Source of the DNA: Capsicum annuum
Taxonomy: Eukaryota > Streptophyta > Magnoliopsida > Solanales > Solanaceae
DNA: 64,000 nucleotides
Assembly: GCF_002878395.1 (NCBI RefSeq)
Contig: NC_061121.1
Span: 48,652,107-48,716,106 of the forward strand
Reading direction: 5' to 3'
The notes below the pieces were generated by a model. The model was not told the origin of the DNA. It did not search any database and saw nothing but the letters and a program-made list of their open reading frames with translations. This document shows positions 1 through 64,000 of this stretch, one piece after another. A program made the position numbers and the translations under genes. Position 1 is the first letter of the stretch. Each line of letters begins with the position of its first letter.

Positions 1-2245
1 TAATACCCCACATTTTTGAGCTAGAAATTGAATCATCATTCCTACATGTGTAAACTCTAATTCCATGATTTATCTTTGAATACATGTGTCATGATCATTA
101 TCCTAGTGTGTAAAGTGTTATCGAGGTGAAAATTGGTCATAGGAATCACTTAGAGCAAAGTTGAGCTAAGAGCTTTTGATTCGGCCAAATTTTGGTATTC
201 AATTCTACAAGGGTCAACTTTGAACGTGTATAACTTTATATATATATATATATATATGGAATTTTTATCTCAACACCTACCAAATTATAGATAATTGAAT
301 TAGCTTTCCAATGATACCAATTTTGCCTTAATCTGACACCCGAGCGAAAAGTTATGATCATTTTCGTCAGAACCAGTAAGTTACCATGATAGCACCGTGA
401 TGGGGGACTAAGTTACTGCGTCTAGCTCCATGACGCAGAGTAATGTTTTCCTTCATCCCTAAGTACAAGCCCAAAGTATGTTTTAGTCATTTACCCTTGC
501 CTCCAAGTACCCAAGTGATGGACTAAAATCCTAAAAGGGCATTATTTTCCCACTTTTCATCATCAAACCCATATGTAAACCCTTCCCTTCCCAAGAACAA
601 AATCCAAACTCTTTTCCCCAAGAAATCAAAAGGTTAAGCTTCCAAGTTCAAGAATTTTCAAGAAAACATCAAGAAAAGAGCTCCTTTCATAAATTTATCA
701 TTCAAGTCCCAGGATTCAAGCTTTCTTCCTCAAGAATTCAATGATTCAAGTTTCTGTTTCAAACTTATTCAAGAATTCATTCAATTATGGTATGTGGGGT
801 TATGAACAAGGGTACCCTTTTACCCTTGTGTCCCAAGTGCATGATTTTAAGATTTAATTTACTTGTTTTGAATTAGGGTTCATACCCAAATTTCAATATT
901 CTTGAAGAATGTTATTACCATGAGATTGAAAGCTTTAAGTATATAAAAGATTGCTTATATTAATGTTTTAACTCATAAGATTCATATTGCAATTTTAGTT
1001 TCATCATCTTAACTGAGATTTTTGAAAGATTTCAAGATGACTATTAAGCATGAAGTTGTCATGAATTTTCAAGAATTTATGCATATATTATAAGTCCTAA
1101 GTTGAAGTATTGAGTTTACAACAAGATTATGCTCTTAAGCTTTATTGACAAGTTTTATATCATGATTTAATGCAAAGATTGATCTTTTGATCTTAAGATA
1201 AGATATGGAATCCATATTTGTTCATCCTGATTATGATTTAAAGAAAGAGATGCATAACTGGTTTTCATTCTATAAACCTTATGTTATGTTAAGGTGGATT
1301 TCCTAAAGTATGAGTATATAAGTAATATGGGAGTAGTATTTAGCACCGAGTTGGGTATGAGTCTGAGATCACCTGCCCCAGACCTACGTTCCACCGTAGA
1401 TTTAAGTCCTAATATGGGTTAAGTATAGTGATCACTCAAGTTAAGGTTATATTTTAATGGTAAGGGTAGAACAACTCTCCCTAATATGGGTAAGACATTT
1501 TACTCCATGATAGCTCACTTGGTTTATGACGGTTAGAAGAACCTCCCTAAGTAAGAATAAAAGTAACGCTTTTAGAACTAAGTGTTATAGCTAAAAAAGT
1601 TTACACTTATGCTTCATTACTCATGTTTATGATTTTGCAGTCTTTGTTTTATTCAAGTTGAAGGTGAGTCATTTACACTTAGCATGCATTATGTGGTAAT
1701 TTATATGAACGTTCAGTTATTATTTTAATTATGTATTCACCCCCACATTCTCAGTATATTCCAGAAGTACTGATCCGCATATATGTCTCTGTGCTACATT
1801 GTCTCATAATATAGGTACCAGTTGTAGCTCACACATCATCACCAAATAGTTTGTAGCTTCCAGTTAGCAGGTGAAGATTTCTTTTGATTCAAGGACTCGA
1901 GCCAACTCTAGTTCTAATAGCATTTCTTTTTATTCGATCGTATTAATAAGGGATAGCTGGGGGTCATGTCCAGCAACCTATAGTCAATATTGGTAGAGGC
2001 TTCATAAACAGTCAGTAGAGTTATTGTATTTGATTTTAGTTTTGTTTTTTATGACCAGAGTTGTAATCATTTTAAATAGTTTTCTTTTGAGCATGTTTAA
2101 CTAAAGAATTCTTTTTCGTGTGTTACTTCCACCTTTATGTATTTTAATTTGTAGCTTAATCATCATGCTAGTATAGGGTTAGCTTGGGATCACTCATGGT
2201 TCTAAGCACCGTGTGACATCTAGGGGGTAGTCTCGAGGTGTTACA
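1..2245 (+). repeat. Chromovirus-type LTR (solo or 3' LTR), cut by the left window edge
   Basis: The window opens two bases inside the canonical start TGTAATACCCC, and the segment ends in TCTCGAGGTGTTACA at 2245, so about 2.25 kb of LTR is present. No primer-binding site follows; the next base starts a reverse transcriptase frame, so the LTR is inserted into, or recombined with, chromovirus C. A (TA)n run lies near 236-256. A short patch with GCGTC and GACGC words lies at about 385-450, in U3. The pre-terminal words resemble the LARD LTRs at 32228-41672, so the families are related. Solo versus 3' LTR cannot be decided because the left flank is outside the window. Confidence 0.82.
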
Positions 2246-2290
2246 CCCGGTATGCCGTGGGTAGTCTCGAGGTGTTACACCCGGTATGCC
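2223..2290. repeat. 34-bp tandem duplication across the LTR/pol junction
   Basis: Two copies of a 34-bp unit (2223-2256 and 2257-2290) differ at one base. Each contains the last bases of the LTR (GGTGTTACA) followed by the first bases of the interrupted pol frame (CCCGGTATGCC). The duplication therefore arose after the LTR was already next to the pol sequence. Confidence 0.9.
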
Positions 2291-5190
2291 TCCGGATCGT
2301 GATATTGATTTTACTATTGATTTAAAGTCAAACACCAAGCCCATTTATATTAATCCATAAAGAATGGCCCCAACCAAGTTGAAGAAATTAAGGGATTAGT
2401 TATCGGAGTTATTGTATAAGGGATTTATCTAACCTAGTGTATCGCTTTGAGGTGCACCTATTTTGTTTGTGAAGAAGAAGGATGGGTCTATACGGATGTT
2501 TATTGGTTATCGGTAGTTGAATAAGGTAACAGTTAAGAATAAGTATCCTCTTCCTCATATTGGTGATTTATTTGATCAACTTTAGGGTGCTGTAGTGTTT
2601 TCGAAGATGAATTTGAGGTCCCACTATCACCAGTTAAGGATTAGAGCATCAGACATTCCAAAGATAGCTTTTCAGACTCTATATGGTTATTATAAGTTCT
2701 TGATCATGTCTTTCAATTTGACCAACGCCCCTGTCATGTTTATGGAGTTGATGATCCGGGTGTTTTGACCATATCTTGACTCTTTTTTTATTATATTTAT
2801 AGATGATATCTTGGTTTATTCCAAGAGTGAGCTGATTATAAAGAACATTGACAGATTGTGCTTCAGATATTGATCGATGAGAAGTTGTATATTAAGTCCC
2901 CCAAGTGTGAGTTTTGGTTAGAGTCTATTTCTTTCTTGGGTCATATGGTGAGTAAGGATAGTATTATGGTTGATCCAACCAAGATTGCAATAGTTCGTGA
3001 TTGGGCTAGACCTACTTCGCCTATCGATGTTCAGAGTTTTATTGGCTTGATTGGGTATTATCGGTGTTTTGTTGAGGGTTTCTCTACTATTGAAAGTACT
3101 TGACTATGTTTACTCAAAAGAATATTTCCTTTTAGTAGTCCAATGTTTATGAGGCGTGCTTTCAAAAACCCAAGGATTTGTTCGCTTCAGCTCCTATATT
3201 ATCTTTGTCCAAGAAGGGCGTGGGATTTATCATATTTTGTGATGCTTTAGGTGTTGGGTTGGGTGTTGTGTTGATGCAGAAGGGCAAAGTGATTTCTTAT
3301 GCATATCATTAGTTGAAGCCTCATGTGAGAAATTACCCTACCCATGATTTGGAATTGTGCGCGATTATGTTTGTATTAAAGTTGTGAAGCACTATTTGTA
3401 TGGAGTTTATTATGAGATCTTCTCAAATCATCATAGCCTTCAGTACTTATTTACCCAGCGAGATCTTAATATGAGGCAACATTGTTGGCTTGAGTTGCTT
3501 AAGGATTATGACTTGACCATTCTCTATCATCTAGCCAAGGCTAATATGGTTGTGGATGCCTTAAGCCAAAAGTCAACTAGTATTGGTATCTTGGCACATC
3601 TTTTGACCCAGGAGAGGCCTTTGGCCTTAGAGATTAGCTAACTAGATTGTTAGGCTTGATATTTTGACACTTGAGCATGTTTTGGCATTTGTGGAGGCCA
3701 GATCTACTTTGATAGAACAGATTCAAGCTCATCAGTTTAATGATGCAAGATTGAGATTGATTCGAGATAAGGTGTTGAGTGGTGAGGCTAAGGAAGCCTT
3801 AGTTGATTCGTATGGTATTTTGAGGATTGGGGGCAGAGTTTATGTGTCGGAAGCGGGTAACTGGATCAAGTTGATCTTAAAAGAGGCCCATTTTTCCAGA
3901 TATTCCATCCATCTAGGTGTAACTAGGATGTGTCGTGATTTGAGACAACATTATTAATGGGGAAGTATGAGGTGATATATAGCAGATTTTATTTCTCGTG
4001 GCCTATGATGTCAGCAGGTAAAGGCCGAACATTAGAGGCCTGGTGGATTTCATCAGCGGTTACCCATTCTCGATTGGAAGTGGAAACGAACCACTATAGA
4101 CTTTATGACCACTTTTCCCCATACATATCTTGGTTTTGATAGTGTTTGGTTCATCGTGGATAGATCGACCAAGTCAGCTCATTTCTTTCCAATTTAGGTC
4201 TTATTTAGTGCTGAGTGGTTGGCCCGTATCTACATTCATGAGATTGTGCATTTACATGGTGTGCTAGTGTGTATCATTTCAGATCGAGGTTAAGTGTTCA
4301 CATCTCACTTTTGGAAAACTTTCCAAGATGAATTGGATACTCGGGTTGATCTTAGCATATATTTCACGTCCAAACTGATAGTCAGTTAGAGAAGACTATT
4401 CAAGTTTTGAAGGATATGCTCCATGCATATGTGATGGATTTTGGTGGCCAGTCGGAGCAACATTTGGTAATAACGGAGTTTGCATGTAATAATAACTACC
4501 ATTCAAGTATTGATATGTCTCATTTTTAGGCATTTTATGGTAGGCATTGCCACTCCTTAGTGGGTTGGTTTGATGTTTTAGAGGTGATACCTCAAGGTAC
4601 GGACTTGTTTTATAAGTCTTTAGACAAAGTTTGGATCATTCTAGATAGAGTTAGAGAGGCTTAGAGTAGGCAAAAGTGCTATGCAGATCGTAGGGATTTT
4701 ACCCTTAGATTTGGGGTTAATGATCGTGTTTTCCTTTGAGTTTCATCCATGAAGGGTGTGATGAGGTTTGGGAAACAGGGCAAGCTTTGCCCTAGGTATA
4801 TTGGTCTATTTGAGATTCTTTGAACTATTGGTGATGTGGCTTATGAGTAATCTTTGCCTCCATATTTATTAAGTGTTCATCTAATTTTTCATATTTCTAT
4901 GCTTCACCAATATATTTTAGATGAGTCTCATGTCATTCGTTGGGAGTAAAGTCATTTAGATGAGCGGTTGTCTTTTGTTAAAGAGTCGATTTCCATATTG
5001 GCTAGGGATGTTAGACGGTTGTGTTCTACAGTTAACCCTATTGTTAAGGTTCAGTGGCAACATCGACCTATAGATGAGTCTACTTGTGGACGAGTCTGAT
5101 ATGCATAGTTCTTAAGCCTAGCCCTTTGTGGATTTAGGTATTTCTTTTACCTTTAGTTCGAGAACGAACTAGATTTTAAGTGGTGGATAA
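2246..5190 (+). pseudogene. Chromovirus C pol remnant: RT, RNase H, integrase, decayed chromodomain
   Basis: Broken Ty3/gypsy polyprotein in several frames. Reverse transcriptase runs from about 2280 to 3100, with motifs PPDRDIDF, NKYPLPH and the active-site box FIDDILVYS (Asp pair kept, about 2795-2825). There is a frame change near 2850. RNase H spans about 3150-3560, with CDALGVGLG and THDLE. A histidine-cysteine integrase N-domain remnant is at about 3880-4010. The integrase core spans about 4140-4560 and keeps ISDRG and the motif carrying the catalytic Glu (SQLEKTIQ). The C-terminal GPY-like part and a weak chromodomain tail end near 5100. At least five premature stops read as single transitions from Trp, Gln or Arg codons. 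Gag and protease are missing because the sequence begins inside RT at the LTR junction. The tail and primer words suggest a Tekay/Del-like chromovirus. Confidence 0.88.
5155..5190 (+). promoter_or_regulatory. Palindrome and polypurine tract of element C
   Basis: AGTTCGAGAACGAACT (5155-5170) is an inverted repeat. It is followed by the purine-rich AAGTGGTGGATAA (5178-5190), which abuts the LTR start TGTAATGAC. This is where plus-strand DNA synthesis is primed in this retrotransposon class. Confidence 0.75.
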
Positions 5191-5851
5191 TGTAATGACT
5201 TAAAATTTGATGAAATATGTGAAATTTGAGATTTTGAGTGATTTGACTATTTTACCCCTTTCTATAGTTGCATTTTGGTATTTTTAGAGTATGGGGGTGA
5301 TTGACACGATTCCCTATTCATTTTGATACCATTTATGTGATATTGTGGTTTTTGATGGCTTCGAGAGCCTTATTTTGGACTTCTGTGGTTATCTTTTGGT
5401 CCGTACGATAGATGGCTAAACAGACGATGCTAGTAGATCCAGAAAGTCAATTTTAGGATGGTAACATGGTTAGTATGGTTTTATAGCTTTTAAATCTCAT
5501 TTTTGACCCTTAGTTTGGAAAATTGTGATTTTGGATTTTGGTGGTCGACTTTGTGAAAATGACGTTTTTTAAAAATTTTGATATCACCATTGACTCTGAA
5601 GCGTTAAATTTAGTGTGGCTACATAGTTTGTTTGTGTATATCAGATTCTGAATTAATCCTGGGCACCCATCAATGTCCGTTTTGAACTTAGAAAATCTGG
5701 TGTACCAGGTTACTGATGGATCACAAAGGGTAAAACTCATTTGAGGAATACATTTTATGCCTTACGTACCTGGTATGAGTATAAATATCCCCTTTTTGCT
5801 CGATTTTTACTTATTCTTCATCTTGCCTTTTGAGAGCTAAATTTCTAAAAT

Positions 5852-6268
5852 AGTGTGAGAGCTTAAAAGTGAAGCTTGTGGGTGCTTGGGAAGCCAGATT
5901 AGTAACTATTTTTTGATTCTTTTATGGATTTAAGGTGAGAATTCACCATTTTCTCTATCAAATTTCTTGAATAATTGTTCATAAACTCCGAAACCTTAGT
6001 ACTTTATTTAGCCTCAAATTCTAAACCTTTTCACTCGAATAATGTTCTTAATCCTATAATAGTGAGACAGCTTATAAGTGAAGCTTGTGAGTGCTTGAGA
6101 AGTTAGATTAACATTTATTTCTTGATTCTTTTACGAATTTAAGGTGAGAATTCACCCTTTTCTTTATCAAATTTCTTGATTAACTGTTCATAAATTTCAA
6201 AACCTTATTACTTGATTCAGCCCAAATTCTAAGCCTTTTCACTTGAGTAATGTTCTTAATTCTATAAT
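5852..6268 (+). repeat. Tandem duplication of about 209 bp inside LTR C
   Basis: The segment 5852-6060 is repeated with moderate divergence at 6061-6268. Shared words are GTGAAGCTTGTG, GATTCTTTTA and AAGGTGAGAATTCACC. The related solo LTR has the unit once (about 26790-26995), so this is a later local duplication. Confidence 0.85.
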
Positions 6269-7540
6269 TACTAGTTTTCCTCAATTTCATCTTCAAAACA
6301 ACTTTGGTTCTTGATTTTAAAATGAATTTCAAAGGTTTTACCTGGTAAAGCTCAAAAATAATTTTTCTTCTATTTGAACCTCATTTTTGACTCGATTTGA
6401 CTTGGGTTTTAGCTGTAGATTCCTAAAGGTATGGAGAACATGTTTTTCAAATAAAGTTACAATTTCGCCCTACTTTTTAAAAAATTCATTTTGGGAGTCC
6501 ATTTTTAATCCAAACTAAAAGTGGACAATATGGGTATTGTTAACCTTATTTTGATGCATAGATTCGATACTTCTTGATTTTAGTTGATTTTGAGATTGTT
6601 CATGAGAAGTAGAGTATTGTGGTTAAAGTGTTGCAGAAAAATTGATACCTTCGAGGTAGGTTATGGCTTAACTCTTTCAGATTGGGTCGGGTAGTAAATG
6701 TTGGTACAAAATGTATGTTAAGGGTGCAAACTAATCATGATAAATGGCTATCTATGTGTTGTGCCCATATGGGGGCCTATATCTGATGTAATTATTGAAA
6801 TTGAGATATTGTGTGATATGTATAACCGTGTAGGGTTTTATGTGATATTGGTAGCCTGAAATACATGTGAGTGATTGTAGTGTGTTTTTGAAAATGCCTT
6901 TTTGTGGTATCGTTGGCATATTGTGATATATTCATACTTATTGACATATAAAACATGTGGAAATTCATGGATGGATGACAATAATGAGTGGATATTGGCT
7001 CACATAGTTGCGAAAATGTAACATTGTGATTAATTATGGAAATATATCATTGTGGTTGATTGTGAAAATACTCATTGTGACTTGTTTTGAGTATTACATA
7101 CTCATATCATACTCATTCGTGAAATAAATGGTACCACCATGGCAACACCTGAGAAACAATTGCAATACCTGAGAAACACTTGCAACACCTTTTATAAAAC
7201 CCTTCCCGAGGGAGGTGCCGGGGAGGAGATATTGCAACACCTTATAAACCCCTTCCCAAGGGATATGCCAAAAAAGAGATATGGATATGGATTATGGATT
7301 ATATATGAGTTGACAAACCCCTCATGGGTCCCACGTCGAGAGGCTTGCTTCCGTGGGTGTATACGGAGATTGTACGATGACCTCGTACATCATCATCATT
7401 ATCTTATTATTATACGTTGCACTTGATTTATTGTGTTCATATTGTGATTAAATTGCCATATTGACTTTTCATACCTTTATGTGTTCTACTTTCCGTTATT
7501 TATACTTGACTATCTTGTATATACATGTTTTTTTTGGTTT

Positions 7541-7545
7541 TTAAG
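7541..7545. repeat. Target-site duplication of element B, left copy (TTAAG)
   Basis: TTAAG precedes the LTR terminus TGTAACGC at 7546 and recurs exactly at 15230-15234 after the other terminus, GGTATTACA. A 5-bp duplication is normal for Ty3/gypsy integration. Confidence 0.9.
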
Positions 7546-10013
7546 TGTAACGCACGAAATGATACACGGTGCTCATGACCCTGAAGGACTATAAGCAAAC
7601 TCATGACTGATATCTGTACCTGTATACTGCATAAAATACTTTATACTACGAAAACATGAACTGAAAGGCCATAAGGTTCAATACTGAACATGATTTGAAT
7701 GATATAACATCTGTGTGGGTTAATGGAATACCTAAAACAAAAATGAACATATAGAAGTCTGAAACATGATAGTCTAGAAAGCCTCTAACTGACTGAACTG
7801 TCTAAGTAAGGAGTTTATGGGACATATCCCCAACTAACTCCAACTAATAAACTGATTAATGAGATAATAGGGAAATAATTATGTCCTCGAAAGATGAGGA
7901 CTCACTTCTAACTCTGTCTGTGGATATTTGGAATCTACTGTTGGTATGGAGCTCGTGTCTCTGAACCTATGGTTAAAAAACCATAGCGCAAATGCGCCAG
8001 TACTTTGAATGTACTGGTATGCATGTGAGGTAGGCTAAATGCATGGGGTTCATATGCATGAACAATAATAATAACTGACTAACAATCATGAGCGTGAGAA
8101 TACATGCATGAGACTTAACAACTAACACTAATACTGTGATGACCTGATTACTGAATCTGAGTATAACTGATAACATAAGTGACTGTATCTAACAGTCGTG
8201 AATCTGATGGAACTATCTGAGTTCTATTACTAAGACTGATTGACTGTTTTTGACAGTCCTGATTCTGTAACATGAAACTATGGGAAGTAGTTATCTATCC
8301 AACATGCCCCTAATATGCCATTATGGCTGAGTTGGGGTCCAATCTGTAACCCTAATTAGAAGGGTGTCAATACCGCGTCATCGGTAAGGACAAGCTGTAG
8401 GAGAGCCTCTTCTGATAGTGTCCCCTTATCTGACAGTGCTTATCCACCTCATCAACCCTCATTGGACAGTGTTGATGTCTCAACCTATGCTGATTACACA
8501 GTTTTGGAATGCAAGGATGACTTTTAAGAATCACACCCTCATCTAATAGCGTGTGTTCCCATCCTTGGGTTCACTCAGTGCTAATTCCTACTCCCATCTG
8601 AATAGACTCTGAACATGATTTACTGAAAGGAACATGGGTAGAGTTACTGAATTCCGTTGACTGACGGAATACTACTAATATCTGACAACTGACTGAGTTC
8701 ATGAGATCATGGAGATTTCCTGAGTCATAAGACTGTCTGAAGTCTAAGGATTCATAGCTTGACTGAGAGTATTATGAAAACATGACATGGCTCTAGGCAC
8801 ACAGCTAATGTTTTGGGTACGAGTACCCCCAGGACTCGATGGAAGGAAACTGACCAAGCATAAATTACTTGAACATATAACTAACATCATAATCCATAAT
8901 ACATTTATAGAAGCATTTCATCGAAATATGTGATAGGCATAACTTGTACATATATGGGGATTTCATGGTATCATGCTAGTTAGGCACTTTTCCTTCATCT
9001 AGGCATTTAATCAAACATATTGTAGGCAGGGTACATGTAAACATCATTGTACAATAATTAAACATCATGGTTCAATTCTAATTTCATCATTTAAGGGTTT
9101 AGTCATAGGTTTGCATGAATCTATATCTATAATAATTCTCACATAGAATTTATCACCCAACATGGAGTAGAATTCAATTTCTCATTATCCACATGAACAA
9201 GAGCAGCCCAATCATGCAATTCATAAGAAAATCCATAAACTTGAATTTAGAAAAAGGGATTCTTGGGCTTCATGGACGAAAGGAGTCCATGAATGAACAC
9301 TACGCATACCTTAGTTCGTGATTTCGTGAAGATTGATGGTGGAACTTTCTTGAAATTGGATTTTCTATGAAAACCCTAGCTTGTTCTTGAGAGAAAATTG
9401 AGAGAAACTAGTATATTTTGGGTAAAGAATAGCTAAATCACGTGTTATTGGGTTTAAATAGGGGTAGAAAATTGACCCTTTTAACCCTTGGATTTGTCTT
9501 TTAAAATTGTAAAAATTTCCCGAACTGTACTTTTAGCGCGACGCGGTGCTATCACGCTGTGTCACTAGATTTTGACAATTGAGAAATTGAGGGATGGCGC
9601 GACGCAGGGCCATTGCATTGCCACCTTCTTTGTGACCTAGAACTTTGGCGCGACGCGGGAGAAATCATGCTGAGACACTGGAAAATGGACAATTATGAAT
9701 TTAGGCCCTAGTGAGACGTGCCATAACCATTGAACCTTACTGAAATTTGCTAAATTCTATTTCCTCTTGTGGCGTGGCGTGCCACTGACTAATATGATGA
9801 TGTTTTACGACAAAAACTAGAAATAGTCGTAACTTCTGATCCGGTTATCAAATTTGGGTGAATCTTATATCGATGGAAAGCTTATTGAATTTTTCATATG
9901 ACAAAAAGTGAAAATATTGAAAATTACTCATGGAATAACTATCATTAAATTTAGAAGATAATACTAGACATTCTTGAGATGAAATTAGCTAGGAAAAAGT
10001 ATGGAATATTACA
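7546..10013 (-). repeat. 3' LTR of element B (2,468 bp)
   Basis: On the minus strand it runs from TGTAATATTCC (10013) to GCGTTACA (7546). The U3 portion at 9533-9795 holds about five degenerate 50-65-bp modules that begin with GCGCGACGCGG-like words, two of which carry CACTGGA-like words. The modules are CpG-rich against an AT-rich background. The same modules occur in the 5' LTR remnant at 14751-15010. Confidence 0.88.
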
Positions 10014-10047
10014 ATATCTCCCCCTTGAGAACATTCGTCCTCGAATG
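10014..10047 (-). promoter_or_regulatory. Polypurine tract and upstream palindrome of element B
   Basis: Minus-strand polypurine tract AAGGGGGAGATAT (10014-10026) abuts the 3' LTR. Just upstream is the inverted repeat CATTCGAGGACGAATG (10032-10047), also seen in the LARD and, degraded, in G; C has the related AGTTCGAGAACGAACT. Confidence 0.85.
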
Positions 10048-10394
10048 AGACTGACTGAGAGGGGAGAAAAGACAATTGACGTACATAATGAACATGAATA
10101 ACTAGAACATAATCTTATGAGTGACATAACTGACAAGTTGAATGTATAATACTGAACATACATATCTGATGCATGTGTAACTGATTCATGAATGCATGAC
10201 TGAGTGTTCTGAAGAACTAAGTTTTTCACAATGAGAATGCATGTCTGATGCATAATTACATAACTGAACTAATACATGAGTGCATGACTGAATATGCAAT
10301 GGTACTTAATACCAAGTTTATAGTGGGAACATGAGCATGAAACTGCATACTAAGTTTGTGATAAACACTGAACATGAAACTGAGTAAGCTTAAG

Positions 10395-12060
10395 GAGAAC
10401 TATTACCTTGAGCTTGATCTGAGTTGGGGAAGAATAGGTGAGGACACTTCGTACACATGTCTGCCTCTTCTGCCCAAGTACCACCGTCGATAGATTGATT
10501 TTGCCAAAGAACCTTAACTAGAGGGACTTGTTTGTTCCTCAATCTACGAGTCTAATAGTCTAAGATTTTGATTGGAATCTCTTCATAAGAGAGAGTGTTC
10601 TGAACATTAATGCTCTGAATAGGGACTACAACTGATGGGTCACCTATGCACTTCTTGAGAAAAGATACATAAAAGCCTGGATGAAATGAGGCTAGATCTA
10701 AAGGCAATTCAAGCTCATAGGCTACCTTGCCATAGCGACTGAGAATCTTGAAGGGACCAACATATTGGGGGCTGAGCTTTCCCTTCTTGCCAAATATATT
10801 CACTCCCTTCATAGGAGAGATCTTTAGATAGACATGATCACTAATCTCAAACTTAAGATCTTTTCCATGAACATCTGCATAAGACTTCTGTCGGCTCTGA
10901 GCAGCCCGGAGTCTTTCTCTAATCAACAGGACTTTTTCTAAGGCGTCGAATACCAAGTCAGGACCTATGGCTGAGGCCTCACTAACTTCAAACAAACCAA
11001 TTAGAGATCTACATATCCTATCGTAGAGAGCTTTGAATATAGTCATCTGAATATTGGAATAATAGCTGTTGTTGTATGCAAACTCAATCAAAGGTAAGTG
11101 GTCATCCCAACTTCCCTTAAAATAGATTGCACATGCCCTTAGCATATCTTCTAAAGTTTGAATGGTCCTTTTTGCTTGACCATCTGTTTGAGGATGAAAG
11201 GATGTACTAAGATGAACTTGGGTACCAAGACCCTTTTGGAATGTTTTCTAGAAATGAGAGGTGAACTGGGTACCTCTGTCTGAGATAATGGACAACGGAA
11301 CATCGTGAAATATTACTAACTCCTTGATGAATAGTTTGGCATAATCCACGACTAAATAAGAATTATGAACTGGAAGGAAATGAGCTGATTTGGTTATTTT
11401 GTCTACAATGACCCAGACAGAATCATGTTGATGATGAGTTCGAGGCTAACCCATCACGAAGTCCATGTTCACAACCTCCCACTTCCAAGTAGGACTACTA
11501 AACTCCTGCATGGACCCACTAGGATTTTGATTCTCTATCTTAACCTACTAACATGTAGAGCACTTAGCCACAAACTCTGCAATGTCTATCTTCTTTCCAC
11601 TCCACTTATAGATTTCTCACAAGTTGCGGTACATCTTTATGGCCCCAGGATGAATAGAGTAGCACACACCATGCAATTCTGGAAGAATTTGCTGCCTTAA
11701 GTCATCTATACTTTGAACACAAAGACGACCCTGACATCGAAAGACAACATCTCCAGCATTGCATGGTGTGTGCTACTCTTGATCCTGGACTGACTCTTTC
11801 CACTTGACAAGGTTAGGATCTCTATCTTGCTTTTCTTTCACCTCGAAAACTAGATATGATTCTGAACTACTCTGAACCCATACATCACCCTCTTCTATAT
11901 CAACTAAGCAAACGCCTAGTCTGTCAAGCTGATGGAATTCCTGAGCTAACTTCCTCTTACTGTCCTTAACATGAGAAACACTGCCCATGGATAGTCTACT
12001 AAGAGCGTCGTCCACTACGTTGTCTTTTCTCGGATGATAAAGGACACTCATGTCATAATC
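10395..12060 (-). pseudogene. Element B integrase with GPY domain and chromodomain
   Basis: Integrase inserts the cDNA; the chromodomain guides it to chromatin. The minus strand shows a histidine-cysteine N-domain remnant (about 11580-11690) and a core with WVIVDKITKSAHFLPV (first Asp kept, about 11400) and IISDRGTQFTSHF (second Asp kept). In the third catalytic motif GQAKRTIQ (about 11160-11190) the expected Glu is Lys. The longest open stretch, 10552-11145 (197 residues), covers the end of the core, the conserved KGKLSPQYVGPFKILSR part and the linker. A stop separates it from the chromodomain (VKVLW, GGTWAEEADM, about 10400-10540). Other stops include a Trp-to-stop in the core and two adjacent Gln-to-stop changes. 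Inactive. Confidence 0.88.
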
Positions 12061-13260
12061 TTTTAAGAGCTCTAACCACCTTCTCTGACAAAGATTGAGA
12101 TATTTTTGAGAAAAGACATACTGAAGAATTTTATGATCAGTGAATATATCTACAGGAACACCGTATAGATAATGCCTCTAAATCTTCAAGGCAATGACTA
12201 CGACTGCTAACACAAGATCATGAGTAGGATAATTTCTCTCATGGGGCTTAAGCTATCTGGAGGAGTAGGCTATGACCTTACCGTACTGCATGAAGGCACA
12301 ACCCAAACCTACTCTAGCTACATCATAATACACTACAAAACCATCTGAACTATTTGTAAGAGCTAATAGTAGAGCTAAAGTAAGTCGAGTCTTCAACTCC
12401 TAAAAAATCTTCTCGTAATGATCTGACCACTGAAACTTGACCTTTTTTGAGTTAATCTAGACACAAGGGATGTAATAGAGGAAAATCCCTCAACAACTCA
12501 TCTTTAATAGCTGGCCAAACCCAAGAAACTCCTGATATTTAATGGAGAGACAGGGTGAGGCTAGTTTCTTACTGCTTTGGTCTTTTGAGGATCCACTCTA
12601 ATGCCATCACCGAAAATGATGTGACTAAGGAATTCTATTTACCTTAGACAAAAATCACACTTACTAAATTTTGCGAATAACTGATGATCTCTAAGAGTCT
12701 GAAGTACTATTCCAAGATGGTCTGCATGATCGCGCTCACTACAAAAATAGACCAGAATATCATATATAAAGACTATAATGAACATGTCCTAGTAATACTT
12801 GAACACACGGTTCATCAAGTCCATAAAAGCTGCTGGGAAATTGGTAAGACCAAAGAAAATAACTAAGAATTCAAAATGGCCATACCGAGTACGGAAAGCT
12901 ATTTTTGAAATATCACATTCTCTAACTCTGAGTTGATGATAGCTGGATCTGAGGTCTATCTTAGAGAAATAACTTACACCCTGAAGTTGATCAAACAAGT
13001 CATCGATTCTGGGAAGAGGATACTTGTCCTTGATTGTGACCTTATTGAGTTGACAGTAGTCTACACGCATCCTAAGAGAACCAGCTTTCTTGCACACAAA
13101 TAATACTGGAGCACCCCATGGGGAAATGCTGGGCCTGATGAATCACTTATCTAAGAGATCCTTCAATTGTTCTTTCAGTTCTCTAAGATCTACTGGTGCC
13201 ATTCTGTATAGCAGAATAGATATTAGCTGAGTATCTAGAAGAAGATCAATGCCGAAGTCT
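12060..13260 (-). pseudogene. Element B reverse transcriptase and RNase H remnant
   Basis: Minus-strand RT begins with motifs [10 protein letters not shown] and [14 protein letters not shown], followed by [15 protein letters not shown] and [16 protein letters not shown] (open 12789-13097). The active-site box reads FIYDILVYF, so the first Asp of the catalytic pair is Tyr (about 12755). RT continues through several stops to a thumb region with SFLGLASY. The RNase H part (about 12060-12400) is heavily eroded. The order relative to integrase is normal for Ty3/gypsy. Not functional. Confidence 0.85.
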
Positions 13261-14605
13261 ATTTCTTTTACAGGAGGAATTCCTGGAAGATTTTTGGTAA
13301 ACACCTACAACTAGAACTGATTCAAGGCTGGAGTTTTAGAAATAGTGTCCTTAACTCTAACAAAATGATAGACACATCCTTTAGATATCATTTTTCGTGC
13401 CCGAAGGTTAGAAACAAGATGACCTCTGAATGCTGAAGTACTAACCTTTCACTCAAGGATGGGTTCATTCAAAAACTAAAATTGGACTATTCTGTTTCTG
13501 CAGTCGACTATGACATAGCAGGAATGAAGCCAATCCATGCCGAGAATGACATCAAAATCAGTCATCTCTAATTCAACTAAGTCTGCTAAAATGACTTTCT
13601 AAAATATCATAATCGGGAAGTTCCTGTATACTTGCTGGGATATGATGATTTTACCCACTGGGGTAGAGACTGAAAAGAGCTCTGCTAGGATTTTGGTACT
13701 GATTTCAAAATCGCCTGCTATATAGGGAGTAACAAAAGATAAAAAATCTCCTGGATTTAGCAAAGCGTAAACATGCACATGAAAGATCTGTAACATACCA
13801 GCATCAGGAGAATTTTCCTTATCCAGTCGGGACTGAAGAACACAGAGATCATGTGGGCGTTGCCCACTAGTAGCACTAGTAGTGGCACCTTGCTGATTCG
13901 GCTGAATGGACTGAGCTGAGGAGTGGAGATGACTCTAATAACCTGACTGAGAGAAGTCTCTGACATTTTGGACTGGCTTGCCACAACCGAAACAGACATC
14001 GCTACGAGCTCTGTAAGCACCCTTTTGGTTCTTACCACAAATCTGACAAAGGAGATTAGTTCGGGCATTGCTAACACTGCCCTGAGACCTAGATCCTGGC
14101 GCCCTATCTCTGTTACCCTTCCTTAACTTAGGAACTGGAGCACTGGCTGAACAAGGGGCTGGAACTGATGACTTAGGAAAAATATGGAAATTTTTTCCTT
14201 CTTCTGATTTAGGCTGAGCGAAGTAGAAACTACCTGTCTTCGCTCTCTTATTCTACTTCTCCCTCTGCTTAATCTTCTGCTCCTTTATCTGCTTAGCATG
14301 AGTCATAAGCCTAGCTAAAGTCATGTCACTATTCAGCATGGTAGATCTGCACATTTACCATGCTATCATTTACCCCTGAAGCAAACTTACTCATCTTGGC
14401 TCTGCTATCTGCAACCATATAAAGGGCATATCTGGATAATTGAGTAAACTTAAGAGAATACTCTTTCACCATCATATTTCCCTACCTGAGGTTGATGAAT
14501 TTTAGCACCTTAGCCTCTCTAAGCACTTGGGGAAAGAATCTGACTAAGAATGTAGTGACAAACTCCTCCCACTTTATAGTGGTTACTCTTTCACCGTCAT
14601 ATCTA
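13260..14605 (-). pseudogene. Element B protease and C-terminal gag remnant
   Basis: The protease region (about 13400-13830) reads through FSVSTPVGKIIISQQVYRN and FDVILGMDWLHS. The expected Asp-Xaa-Gly-Ala active site reads NPGD instead, so Asp and Ala are both lost. Upstream, a gag zinc knuckle (about 13960-14010) shows CFGCGK with the His and last Cys replaced. Gag continues to about 14600, where it is joined directly to LTR sequence. The gag N-terminus, leader and primer-binding site are missing. Stops include Trp-to-stop and Gln-to-stop changes. Confidence 0.8.
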
Positions 14606-15229
14606 GCTTGTTATTGAGAGAAACTATTATATTTCGGGTGAATAATAGCTAAATCATGTGTTATTGGGTTTAAATTGGAGTAGGAAATTGACCCCTTTAA
14701 CCCTTGGATGCGTCTTTTAAAATTGTAAAAATTTCCCAAATTGGACCTTTAGCGCGACGCGGCGCTATCGCGCTGTGTCACTGGATTTTGAAAATTGGGA
14801 AATTGAGGGATGGCGTAATGCGGGGCCATTGCGTTGCCACTTCATTTATGACCTGGATCTTTGGTGCGACGCAGGGGAAATTGTGCTAAGACACTAGAAA
14901 ATAGATAATTTTGAATTTGCGCCCTGGTGCGGCGCGCCATAATTGTGGACCACTACTGGAATTCTCCAAATTCCATTTACTCTTGTGGCGCGGCGCGCCA
15001 CTGACTAATATGGCGTTGTTTTACGATGGGAACTTAAAATAGTCGTAACTTCTAACTCGGTTATTGAATTTGGGTGAATCTTATATTAACGGAAAGCTTA
15101 TTGAATTTCCCACATGACAAAAAGTGAAAATCTTAAAAATGCCTCATGGAATAACTATCATTCAATTTAGAAGATAACACTAGACATTCTTGAGATGAAA
15201 TTAGCTAGGAAAAAGTGTTGGGTATTACA
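14606..15229 (-). repeat. Truncated 5' LTR of element B
   Basis: Matches 9385-10013 of the 3' LTR, including the CpG-rich U3 modules and the outer terminus TGTAATACCC. Its inner 1.8 kb (rest of U3, R, U5) is gone; gag sequence starts at about 14605. The outer TTAAG duplication shows the loss happened inside an integrated copy. Confidence 0.86.
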
Positions 15230-15886
15230 TTAAGCGTGTGTGATATGATGTATATTTGTGTTCTACCTGATTATGTTGTTGTAATATATGTGATATGTAT
15301 ACTAGAATTGTTAGTGCAAACAATGTGGGCTACCGTTGTGGGATATTTTCTACTTTCAGGTGATATATCCTTAGTGTATATTTTATAAGCTTTATTTTTG
15401 ACTTTTCTCGGTCGGCCTATGATACCTACTAAATACAAGTGGACCATACTCATGCATACTGTGCACTTTCGATGCAGGTCCTAGTTCGAATACACCTCAG
15501 CTTTGTAGATTCGAGCAACATTTGGTGTTTTCAAGATAGTGGTTGACTTTCAAGCGGCCAAATGTATTCTATTACCTTTTTTATAAATATGTCTTTACTT
15601 TATTTTTGAGACAAAGATTCTCTTGTATTTGGATATCTTATGTATTTCTGTTGGATTCAAGTTGTACTATATACATTCTTATATTTCTAACATCAGTTTT
15701 TGGGAATTATGGTTGAGTTGTAGATTTTGTACCCTTCCACATTATGTAGTTCAACTTTGTTCTAGAAGCTTTACCTCGGGGTATTTCTGTCTTTTGACCC
15801 TTTTAGTATCAATTTGGGTGATAGACTTACTTGTCAAGGTTCGCCGCGACGAGTGCCATCATAACCCTTGATTTTGCGTCGTGATA
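15230..15886 (+). repeat. 3' LTR of chromovirus C, second part
   Basis: 15230-15234 is the right TTAAG duplication made by element B. From there the sequence continues LTR C and ends with GCGTCGTGATA at 15886, matching the end of the solo copy (GGGTCGTGATA at 28235). Together with 5191-7545 the LTR measures about 3.0 kb, and its last base pair CA is changed to TA. Confidence 0.85.
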
Positions 15887-15997
15887 ATTCAGAACATATC
15901 TTGTTTTCACTCTGCTGCAATGCACAACCACAATCATCAACATTATCTGTCTACTCAATATATACTAAAATATTAGCCAGTGCTAGTGCACATCCAA
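15887..15997. other. Flanking fragment resembling repeat H
   Basis: This short stretch contains AATGCACAACCACAATCATC (15929-15948), closely matching 61263-61282 in the second H copy. C therefore appears to have inserted into an H repeat. It ends with TCCAA, the left target duplication of the TRIM-like element. Confidence 0.5.
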
Positions 15998-16417
15998 TGT
16001 TAGGATTTTTGCCCCGATTTTTTTACTAAATTTATGTTTTACTTTTCTTAGAAGAAAAATAAAAGTAGTATCATATTTACTTTTACTTTTCCTAAAAGAA
16101 AAATATAAAACTCTTCCATATTTGGCAAGTTTTTTTCTAAGAGGAACAGTTTTTGACCTCTGTAAATAAGATACTACTCTACTCATACAACAACACAATA
16201 ACATTCATAATGTAGCCTTTAAAGAGTCTTGTTTAGGGAGAGATTTCTCTCTAATAGCTTTTTATGCTCCCCTTTATATTAGATTTTCATATGTAGGCCA
16301 ATTGGCCAAACCATATAATAATTATGTTTTTAGTATGCTTATTTTTTGTCTGAATTATCGTCTTTATAGTTTGCAAACTTTAAGTTTCTGCATGATGTCT
16401 CAATTTCGAACCCAACA
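15998..16417 (+). repeat. Left LTR of the TRIM-like element
   Basis: 420 bp, TGTTAGG to CCAACA. The TATA-like box of the right copy (CTATAAATAG) is degraded here to CTGTAAATAAG near 16160. Confidence 0.85.
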
Positions 16418-16737
16418 AGTGATATCAAAGTCCATGGTTCAATGGTTTGGTGAGGCAAGATTAAAGACGAGTTTAAAGCGGCAACTAGTTTGATGATAAT
16501 GCTAATTTTGTCTAGCTACATGTAAAGAACAAGTTTTAAGCATATTTCAATATTCATGTTTCTGCAGATTTAAAAATAAAAATAAAAAATTAATTTTTAA
16601 CCCATTTTTAAATATAACATTTTAAATTTTATTTTTAACCATGACAAGCAATAGTGATGAAGATTATGTGAAGAACGAAGTTCATGCATGCGAAAAAGGA
16701 AGATAAGTGATGAAAATCAGGCCAAAAAGGGAAGATT

Positions 16738-17157
16738 TGTTAGGGTTTACCCTGATTTTCTTACAAATTTAAGTTTTACTTTTCTTAGAAGGAAAATAAA
16801 AGTAATACCATAATTACTTTAACTTCTCCTGAAAGAAAAATACAAAACTTTTCCATATTTGGCTAACCTCCTTCTTGGAGGAAAAGTTTTGAAATTCTAT
16901 AAATAGAAGACCCCCTTCCCATACAAGATCACAATAGCATTCACAATGTAGTCATTAAAGAGTTTTGTATAAGGGGGAGATTTTCTCCCAATAGATTATA
17001 TGTTTTTCCAATATTAGTTTTTCATATGTAGGTCGTTTGATCAGATCATATTAATAATATATCTTTAGTATGTTTTTATTTGTCATCCAATTTATCGTCG
17101 ACATGATTTGCAAACTATTATCTTTCACATTACACCTTCTTGATTTTGAACCCAACA
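16738..17157 (+). repeat. Right LTR of the TRIM-like element
   Basis: 420 bp. It carries a good TATA-like box, CTATAAATAG at 16897-16906, in the position expected for the LTR promoter. Confidence 0.85.
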
Positions 17158-18120
17158 CCCAATGTATCTTACTCTTTTAAAATATTTTAAGTTGTTAATT
17201 ATTGTGATCTACTATTCTTTATAATTATTAAGTAAATGGAAAGAGTATTCAATACAAATACAGAAAATTGAAACTCAATTTACAACAATAGAGAGATTAA
17301 TATGGTTTACACAGGTAATTGTATGCGATAACGCATATGTGAAATGAATAAGAATAGAATAGCGAATCAGTCGATTTGGTTTTCAATCCTAAACTACTTT
17401 ATGTTTTATTTTATGTTGTTAATTATTGTGATTTATTGTAACTTTTTACTTAATTTTTAAATAATATATATTAGTTCTTATGTCTCAATTTATGCAACTA
17501 TGATAGAATTTCGAGAGACAACTGAATATTTTGTGTATTTTAAATGTTTTATGTTGTTAATTATTGTATTTTATAACACTTTATATCACTTTTAAATAGT
17601 TATCCCAATTTATGTGGCACCAATAAAATTTTAAGAATCGGTTAAGTTTTTTAAACTTTAAATATTTTAAAATTAATTATCGTGATTCATAGTATCTTTT
17701 TTTTTTTTTTTACATAAATTTCAAATAAATATAAGCAATTCTAGAGAACTAGAAGGGTGAAATGACCATTTCGCAGACTGATTCTAAGCTCCTAAAATAG
17801 TAATAGCTTATTTGTAGTTTTTGTAAGTTGACCTTCTGATCCTCTCATTTTCATTTTCATATGTATTTTAAATATTTTAAGTTATTAATTAATATGATTT
17901 ATAGTATTTTTATATCATTTTCAAATAATTATCCCAATTAATACGACACCAATAGAATTTTGAGAATCAATCAATTTTGTTGTCATTCCTTTTAAATATT
18001 TTAAAATTAATTATTATAATTTATAGTTATTTTTGTAATATAAATTTTAAATAAATATAAGTATTTCTGGCCTCAAATAGTAATAAGTTGGACTTTGAGG
18101 AGCTTAGTTGTCATTTTTGA
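17158..18120. repeat. AT-rich degenerate tandem units with a MITE-like core
   Basis: No gene. A word close to ATTTTAAGTTGTTAATTATT recurs near 17187, 17413, 17548, 17667, 17873 and 17998, mostly 120-130 or 205-225 bases apart. Alternate units include a core like CCAATTTATGTGGCACC (near 17608 and 17935), which recalls termini of small Stowaway-type elements common in plants. The assignment to a MITE family is an inference. Confidence 0.55.
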
Positions 18121-18151
18121 AACTTGATCCTAAGCTCCTCTCATTCCCATT

Positions 18152-18210
18152 TGTATGTATGTGTGTATGTGTATGTATGTGTGTGTATACATACACACAA
18201 AAACCCCCCC
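18152..18210. repeat. GT/AT microsatellite and C run
   Basis: A GTAT/GTGT simple repeat (18152-18199) includes the self-complementary GTGTGTGTATACATACACAC. A run of seven C follows at 18204-18210. Confidence 0.9.
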
Positions 18211-18214
18211 TACA

Positions 18215-19020
18215 TCTACAATATATTAAAAGTATGGCGTCCTTTAAAAAGTGATTTGAACTTTTTTTACTTTGTTAAAAATCTCTGTAATAGACAAAAT
18301 CATCTTTTCACTATTTTTCTTAAATTATTATTATTTTTAAAATATTTAATATTAATTGCATCCATATATGGAAAATCTATGGACTTTGAACGTAAGGTGC
18401 AATTTCAATTATGAATCGGACTCTAAATTTCTACATGAAGACAATCTAAAATATGTGGGAAGACATATTAAGAGAATTAATGTAAACTCTTAAAATATAT
18501 AGAAAAGAGAATTAGAAAAGGGCACTTAACCGTGTTTTTATCACAATCTTATAAATCAAAGACTCAATATTCTCCTTATAAATTATTTTTCGTTGATGCT
18601 GCTATATTTATGGCTTCCAAAGACCATCAAAATTCCAAAATTCAGTTGTTGAGTTCTAATGGTTTTTGGTTAGATCCGTTAGGAGAAAAAAAGTGCTTTC
18701 TTTATTTGTTGGATGTGTTTTTTTCTAAGGAGGTGTTGGATATAAACATCTTGAATTATATATTCACTGTAAATGATGTGTTATTAGTTGCATGTGGTAG
18801 TTTATCATTGAACAATTGAATATCTGAGTTGATGATTCATAATTAACTATTATCTATTATTACTTTTGATTTTAAGGGCTCAAGTACATCACATATTGAA
18901 AATCACAGCGTTGTACTAAGTCGTATGCTACAGCCGAGTTGCCTTAGAGGTTTAAAATTTATGTGGTTTTATACGTAATTGAATGAAGAGGAAAAAGGTG
19001 AGTTGTTCTTTTTTCTCATA
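18215..19020 (+). mobile_element. Possible truncated Helitron 5' fragment
   Basis: A TC-start with TCTACAATATATTAAAAG, preceded by A, resembles the 5' end of the Helitron at 19021 (AATATATTAAAAGTATG). Similarity continues through GTGATTTGAA and AATAGACAAAAT words. No matching 3' hairpin and CTAA end was found before 19021, so this may be a broken copy or the outer part of a nested pair. It contains the orphan frame at 18532-18819. Confidence 0.45.
18532..18819 (+). CDS. Orphan 95-residue reading frame, unknown
   Basis: Open frame of 95 residues in an AT-rich setting. I do not recognise a family. It has no signal peptide or repeats that I can see; a mildly hydrophobic centre reads CFLYLLDVFF. 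Its position inside a Helitron-like fragment makes a captured host exon possible. It may equally be a chance frame: no promoter or splice context was recognised. Confidence 0.2.
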   Translation: MFLSQSYKSKTQYSPYKLFFVDAAIFMASKDHQNSKIQLLSSNGFWLDPLGEKKCFLYLLDVFFSKEVLDINILNYIFTVNDVLLVACGSLSLNN

Positions 19021-19783
19021 TCTATATCTATAATCGATAGTCAATATCGATAATATATTAAAAGTATGAAGACCATTACAAAGGTGATTTGAAATTTTTG
19101 CCCTTCATTAAAAGTTTTTGCAATAGACAAAATTATCTTTTTAATATTTTTATATTATTTTATTATTAAATAATGACTATTATAAATATATAAGGGAAGT
19201 TTTGTTTTTGAACAAACACCTAAATATATCAGAAGTCTCCTAAACATATTGGAAGGCAATATATGGTAATTTTTTTTATTTTGTACGTGAATTTATGGAA
19301 ATTTTTATAAATCTTATTTAAATAGAATTCTACTTCGAAAAATTACCCTATAAAAGAAGTGGTTTTACATTTTTTTTTTTTGGCAGACTATAGCCCGCCT
19401 CAGAAAACAAAATTGAGCGAGTTATTTGTTCATGCTGGATGAAATAGGAATACAAAAGGAGCATAGAAAATTGGATGAGAAGAACAACTAGAGTTCAAAG
19501 TTGAAAGTGGTGACTACATATTGCTTCCCATGACAACCGTCGGCATCTAGCAACACTGCTTTGATTTGATCAGGATGAAAGTCTACACTTTCTTTGCATT
19601 ATTGGAAACTTTAAATTAATTTGATTCTTGGTTTGATATTAAACACATAAATTTTATTATATATCTTTTGATTTTATTGTGATTTGTGAGATCTTTTAAG
19701 TCACGGTACTTTATGTATCTTTTTTATTTAGTTTATGGTTATTGAGAATATAAACTTGAAAAATTGCGAATTAAGAATTTATT

Positions 19784-19889
19784 AACATGTATGTATTCAT
19801 TAATCGAAACTTTTTGAAGAAATTATTAACATGTATATATTCATTAATCGAAACTTTTTGAACATGTATGTATTCATTAATCGAAACTC
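19784..19889. repeat. Three-copy 33-bp repeat inside the Helitron
   Basis: Units at 19784-19816, 19828-19860 and 19861-19889 share ATTCATTAATCGAAACT. The first two are complete 33-mers with an 11-bp spacer; the third is truncated. Confidence 0.9.
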
Positions 19890-20325
19890 TCTTCTAGAAA
19901 AGAACTAGCGGAGCAATGAATTCCATGCTTGGACGATGAAATCTCATATTTTTCAAGGTTTGTGCCAGAGTTAATACATATTGTTGAACTATGCTTCATG
20001 TATAAGGTTGTGTGGTGAACTTTCCAACAAGGACATGTATTATGTTAAGGATATTTAACAATTATTGTAAATGAAGAATTAATGATCTACTTGTAAGTTT
20101 TATATGCAGATTCCCTTCTTTCTATTTTTTCCTACTTGGACTTTGAAGACCTAAAATGTGTATACTATTATGATGCAATTTCTTTTCTTTTTATAGGTTT
20201 GAGATTTTTTTAAAACCAAAGTTTAAAATTTATATGATGAAGAATATAACTTACGACTTTAATATGAATAAGCTTTAATTCTATTTCTTTTAATTCAAAA
20301 GATGAAAAGAACGTTAGAAATATTT

Positions 20326-20423
20326 TAATAATAATAATTATTATAGTAACAATAATAACGATGATGATGATGATGATGATAATAATAATAATAATAATAA
20401 TGATAATAATAATAATAATAATA
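20326..20423. repeat. Trinucleotide microsatellite (AAT/GAT)n
   Basis: About 98 bp of AAT and GAT units with a central GAT block. It generates an artefactual poly-isoleucine frame on the minus strand. Confidence 0.95.
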
Positions 20424-20616
20424 CAAGAATTGATAAAGTATTTATCTAACAAACATGAATTTGCGTTATTTGATCACAAACGAATATATAATAATAGAAA
20501 AACATAAAATGAGATTCTAGCATAGCATATATTAAAAATAAATTATTTTTTAGGATAGTTCATTTGGTTAATGTTAAACATGTAGATACACGCGCAAAAT
20601 GCGTATACTAAACTAA

Positions 20617-22431
20617 TGTACATATCATCTTTTTATTATATCAATATCATCATTATCTATCATTTCATAATGATCTAAATATCATCTCAACATCATCATC
20701 AATATCATTCTCAACATCATCATCATCATGATCAAAATTCCATCATCAATATCATCAACTCATCTTCACACTATCAAAATATTCATCATCAATATCAATA
20801 TAAATACAAATGCAAGATATAGTCAACAATTATAAGTAATGCCCGCAAGTAAATCACAAACACCCAATTCAAATTGGATACAAGTAACAACGATCAAAAC
20901 AGAACTTACAATTAATGACAACCATGTAAATGCAGTCAAAAGTCAATCATTTCAACTAAACAACGAAATCCACTAACACATAAAATTACAAATATGCTTG
21001 AAGGCCAGTTCACCACTTATTCAAATGAGCATTATCAAATCCAATCATCATTCATAAACATGTCCGCAGACCAGTCAATCAAGTATCTATTTTAGGAGTG
21101 CATATTTCACCAAGATTGATATCTGTACTCTAATTCATCATTTTATTTTGTTCACCAATAATTCATCATTCTATTTTTTTCACTAATTTAATCCTTTTTA
21201 TTCATACTGGAACTAGTAAATTCAATTACTAACTAGTAACTCTTATGCTCAAGTCATCACTAAGTTCAAGACAATAGCCTCTTTAGTCGATCATTCGACC
21301 ACTTGGCTTTATTCATCTTACAATTCCAGATCATACGCCTTCACACATCTTATTTATAGCAATTATTAAAACTTGACTTTAGGTTCTTAAGTTATAACAT
21401 CATCTCCTCTTATCACAATCAATCCTCCAAATCATTTTCTACAAGGAATATCTCATACTGCAAGCATACACAACATCGGGTTCACCTTTTTTAAGGTATT
21501 AAGGACCAGTTCTATGGATTAAAAGTTCATGTACTCCTTCTATTGTTACCCATATCCATATATTAAACTATGTAAATCATCAAGTAAGTCATACAAATAC
21601 ACACACCCATCAAGGAATTCTTACAAAGCATAACAAATCACAATTATATAATTTTCACATAAATTACATGTTTTATCCATCCAAACTCTATACCTGTAGT
21701 CCTAGACATGAAATTTCCCATCGACTATAGTTATTACATGCAACTAATCCAAGTCTACTACACATTAAATTATAACCTACCTCGACCAAAGATCTTAGAA
21801 CATTAAAGTTGTTCTTTTCTTTCGTTCATGCCTCTATTAGCCCAATCAAATATAATCAAACAATAATAAGAGTAGCTAAGCAATTACTACTTGAATAACT
21901 ACTTTGCAGATTCAATCCACTAATTTTATCCTTATTCATGATCCAAAAATTACCCAAGGGTTATTTAGCCATTAATGAATACTGTCATACTCAAGTTATC
22001 TTCATTAATGATGTTTCAAAGCTAAAAATTCCAACTATAAAGAATTCAAGGTCTCCAACCATCAATTGCATATTTTAGAATCACTAATTCATGCTTGAAA
22101 TTGTTAATTCACAATTTAGAAGTAACTTTAGGCGATATTAACCCAAATCATAAGCATTCCCCAAAATAGCATGAACTTACAGTTTAAATTCCCTATTAAA
22201 GACCATTCTAATAATTCTAGGATGTTATTGGATAAAAGGACAAAAAAGATGACGGAAAAACTTACCTCTATAAAGAATTTTCACCCAAGGACTAAGAAAA
22301 TCACCCTCTAGCTTTGGGATGAAGTTTTTGAATTAAAAACTTAAAAATTGTCAAAACCAGCCTTAGGTACTGATTAATTACCACTACAACAGTATATTAT
22401 TTCTTTAGTGGTACCGCTGCAGTGGTCAATT
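20617..22431 (-). repeat. Repeat H copy 1, probably an old minus-strand LTR
   Basis: Colinear over more than 800 bp with 61510-62404, for example AGGCCAGTTCACCACTTATT against AGGCCAATTCACCACTTACT, and GACCAGTTCTATG. No coding sequence. The end before 22431 has GTACCGCTGCAGTGGTC words like the U3 patches of other LTRs, which supports minus-strand LTR orientation. The copy is interrupted at 22431 by element D. Confidence 0.6.
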
Positions 22432-24409
22432 TGTTACAACCCAAAAGCCTAGGTCATGATGGCACTTATCACAATCTAGCCTTAATATAACTAAGCTAAA
22501 ATCCCAAAATGAAAAAGAAGAAAAAAATTAACTAAAGATAAGTTAAGTGAGACTTCTGGAGAAAAGTCAAGCCAATACAAGAATAATTATAGCAGAAGTC
22601 TGAAAGAAATATCATAAATCCCAAAATCTGAACATAAGTGTAAAACATATAAACAACCATCCAAATAGTAAATAATATATACTCTATCTCTGAGTCATAA
22701 GTAAAGACAAATTAAGATAGATGAGGTCTGAATTAGCCCCGAATCCTAGAGTGCATCAGTATCTCAAAAGCTCAAAATCTTCGCACAAAGATCATCCTCC
22801 ACGTATGGTATTCAAACTAGGATCTTTTATCCAAAGGGTATAGAAGGAGTGAGTACGATCCACTGGTACTCAGTAGGTATCATAGACTGACTAAGCAGAG
22901 TAAAAAATAAGATAAGTAAAGAATATACTATGAACACGCAACTTGCACGAAGAAAAATAACCAGAAAAAAGGACAAGCATACATGCACATAAATCTAAAA
23001 GCTAAGTTCACATAAAATAACACATGAGGTGAAAAAATACAATGCAATGGATGATGAAGTGAATAGTTAAAAGTCATCAAATGACTTTCTGTATACACCT
23101 ATCGAGCCTTAATGAGTCCAAAATAGGACCCATGGGTGTTAACCCATAACCTACCTCAAAATGACAAAATTTGAGCCTAAAGTCCTTCAACATGGAGTCT
23201 TCCCCTTTTGAACAGCCTCAAAATCAACTACATCATTCAAATATCACATCTATACATTAAAAGAAAGCTAATGAAACCCATATTGCCCATATATAAGCCA
23301 AGTTCGAAAAAAATTTAAAAATAAAAGGGGTAAAATTAAAATTTTATTTTAGAAATATATTCCCAAGGTTAAAGGAATCTATAATTGAAAACCCATGTGA
23401 AAACTATTTAAAATAAGGTCCAAATTAAAGAAAAACCATTTTTATTTTTTTCAAACAATCCTCAAAACCTATGTTAAAACAAAGATTAAAGAGTGTTTTG
23501 ATGTTATGATTTAATTAATAATAATACAAATAAGATTTTGGAGCTTACCCAAGCTCAAATAGTGATGAGAATCGTAGAAATCGCTCAAACTCAAAGCTCA
23601 AAGACCAAAAATGGTGAAAAATCACAAAAATAAAGCATTTATACTGTTATGTGAATAGTACCTCACGAACATGATCAACCCTTCATGTTAGCGAGGGTCA
23701 ACTTTGATCAGCCAATAAAATTAGCCTTCGTGTTTGCGACCAATGCTTTGCATTTGCAAAGGTCGATAAATTAGGCCTTCATGTCCGCGATGGTCCTATC
23801 GTGTTTATAATGAACAGAGAATTCATTATCTGCATTCGCATTCATGGTACCTTTTTTGCGAATAAGGACCTGGCATGCACCAGATATCCACAAACCAACT
23901 GAGTTTGCATACTTTAGAAACCTTCAAACGGACCATTAAGATTTGTTTTGGACACCATCAAAATAAACTATATATTCTACTAAGCTATCCTTGATGATTT
24001 TAATTCAATGGGGACATCGTATTTTCAAAAAAAAAAATATAATTTTTAATAAATTAATCCTCGAGACCCCTCTTAGGAAAATTTTACTAGTTTTTCAAAC
24101 GAAGGGTCAAAATACAAACTAAAGGCTATGAACCCAAACCAACCCCGATCCTATTTCAAATTTTTTTCTTAGATCTAACAGAATAGTTCAAATATCCATC
24201 CTTCACTCAGGACATCAAATATTGACCAAAGTCAATTATGGAACATTTAAAGCTTTAAAACAACTTAAACTCTCCCTAAAACTCACCCAAAGGCATTGAG
24301 AATCATTATAACCATCCTTATACTCCAAAATCAACATTTAACAACTACCAGGGAGGGAAATATATTCAAAAAATATCAAAAGTAAAATTTCACAAATCAG
24401 GTCATTACA
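22432..24409 (-). repeat. 3' LTR of element D (1,978 bp)
   Basis: Runs on the minus strand from TGTAATGACCTGATTTGTG (24409) to GGGTTGTAACA (22432). A U3 patch at about 23660-23880 repeats TTCGTGTTTGCGAC and TTCATGTCCGCGATGG-like words. A weak purine-rich tract (TAGTGGATGT) adjoins it at 24410-24419. Confidence 0.83.
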
Positions 24410-24419
24410 ACATCCACTA

Positions 24420-26080
24420 CCAAGACTCTAGTTTATCTTTAAACAAAAGGCAAGGAAATACCCGAATCTGTATAGAGTTGAGGGTAACTATTATGCATGC
24501 CAAATTTGACCTCCCAACTAGCCTCCTCAATAGGAAAATGTCTCCAGTAAACCTTAACCACATGACTATATCTAGAACACAGTCATCTAACATCTTCAGA
24601 TAAAATGGACACCGACTTCTTGACAAAGATCAACCTCTCATCCAACTGAACTGAGTCCTAACGAAGCATGTGATACTTATATAAAATATAAAGCCGGAGC
24701 ATAAATACATGAAAAACTAGATGAATGGCTGAAAAATCTAGAGGTAAGGACAACTTACAAAAAACCTCCCAAACAGTCCAAAGAATCTCAAATGGCTTGA
24801 TATACCTGGGGTTAAGCTTGCCTCTCTTACCAAACCTCATCACGCCCTTCATGGGTGATATGAAGAAAGACTCAATCATAATCCCAAACATTAAGGCACA
24901 AAGCTTACGGTCTGCATAACTTTTTTGCCTACTTTAGGCTTCCTAAAGCCAATCCTAAATCACCCAAACATTTTCCAAAGACTCGTGAAGCAAGTTGGTA
25001 CCGTGGGGTCTAACCTATGAAATATCTCAGTAGGAGATCAATAACGCCTATCATACAACTACCTCAAAAGGTGCCACCTCAGTACTAGAATAGTAGTTCT
25101 ACTCTAAGTAAACTCCACTAGGGATAAATGTTGCTCCCATTGACCCCTAAAGTACATAATACAAGAACAGAGTATATCCTCCAAAACGTGAATAATCCTT
25201 TTCAACTGACTGTTGGTATGAGGGTGAAAAGCTATGCTAAAGTCAACCTTAGTGCCCAAATCCTCTTGAAATATTTTCCAAAAACTAAAAGTGAACATTG
25301 AGCCTCTGTCTGAAAAAATAGACATGGGTACTCCATGAAGGAAAACTATACTATCTCATGAACATACATAGGGGCCAACCTCTTGGTGCTAAAGAAAATC
25401 TAAATAGGTACGAAATGGGTAGACTTGGTCAATTGATCCATGATAACCCAAAAGCTGGCACAACCATAAGAAGTACAAGGCACCCTACTCACAAAATCCA
25501 TAGTGATCGATTCCCACTTCCACTCAGGAATGGGTAATCTTTGAAGCAAATCATCCATCTCAGATGCTCAACCTTTACTTATTGGAAATAGAAGCAACGA
25601 GCTACAAAGTTAGCCACATCATTTCTTATAACACCCCACTAAAATATTGCTTCAAATTATGATATATCTTTGTCACCCTTGGATGAATAGAATATAGGAA
25701 ACAATGCACCTCTACCAAAATCAATCACACTAATCCATCAATACTAACATAAATTCATGACCCTCCATCCATAAAATCCCATTAAAATCAATAGATATTG
25801 CATTAGCCTCTCTACTCAACCCCTTATATCGAGTCACCCTTAAACTATTATTATGAAACTGGTGAGTCTGAATCTACTCCATCAAAGTGATATAGCATCA
25901 ACAAAGGCTAATATATGCTAAGGTGTAAAAATATCGAGCCTAACCAGTTAGTTAGATAAGCATTGAACCTCTAAGGCTAAAGCCAGCTGTAACTATACTA
26001 GCCTTTCCCAGATAGTAAAAAATAGTGAGATCATAATCCTTAAGCAACATAATCCAACACCGCTAACTCATATTAAGATC
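24420..26080 (-). pseudogene. Element D integrase and chromodomain remnant, plus the RNase H 3' part
   Basis: The chromodomain is at about 24430-24620 (VVKVYWRHFPIEEASWE). The integrase C-terminal part is at 24658-24891 (ISPMKGVMRFGKRGKLNPRY). The core is at about 25000-25480, with FSDRGSMFTFSFW (Asp kept); in NSQLKRIIHVLEDIL the catalytic Glu is replaced by Lys. The N-domain HPRVTKIYHNLKQ lies near 25650. The RNase H end, with LLKDYDLTI, runs up to the solo LTR at 26080. There are multiple stops and frame changes. Confidence 0.82.
26076..26080. repeat. Target duplication AGATC of the solo LTR, left copy
   Basis: AGATC precedes TGTAATGACC at 26081 and recurs at 28236-28240 after GTCGTGATA. 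Exact 5-bp match. Confidence 0.92.
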
Positions 26081-28235
26081 TGTAATGACCTAAAATTTTA
26101 ATGAAATATGCAAAATATGTTCTTTTGTGTGATTTAACTATTTTACCTTTTTTTATAGTTGCATTATAGTATTTCTGGGGTGTGGGGGTTATTGGCATAA
26201 TTCTTGATGTATTTTGGTGTTTTTATGCGATATTGTGTTTTTTAGAGGCTTAAAGAGCCTTATTATGGACTTCTCTGGTTATGTTTTGATCCATGGATGG
26301 ATGATTGATTGAACTATGCCAGTAGATGTGGAATATAGATTTTAGGGAGGTAACATATTTGGTATGGTTTTATGGCTTTAAATCTCATTTTGACCCTCGA
26401 TTTGAAAAATATTAACTTTGGGTTTTGGGGGTCAACTTTGTTGAAACAACATTTTTTTAAAAATTTGATATCTCCATTGAGTTTGTAGCATCAAATTTAG
26501 TATGGATATATAGTTCATTTTTATGTATCGGATTTTGAATGAGTCCTGAGGACTTAGTGAAAACTTGTAAATTCACCAAGTTTCAGATGTCATCTATCTT
26601 GACAGAGGGTACTCCAATTGCAGCATACCTATGGAGATCGTCCTATTTATTCCTGCTACTTATTAGTGTGATTGCACACCTGGTTGTGCAATTATAGAAT
26701 TTGTGAGACTCGTATGGGTATAAATAGACCTCTTAAGTCGCGGATTGGCCATTTCTCAATCATTCTTGAGAGTCGAATACCTTAAAATTGTGTGAGATCT
26801 TAAAAGTAAAGTTTGTGGGTACTTAGAAATCTATATTAACATCCTTTTCTTGATTCTCTAAAGGATTTAATGTAAGAATTCACCCTTTTCTTAGTGAATT
26901 TCTTGATTAATTTCTCTAAAATTCAAGACCTTAGGGCTTAATTTTAAACTCCAATTTCAGTTGAATAATGCCTAATCCTATAATTACAAGTTTTTCTCAA
27001 TTTAACCTTTAAAACAACTTTGATTCTTGATTTTTAGAATGGATTTCAAAGGTTTTACCAGGTAAAGTTTAAGAATGGTTTCAATTTGAACCTTATTTTA
27101 AACTCGATTTGACTTGGGTTTTCAGCTTTAGGTTTCTACGGTTATGGGGCATTTTTGAAATGAAGTTTTCATTTTGCCTTTCTATTTCAAAAACCTATTT
27201 TAGGAGTCTGTTTTGACCCTAAATCAAAAGCAGGCAATATGGATATTATTGGCTTTATTTTGTTGAGTAGATTCTATATTTCTTTGTTTTAGTTAATTGC
27301 AGTATCGTTTGTGAGAAGTAAAGTCATGGGTTAAAGTGCTGCAAACCGATTTTGTTCTTGAGGTATGTTATGGCTTAACTCTTCAGACTGGGCTGGTTAG
27401 TTAATTTGTATACAAAATGCATGTTAAGGGGATGAGAACCAATCATGAATTTAGATATCTTAATGTGTTGGATATCTTAACGTGTTGTGCCTATGTGGGG
27501 GCCTATATGTGGTATAACTTTTGTTTTGAGACAATGTGTAATATGTGTTACGGTGTGGGGTCTTTTGTGATGTTGATAGCCTTATAATTATGTGAATAAT
27601 TGTATCTTGTGATGAAAAGGTGTGTTGTGGTACCCTTGGTGTATTGTGATGTATTCATACTTATAGGCATATGAAACATGTGGAAATTCATGGATGGTTG
27701 GAAATAATGGGTAGATATTTGCTCACATGGTTGTAGAAATACATCTTTGTAGTTGGTTGCAGAAAAAAATTGTGTGATTGGTTGTGAAAGTAATCATTGT
27801 GATTGGTTGTGAGCATTACATCCTTATATCATACTTATTCATTAAACATTGGTATCATCATGGAAACATTTGTAAAACACTAGAAACACCTTTTAGAAAA
27901 CCCTTCCTGAGGAATATGCTGAGAAAAAGATATTGTGACACCTTATAAAACCCTCTCTAGGGATGTGCCGGGGAGGTTATATGGATATATGTATTTGAGT
28001 TGAACTAAATACGTTCATATACTATTGACATCAGGTTTTGGGAGTTATGGCTGCATTTTGGTTTACATTTCTTTCCGTATTTGAATACTTATATGGTTAG
28101 ACTTTGTTCTAGAAGCCTTACCTTGGGGGTATTTCTATCTTTCCCCCTTTTTGTGTATCACTTTGGGTGGTTGACTTAATTGTCAAGGTACGCCGCAATA
28201 AGTACCATCATGTCCCTTGGATTTGGGTCGTGATA
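26081..28235 (+). repeat. Solo LTR of family C (2,155 bp) inside element D RNase H
   Basis: Begins TGTAATGACCTAAAATTT and ends GGGTCGTGATA, with perfect AGATC duplications on both sides. The RNase H reading of D continues across the insertion once one AGATC copy is discounted. No internal domain remains, so unequal recombination between the LTRs of a former full element is the simplest history. It lacks several hundred bases present in the split C LTR (junction near 28003) and has the 209-bp unit once. Confidence 0.93.
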
Positions 28236-29430
28236 AGATCCCAGTGATTGAACAAGTACTGAATCCTATGATGATCCGACAAAATATAGCAAGGAACTCT
28301 ATACAAGTGATGCCACCACAACTTCAATACAAACACCATGGCAGCAAACTCCAAATCATGGGTAGGGTAACTTCTCTCATGAGGCTTCAACTGATGAGAG
28401 GCATAAGCAAACATTCTACCCTCCTGCATCAATACCTCACCCAAGACGACAACAAAAGCATCACAGAACATAGTAAAACCCACACATTCCTTTGGAATGG
28501 TCAAAATAGGGGCCAAAGTCAACAACTCATTGAGCTTTTCGATTCTCCTCTCATAAGCACTAGACTATTGAAATACAATATTCTTCTAAGTCAATTTGGT
28601 CAAAGGAGCCATAGTATATGAGAAACCCTCCACAAACTACCGATAATTACCTGCCAAACCAACCAAAATTTAATTTTCAATAAGAGAAGTAAGTATAGCC
28701 CAATCACAAATCACCATTATCTTGGCTAGAACAATCATAATATCATCCTTGGTCCCCACATGACCTAAGAAAGAGAAGAATTCAACCACAACTTACACTT
28801 AGAAAACTTGGCATACGACTTCTCATCAAGAAACCTCTAAAGTACAATCCTTATGTATCTCACATGGTCAATCTTATTCTTGGAATAAACTAAGATGTGA
28901 TGTATAAATACAATCACAAATGAGTCAATATATGATTGAAATACCTGGTTCATCAACTCCATGAATACTATAGAGGCATTGGCCAACCCAAAGACATGAC
29001 CAAGAACTCATAATGACTGTATTGAGTTTGAAAAGCCATACTTGGAACATCAAAAGCTCTAATTGTTGACTAGTGCTACCCAAATCTCAAATCAATCTTT
29101 AAAAACATCGAATCACCCTGAAGCTAGTAAAAAAGATCATCAATGCAAGAAAAATGATACTTGTTCTTAATTGTTACTTTGTTAAAAGTCCTATAATCAA
29201 TACACATATGTATAGAACCATATTTTTTCTTTACGAACACGAAAGGAGGACCCTAAGGAGATACACTAGGTCTAATAAACACCTTCATCAACAAATCATG
29301 CAACTGTTTCTTCAATCTTTCAACTTAGTTGGGGCCATCCTAGAGGGAAAAATGGAAATGGGCTTGATATCTGGATCTACATCAATAGCAAAATCAATGT
29401 CATAATCCGAAGTCATACCAGAAAAATCAA
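28236..29430 (-). pseudogene. Element D RNase H 5' part and reverse transcriptase
   Basis: RNase H is open over 28208-28525 on the minus strand, with FCDAFVVVLGEVLMQ, SHQLKPHERSYPTHDLEF and SDHHRIQYLF. RT follows upstream (28640-29430). Its active-site box reads FIHHILVYSK (about 28885-28915): both catalytic Asp residues are His, so the enzyme is dead. Farther upstream, IDVDPDIKPISIFP and MAPTKLKD mark the RT start. Confidence 0.85.
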
Positions 29431-31121
29431 TAGGAAACATATCCTTAAACTGGTAAACAATCCAAATAGAATCTATAGAAGGCAATAAGGCAACACTAGT
29501 ATCATGAACATAAGCCAAATAAGACAAACATCCTCTCTCTACCATGCGAAAAGCCCATATAAAAGATATAACTTCCTCTGGACCCAAATTAAGTGTACCC
29601 TTTCAAGCTAACCTTGGTACACTTTGTGTGGCTAAGGTCGCAATATTATCATAAAAGACTAAAATAGAATTATAGGAAGATAAAAAATCCATAACAAAAA
29701 TAACATCAAAATCAACCATATCAAGTATAATTAGGTCTAACCAAGTCTCACAGCCCTAAAAGATAACCACACAAGATCGGTGTACCTGATCTACCACTAA
29801 AGAATTTCCTATGGGTTAGAAACATAAAGAGGCATAGAAAGAGGCTTACACGCAACATCAAAACTAGAAGGAAAGTATGTAGACACATAGGAGAATATAG
29901 ATCGAGGTTTAAATAACACTGAAGTAGATCTGTATCAAACTTGAACAATACCTATAACAACTGTATCAAAATCCTTTACCTCAAGTCTCCCAGGTATAGA
30001 ATAATAGTAACCACGTCCACTCCTAAACTAATCCTACAACCACTACCTTAAACTTCCCTATCTTTACCTCTAGCACCTATAGCAGTATCCCTACCACTTG
30101 GGAATAACCTTTCACTACAAAAACTAGAATAGGGAAATGCTGAAGCTGAAAATCCTGCTGAGTGGATCCATACATACGTCGAAGACAATCCTTGGAAACA
30201 TGACCAACCTTATCACACATAAAATACACTCTATGGACTGACTTAACCTAAGGGGCACAAATAAACTAGGATGACTGCCTTAGACCGAAGAACTAAAATT
30301 GGAATCTCCACTAGCATGACCTGATGCTTGGCTACTTAAAACTATAAAACCTGAAGGTGTACCACTAATCCCTATAAAGCATCCTAAACCAATCTACCAT
30401 GATAACCACAAGAACCTCCACTCTATAAATCTTACTACAAGATGCACGACCACTAACTCTCCTTGATAGTGTACCTTTTTGGTGCATCTTAGAGTAACCA
30501 GATAATTGACTTAATCAACTTGGCTTGCTTAATAAAACTCTAAAAATAACCCCCTAAAATAACCATCTGGGAGGTAGCAAATTGATAAGGACCTTCTAAT
30601 ATCTTTACAAGCTTATGAATCCTCTCTGATATAATAGAAATGTTAATTATTGAATATTAGGATAGAGCATGGAAATATGCCTCATACTCAGCAATAGTCA
30701 TGGACCTTTGATCCAAATGATCAAAATCATCCCACATTTGATCACTAAATCTATATGACATAAACCCCTCAAAGAAGGCCTTAGAAAAATGGGCTACCCA
30801 AGTCACAGTAGGTGAACCTAAAGGCATTAAATTAGATAAAGACCTTCACTAATACCTAGCTACATTCGTCAACTGATAGGTAGTATAAGAAACTCTATGA
30901 GATGCAAGGTATCCAAGATTATGTAACTCCTCCTAATAGTCAATCAAAAACTTACAGGTATCCTCGCCAATCGCTCCACTAAGCTTTGGGGAAGCCAAAA
31001 GGATAAACCTGTTTTGATCATCAGAAGACATCATTGTACTCGAGAAATTAGAGAAATAGTAAGTCTGAAAGGCACCAAATATATATACCGGGGTATCATA
31101 TATAATGGCAATACCTCTAAA
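29430..31121 (-). pseudogene. Element D protease and gag remnant
   Basis: Protease-like segments lie at about 29590-29950 (FDV, PLSMPL, then DVILGMDW-like, all eroded). The gag zinc knuckle at about 30180-30235 reads YFMCDKVGHVSKDC: the His and last two Cys are kept, the first Cys is Tyr. Gag continues to about 31080 with many stops; the matrix part is hard to place. A decayed primer-binding site with GGTAT lies just inside the 5' LTR at about 31105-31118. Confidence 0.7.
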
Positions 31122-31455
31122 TGTCACAACCCGAACCAAGGCCTAGCCATGATAGGTATCTCAAGCCCACCATGAACAGGAGACCAACCTTATCACCTAA
31201 CCTTATAGGCATAAAAACAACCATAAAGATAATGCGGAATCTAATTAAATACTAACAAGAAAAGGAATAGATAACTATAATGAAAACTAAGAGTCAATGA
31301 ACAACCAACTAACCCACATCTATCCACAAAAGCCTCTGAATACTGAATATCAACCTAAGTCGGGACATGCCCCTGACTATAGACAAACAGAAACCCAAAG
31401 AGATAGTGTAAATCATGAGAAAAACAAAATATCAAATGAATAAGAATTTTCCCAA
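31122..31455 (-). repeat. Partial 5' LTR of element D
   Basis: Starts TGTCACAACCC and aligns with the other D LTR end at 22432 (TGTTACAACCC) through CCTAG, CATGATAGG and downstream words. About 330 bp remain before Athila-like sequence takes over near 31455. Confidence 0.75.
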
Positions 31456-31640
31456 TTCTTCTTCTTGGTGCAGTATCTACCAACTCTCCCACTATTCTGT
31501 TGATCCCCACTATGCTTTAAATACCTGAATCTCTTACTCTGCATCTTTTAAATTTTAGCCTGTTTCTCCTATCATCCTCTACTGGCTATATATAAACCTC
31601 CATCTGTGATAGTAAATAAGTAACCTCCATCCAATGTGTG
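31456..31640 (+). other. Junction between D and the Athila-like element E
   Basis: A short low-information stretch. Its right part, near 31600-31640, reads as the degraded lead-in to the E reverse transcriptase. No target duplication was seen at the left end. Confidence 0.4.
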
Positions 31641-32227
31641 TCTAAGAAAGGGGGCATGATTGTAGAGAAAAATAGAAAAAATGAGTTGATTCCACTCAGG
31701 CCCGTGACAGGGTGGAGAGTTTCCTGGACTATCTTAAGCTCAACTAATAGACTCTGAAGGACCACTTCTCGATGGATTTTATGGATCAAGTGCTTAATCA
31801 GTTGGTGGGAAGAGGTTGGTATTGTTTTTTTGATGGGTAATCAGGCTATAACCATATTTATATTACTCTAGAGTATCAGGGGAAGATGATGTTCACTTGC
31901 CCGTATGGTACTTTCGCTTTCAAGTGGATGCCATCTGGTTTATATAATGCACCCACCACTTTCCAATGGTGCATGATGTCTATATTCCTCGACATGGTGG
32001 AGGATACCTTGGAGGTGTTTATGGATGATTTTTCAGTGGTAGGTGATTCTTTTGAGCTATGTCTGGTAAATCTGAGTAGAGCGTTGGAAAGATATGAGAA
32101 GTTTAACTTAGTGCTGAATTGGGAGAAATGCCACTTGATGGTGAAGAAAGACATTATTCTTGGTCACAAAATTTCAGCTAAGGGAATCGAAGTCGATTGG
32201 GCAAAAGTCGAGGTTATTGAGAAACTA
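31640..32227 (+). pseudogene. Athila-like element E reverse transcriptase, part before the LARD
   Basis: Starts with KKGGMIVEKNRKNELIP and changes frame near 31740. It continues FTCPYGTFAFKWMPSGLYN and the active-site box VFMDDFSVVGDSF (Asp pair kept), ending LGHKISAKGIEVDW and VEVIEKL at the LARD insertion. 31886-32227 is open. The motif set matches the Athila/Tat branch of Ty3/gypsy. RT resumes at 41678 in the same frame after one copy of the AACTA duplication. Confidence 0.9.
32223..32227. repeat. Target duplication AACTA of the LARD, left copy
   Basis: AACTA occurs immediately before TGTAACACCCC (32228) and immediately after GGGGTATTACA, at 41673-41677. Exact 5-bp match. Confidence 0.95.
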
Positions 32228-34037
32228 TGTAACACCCCAAAATTGAGTCCCAAGATGTCACACGGTGCTTAGGATCACAAGTGACTCCAAGATAACCTTT
32301 CTATTGGCATAACTCATAAGCAACTGAACAAAAAGTAAAAATCTATACAAATCTGCTGAAAATAACTCTTTTCTGGATATGATAGATACAAAACTAAAAT
32401 TATAAGATTACAACTCTGCTTTTACAACCAAAACTGAAATGGAATATATTAACTTCTAGTGACTGTCTACCAAGACTCTACTAGTACTGACTGTAGGTAG
32501 CCGGGTTATGACTCCCGACTAACCCAACTCAATACAACTGAATAAAGAAACTACTAAACTTCTCAAATTATATAACTAACTCAAGCCCTTGAATCAAAAG
32601 GACTCACCACCTACTAACTAGATGCCGCAAACTGACTGGATCTGAAGATATACACTATACCTTGTACCTACATTCTAAGAAAATGTAGCCCATATACAAA
32701 TATGTGGGTCAGTACCATGGAAACGTACCCATCATATGGGGGTGCAATACATATATAAAATAATATCTTAATATCACCACAGTTTATAAAATTATGCATG
32801 TTGATATAAATGACTCACTTAGCTCAAATTAAAATCATCATAATCATAAGAGAGTAAAATATATCGGGTTAAACATATGAATCATCATAGTAAATCACAA
32901 TTCACATTCATCTCGATTCCAAATCATCAAAGCAATCTTAGTGAAATCTGGAATATTGAATACATCATAAATCAACTTTTCAAATCTCTTTTAAATCAGT
33001 AAAATCAATCTAAGAATGAGGGACAACTCTTTGGGAGGTTCTTCTAACCGACATGTACACCATGTAAGAACCCATGATGTCCCACGACTTTCCCCCGTAA
33101 GGTTAGGGTGGTCCTGCCATTGCCATCAGTGTAGAACAATCTCATATCAGTGATCACTATCTCAATTTTTCACATATAGTGGAAGTCAATGTCTCAACCT
33201 ATGGTGGCACGTAGTTCTGGAGTATGAAACCATAGTAACATACCCAACTCAGTTCTAAATACTACTCCCAATACTATGCTCAAAATCTCAAGAAAAATCC
33301 ACTTTAAGGGTAATCTCATATTTCTTAAGTTAAATAAATGATAAAATCTATAACTCATCTCATAAAGTGGATTTTAACTCTGTTGTGACCAAAAGGTCAA
33401 ATCTTTCTATACTTCATCAAAAATAGTCTAACCATGGGTGCATGTAGCACATAAATTCTCAAAACAACAATCTCAATATGGGTTAATGACCCTTATAGCG
33501 ATACTTAATAAAAACATTTCAACATTTATGCTTTATATCACAAGCATGCATAATTTATACAAAATCTGAAAAATTTCAGCCTTTAATCATAGCAATAATC
33601 TCAAACTCATGGAGTTTATTTTCTAAACATTCAAAATAATCATAGTATCTTGAACAACAACATAGGATAAGAGTTATCACTTCAAATTCATGATAAAACA
33701 TGTAAAAATCATGTATCTTTGTAAAATAATGCAAACTTTGGGTACAAGAATGAAAGGGTGCTCTTGTTCATAACCCCACATACCTTTATGGTAACGGATT
33801 CGTTGAAAGATTGGACCCTCAATGTTGATTGTGTAACCCTAGTTGTTTTTCTCCTTTTGTGCTCTTGGATGATGAACTGAGACTGATAGTAGAGTTATGA
33901 TGTGTTTAGAATCTATTAAATTTGTAAGGTTAAGTTTAGGGGTGTGTAAGGAGTGCCAAAAGACTTAGTTGCCCTCAAAATAACCTAAAAATAGAGTTTT
34001 TAAGTCACTTGAAACCATAAGATATGCACCGCATATG

Positions 34038-34042
34038 ATATA
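34038..34042. repeat. Target duplication of the nested Athila-type LTR, left copy
   Basis: ATATA (34038-34042) pairs with ATATC (35289-35293), one mismatch. The uninterrupted partner LTR reads GATATC here, so ATATC is ancestral. Confidence 0.8.
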
Positions 34043-35288
34043 TGATCTTGGATGTATTTATTCACCTAAGCACCATAATTTATCCATATTTTAGCTATGT
34101 TTAGAGAACAAAGTGCCTAGTTTCTTATGTTTTTACTCTACTTCTATATAATTGAGCTAACCGATGTGATTTGCATGATTTCAGGCATTAATGAGGTAGA
34201 TGAAGACATTATGGGACTATGAAATGTGGATGGCATATGATACAGGAGAGAGTAGCAATCTGGACCAAATGTGGTGCCTAGAAACTACAATCTGGACCAA
34301 ATGTGGCGCCAAGAAACTATGTCCAAGACCAATTTATAATTTATAATTAGTTTAGGTACCTAGAAGGCAATTATGAGAGGAAAGATCATTAAAATGCTTA
34401 ATGCTGAATTTTTATGGGGGATTAAATTATTCTGTATTATTCAAAGAGAGGAGAATAGCCGCTTAGGGTGGCGAGAGAGAAAAATGTTTCTTCTCTCTTA
34501 CTTTCACCATTCGCACACCAAGATTGTCTTCTAGTTTTTGGTATGATGAATATATTTATGATGATTTTCGTTTTATGCATGAGTAGCTAAGTTTATTATT
34601 TAGGGTTATGGAATCCTTGTAGCATACAATCTATTACTATGGGTTTTGAATTCATTATGTATTGACTTGCTTGTTTAATGATCTCTTCGCTTATCTTGAA
34701 TTCTCGTGGTTGCAAACATAGAGGATATGCCTTAAAATGCAACTTGTTCGAAATAAAGGTTGTTGTTCGGAAAAGAGAGTAGTGACAATAAAATTGGATT
34801 ACCAACCCCTATTTCATAAGTTAATGCCTTAGCAGGATTAACTACTTGGAGATTTCGTATTGTTTTTTGTATACGCTTTTGATTCGAGAGAACTAAAGTG
34901 AATTAGTCCTAGATGGTTCAAAAACACTAGGATTATGTTATTAAATACAATACATTTCTATGTAAACACGATGCATGTATGAATTCGTAATGCTCATAGT
35001 TAGAAAGTATTGAAAACTATAAGGTGGACATAACCCTATCTTGCTCTTTCTCTGAATTTGAATACTACTAGACTTATTTCATCTTGTTAAATTGATACCA
35101 TTAATTAGTGAACTGAATCAAATCCACTCTATTTATTTTACGGAAACGAACTATTAAAATTCAACTAATCTGCATAAAACTTAATTAGCACCATATTCCC
35201 TGTGGGATTCGACCCCAACCTAGTTGGGTTATATATTTGACAACGACCGCTTACTCTCTCGTAAGAGAGGTGTAGTTTAGGTATATCA
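34043..35288 (+). repeat. Athila-type solo LTR (1,246 bp) inside the LARD 3' LTR
   Basis: Starts TGATCTTGGATG and ends GGTATATCA. The end region has TGTGGGATTCGACCCCAACC and ACAACGACCGCTTAC, words typical of Athila-group LTR ends just before the tRNA-Asp primer site. No primer site or coding follows. It sits within the first unit of the 33-bp minisatellite. The short-period frame upstream (GCATGAGTAGCTAAG, TTAGGGTTATGGAATCC) also fits Athila LTRs. Confidence 0.85.
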
Positions 35289-35315
35289 ATATCTCCTATA
35301 TTTACATAGGCACTG

Positions 35316-35414
35316 CATATGATATCGCCTATATTTACATAGGCGCCACATATGATATTGCCTATATTTACATAGCCGCCGCATATGCTATCGCATATGA
35401 TTTCCAGTGGCCAT
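35316..35414. repeat. 33-bp minisatellite in the LARD 3' LTR
   Basis: Units start CATATG at 35316, 35349 and 35382; the first unit (from 34032) is split by the solo LTR. The core GCCTATATTTACATAGGC is self-complementary. Confidence 0.9.
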
Positions 35415-35799
35415 GTGCGATTGGTTAGGAAACACATTCTAATTCGTAAAGCCATAACTCCTAGCTCGGGTATTAGATTTTTGCAAAATTGGTATCATTT
35501 GAAAGCTAATTCAATTATCTACAATTTGATAGGTCTTGAGATGAAAAGTTCCATGTATATTAAGAGATATATACGTTTGAAGTTGACCCTTGTAGAATCG
35601 AATATCAAACTTTGGATTAATCAATTGGTCTTAGATCAACCTTTCTCTTTGTCATTGCTATAAACATTTCCCACCTCTAAACTACTCCATAGACTAGGAT
35701 AATTATCATGCAACTTGTATTCACGTGATAATCACTTGGATTAGAGCTTAGATGCACAGGAACAACGGTTAGAATTCTAGCACAAAAATATGTATTACA

Positions 35800-35833
35800 T
35801 TATCTCCCCCTTGGGAACATTCATCGTCGAATG
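35800..35833 (-). promoter_or_regulatory. Polypurine tract and palindrome of the LARD
   Basis: Minus-strand AAGGGGGAGATAA (35800-35812) abuts the 3' LTR. The imperfect palindrome CATTCGACGATGAATG (35818-35833) lies upstream, as in element B. Confidence 0.85.
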
Positions 35834-36059
35834 TGGGTAATTAACCTGAAACACAGAGGAATATTAGTATTCAAGCTATCATGTGTAACTGATAGAACTG
35901 AATCACTGGATCTCAAGAATAATGAGCTACTGAACTGATCTGCAAATGTATGAATCCTCAAGAAAAATAACGATATGGCTAAGATAGAAACGAGAGTGGC
36001 AACTTATGAGTAACCATTACTTTGCACTGAATCTGATCTCATGAGAAAGGATGAGAGGT

Positions 36060-36115
36060 TTATGACATGAAAACTCGGGGTATTACAACATCCCTCTCTT
36101 GGGATCGTTAGTCCC
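36060..36115 (-). repeat. Second polypurine/LTR-start-like junction inside the LARD
   Basis: On the minus strand, AAGAGAGGGATGT is followed at 36087 by TGTAATACCCCGAG. This is the same arrangement as the true polypurine tract and 3' LTR start 288 bp away, but it is not followed by LTR-length sequence. Confidence 0.65.
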
Positions 36116-38510
36116 CAAATGATAATACTTTGATTAAAATACTAGGAAGAGACTGTGATACTACACAGGATACTTACGAACTGAATCATGACTTAACATC
36201 TGAAACTGAAACTGATGCATGAATTGAGCTGAATTCATAATTTAATTGGACACAAACACATTGCCTCTTGGAATGTACATACGTATAAGACTGCGGATAG
36301 TAACACTAGATGGAAAATTAAGAATCTATTGGACCTTATCTCCTTGCTTGCTAAACTAGATTACAGGCTATATGGACTGGATCATACTGACTACCCATAC
36401 TCAAATGGAGTATTTCTTTAGCACTTTTCTATGAAATTCTATTGATATTAGGGAGCAAAGAATTTTGGGCATGCTTTGAACAAGACATTTGACTAAGAAA
36501 TTACAACATTGATATAACTCTATAGCATGGAATATAATTATATAACTCACAAACTAGGATAGGATTGCTAGGCCGTAGGCAACACAACTTCTTACTTTCA
36601 AGCTTAGCATCACTTCTCAAATGCTATCTCAACTATACTATTACCCTTAAATACCATTCTCATTTGATTCAACTTATAATTCTCATATTGGCACTGTGAA
36701 ATTTTTCTACTAAGGTCTAAACTAAACTAAGTTCTCTCACCATGATCAAGCCTAATACTAAATCACAAGAAACAACATTCCAAACCACAATACTAGTCTA
36801 AACCACAAGGTTCAATATTCTATATCTTCTTAGAGCTCACACCCTAAGCATAACATGACTTACCACTTCAATGACTAATTTAAAACTCTTGATATGGATT
36901 CACTAGTGCATATTGCATTCATCATCTTACACCCAACATGAAATTCAAGCCTATCATTAAAAATCACAAATAACTTTAAGGAAAATACCCTAAAAGGCAT
37001 ACTCCACATATTCTCTAAACCTTTATCAACAATAATATTCTTGCGCTCTTCTTAAAAACACACACACAATTTCTAATTAACCATGACATGTATCAAAGAC
37101 TTGGCCTCAATCTTACTTCACACTTTAGCCTTAGATAGAAAAGCATAAATAATCTTTCTTAATGAGGGTCATCAACTCTTTCACATATAAACCATTGCTT
37201 ATCCACTATCATCACCACTATCTTAACATAGGAAGAGGTCACCCAAGAGCTAACACATATGAACCAGAAGCACGAAAACTACAATACATAACATTAACAC
37301 TTATCTTTGTCCTGAGGAATAAAATATCAAAGGCATAGATTCATTAAAGAAAGCTAAGCTGAGGACATGTATGATATAATGTGAACTTCACTAGTATCAT
37401 GAGTTTAAAAACTGGTCATACTCTGAAACATGAATTTATACTTATCATGAGCTATTCAACATAAGACTGGAGTTCATAGATTCATAAGAGATAACTCGAA
37501 TCACAGAGTGAAGCTGTTACATGCTTGCTAGAAGCTGAGAATGGACTTGAGCACACATGATAGGTATAAGCATAGGCCTATGGCATAGATTTATCATGCA
37601 AGTGATGGATTTGGTGTTGTAATGACTGAAATCCAAGGAATAATCTAGCATAAGAAGGGATCACTATCTCATCATAACTCATTATTGACATGAATCACAA
37701 TCTAATTCTCAAAATTTGGTTTGGTTCTTCACTAACCATCTCCCCCTTAGGTCAAAGCTGGTATTCTAAGCAAGTTGGTCTACTCTATATCCTCAAGATT
37801 AAGCCATAATTTAATCATTCTAATATCTATACATAAATGCTAAACTCACAAGAATAAACTAATTTCGAACTTACCAACTTCATTCTTGAATAACCCATCC
37901 ATATGCCATCCTTAACTTTCTAGCTTTAATAATCATCATTAAAGACTTACACTCTCATTTGCAACCATACCTACATCTCTAATCACATAATCATAACCTA
38001 CCAAGATCACACCTCTATTCTTATATTTTTTTCCCCAAACTATGAGAATAATAATCATACTTAAAAGGCTCAACATCTTTAATCATAACTCCTTAACTTA
38101 GCTATCAAGAACATCATAAATTATCTAACTAGCCTTTCTCCACCTAGAAACTCAACATCACTACTAACCACACAATATGCAATAATCCTCAAAAAATAAT
38201 GCAACCCTATAGCACCTTGGGCACATCTCTACACCATACTTAAGTACAAACACATGATCTTACACTCTTGCATACACTGTTCAAGCATACTAGATCACCT
38301 CTATATCACTAGCATCAACAACCGAACCATCAACTATTCAAACTTAATGTCTAGAGCTAAACATGATGTACAACCCAATCTCACACACAATTCTCCCTTT
38401 AAAACTATATAACACAGCATTAAGAAAGACTAGTACACAATGACAATCGATCATAATCATATGCCCAAACTTCCAACCAACACAAGAACAACAAGATAAA
38501 CAACAAGTTT

Positions 38511-38649
38511 CTAGTGAATCAAAATAGGCCTCACACGGCTTCACTAGACTTTGGTTTTGTATTTTGAACAAGAAATTTAGATGAATAACAAAACAACTAT
38601 GCTAGTGAATCAAAATAGGTCCAACACAGCTTCACTAGACTTTGATTTT
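38511..38649. repeat. 48-bp direct repeat with internal inverted repeat
   Basis: Units 38511-38558 and 38602-38649 each carry CTAGTGAA and, 20-odd bases later, TTCACTAG: an 8-bp inverted repeat able to form a hairpin. The centre differs (GGCCTCACACGG against GGTCCAACACAG) while both stems are unchanged. Confidence 0.88.
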
Positions 38650-39332
38650 TCATAAACACATTGATAACAAAAATTACGTAATACAAGAGATAGAAACTTG
38701 ACACACAACATTCAATGATCTAAGAAGACACTACTCTATCTTAATTTAATAACTCATAAGAACAAGGGTATAACTTCAAATCTAATGGACTTATAACATA
38801 CTAGAAGGCTTCTCTCAAGCCGTTTTATGAAACTTCTGAAACTTCTGCTAGCAATTATAAAAGAATTATCTGGAGAGGAACTGGAACTTGCCGAACATGT
38901 TACTTCAAGAACATATATAGAGAATTATAGATTATCATTATGGATTATGAGGAGAAATTCAAAAGCATATCTGACTCAGGCTTTGTGCACGATTTCTACA
39001 AGCCTAATAAAGCACTTCAATTTTTGAAACTCAAAAGTACTGATAGGATACTTTCTAGCTCTCTTACAGTCCTATAACTATTTATGGAGAATAAAGCTCA
39101 ACTATTTTTGATACCTCGGAAGTAAGGCACAGATGGCCTGACTAGAGTAAGATGAGAATCTGTATAAGTTTCTTAGAGAAATTTTCTATAGCACGATTTA
39201 AGACTTGAAAGAATGGAGACATTTCCTAAATACCCTGTAGCCTCTCGAAGAAAAGTATAGACGTCTCCGTACCATTCTGCAAGACTCTACTAGATATGGC
39301 TTCATAAATACCCTAGGACACTTGAACTCTGT

Positions 39333-39344
39333 GCTCTGATACCA
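39333..39344 (-). promoter_or_regulatory. Primer-binding site of the LARD (tRNA-Met type)
   Basis: Minus-strand TGGTATCAGAGC, four bases downstream of the 5' LTR end. It matches the 3' end complement of plant initiator tRNA-Met, the usual primer for chromoviruses and many copia elements. Confidence 0.93.
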
Positions 39345-39348
39345 AGTT

Positions 39349-41672
39349 TGTAATGCCCCGAAATCAAGTCCCGAGACATCATACGGTGCTTAGGATCACA
39401 AGTGACCCCAAGCTAACCCTTCTACTGGCATAACTCATAAGCAACTGAACAAAAAGTACAAATCTATATAAATCTGCAAAAAATAACTCTTTTTTGAATA
39501 TGATAGAGACAAAACTAAATTTACAAGATTACAAATCTGATTTTACAACCAAAATTAAAATGGAATACATCAACTTCTACTGATTGTCTATGAAGCCTCT
39601 ACTAGTATTGACTGTAGGTAGCCGGGTCATGACTCCCGACTAATCTAACTCAATACAACTGAATAAAGAAAATACAATACTTCCTAAACTGTATAACTAA
39701 TTAAAGACCTTGAATCAAAAGGACTCATCACTTGCTGACTGGATGCCGCGAACTGACTAGATCTAAAGATGTACACTTTACTTTGTACCTACATTCTGAG
39801 AAAATGTAGCCTACATATGAATATGTGGGTCAGTACCATGGAAACGTACCGCGCATATAGGGGTGCAATGCATATATAAAATAATATCTTAATATCATCA
39901 AAGTTTATAAAATTATGCATGCTGATATAAATGACTCACTTTGCTTGAATTAAAATCATCATAATCATAAGAAAGTAAAATATATCGGGTGAAACATGTG
40001 AGTCATCATAGTAAATCTCAATTCACTTTCATCTCGATTCTAAATCATCAAAGAAATCTTAGTGAAATCTGGAATATTGAATACATCATAAATCTACATT
40101 TCAAATCTCTTTAAATCAGTAAAATCAATCTAAGAATGAGGGATAAATCTTTGGGAGGTTCTTCTAACCGACATCTACACCATGTGAGCACCCATGATGT
40201 CCCACGACTTGCTCCCATAAGTTTAGAGTTGTCCTACCCTTCCCATCAGGGTAGAACAATCTTATCTCAGTAATCCCTATCTTAATTTTCCATATATAGT
40301 GAGAGTAAATGTCTCAACCTACGGTGGCACATAGTTCTGGGGTATGAAACCGTAGTAACATACCCAACACGGTGCTAAATACTACTCCCAATACTATGCT
40401 AAAAAATCTCAAGAAAAATCCACTTTAAGGGTAATCTCATATTTCTTAAGTTAAATAAATGATAAAATCCGTAACTCATTTCATAAAGTGGATTTTAACT
40501 CTGTTGTGACCAAAAGGTCAAATATTTCTATAATTCATCAAAAATAGTCTAAACATGGGTGCATGTAGCACATATATTCTCAAAACAACAATTTCAATAT
40601 GGGTTGATGACCCTTATAGCAATACTTAATCAAAACATTTCAACATTTATGCTTTATATCACAAGCATGCATAATTTATACGGAAATCTGAAAAATTTCA
40701 GCCTTTAATCATAACAATAATCTCAAACTCATAGAGTTTATTTTCTAAACATTCAAAATAATCATAGTATCTTGATAGACAACATAGGATAAGATTTATT
40801 ACTTCAAATTCATGATAAAACATGTAAAAATCATGTATCTTTGTAAAATAATGTAAACTTTGGGCACAATAACGAAAAGGTGTTCTTGTTCATAACCCCA
40901 CATACCTTCATGGTAATGGATTTATTGAAAGATTGGACCCTCAATGTTGACTGTATAACCCTAGTTGTTTTTTTCCTTTAGTGCTCTTGGATGATGAACT
41001 TAGACTGATAATAGGGTTATGATGTGTTTAGAATCTAGTAAATTCGTAAGGTTAAGTTTAGGGGTGTGTAAGGAGTGCCAAAAGACTTAATTGCCATCAA
41101 AATAACCCAAAAACAGAGTGTTTAAGTCACTTCAAATCATAAGATATGCGCCACATATGATATCACATATATTTACATAGGTACCGCATATGATATCGCC
41201 TATATTTACATAGGTGTCTCATATGATATCACCTATATTTACATAGGCGCCGCATATGCTATCGCATATGCTTTCAAGTGGCCATGTGCGATTGGTTAGG
41301 CGAAGCACTCTACTTCGCAAAGCCATAACTTCTAGCTCGGGTATCGGATTTTTGCGAAATTAGTATCGCTGGAAAGCTAATTAAATTATCTACAATTTGA
41401 TAGGTCTTGTATGAAAAATTTCATGTATATTAATAGATATACACTTTTGAAGTTGACTCTTGTAGAATCAAATGTCAAACTTTGGATGAATCAATTGGTC
41501 TTAGCTCAACCTTGCTCTATGAAATTGCTATAAACATTTTCCACCTCTAAACTACTCCATAGACTAAGATAATGATCATGTAACTTGTATTTACATGATA
41601 ATATCTTGGATTAGAGCTTAGACGCGCAAGAATGATGGTTAGAATTCTATCACGAAAATATGGGGTATTACA
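39349..41672 (-). repeat. 5' LTR of the LARD (2,324 bp)
   Basis: Minus-strand TGTAATACCCCATATTTTCG (41672) to GGGGCATTACA (39349). U3 carries the 33-bp minisatellite at 41154-41285, about 390-520 bp from the LTR start. Confidence 0.93.
41154..41285. repeat. 33-bp minisatellite in the LARD 5' LTR
   Basis: Four units start at 41154, 41187, 41220 and 41253 with an exact 33-base period. Inner halves include CCTATATTTACATAGG, self-complementary. Differences among units cluster in the bases flanking the palindrome. Confidence 0.93.
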
Positions 41673-41677
41673 AACTA

Positions 41678-42420
41678 CCTCCTCCTATGTTAGTAAAGGG
41701 AGTTTGTAGTTTCCTTTGTCATACATGGTTCTATCATTGATTAATTAAGGACTTCTCCAAAATTTCAAACCCACTTTGCAAGATTTTGGAGAAAGAGGCC
41801 TAGTTCATATTTGATGATGATTGCCAGAAGGCATTTGAATGCCTTAAGGAGAAATTAGTTGCTGCCCCAATCATTGTTGTACCAGATTGGTCAATGCCAT
41901 TCGAAATTATTTGTGATGCAAGTGGAGTGGTGCTTTGTGCTATGCTTGGTCAAAATTAGGAAAAAATATTTCATCCCATTTACTATGTGAGCAAGGCATT
42001 GAATGAGGCTCAGAAGAATTACACTGTGACTGAGTAGGAACTTCTCATGGTGGTTTATGCATTTGAGAAGTTCTATGCTTATTTAATGGGGACCAAGGTG
42101 GTAGTGAATACAAACCACGCTGCTTTAAGGTATTTGATGGCAAAGAAGGTTGCTATTCCAAGGCTAATCAGATTAGTGTTTCTTCTTCAAGAGTTTGAAT
42201 TTGATGTCAAGGATAAAAAAGAATGCAAGAATCAAGTTGCAGATTGCCTGTCCAGACTTGAGGGAGATCAAGTAGTCGAGGATGATTTTGAAATTGATGT
42301 TACATTTCTATATGTGAAAATCCTATTTGCTATGCTTGAAAGAGTATCTTGGTACACAGACTTTGCAAATTTGTGTGGTAAGTGAAATTATCCACGAGAA
42401 TCTTTTCTTTCACCAAAGAA
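41678..42420 (+). pseudogene. Element E RT thumb and RNase H, part after the LARD
   Basis: Continues the RT frame with PPPMLVKGV, then RNase H motifs ICDASGVVLCAMLGQN and FHPIYYVSKALNEAQKNY, and an open segment 42047-42385 with TNHAALRYLMAKK and VADCLSRLEGDQ. Two stops are visible (after GQN and after VTE). RNase H keeps the first catalytic Asp. The DCLSRLE end marks the join to integrase. Confidence 0.88.
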
Positions 42421-43620
42421 AAAAGTTCCTTCATGATGTTACACACTATTCTGGGATGAGCCATATTTATTTTAGTGGTGTGCAGATAACATTATCAGGC
42501 AGTGTATCCCGGTGGTAGACATGTTGAGTATCCTGGAAGTTTGTCATACTTCTCTGACTGGGGGTCACTATGCAGGTGACTGTACTATGAGAAAAGTGCT
42601 ACAGAGCGGCTATTACTGGACGACCTTATTCAAAGATATATATGATTTTGTGCGGATATGTGACCAATGCCATAGACAAGGGTCAATCTCAAAGCGCCAT
42701 GAAATACCCGTGAAAAAAATAATGGAAGTAGAGTTGTTCGACGTCTGGGGAATTGACTTCATGGCACCCTTTTTGAGCTCTTATGGGTTGAAATATATCT
42801 TGGTTGCCATCAATTATGTATCCAAATGGGTTGAGACTATTGCCTTGGCTGGTAATAAAGGGAAGAGAGTTGTTGCATTCCTTAAAAAGAACATCTTCTC
42901 TCGCTTTGGGGTACCATGTACCATCATAAGAGATGGTGGATCATATATTTGCAACTGGGTGTTCCGAGCTACTTTGGCAAAATACGGTGTTAAGCAACAC
43001 AAGGTGGTAACTCCATATCACCCACAGACTAGTGGGCAAGTGGAGATTCCAAATCGGGAGATAAAAGGTATTCTTGCCAAAATGGTGAATGTGAGTAGAC
43101 AAAAATGGTCTAGGAAGCTGGATGATGCCTTGTGGGCATACAAAACGGATTTCAAGACAACCATTGGCATGTCACCATACCAGTTGGTCTATGGAAAGTC
43201 ATGTCACTTGATTATTGAATTTGAACACAACGCACTGTAGGTAATCAGGAGGCTAAATTTGAATTAGAATGAGGTAGGAGTGTTGCGACTGGGTAGATGA
43301 ATGAGATTGATGAGTTCTGTCCAGGGGCTTAAGAAAGAGCAGACTTGTACAAAGAAAATATGAAGGAGTACCATGATCATAGGATAGAAAAGTGAGACTT
43401 TCAGAAGTGTGATTGGTTATGCCTCTTAAATTCAAGACTGAAGATCTTTCCAGGTAAACTTAAGTCAAAGTGGTCTGGCCGATTAAAAGTTAACCAAGTC
43501 TACTCATTTGGGGTAAAGCATTTTCCAAAGAGGGAAATATTGTCAACTTACATCCCACAAAACATAAAAATAGAGATAAAAATTGTTCAACCAACATAAC
43601 CAAAACATTGTTCAGCTATT
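42420..43620 (+). pseudogene. Element E integrase (242-residue open frame) and tail
   Basis: The longest uninterrupted pol frame of the window is 42512-43240. The N-domain has the His pair ([12 protein letters not shown]) and Cys pair (CDQCHR). In the core, the first catalytic Asp is Asn ([11 protein letters not shown]), the second is kept ([12 protein letters not shown]) and the Glu is kept ([12 protein letters not shown]). [19 protein letters not shown] closes the core. A stop at 43238 is followed by the eroded tail PGKLKSKWSG and VYSFG to about 43600. Expected 3' parts (terminal region, LTR) are absent; at 43650-43740 it abuts the oppositely oriented element F. Confidence 0.9.
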
Positions 43621-43735
43621 AAAAATAAAAGATATAAAGATGAAGAAGATCAACGACCAACCACCGCAAACTTAAACATAGCACTGTCCCAGTGCTTGTA
43701 ATATACATAAAGAAGGGTGGCGTCATACTCCCTGC

Positions 43736-44954
43736 TCAGTCAAACAATACCATGGCCATCACATCAGCACCATCATCATCACCAAAGTCATCACCAGAAT
43801 CTCCATCATAAGACTGCTTCACATCTTCGAACTCATCATCAGAGTAAGCCATGCTTCTCTCCTCGTCTGTGGGGACATCATCATTTACTGGCTCATCAAA
43901 ATATGGGCCAATTTGTAGCAAAGTCCATGCATGAGGTCCTAATAGATAGTACATCTCCACCGCACAAATCTCCTGTTGGGTGGCTGGACGCCCCCTAATC
44001 CTTAACTGCAACATAGTCAGCCCATACATACTGGCTGTGATCTCATCAGTACGAGCTTGACAATCGAGCATAGTAAAATTCACACCATAAGGAGATAGTC
44101 CCTTGGCATGAGAAATATCTAATGGCCTATCACCAATAGGTTGCAAATAATCTGCCTTCTCCTTAGGCATACCTTGCTGCCTCAAAAATCTGGTCAGCAG
44201 CCCTCTGAACCCATATCTATGACCTCTTCAGAATTGAGCCTTCCTTTTCGCCAAAAGAATAATGGCATACACATTCACATCCACATCATCATACATCAAA
44301 CCATAAATAAGACACACCTTATAACAGGTCACCTCCGTCATATGTTTCCCATGAACAAGAAAGGCATAGATGATTCTAGCCCATAAATATGCCTCCTTAT
44401 TCATATGAGCAAATGGAAGTGATACATGCGTACCTCCCTCTTTGTGGAAAATCCACCTCACCATTGATCAAGCGCCGCACAGGAGATGACAAATATGCTG
44501 ATATGGTGGCTCAATGATCATTATCTTTAGTGGCTCCAGATCTGCAAAGGGTGCACTTAGTAACTCATTAACAGTATTCACAGAGAAAGTTATAACATGA
44601 CCACATACCTCATCCTCAGAATCTTTCTGGTTCCAATTCGCATAGAATTCCCAAACTAAGCTTAAGTTGCATGCAGCCAGCTGCTCAAAGAGAAAATTCA
44701 TGAGGTGTGCCTCTATCTTTCTCACCATAGATGAATAATCTTTCATCAAGCTTGCCCTATTGATAAATTGATCAAATGAATATTTTGACTCTTTGTGTTA
44801 CGAGTACCACTTTCGTCCTGCTGCAACCACGATCTTAGTTCTGAACCTCTTTTAACCCTTAGGAATATGTGGGGCTGTAGGAACCCGATCAGATTCATGG
44901 ATCCTCTTATGCCTGGGCTCAGATAGTCCAGCTGCACTCTTTTCCTTACTTCAT
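43736..44954 (-). pseudogene. Envelope-position ORF of Athila type (putative plant transposon protein domain)
   Basis: One frame of about 400 codons broken by a few in-frame stops (for example at 44468-44470 and 44225-44227). From the N-end: basic stretch, then FEQLAACNLSLVWEFYANW; VWAR-type segment YLWARIIYAFLVHGKHMTEV; VCLIYGLMYDDVDVNV; RYGFRGLLTRFLRQQG; MYGLTMLQLRIRGRPATQQE; and a strongly acidic end (SDDEFEDVKQ to GDDFGDDDGAD). This matches my recollection of the plant transposon protein family found in the envelope position of Athila-group elements (PF20167-like; not searched). No signal peptide or membrane segment is obvious, so calling it an envelope protein would be positional only. 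It lies downstream of pol of F in sense, but antisense to E. The start at 44954 follows a plausible splice acceptor. Confidence 0.72.
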
Positions 44955-44979
44955 TGTTGATGGATGCTCGAAATTGTAC

Positions 44980-45768
44980 CTATCAATAATAATATTCCAC
45001 AAACATATAAAGCAAGTACCTTCAAAACTAGCCACCACTAAGTGTGAAATTTACCCCACACTTAGTTGCTAGCACAAGTTCATAAATGAATGCACTAGGG
45101 TACTCAGACTTCCCCTTTCATTTTAGAAGTCCAATCATCAGTTATTTAGCATTAACATAAAACGACACTTTGGAGTTGGCACAATTCACAATCTCAGCTT
45201 AATGACTAATGAATGAATAATTTTCCACATAAACATATCTAATTATGAACACATGACCATTCTTTAGAAATTTCAAACATGCACTTTTACTATGTTAAAC
45301 ATATTCTCACTTCAATAACATTCACTTCAGTGCTTTATAGCAATCACTAAGGTGTTATGAACCACCCTACACTTAATTTTTATCATGTAGTGAATCAAAC
45401 ACATCTTACATTATTGAAATTCAATACATGGTTTAGTGAAACAACTCATTTATGCATAAATTCAGTCAATCTTAACATGCAATTACTTAATTCAACTAGA
45501 CCAAGTACATAAGTAACCAAATTTCTACACAACATACATCATTTACGCAATTACGCCACAAGAACTAAGTGTAATCCAAATATTTCTACACTCTACCACA
45601 ACAGATCTACAAGTTTAGCTCAAATAAAACCCCTAACCTACATGCCCTTTATCATCTCAGGTCCACAAATCTAAATAAAGTCATGCCTTTTGTCACTAAC
45701 TTTTTAGAATTCCAAACATAATTTACCATATAAAGTAACTTTGAGTGAATAAAAGGTACACGACTTAC
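44980..45768 (-). other. Candidate intron upstream of the envelope-position ORF
   Basis: Minus-strand donor AAAG/GTAAGTCG at 45768 is a strong plant 5' splice site. A candidate acceptor ATTGATAG/GTAC lies at about 44980, 26 bases before the ATG. The 789 bp between are T-rich on the minus strand, as plant introns usually are. Prediction only. Confidence 0.5.
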
Positions 45769-45870
45769 CTTTGACTTGATGAAGAAAAATAGAGTATAAA
45801 TTTTGCACAACAAGAGTAACAATTGATTTTCAAATTGAGGGGATTTTGGGGTGGCGGAGGCGCTAGGGTT
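45769..45870 (-). other. Candidate 5' leader exon
   Basis: Between the TATA-like box and the splice donor, the minus strand has an unusually C-rich leader (CCCTAACCCTAGCGCCTCCG) unlike the AT-rich surroundings. Confidence 0.45.
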
Positions 45871-45897
45871 AGGGTGAATCGTGAAATAGGTTAAGGT

Positions 45898-45908
45898 CAT
45901 ATATATAG
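45898..45908 (-). promoter_or_regulatory. TATA-like box before the leader
   Basis: Minus-strand CTATATATATGACC about 30 bases ahead of the C-rich leader. It could drive the envelope-position frame independently of the LTR. Confidence 0.5.
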
Positions 45909-45929
45909 AAGTGACCCAGAAATGAAGAG

Positions 45930-46215
45930 AAGATGTAACGCATCAGATATCACGATGGACAATTGATGCGACACATTGAATTCGCATTGTTTTACTAGAT
46001 TTTACCCCAAAAAATTTATCTAAGTGTTATCTAATGAGCTTCGATGTGACGCATCATGTAACATGTTGAAGGTCTGACATGAGGCATCAAGATCTCGTCA
46101 GTTCACTGGAAATAACCTTAGAAATTTTTTCTAAGTGTGGGCATAATGCTCTTCGACACGACGCATCAAGATAACGTCAGTCCACTGGAATTTGCATCAA
46201 AAAAATCTTCTAAGG
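45930..46215 (-). repeat. CpG-bearing modules in the pol-env spacer
   Basis: Three degenerate modules of about 95 bp carry GACGCATC, CGTCAG and CACTGGAA words followed by TTTTTTCTAAGTGT. The same words occur in the F LTR U3 at 52949-53325. They sit directly upstream of the TATA-like box, as in the LTR. Confidence 0.75.
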
Positions 46216-46390
46216 CTTAATTTCCAATACTTTAATGCTTCTTTTCTTACCCTTTACCTTTTTCTCACCATGTATCACCTATTTACTTACTCAAAGGCCC
46301 ATGTTCATCATCTTCTTATCTTCTCTTTCTTCACCAAGTTTTTCATTTCTACACATCAATCAAAAACAACAAAATCATGTAAGTAAATGT

Positions 46391-46511
46391 GGGTTGCCTC
46401 CCACCAAGTGCCTTATTTTTGGTCATGGAACAACTCATTTTGTATTTTTCTTTTTTTTTTAACACAAAAAATTAAACTACCTATTACATTACATATGTGG
46501 GTTGCCTCCCA
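46391..46511 (-). repeat. Two TGGGAGGCAACCC motifs
   Basis: Minus-strand TGGGAGGCAACCC at 46391-46403 and 46499-46511, 108 bases apart. This motif commonly follows pol in Athila-group elements (recollection). Here it is duplicated. Confidence 0.85.
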
Positions 46512-46549
46512 CATAGCTTCTTATTTTACATCGTGGCACTACTCAGCTC

Positions 46550-47770
46550 AGTTCTACTTATCAACAAAGATGATGAACTCCTTGTACTTATCTGGATGAT
46601 CCACCCAGTAATGCTTTAGGCACTATCCATTCACTAGGGACCTTTTTGTCTTCTCCTTATTCTATAACTCCACATCTCTATGAGGTGTCATTTGCAGCAC
46701 CAAAAAAGGTCTGGACCATTTTGATCGCAATTTACTTGGGAATAACTTAAGCCTTAAATTAAACAACAAAACAAGTTGTCCGGGTTCAAATACTCTCTCT
46801 TGAATTTGTTTATCATTCTATCTTTTGGTCTTCTCCTTGTATAGTTTAGCATTTTTATAGGCATGAAGCATAAACTCATCAAGCTCATTCAGCTGAAATA
46901 ATCATTTCTCCTTGCAGTTTTCATCTGAAGATTTAACTTTTTCACAGCCTAGTATACTTGATGTTCTAGTTCCACAGATAGATGGCATGCATTACCATAC
47001 ACCAATCAATATGGAGATGTCCCAATGGGCGTCATATAAGCTGCTCTGTAGGCCTAAAGTACGTTATCTAACTTCTCAGCCTAATCTTTTCACTGCCTAT
47101 TCACCATCTTTTGTAGTATCTATTTAATCTCTTAGTTGGACACCTCAACTTGTCCACTTATTTGGGGATGATACGCCATAGCAACCTTGTGCCTAGCACC
47201 ATATTTAGCAAGAAGATTTTTAAACCAGGTGTTGATAAAGTGCGTACCTCCATCATTAATTATCTCTCTAGGTTTACCAAATCTGAAAAATATGTTCTTC
47301 TTCACAAATTTTAGCACCACTCTTGCATTATTAGTCAGACTAGCCACAGCTTTCACCCATCAAAAGCGTAGTCAGCCGCTACAAGAATGTACAGATTACC
47401 TTTTTAAGGTGGGAATGGGCCCATGAAATCAACTCCCTAAACATTAAAGACTTTGACTTCTAATGTTAAGGGGTATCTTATGAAGCCTAGATATAGTGCC
47501 TAACCTATGACATTGATCACAATTCTTCATAAAAGCAATTGTGTCCCTAAATAATGTAGGCCAGAAAAAACCTGATTACAGCACTTTCCTAGAAATCCTC
47601 TCACCCCCATGATGTCCACCATAAGGAAATAAATGGAAATCTTGTAGCACCTTAGAAAATCAGCCTCGGGGATACACCTACGAATAACTCCATTTGCACC
47701 CTCCTTGAAGAGATACGGTTCATCCCAAATATAGGCACGAGAATCATGGAGTAATTTCTTTCTTTGTTAT
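46550..47770 (-). pseudogene. Element F integrase
   Basis: Minus-strand tail HYWVDHPDKYKEFI ends near 46560. The core includes VAADYAF (first Asp kept, about 47370), [14 protein letters not shown] (second Asp kept) and [13 protein letters not shown] (Glu kept; open 47132-47356). The N-domain lies at 47480-47640 with several stops. Unlike B, D and E, all three catalytic residues are still readable, but frames are broken. Confidence 0.82.
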
Positions 47771-49240
47771 GTGGTGGCATCAGGAGGGTACACCTCACAA
47801 GCTATCAAATTCACAATATCAGCATACCATAGGAACTCAACTGCATTAAAGGACATCAACTTTTCATCAGGAAATTCTTCCTTAATGCTAAGAGAGTCAT
47901 CAACAGTATGATTTTGACTTTTCAGTCATGACAAATGGTCAGCAACTTGATTTTAAGCTCCCTTCCGATCTCAAACCTCAAGATCAAATTCTTGTAGTAG
48001 CATAATCCACCTAATCAGTTGAGGTTTTCCATTCTTCTTGTTCACAAGATACTTAATAGCAGCATGGTCAATATCAACAATGACCATAGTCCCAACTAAG
48101 TAAGATCTAAACTTGTCAAATGCGTACACCACTGCCAATATATCACTCTCTGTAACCATATAATTAACTTGAGCATCATTAAACACTTTGCTAGCATAGT
48201 AGATCAAGTGAAATACCTTGTTCTTTATCTGAACCAAAACTGGTCCCACAACAATATCACTAGTATCACACATTAGCTCAAATGCTAACTCCTAGTCTGG
48301 TGCAATCAGAATAAGTGGTTCAATTAACTTTTTCTTTATTTTTTCAAAAGTTGCTTGGCAATTACCCCTGAACTTGAAATTTGCCTCTTTCTCCAATAAT
48401 TTGCAGATGGGGCTTGCAATCTTTGAGAAATCTTGAATGAACCATCTGTAGAAATCTGCATGTCCTAGAAAGCTTCACTCCTTTGACTGTGACTCGATGT
48501 AGCAACTTTTCAATTACTACAACCTTTGCCTTATCTACTTTGAGTCCTTTACATGACACTTTATGGCCTAGGACAATTCCTTCCTTAGCCATGAAGTGGC
48601 ACTTTTCCTAATTTAGCACCAAGTTTGTCTCTTCACATCGAGCTAGAACTCTGTCAAGATTCTGCAAACAATTTGCAAAAGAATTACCGTACACATAAAA
48701 ATTATCCATGAATACCTCCATAAAGTCCTCAAAACTGTTCGAGAATATAACCAACATACATCTATGAAATATAGCAGGTGCATTGCATAGGCCAGAGGGC
48801 ATGTGTCTGAACACGTATGTGTCATTGGGACAAGTGAAAACGATCTTCTCCTGGTCTTTCGGTGCTATGATTATCTAATTGTAGCTGGAGTACCCATGCA
48901 AAAAAAAATACTACTCTTGTCCCACCAATCTATCTAGGATTTAGTCAATAAATGGAATCGGATAATAATCTTTACGAGTAGATTTATTCAATATCTGATA
49001 GTCAATACAGATTCTCCAACTGGTCACCATGTATGTGGGGATCAACTCATTATCATCATTATTTACCACGGTCATCCCTCTTTTTTTGGTACATAGTGCA
49101 TTGGACTTACCCATTTTCTATCAAAAATTAGGTAGACAATACCACTATCTAACTACTTGATCACTTTATTTCTGACCACCTCCTTCATCACAAGATTTAA
49201 CCTTCTTTGTTGTTGAACTCTCGGTTTATAATCCTCTTCC
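47770..49240 (-). pseudogene. Element F reverse transcriptase and RNase H
   Basis: RT begins near 49240 (RRLNLVMKEVV), passes PKKRGMTVV and FTCPNDTYVFRHMPSGLCN, and reaches the active-site box VFMDNFYVYG (about 48690-48720), where the second catalytic Asp is Asn. GIVLGHKVSCKGLKVD follows. RNase H (47971-48273) opens [13 protein letters not shown] and includes [18 protein letters not shown] and [11 protein letters not shown]. Stops and a frame change near 48500. Confidence 0.86.
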
Positions 49241-51844
49241 ATGCAGATGGAAAATTTTGGATTGATTCCTATAATATCGAACATTTTCCATCCAATCACC
49301 TTTCTTCTCCTCTTTAGAACTTCTATGGCTTCCTTTACCTACACATCTGATAACCCTGTAGACAAAATAACAAGAAAAGTATCTTGATCACCAAGAAAAA
49401 ATAATTGTGAATATGGAGGGAGAGCCTTAAGCTACAAGTTAGGAGCTTCTTCAACTAAGGCCTTGGGTGATGGATCGATTGGCCTATTCAATGGCTTGAA
49501 AGGCACTTTTTTCATCTCAATCACTGCCAAATTCAAAACCTAGACTAATTCCAATTCTTCCATATCTCTATAAAGATCATGACCTATCAAATCTCGCTCT
49601 AATAGATCATCAGATAACAATAAATGCCAATTCAAAGCAAGATCAATAACCAATATAGATGACAATTCCTCATACATAGCTGGCAATTTCATCACCTTGT
49701 ACACATCAAATATTTCTATTTTATCGTGCACTGGCATTGTGATTTTCCCAGCTGCTACATCAATCAGTGACTATCCCATTACTAAGAAGGGTCATCCTAA
49801 AATAAATGGAATAACAAGATCAATCTCAAAGTCAAGAATTACAAAATCTACCAAAAAGATTAAAGATCCTACTTGAACCAACACAACTTCAATAAAACCA
49901 TCCGACCTAGTAAGTGATCGATCTGCCTACTATAAAATAACAGTAGTGGGTTTAGGACTCCTAAGACCTATCTTCTGGTACCATGATGTGGGCATAAGAT
50001 TTATGTTAGCTCCCAAGTCATACAATTCATGTGCGCAGATGTTCTGTCCAATGGTAATCTACAAGGTAAAACTACCTGGATCCTTAACCTTTATGGGCAA
50101 TTTGATTTGAATCTTGGACGTGCACTCTTGAGTAAGTGCAACTGTAGCATACTTGGTCAATCAATTCTTGTTTGCAACTATTTCCTTTAAGTATTTTGTA
50201 TATTTTGGCACACTCTGCAAAATGTCAATAAGAGGAAGATTCACTTGAACCTGCTTCAGAAGATCTAAAAACCTCTTGTAACTAGCTTTCTCTTGATGCT
50301 TCCTTGCCCTTTAAGGAAAAGGTAAGGGAAGAGTATTCTTCTCCACATGAATTTCTTCACTTTTCTCCTTTTTTCTTGACTTCTTTCTCTGTATTATTTT
50401 TAGCACCCTCATCATTGATTGTGGGTCTAACTTGCTCCTGAACTGTCTCTTTAGTTTGCAGCCCACTCTTTGTTGTAACCATATTTACCTGCTTAGGATT
50501 TGCCTCTATATCGCTAGGTAATGCTCCTTGAGGTCTTGTATTCTGTGCTCTTGTAATTTGGCCCAACTATAACTCTAGATTTCTTGTAATCAATTATTGA
50601 CTCTTCTACTCAGCTGCAAACTGTGCATATTGAGTCTTAATTTTAGTTGCAAATTGCAGTTGTTGAGCCATAAACTGCTTTATTAATTCCTTCATATTGC
50701 TAGTTTGAGCAATAACTTGATTTTTCTGAGCCGGCTGTGGATTTGGTTGCATTTTTCCCTTGTACTGATTTGTATTCTATGCCTGATTTCCACCCCATGA
50801 GAAATTGGGATGGTTCCTCCAAATGGGATTATAAGTGTTACCAAAATTTATTATCCCTATAGATTCGTGTTTCCCATATAGTTGGTAGAATCTTGATTAA
50901 CAGAATATGCATCTGTTGTGTGCTCACCACTTTCGCAAGTCTCACACCAAGAATTTCCCTGTTGGTCTACATTTATTGTGGCTGCTGGTTGTGTAACACC
51001 TAACTTTATATTATTAAATTGAGTAATCATATTATTTTGCAAGGATGTGATTTGTGCCTGTAATGCAGTGAACTAATCTACCTCCAATACCCCTGTAACC
51101 TTTCTAGGAGTACTCCTCGAATATATATGCTAGTCAGGGTTCCTTTGTGAAATCCGATTCAGCAGTGTGTACAATTATTCATATGTCTTATCAAGAGCCT
51201 ATCCACCTGCTACTAAAGCAAGGAGAATCTTTGTGTTTGGCTCCAATCCCACAATGAAAGTATGCACAAGAACATTATTTGACTGATGATGGTGAGGGCA
51301 ATTTCTGAGCATACCCTTAAATCTCTCCCAACCTTGGTCGAGATTCTCTACTTCTTTCTGTCTAAAACTCAAGATGTCGTTCCTCAAGCGTGCACTCTTT
51401 CAATATGGAAAGAATCGAATAAGAAATTTCTGAGCTAGATCTTCCCATGTAGTGATGGAGATTGATGGTTCAACATATAACCACCTTTTTACTTCCCCCA
51501 TTAGAGAAAAAGGAAAGAGTGTCAATCTGACGTAATCAGAGTTTACCCGTTTAGGAATGTAAGTATCGCTAATTTCAAAGAAGGACTAATATATGCTACT
51601 GCGGATCGTCATGTGAAAGGCCATGAAATTGCCCCGCTGAATTTAGCAATTGCACCATATTTTGCTTTAATTCAAATCGACCTCCTGGTTTAGGCTTTAG
51701 AATACTACTCATTACATAGTTCATTAGTGGGATTGACATCTCATGAATAGGTCTAGCAGCTGGTTGAATAGGAATAACTAGAATAACAGGAGGCAGAATA
51801 TTTCTGGCATTTGGATCAGCTGATTCATTTCTTTGTTTAGCCAT
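49240..51844 (-). pseudogene. Element F gag and protease
   Basis: Gag starts MAKQRNESADPNARN at 51844 and continues with FELKQNMVQLLNSAGQFHGL, WEDLAQKFLIRFFP, RNDILSFRQKEVENLDQGW and a knuckle CETCESGEHTTDAY near 50920, whose last Cys is Tyr. A basic linker with TKSGLQTKET follows. Protease (about 49780-50100) has YDLGANINLMP (active-site Asp kept), VDFVILDFEID and IPFILG. The product would form the virus-like particle and process it. Several stops. Confidence 0.85.
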
Positions 51845-51849
51845 TTTTC

Positions 51850-52025
51850 TCCTTTGTTGAAAGATCTATTTTGGTTCTACAAAAGTCTCTACCAACTCTT
51901 TATCTCTCGCTAGTCCTGGATTCAGCTAAACCTGCAAAAATTCAGACGCTAAGATCAAGTCCTTAACACTTAAACTTAATATCAAAAACCAAAAAATTAG
52001 CAATTTACTAATTGTATTAGTCCCT
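51850..52025 (-). other. Untranslated leader of element F
   Basis: Between the gag start and primer site; no coding seen. It continues the primer site with AGGGACTAATACAATTAG. Confidence 0.6.
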
Positions 52026-52038
52026 GGCAACGGTGCCA
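52026..52038 (-). promoter_or_regulatory. Primer-binding site of element F (tRNA-Asp type)
   Basis: Minus-strand TGGCACCGTTGCC, one base off the canonical Athila primer site TGGCGCCGTTGCC; again a G-to-A change. Confidence 0.88.
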
Positions 52039-52047
52039 AAAACTTAT

Positions 52048-53500
52048 TGTTACTCAGACGCACACGTAAGTGCATGAGATCGTACAGATAATATAGCGAT
52101 TTAGACAATCAGATATCATTCCCACAAGGACTAGGAAACTAGAAATGTAACCAACTTTTAGTTTTAAACAATGAGTCTCAAGTGTTGCAAAGTAGCAAGA
52201 TGATTTTGAACTTGAGAATAAAAATTTAAATTAATTAATTAGAAATAAAAGTTTATGACTAAATTAAGGCAAGCAACGATTGTAAACACTAATGATAAGA
52301 ATTCCAAGGGAGTGGCTTTTCGAACAATCATAAAATCTATATTCTTATAGCAGTCTAATTAGATATCGGGTTGTTGGTTTGCAAGGTTTAAGCCACAATT
52401 TTTGTCTCCCGACCTCATATCTTCTATCTATTGAATATTGTAGCTACAACTCCTACAGAGATACAATAATTCTTCTATAGTCATTTAATACTCTTTTTGT
52501 AATTGAACCAAATAAGGCTTCTAGGTATATCCCTATCCTAGATACTAATTCAAACCCCTTATTTCATAAAAAAGTAAGAACCCTTCTCCTTAACTTTCTC
52601 GTTCTAATCTATGATTCTCCTCCCGGATTCACATAGAAATATAAATTTATTCTAATGAAGACCAAGCATTAAAATAGTAAGCAAAAGAAATTAAGAACAA
52701 CCTAGATGATAATCCAAAAAGAAACTACTATAAAGAATATCAAAGAGTAATCATGTTCATAACCTTAACCCCAAAAGTAATTAATCATACCCAAAATTAG
52801 TATTAAGGTAAAGAAGTTCAAAAGAAATAATAAGAACCCTAAAAGGAATAATTCTATGCTTTTCCACCGCTACTATACTTGCCAAAAGTATTTGGAGTTG
52901 TGCTTACGTGTTCCTTTTATACTTTGGAAAATTTCACCAGATCGGAAGCCTTGACGCGATGCATCGATAATCGCGTCAACACAACCAACGCATCATGTCA
53001 ACATTGTGTTGATGCACTGTAATTTACCTTAAAAAATTAGACTAAGTCAAGTTCTTTACAACACGATGCGACGCATTGACATCGCATCGTGTCACTGGAA
53101 TTTTTTCCTCAAACTATTACTAAGTGTAAAAACTTTTTGCACCAACGCGATGCGTTAACATCACGTCAATGCACTGGAAGTTACAGATGAAATTTTTGCT
53201 AAGGCATGAAACATTCACATCGACGCGACACATTGATGCACAGTAAGTTACTCTACGAATTTTAGCTAAGGCACACTTATTACCAATCGATGCAATGCTT
53301 TGAGATACCATCATGTCACTGGAATTTTCTCTATTTCGTCTCTTTCTTTTCGTCAATCCTTGGCTCTATTCTTTTATCCTTATTCTATGCATCTACAATC
53401 TTTTTGAGTTTCATCAACATAGTCTTTTGCATCTTTATGATATGTATCCAATTTTATTCCAGATCCATGGGAAATTTACCCTGTATCTCTAATCATATCG
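52048..53500 (-). repeat. 5' LTR of element F (right boundary approximate)
   Basis: The minus-strand end is GCGTCTGAGTAACA at 52048, ten bases from the primer site. TATA-like TATAAAAGG at 52913-52921 (minus). U3 modules at 52949-53325 carry GACGCGATGC and CACTGGAA words with spacing of about 65-110 bp. The outer start was not pinpointed; 53345-53560 holds nothing else recognisable before copia sequence. Confidence 0.75.
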
Positions 53501-53559
53501 GTTAGCCACAAAACATAATTTAGCTCACAATTCAATATAATGAGCACAATTTTCATTCT

Positions 53560-54760
53560 CACAGCAAGTCCAAATATAGGAAAATAGTAGTGTTTGGACA
53601 TATAAATACGCCTAAGATCAACTTTCTATTGAACACAAGCTCATATGGGGCCTTTTTTAGAAGATCTCTGATCAAACACCTTTTTGTCACATTAGCAGAA
53701 GTATTAACAACTTCATCCAAAAAGTTTTTTGGAAGCCCACTATTAATCAGCATGGTCCTAACAATCTCTAGGAGGGTTATGTTCTTTCTTTCAACAACTC
53801 TATTTTATCGTGGACTCCTAGAAGTAGAGAAGTTATGACTTATTCCTTGTTCAACACAAAATCCTGCAACTTGGGAGTTCTCAAATTCAGTTTAATGATC
53901 AGATCTAAATTTAACAATCTTACAATTCAGCTTCACTTAACTTTAACTTGGTAAAAGTTACTAGAACCTCATAGGTTTCATCCTTGGTTCTCAAGAACAT
54001 TGTCTAGGTAAACCTGGAGTAGTCATCCACAATGACGAATACATACTTCTTTCTTTCTCTAATTTGGAATTTAACAAGTCCATATAGGTCCATGTGCAGC
54101 AACTTAAGAGGTCTTGAAGTACTCACCTTCTTATTCAGCTTAAAGGAAGACCTAGTTTGTTTTTACTTAACATAAGCATGACAAACCTTGTTATTTGGGA
54201 ATTTTAGCTTTGGCATGCTAGGGACCAGGTCCTTTCAAATCAACTTGTTTAGCAAAGAGGAACTTACATGTCCTAGATTTTATGCCATAGATCAACATCT
54301 TCATTTTGAACACTTAAGTAGGTTAATTCTCCATTAGTTACAGATACTAAATCAGCCATATAGATATTTTTTAGCCTTTTGACTTTTAGAATAACTCTCC
54401 TAGACTTCAAGCTTGACATAGTGTATCCATCGGATGACAATTTCACTTTATTACCTTTATCATAGATTTGAGAAACACTTAAAGACTGTACGTGAGGGTA
54501 TTTAAATAGTACACATCTTCTATTGCTTGATCAGGTAATTTTCTAATTTTTCCTACACCATGGATGCAACCATTTTTACCATTTCCTAATGAGACACCTC
54601 CACCATGAAGTGTCTTGAGCAAGAGAAAATAATTAGTCCTTCCAATCATATGCTTTAAACATCCACTATCTATGAACTAGTTCTGACTGCAATCCCTTTC
54701 TCCTACCAACAAACATAGTCATTTGTTAGATTTGGGAACCCATTTGAGTTTGAGTTCCCA
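53560..54760 (-). pseudogene. Ty1/copia element K, protease-integrase remnant
   Basis: Minus-strand pre-integrase words (LWH, SLPS) near 54200-54300. The core has DLYGLV-like and WMTTPG-like segments and a third catalytic motif with Glu kept (VVERKN-like, about 53770). The open frame 53559-53753 has MLINSGLPKNFLDEVVNT. The element stops here: RT, RNase H and 3' LTR are absent, cut where F begins. Many frame changes. Confidence 0.75.
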
Positions 54761-56663
54761 GAAGAAAGATAAGGGTGTGATCAAATATTTCTTGTCCCAT
54801 CTAGGTATTGAGTTCATCTTCATATTTTTCAAAGGTTTGGAACCATTAGTATAGGAATTCTCCTACTGGATGTATCTAGCACCATTCATTCTAGTTCTAA
54901 GCTAACTTTTATAGTTTTCCTTCATGTGCCCACCTCTTCCACAATGAGTACATAAAGGTATGTGGACCTTATTTCTAACACCAGGAACAAATTTCCCTTG
55001 AGACCCAAGTGACTGGGTTTTAAAATGATATCCAAGGCCTTTACCACTATTAACACCTTGACTAATTAAATTAGAAAGGATTTGTAAGGATGTGGTCCAT
55101 TTTAGTAATTTGTTAAGTTCCTCTCTTTTATGAACTAGGTCCCTTTATAATTATTGATTCTTATGGAGTGAAATCATGAGGTGCTTTTTAGAATCCCTCA
55201 GTTTTTCTTCAAGCTCAACTTGAAGCCATGAGGCTTCTATCTTCCCTTTACCATCAGAATTATTTAATTTCTCCAGTTGACTCATTAAACTCATATTTTC
55301 AGATTTCAATTTTGTGAATAATTCTTTTGTTTCAGATATCTGGAGAGTTAAGGCAATCAATTCAAGCTCTTGATTATATACCTTTTCTTCTAGAGTATTT
55401 TTCTCAGTAACGAGTTCACTCATAGAATCAATCAACACATTTGCAAGCTTCTTTATCTTTCTAGTGGACTAGTTATCTAAATTTTCCTTAATATTAGAAA
55501 GAGTTACCTAATTTCTTATTCATATTTAGTTTTTGCCATAAGAAAAGTAAAGTAATCATAGGTAACTTCACACTCCTCCAGAACCAGCATAGACACATCT
55601 TTAGGCTTTTCAACTTTATCAGATTCATTGGAGGAATCTCCCCAGACTACCAAAGTTTATTTCACTCCATAATCACCTATAGCTTTTCCTCTAGACTTCT
55701 TAGGGACCTGTTCCTTCTTATTTTGTTTGTTAGATGCAAACTTTAGATATTCCTGATAGTCTATTTTGTGTAGTGGACAATCCTTGATGAAATGCTTAAG
55801 ACTACTACATCTGTGACAAACTTTAGTAGTACCTCCCTATTTGTTGCTGCTTTCTCTTCTGTGAAACTGACCACTTTTATTTATTGCTCTAACAATCCTT
55901 TTTACCAAATAGGCAACATCAGTGTCTTCCTCACTTGAATCAAAATTTGAATCCTTCAATTCTAGAGACTTTTCCCTTTTTACTTCCTTCTTCTCTAGCC
56001 CTTACTACTTCTTGAGCTCATGAGTCTTTAGATTACCAATAATTTCATCCGTAGTAAGAGTCTTTAGGTTTTTTGCATTAGCAATAGAATCCACTTTGAT
56101 TTCCAAGAAATTAGGAAGAACACCTAGAATTTTCCCCACTTACTTGTACATGGAATCACTTCTCCTCGACAGTGCAATTTATTTGTGATTGAAATGAAAC
56201 TAGTATGAATTTCTCAAATTGTTTCTCCTTCCTTAATGGAAAAAGTTTCATACTTAGTAATTGGCATGTTAACTTTTGAATCCTTCACATTATTTGTTCC
56301 TTCATGATCTGTCTTAAAGAAGTCCTAGAATTCATTAGTATTTTCACAAGCAGAAATCCTATTATACTCATCTGGTCATATACCACACAAAAGCAATTTC
56401 GTAGCCTTATAACTCTTTTAAACTTTCTTTCGATCTTCATCAATAAATTCTTTCCTAGTTTTGACAACTATTCTTGTTATGTATCTTTGTTTAGCCTCTC
56501 TAACTGGCACATGAGGACCATCAAGTATTACATCCCTTAGCTCACTGTCCTCAACCATAATAAGGTCATACATCTTGGTTTTCTACCACCCATAGTACTA
56601 CCCATTAAAGCGGGGTGGTCTAGTGGTAGATTGCACTTCTTATAGATTAGGTGGAACAACCAT
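54760..56663 (-). pseudogene. Ty1/copia element K gag
   Basis: The likely ATG is at 56663, 44 bases past the primer site (MVVPPNL, then WWKTKMYDLIMVEDSEL). It continues with DEYNRISACENTNE and a complete zinc knuckle CHRCSSLKHFIKDC (CX2CX4HX4C, about 55778-55817), then a coiled-coil segment 55151-55438 (ITETK/LEEK-type heptads, open). Gag of this type occurs in SIRE-like or Tork-like copia elements; the lineage is not settled. Stops and a frame change lie in the first half. Confidence 0.8.
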
Positions 56664-56706
56664 GATCAATAAACCACTATAGGTATGATCCTTTTAAAGT
56701 GTCCTT

Positions 56707-56718
56707 GCTCTGATACCA
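56707..56718 (-). promoter_or_regulatory. Primer-binding site of element K
   Basis: Minus-strand TGGTATCAGAGC, two bases from the LTR end. Confidence 0.92.
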
Positions 56719-56720
56719 AT

Positions 56721-57435
56721 TGATGAAATGTGGGGGTACACTGCCTTATAAGGGACCAGGTCCCTTAAACTCAAATACAATCAATAATGCAGTAAATCAT
56801 TAAGGAAATAAAACATTACAGGAAGGTAAAAAATATAATGTTTTTATGTGAGAACCTCCTTGCTCAAGGGAGGAAAAACCACGGCTTACCCTCACAAGCA
56901 CTCAAGAATCCACTATAATCAAACTCATTATTACAGGCTCTATTGGAACTTAGCTCTAAGCTCTACCAATTTGTAACAACTCTATTACAAAATCTCCTTG
57001 ACAACTCTGTCAAGATCTCCTCTCAGTATTAATTAACTCTAAATAGTATTGACTCAGGTAACTCTATCTAAGAACAACCCAGAAACAAGAAAAACATTAC
57101 TGTTATAAAATGAGTAGTTCAATTATAGACCAAGACTTGACTCAAGAAAAATTACTTTCTCAGCACAAAGAAACTTGGAACATCAGCAATATTGAGTTTT
57201 CACCAATTTCTTATTCAAAATAATCAATTTACAAAAACTATTAAATTGAGAAGAATTGTATTATATTTATTGTAGGATCAATATTAGGGTATAATTTCAA
57301 TTGGGACAGGTGTCCTAGTAGGTACACAACTTACCTGCGCAGTTTGTTACACTAACAGATAAAACTGTTCATACATTTGATAATTGTATATTTCATGAAA
57401 ACTTAGGGAACTGGTCCCTTATTATTAGCTGATCA
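56721..57435 (-). repeat. 5' LTR of copia element K (about 715 bp)
   Basis: Minus-strand end CACATTTCATCA at 56721; probable start TGATCAGC at 57435. Palindromic TAAGGGACCAGGTCCCTTA lies near 56741-56759 and an imperfect copy near 57403-57420. The right flank is integrase of G. Confidence 0.72.
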
Positions 57436-57441
57436 TCGTCA

Positions 57442-58560
57442 AAGCAAGATATAGCAATAGGGTTTCCTCGTACTTATTGACAACATGATTCTATTTGGGT
57501 TATCATGCACCAAATAACTAAATTAACTCATTTCTTTCCAGTTAACACTTTAGATTCAACCAAAGACTATGTTAAGCTCTATATCTTAGGGAGTTGGTAA
57601 AATTATATGGAGTCCCTTTGATGCTTATTTAGGATAGATGTTACCCAATTTACTCCTTTATTTTGGAAAACTTTTCAGAAGAGTCTTAGTACACAAGTTT
57701 ATCTTAGTACAACTTTTCACCCGCAGATAGATGGTCAGGCAGAGAGGACCAATCATACCATAGATGATACTTTGAGGGCATGTATGTTTGATTTCAAGGG
57801 TATTTGGGATTATCTCTTGACTTTTACTACATTTGCTTATGATAACAACTATCACTCCAGTATTCAGATGACCAAGTTTAAGGCTCTTTATGGTAGGAGG
57901 TGTATCTCTTATTGCTTAGTTTGAGGTAGGCGAAGCTGCTTTGATGGGGATATATTTAGAGCATGAGGCAATGGATAAAGTTTAGATGATTAGAAAAAGG
58001 CTGAAAATTGTTCAGAGTCAAAATTTTATACATATGTAAGAAGAAGGGAGCTTGAGTTTGATATTGGTGATTTTGTCTGCTTGAAGGTTTTACCCATGGA
58101 AAGGGTGAAAAGATTTGGTAAGAAAGAAAAGCTAATTCCCCATTATGTTGGTCCTTATAAGATTTTGAGTCAATATGGTAAGGTAGCCTATGAGTTGGAA
58201 TAGCCTATAGGTTTAGGATCAGTGCGTCCAGTCTCTTCCATGTTTCCTTGTTGAAGAAATGCAATAGTGACCCAGCATTAGTAGTTTCTTTAGATAGTAT
58301 GGGCGTAAAAGATAGTTTCTCTTATGAAGAGGTCCCAATTGAGATCATGGATTGACAGATTCATAAGTTTAGAAACAAAGAGGTTGCTTTATTAAAGGTT
58401 CTATGAAGAAATCAGTCAGTTGAGGGAGCTACTTGGGAAGTAAAAGCAGACATGAATATGAACCCCCACCTTTTCTCTTTGAACTCGATCCCAACTTGAG
58501 GTAATAGTTCCCTTATTTAATCAATTCTTTCTATTCTATATCAGAACACCCGACTATTTT
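57442..58560 (+). pseudogene. Chromovirus G integrase and chromodomain remnant
   Basis: The core begins HDSIWVIMHQITKLTHFFPV, where the first Asp position is His. The second motif is degraded (FRIDVTQFTPLFWKTF). The third catalytic motif is intact (DGQAERTNHT). The C-terminal part reads VLPMERVKRFGKKEKLIPHY and VGPYKILSQYGKVAYELE. The chromodomain region is at about 58340-58480. The rest of pol would lie left of K, but nothing recognisable remains there. Tekay/Del-like by similarity to B. Confidence 0.85.
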
Positions 58561-58689
58561 CAAGTCATAAAATGTAATCATGAGTTTAGTTAAGTCTATA
58601 TATCAGCTATAGATTCAGTTATGAATTTATTGTTCAACCCGAAGAGATTCATTATGGAAATTTCAGCTTTTCCCTAGACTTTCAGCTTA

Positions 58690-58728
58690 GTCAGTTTCAT
58701 TTAGGGATGAATGATCGTAAGGGGGAGG
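58690..58728 (+). promoter_or_regulatory. Polypurine tract and decayed palindrome of element G
   Basis: AAGGGGGAGG at 58719-58728 precedes the LTR. CATTTAGGGATGAATG upstream is a decayed CATTCGAGGACGAATG. Confidence 0.7.
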
Positions 58729-60662
58729 TATTTAAATATCCCAAGTTTTTGATCTCTAGACCCACCAAGATATAGACAATTAAATTAGCTTTCCAGTGTC
58801 CCTAGTCTCACCTTAATCCGATATCGTGGTAAAGAGTGATGAAGACTCGTTTTCACGGCATTGAGGGACCACAAATTTCAGTTCACTGATAACAACTTAT
58901 TATTAGTCTAAAAAAGTTTTTAGGTGGACCCATCATCACAATAGTAAGAAACCAAAGAATTAAGTCCCTAACAACAACTCCTTATAACGACTTATGACCA
59001 GACCTAATGAGTTGTTACCTAAACCGTGATGACTATTTCCCAAAATTCTTGAATGTTCTAAGAAGGTCTTTTGTTTTTTTCCCATTCTTTTAAATCCTAA
59101 CCCACATCGTTTAGGTTCCTCTAAGGGTGGAATATAAGCCTAATTTCCCCCAAAATCCCCATTAAGTCATAAAATCAATTGAAACCAAGAAAAATGAGCA
59201 ATTATTCTTCTCCAAAGCCAAGTTAGGGTTCCTTAATCTCATGTTCAAAGTTCAAGGATTTATCCCAGGCTTCCATCTCTAGGTATATGGGATTAAATCA
59301 ATGGATTCCTTCCACCCATTGAGTTCCAAAGACTTCTCAAATTCTCAAGTTTAATTCCCCTTTAAGTTTTGGGTTCCAGGTTAAATATAAGTTTCTTAAT
59401 TTCTTTAATTTATTCTTGTAACTAAACAATGAATATATGTTTCCCAATAGGTTTAGCCTCTTCCCATACTCAGAAACATGATTTCCCCTTTTTATTGATA
59501 AATCATGGTGTTTTGACTTGAATTATGAAATTTCCTATTATTATCAGCTTTTAATATTGTCACATTCAGTTGTAATTAGTTAGAGTGGGTGGGTTATTAA
59601 CACCCGATACCAAGGGATTCATACATATATCAGTTAACATGTTGTTGAGCACTTTAGATTATCCATTGTTGATATTTTCAGAATGTAATTAAAATGAGCA
59701 ATTAGTGTCATTTAGTTGGGAATAACACTTAGCACTAAGTGAACGTAGGGATGAAGGCTCACCTATTAGTTAGGACTAAAGATCTTTAGTAGAAATTCCT
59801 AAGTTCCAGAACTACGACACCACTATAGGTTATAAGGGGTTACCCGCTAGTTGAGAACTAACACATCCTAGTCCTTCGGGACATTAATTTAGTAGATCCA
59901 TGCCAGCAAATGTTCGTATTCTTAGAAAGTTACTAAACACCTATCCAACTAGTGTTACAAGTTAGACCCTGATTTGCACAGATTGCGGTATTCGGTTATT
60001 GTTAGCTCCCACAGTCCTTAGTTCATGTTTCAGTATATGTTTTAGTTTAGATTTTCATGACCATGTACCTGGTTATTCATCTTTTATTCAGTACATGTTA
60101 TACCTAGTCTTGCATTCAGTTTATATGTTCATGTATTTATGTTCAAATTACACTAGTTGGTTACCTATATCACATAGTTAGTACATTGAAAATACTGAAC
60201 ATATTCTTTTTTGTGCTCTATTGTCTTATAATATTGGTTCGAACGCTCAGTATCTGGGTCACACTTAGCATATTCCCATACCACTCAACAACAATTTTTG
60301 TGAGTCCTCATCATTTGAGAACTAGTTATCAGTTATATATTTTTTTCAGTATGCTTTTATTTCAGCCAGTTGGTGTTAGTTGGGGAATCATCCCAATAAC
60401 TCATTAAGATTTAGAGGCTTTCAGACATATGTCTAGATTTTCAGCCTATTTGTTTGTCAGATAGTCCTATTTCTAATTTTGGTTGATATTCAGTATTTTC
60501 TTTTTATTATTTGCATCAGTTATTTCAATTTAGATTCTGCCTAGTATTTTATTACTTTTTAGTATTATTAGTGTAATGCCAGGCCATGGGTTAGCTTGGG
60601 ATCACTTGGGATACTAAGTGTCATGTTGTCACTAGGAAGCAGTCTTAGATCATGACACAACA
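58729..60662 (+). repeat. 3' LTR of element G (about 1,934 bp)
   Basis: Begins TATTTAAATATCCCAAG (altered start) and ends CATGACACAACA. Close to the end, GGGTTAGCTTGGGATCACTT and CTAAGTGTCATG match the ends of the left-edge LTR and the LARD LTRs. U3 patch at about 58850-59035. Confidence 0.75.
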
Positions 60663-62404
60663 TATATGTATTAGTCAGAACACCTAAGCACTAAAAAATA
60701 ATCACTATTGTGCCTATAGAAACTCCAACTAACTTCCAACATGGTTATATCCTTAAATGGAGATGTAGAAAGTGTAGTACCAATACAACCATATGTACTG
60801 GTAGGTATCATCGGTCGATTATTGAAAGAAACATATAAGAACATCTACCAAATAAGAATAAATCATGATAGACATACAAACTTAATATCTTAACATGCTT
60901 AGCTTTCTTCAACTCTAACCTTACCAGCTTTTCTTTACTTAAATAATATTAGTTTACCCTCAGGGCTTGACTAACTAACTGTATTACATGAATTAATCTG
61001 ACCCACAATTCTTACACACTTACCTTATTACAACAACTCTATATACTTCTCTCTCTCTCACTTATTAATTTTTTTCATGACAACCTTCGCTCCCTATTAT
61101 ACTACTATTAACCATCAGGATTATGATAACCAAGGAAATTAATGACATCAACAAGTTTTAAAGAATGAACATTATAATATACATCAAATATATAACTATA
61201 TATTCAAGGAAATAACATTTATGCACCATTTAGGACACGCTTAGTACTCACACTTTGCTGTAATGCACAATCACAATCATCAACGTAATTGGTCAACTCG
61301 AGAAACCATAATATCTCATCAAATAATTGGTCTATCCCAAAAACCAATTACACTTATGTATTTTCAACAAGATTCATCACAACATAAATACATATATCAT
61401 ACACACAGATATATATACATAAACACACTTGCAAACACACACACATATACATTCAAATGCATATGATGAATGTATATATGAAAGGTCAAATGCATTCAAA
61501 TATGTATGATCTCTTTCTTATCTTAACATCATCATTATCTATAATTTCATCATGAAATCAATATCATCATTAATATTATCTAAATATCATCGTCAGTATC
61601 ACTCTCAACATCATCATTAACATGGTCTCAATATTATCATTAATTCATTAACTTATCTCCACACCATCACAATATTCATCATCAATCTTAATAACAATGC
61701 AAATATAAAATATAGTTAATAATTATATGTAATGCCTGAAAGTGAATCACAAATACCCAATTCACATCAGATAAAAGTAATAGTGATAAAAAAAGAACTT
61801 ATAATTAATCACAACTAAGTAAATGCAATTAAAAGTCAACAGGTTCATCATTTCTAGTAAACATTGAATATTCACTAACACATGAAATCACAAGTATGGT
61901 TAAAGGCCAATTCACCACTTACTGAACTAAGCATTATCAAATCAAATCATCAATCACAAACATTTCTAAAGACCATCAATTAAGTATTCATTTTAGGAGT
62001 ATACATTCCACCAAGATTGATATCTATACTCTATTTTATCATCCCATTTTATTCACTAATCTAACCCCATTTTATTCATATTAGAATTGGTAAATTTAGT
62101 TACTAACTACTAACTCTTACACTTAAGTCATTACTAAGTTCAAGATATTATCTTCTTTAGTCGACTATTCAACCACTCATCTCTATTCAATTTACATTTA
62201 TAGCTAGAGTCATATGTCTTCACACATGTTACTTCCTAGAACTTATCCAAACATGAGTTTAGATTCTTAAGTTATAACATCACCTTATTTTATCACTATT
62301 AATTCTTATAACCATCTTCTAACAAGAATATCTCATACTACAAACATACCAAATAATGGATTCACCAATTTTAATGTATCAAGGACTAGTTCTATGAATT
62401 ATAA
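60663..62404 (-). repeat. Repeat H copy 2, probably an old minus-strand LTR
   Basis: No gene. 61510-62404 is colinear with 20640-21530. Words near 60780-60830 (ATGTACTGGTAGGTATCAT) resemble the R region of other minus-strand LTRs. A CA/TA microsatellite lies at 61395-61460. It is cut at 62404 by LTR I. Confidence 0.6.
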
Positions 62405-64000
62405 TGTAATACCCCATACTTTTTCTTAGCTTATTTCAACTCATAGTGCATGTATAAGAGGCTTAAAACCTAAAAATTTAGCTAAGTGTTGGGGACTTAG
62501 TCTTATTTTTGGCCTCTTAACTTTGATAATCTTCAAAGTGACCTTCCCGACCTCAATACGTAAGTTTTTGAGTTTATTCATGTTTAGTGGTGAAAACAGA
62601 ATATTTCGGAGAAGTTTTAGGTTTTTTTGGATGAGGATTAGGTCATGTTTGGATTTTAAAAAAAAACTAGTCATCAAGTTAGCATAGCGACGCGGTCATT
62701 GTAGTACCTACTTAATCCGTATTTCAGTTGCTAATTTAAATGTCTGAGGGGCAGTACTATCTTTTCCCCTTAATCCAAGTCGTCATAACATGACTTATAT
62801 CAGTAATTTAGGTGTAATTTGCCCATTCTCCTTCAATTTTATCTTAAATAAACCCTAACTGCCTCCTAAGAATCTCAAAATTAATTATCTTTTCTTTAAG
62901 AAAACCAAGAAATAAAGATTCCCAAGTCAAGAACTTTCAAGAAAGCTTTCAAGATTGTGTTTCCCTTCCAAGTGTAAACATTAAAAGTATGTGTGATGTT
63001 CATCTATGGGCTTTTTTCACCATGAAGTCGAAGAACCTATTTTTATGTTTTAATTCATGAATTTACATGTTTACAATGAGTTATCTTCATGAAGCTTTTT
63101 GGAATTTCTATTATGCAAGATGTTTACAAGTATTTTTCATTGGAAGCAACCCTTACACATTTAAATAAAGAAAATTCCATGTCAAATCCCCAATTTGTGG
63201 TTGTATTGTTATAATTATGTTATTCCCACATCTTTCAATCATTCCTACGCTTAAGTTTATGAATTTCAAGTGTTTGATGAAATTCCTAAATGATTGAAAT
63301 TTAAAGTATGATCCCCTATGATATTCTTCAAAGCTTTCATGTGTCCATCTTGTTAATCCCATTCAGTGCTAGGGGTTATGAATACCCAAAACTTAGTTGT
63401 TTACATAGTTTACAGTATTTTTAGAATAATTTTAGATAAAACATGAGCCTTGTCATTCAATTAGTATCATGTTCAGTTGTTGGCTCAATTAAGCTTTGTT
63501 TAGTCTAGTATTCAGTCTCATTTAGTTAGTAGTAGGACATAGCACCGAGAAAACCTATGGATGGGGGTTTACCTGCCAGTAGAGGGTGTGACCTTTAGTA
63601 GCAGTCCCTTATTCCAAAACTATATAGCTAGAGTAGGTTAGAAATATCAACCTGCCAATTGAGGGTTGGTAAAGTATTTACCTGCCATTTGAGGTTAACA
63701 TACATCTCATTAGAGCACCTACTAGATGAAGGTGACTCAGTGGATCCACACAACTATTGTTAGTACCTGTGGCATAGTACAGACACCCTTCCAACTGGGG
63801 TTACATGTTTGACCCCACTTTGCTCAGATTAGGGCATGTTGGTTAGATGATACATCCCACAGTCTCAGTTTAATATTTAGTACAAATATCAGTTTATGTT
63901 TGCGTGACCATAACATATAGTTTATTAGTTATTTAGTTACCAAATTTTAGTATTTGAATTTACAGACTACTTTAGTATCTTGTTATATGATTTGTCATGC
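62405..64000 (+). repeat. LTR I, chromovirus type, running off the right end
   Basis: Starts TGTAATACCCCATACTTTTT inside H. The first 40 bases resemble the outer end of the B LTRs. A short U3 patch with GCGACGCGG lies near 62685. Later words CATAGCACCGAG and GGTTTACCTGCCAG resemble LTR G. No end is visible in 1.6 kb. Confidence 0.75.

What the first reader, a model, noticed from the sequence alone, without database searches (positions are those of the whole stretch)
32228..41672. Complete non-coding LTR element (LARD) with all replication signals but no proteins
LTRs of 2,324 and 2,321 bp (after removing a nested insertion), primer site, polypurine tract and a perfect AACTA duplication enclose 3.55 kb without gag or pol. 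It sits in the reverse transcriptase of an Athila-like element, whose frame resumes after the duplication. Ends, leader words and the palindrome point to a chromovirus helper related to B. This looks like a distinct non-autonomous family that may be undescribed.
Basis: partly seen in the sequence, partly recalled or inferred. Interest (0 to 1): 0.75.

Follow-up and report, generated by a model that had tools for sequence, protein, structure and literature searches.

The report
Protein-less jumping element borrowing helper machinery
This is a retrotransposon that makes no protein but keeps all the copying signals; hundreds of related copies lie in the same plant genome, and its RNA shares a start hairpin with a common protein-making family that probably copies it.

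Summary
Confirmed. Window 32229-41672 (minus strand) is a complete LTR element without gag or pol: 2.32-kb LTRs, AACTA duplication, primer site, polypurine tract; a 1,246-bp insertion splits its 3' LTR. It is a family. 38 other scored places carry most of the interior at 92-94% identity; a 32-mer occurs 678 times in the 3.21-Gb assembly, reversed control 0. Of 15 copies examined, 11 have both outer ends mapped: 8 perfect target duplications, 2 at 4/5, 1 unmatched. None of 15 interiors is coding. The window copy has a private ~440-bp deletion. End signals match chromoviruses of this genome (Tekay/Del by recall and literature): 27 of 30 loci share the 3' signature; 5 of 7 fetched 5' regions show primer site and a leader hairpin with compensatory changes. 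Interiors diverge like a burst (K 0.065) while LTR U3 middles differ strongly (mean K 0.35-0.52): one body, exchangeable promoter modules. All 15 copies hold a fossil second polypurine tract/LTR start about 322 nt before the interior's end. A LARD-type family, probably mobilised by these chromoviruses; no close helper was found. The kind is known; non-autonomous Del derivatives in pepper are, from recall, published.

The parts
32224..32228 (.). target-site duplication AACTA, left copy
32229..35799 (-). 3' LTR, interrupted by a nested insertion; pieces 32229-34042 and 35289-35799
34043..35288 (.). later nested insertion of 1,246 bp inside the 3' LTR, TG...CA ends, flanks ATATA/ATATC; resembles a solo LTR of another family (inference)
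35800..35811 (-). polypurine tract AGGGGGAGATAA abutting LTR start TGTAATAC
35812..35836 (-). conserved 3' palindrome/signature upstream of the polypurine tract (CATTCGACGATGAATG), shared with the coding chromoviruses
36074..36121 (-). internal fossil of a second 3' signature, polypurine tract and LTR start, 322 nt before the interior's end; seen in 15 of 15 copies examined
35800..39348 (-). non-coding interior, 3,549 bp (3,979-4,197 bp in the nine other copies dated)
38460..38475 (-). approximate place of the private deletion; 35 of 35 other copies measured hold 337-507 bp there, mostly 443
39220..39296 (-). leader hairpin shared with coding chromovirus leaders (candidate packaging/dimerisation signal)
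39333..39344 (-). primer binding site TGGTATCAGAGC (initiator tRNA-Met type, recalled)
39349..41672 (-). 5' LTR, 2,324 bp, TGTAATACC...GGCATTACA
41673..41677 (.). target-site duplication AACTA, right copy
31502..32227 (+). host element: reverse transcriptase part (RVT_1), interrupted by the insertion
41675..43240 (+). host element continues: RNase H, then integrase (zinc-binding and core); a few stop codons

Best explanation
A LARD-type non-autonomous LTR retrotransposon family. Steps shown by sequence: intact cis signals (LTR ends, primer site, polypurine tract), target duplications in separate copies, a non-coding interior, hundreds of interior copies, near-uniform interior divergence, and end signals plus a leader hairpin shared with coding chromoviruses (Tekay/Del type) of the same genome. 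Steps inferred: host RNA polymerase II transcribes the element from its LTR; helper Gag recognises the leader hairpin and packages the RNA; helper reverse transcriptase primes on initiator tRNA-Met and copies it, sometimes switching template to other packaged RNAs and so exchanging U3 (promoter) modules; helper integrase inserts the cDNA. The non-coding body probably serves as spacer and RNA scaffold. Its 3' end records an older recombination that left a fossil polypurine tract and LTR start inside.
For: Copies: 39 scored places including itself; the 38 others are 92-94% identical over 2.3-2.6 kb of the interior. 678 matches of a 32-mer with up to 2 mismatches, 0 for the reversed control. Target duplications: 11 of 15 copies examined had both outer ends mapped; 8 perfect (window included), 2 at 4/5, 1 unmatched. 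Non-coding in 15 of 15 interiors: longest frame 70-114 aa, within the resampled range (means 86-95, maxima 121-180); no gag/pol in Pfam for the window copy. Helper link: 27 of 30 integrase-SH3 loci carry the same 3' signature; 5 of 7 fetched 5' regions contain primer site plus hairpin; leader match E 8e-13. Three of these loci, tested, show the integrase SH3 domain followed by a weak chromodomain match. Hairpin: 94.4% of cells paired over 18 sequences, 26 double-change cells against 8.5 shuffled (0 of 500), slid versions at most 65% paired; leaders not used to build the model also match it. Burst with module exchange: interior K 0.065 +/- 0.006 between nine copies, within-copy LTR K 0.062-0.085, U3 middle mean K 0.35-0.52 between but 0.06-0.08 within copies; LTR breakpoints near 275 and 1628.
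Against: No close helper was found. In 21 of 30 chromovirus loci an LTR piece resembles one of this family's; 20 of these are 72-83% over 96-479 bp, and the 21st (L038, 93.6%) is a family LTR lying upstream in that locus, not its own LTR; 9 of 30 show nothing. Shared LTR-end/leader stretches are 70-80% identical. One copy with both outer ends mapped (L015) has flanks AATAT and GACAT, no duplication. No transcription or packaging data were available. Hairpin stability alone is modest: z -0.7 to -3.3 in six well-framed sequences, while a seventh (L055) was cut off and scored 0.03. Two covariation measures, the number of pairs with double change (101 of 500 shuffles reach it) and further pair types (464 of 500), do not exceed shuffles, and most double changes fall on one split between the two groups, so few are independent events. 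The 39 scored copies are best matches, not a random sample. Chromodomain matches are below Pfam's cut-off (E 6e-5, 4e-4, 0.03), and the name Tekay/Del was not tested by a tree.
Confidence: 0.87

Rival explanations
1. A decayed autonomous chromovirus whose gag-pol has rotted beyond recognition.
For: Ends and leader are of the coding chromovirus type.
Against: Interiors are 92-94% alike between copies, too young to have lost all trace of coding. No gag/pol in six frames of the window copy. Of 212 protein-level rows between four interiors and 33 chromovirus loci plus the window's flanks, 203 fall in the last 360 nt (the 3' signatures), 6 in the leader hairpin, and 3 elsewhere at E 0.044-0.048.
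Confidence: 0.03
2. A chance-looking composite: two related LTRs around a patchwork of later insertions.
For: One later insertion is present in the 3' LTR, and the interior holds a fossil 3' end of another element.
Against: The interior, in the same order between LTR ends of the same family, occurs in the 14 other copies fetched, though L010 and L015 lack part of the 5' end.
Confidence: 0.02
3. The shared leader hairpin is not a packaging signal but serves translation or transcription of the coding elements, and remains in the non-coding family only by descent.
For: The function of the hairpin is untested; leaders can carry translational elements. Most of the covariation lies on one deep split.
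Against: The non-coding family has no frame to translate, yet 94.4% of hairpin cells remain standard pairs over 13 family and 5 coding leaders.
Confidence: 0.35
4. U3 differences reflect old, slowly diverged subfamilies rather than module exchange.
For: LTR ends and the first 600 nt of interior also vary more than the body (mean K 0.09-0.12).
Against: The interior body coalesces at about the age of the insertions (K 0.065), while U3 middles differ by mean K 0.35-0.52 (single pairs 0.06-1.03) with sharp edges, so the parts have different histories.
Confidence: 0.15

Closest known systems
LARDs (large retrotransposon derivatives; definition seen in passages of PMC7215508)
   Same: LTRs, core domain without protein products, structurally uniform family, presumed trans-complementation by autonomous elements
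   Different: Chromovirus-type ends, LTRs of about 2.1-2.7 kb in the nine other copies dated and interior of about 4.0 kb; body shared by several U3 types; fossil internal polypurine tract
Non-autonomous Del derivatives of pepper (Park et al. 2012, Plant J; recalled, paper not held)
   Same: Probably the same host genus and the same helper lineage; may include this very family
   Different: Could not be compared; no sequence seen
Coding Tekay/Del-type chromoviruses of this genome (L023-L052, with 5' ends L053-L055, L058, L059)
   Same: 3' signature, LTR start TGTAATACCCC, primer site, leader hairpin
   Different: They encode integrase, SH3 and a chromodomain-like end (three loci tested); interior about 5.06 kb in three loci (my arithmetic) and unrelated to the non-coding body
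BARE2 / BARE1 of barley (passages of PMC3735527)
   Same: A Gag-less element whose RNA is packaged in the partner's particles, with conserved dimerisation and packaging signals
   Different: Copia superfamily; BARE2 cannot make Gag, while this element has no coding at all
Dasheng / RIRE2 of rice (recalled; only a search listing was seen)
   Same: Non-autonomous Ty3-type element with coding partner; recombinants between the two are reported (recalled)
   Different: Different lineage and host

Membership tests
LARD | two LTRs with primer site and polypurine tract | tested here: met
LARD | large internal domain without protein products | tested here: met
   3.5-4.2 kb in 15 copies
LARD | structurally uniform multi-copy family with conserved interior | tested here: met
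LARD | conserved RNA secondary structure | tested here: met
   leader hairpin only, on three of five measures; the rest of the interior was not tested
LARD | mobilised in trans by an autonomous element | not testable with these tools
   shared signals only
Tekay/Del chromovirus (autonomous) | gag-pol with chromodomain | tested here: not met
Tekay/Del chromovirus (autonomous) | cis signals as in coding chromoviruses of this genome: 3' signature, LTR start, primer site, leader | tested here: met
   that those loci are Tekay/Del rests on recall and on a paper naming this lineage as predominant in Capsicum annuum, not on a tree
TRIM | short LTRs and almost no internal domain | tested here: not met
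   LTRs 2.3 kb, interior 3.5-4.2 kb
TR-GAG (gag-only elements, recalled) | gag frame present | tested here: not met

The most novel reading that the evidence does not exclude
The family is a promoter-swapping parasite: a fixed non-coding body and a fixed helper-type packaging hairpin travel with interchangeable U3 modules taken from helper or sibling RNAs in mixed particles, and the internal polypurine tract, kept at about 322 nt from the LTR, still primes plus-strand synthesis as a second start.
Probability: 0.25. Interest if true: 0.62.

Novelty: new member of a known kind. Interest (0 to 1): 0.42.

Why it matters
Packaging signals of plant Ty3-type elements are, as far as I recall, poorly known. 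A coding-free family cannot keep a leader structure for translation, so what it shares with its presumed helpers narrows the search to a 77-nt hairpin plus the 3' signature, which can be probed directly. The contrast between one young body and several old U3 types also makes template switching between element families measurable in a large crop genome.

Tried and rejected
Rejected: decayed gag-pol, single copy, patchwork of later insertions. Element B of the window as helper: its LTR-like end at 2245 is not followed by a primer site. LTRs whose match reaches the window LTR's first base were looked at as possible helpers (4 of the 6 such places other than the window's own): L060 proved to be another family member, L061 and L062 are not followed by their own primer site, and L063 was uninformative. 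The other chromovirus remnant in the window (minus strand, about 10-15 kb) shows no leader likeness; its 5' part appears lost. The 270 nt after the fossil polypurine tract match no LTR start held (best E 0.38).

Literature: ten searches. I saw neither this family nor a Tekay leader hairpin in their listings, but only open papers are held and listings are capped. PMC7076952: abstract, passages and section 16 seen. PMC3042944, PMC7215508 and PMC3735527: passages. PMC5668417: abstract and outline. All other papers: listings only.

The count of the leader pattern did not complete.
Full report
What is there. The window belongs to a 3.21-Gb assembly of 80,840 contigs, twelve of them carrying most matches seen. 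The element lies on the minus strand at 32229-41672 between AACTA copies. Its 5' LTR (39349-41672) is followed by the primer site TGGTATCAGAGC and its 3' LTR (32229-35799) is preceded by AGGGGGAGATAA. A 1,246-bp insertion (34043-35288) with TG...CA ends and ATATA/ATATC flanks splits the 3' LTR. The two LTRs, compared in pieces, differ by K 0.106. The host is a Ty3-type pol: reverse transcriptase before, RNase H and integrase after the element. 'Athila-like' is recalled, not tested.

It is a family. A search with the interior scored 39 places, the window included (of 17,363 first-look candidates). The 38 others are 92-94% identical over 2.3-2.6 kb, and 35 of them also show the 5' part in pieces of 82-92%. 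In all 35, 337-507 bp, mostly 443 bp, lie between the two parts, which the window copy lacks; its deletion therefore looks private. A 32-mer from a conserved spot occurs 678 times with up to two mismatches, against none for the reversed control. These are interior matches, not proven full-length copies; at 8.7 kb each they would make about 6 Mb. Of the 14 copies fetched at length plus the window, 11 of 15 had both outer ends mapped. The 5-bp target duplications are perfect in L011, L013, L014, L016, L018, L021, L022 and the window, 4 of 5 in L009 and L019, and absent in L015 (AATAT against GACAT), which also lacks the end of its 5' LTR, the primer site and part of the leader. Five copies (L010, L012, L015, L017, L020) were left out of the LTR dating. 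In L018 the start of the 3' LTR was set by me, not found by the search.

It is non-coding. Six frames of the window copy with X at stops give no gag or pol in Pfam. In 15 of 15 interiors the longest stop-to-stop frame (70-114 aa) is within the range of resampled sequence, whose longest frames average 86-95 aa and reach 121-180. Protein-level comparison of four interiors with 33 chromovirus loci and the window's flanks gave 212 rows up to E 0.05: 203 in the last 360 nt, where the two 3' signatures lie, 6 in the leader hairpin, 3 elsewhere at E 0.044-0.048 (the full list).

The helper lineage. An integrase end found in the window (SH3_Tf2-1 match) gave 150 scored places of 175,381 candidates. 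Three stop-free frames from these loci show SH3_Tf2-1 followed by a chromodomain match below Pfam's cut-off (E 6e-5, 4e-4, 0.03). I call them Tekay/Del from recall and because that lineage is reported as predominant in Capsicum annuum (PMC7076952); no tree was made. Of the 30 loci taken, 27 show a GAATGTTCCCAAGGGGGAGATATTGTAATACCCC-like 3' end with at most 4 errors in the searched word, the same signature as here. At seven loci I fetched the expected 5' end; five contained it (L053, L054, L055, L058, L059), two windows fell elsewhere (L056, L057). All five have the primer site (exact in L055, L058, L059, one mismatch in L053 and L054) and a homologous leader (best E 8e-13 for the first three). 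The leader folds into one long hairpin. Over 18 sequences (13 of this family, 5 coding) 24 pairs are 94.4% standard; 26 cells have changes on both sides against 8.5 in shuffles (0 of 500), and slid versions pair at most 65%. Against this: two of the five measures do not exceed shuffles, single-sequence stability is modest, and the double changes lie mostly between the two groups. A covariance model built from 15 of these leaders finds the hairpin in all 18, in L060, in a second family leader in L012, and in three flanking elements of other kinds (L062, L015 and, with the top of the stem lost, L013); L062's follows a different LTR end. Leaders not used in building it and of this family are L012 (two), L016, L019 and L060. 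No match up to E 1 falls in the 30 chromovirus 3' loci; in the window the only matches are this hairpin and, weakly, its opposite strand.

How the family grew. Between nine copies the interior body differs by K 0.065 with a spread of only 0.006, close to the within-copy LTR divergence of 0.062-0.085. That is the pattern of a burst from near-identical masters; with recalled rates of 6.5e-9 to 1.3e-8 it falls at roughly 2.4-6.5 million years for these nine, and the window copy at 4.1-8.1. U3 middles (LTR 351-1050) differ by mean K 0.35-0.52 between copies (single pairs 0.06-1.03) but 0.06-0.08 within them. At least four U3 types sit on the same body, at a threshold of 82% identity (the L017 row there was cut by guessed coordinates and is not used). 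A genome search with the window LTR shows the same modularity: 29 of 40 scored places begin at query 268-275 and 11 end at 1628. Sampled chromovirus U3 regions resemble different types at 72-83% over 96-479 bp in 20 of 30 loci. I read this as template switching between packaged RNAs; recombination of this kind during bursts is documented for Onsen (abstract of PMC5668417).

A fossil. In 15 of 15 copies a second 3' signature, polypurine tract and LTR start lies inside the interior: at 322 nt before the interior's end in 12 (one of these, L019, with an indel), 321 in two, and 307 in L018, where my interior end was set short. It aligns with chromovirus 3' ends over 49-51 bp at 76-82%. The simplest reading is that an older 3' end was buried when a new chromovirus-type 3' end was acquired. 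A working second plus-strand start cannot be excluded, since common descent alone explains its constancy.

Verdict. A real, multi-copy LARD-type family, very probably dependent on chromovirus proteins, with the direct helper family still unnamed. The kind is known; BARE2 (passages of PMC3735527) is the experimental precedent for particle sharing with conserved packaging signals. Non-autonomous Del derivatives in pepper are, from recall, in print. The parts worth following are the shared hairpin and the exchange of U3 modules.

Noticed in passing
window 51284-51390 (+): Rfam snoR71 (plant C/D-box snoRNA), 53.5 bits against a gathering score of 40.
   Followed up: no
window 38498-38558 and 38591-38649: A direct repeat of about 61 bp (85% identical) inside the interior, with CTAGTGAA/TTCACTAG ends.
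   Followed up: no
window about 10013-15232 (-): A chromovirus remnant with integrase SH3 end, polypurine tract and LTR start at 10008-10025; a second LTR-like piece (14613-15232) runs straight into gag-like sequence (recalled look, not profiled), so the leader seems lost.
   Followed up: partly
window 1-2245: LTR-like stretch related at 67-75% to the element's LTR, ending GGTGTTACA with a short tandem repeat of the end and no primer site after it.
   Followed up: partly
L062:522-598 (+): Leader of a different family, after an LTR end ...GTGACA with primer-like TTGGAATCAGAGCC, carries the same hairpin; the hairpin may be general in this lineage.
   Followed up: partly
window 2283-7288 and 24387-29419: Two long related regions arranged partly inverted and partly direct, 68-77% identical.
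   Followed up: no
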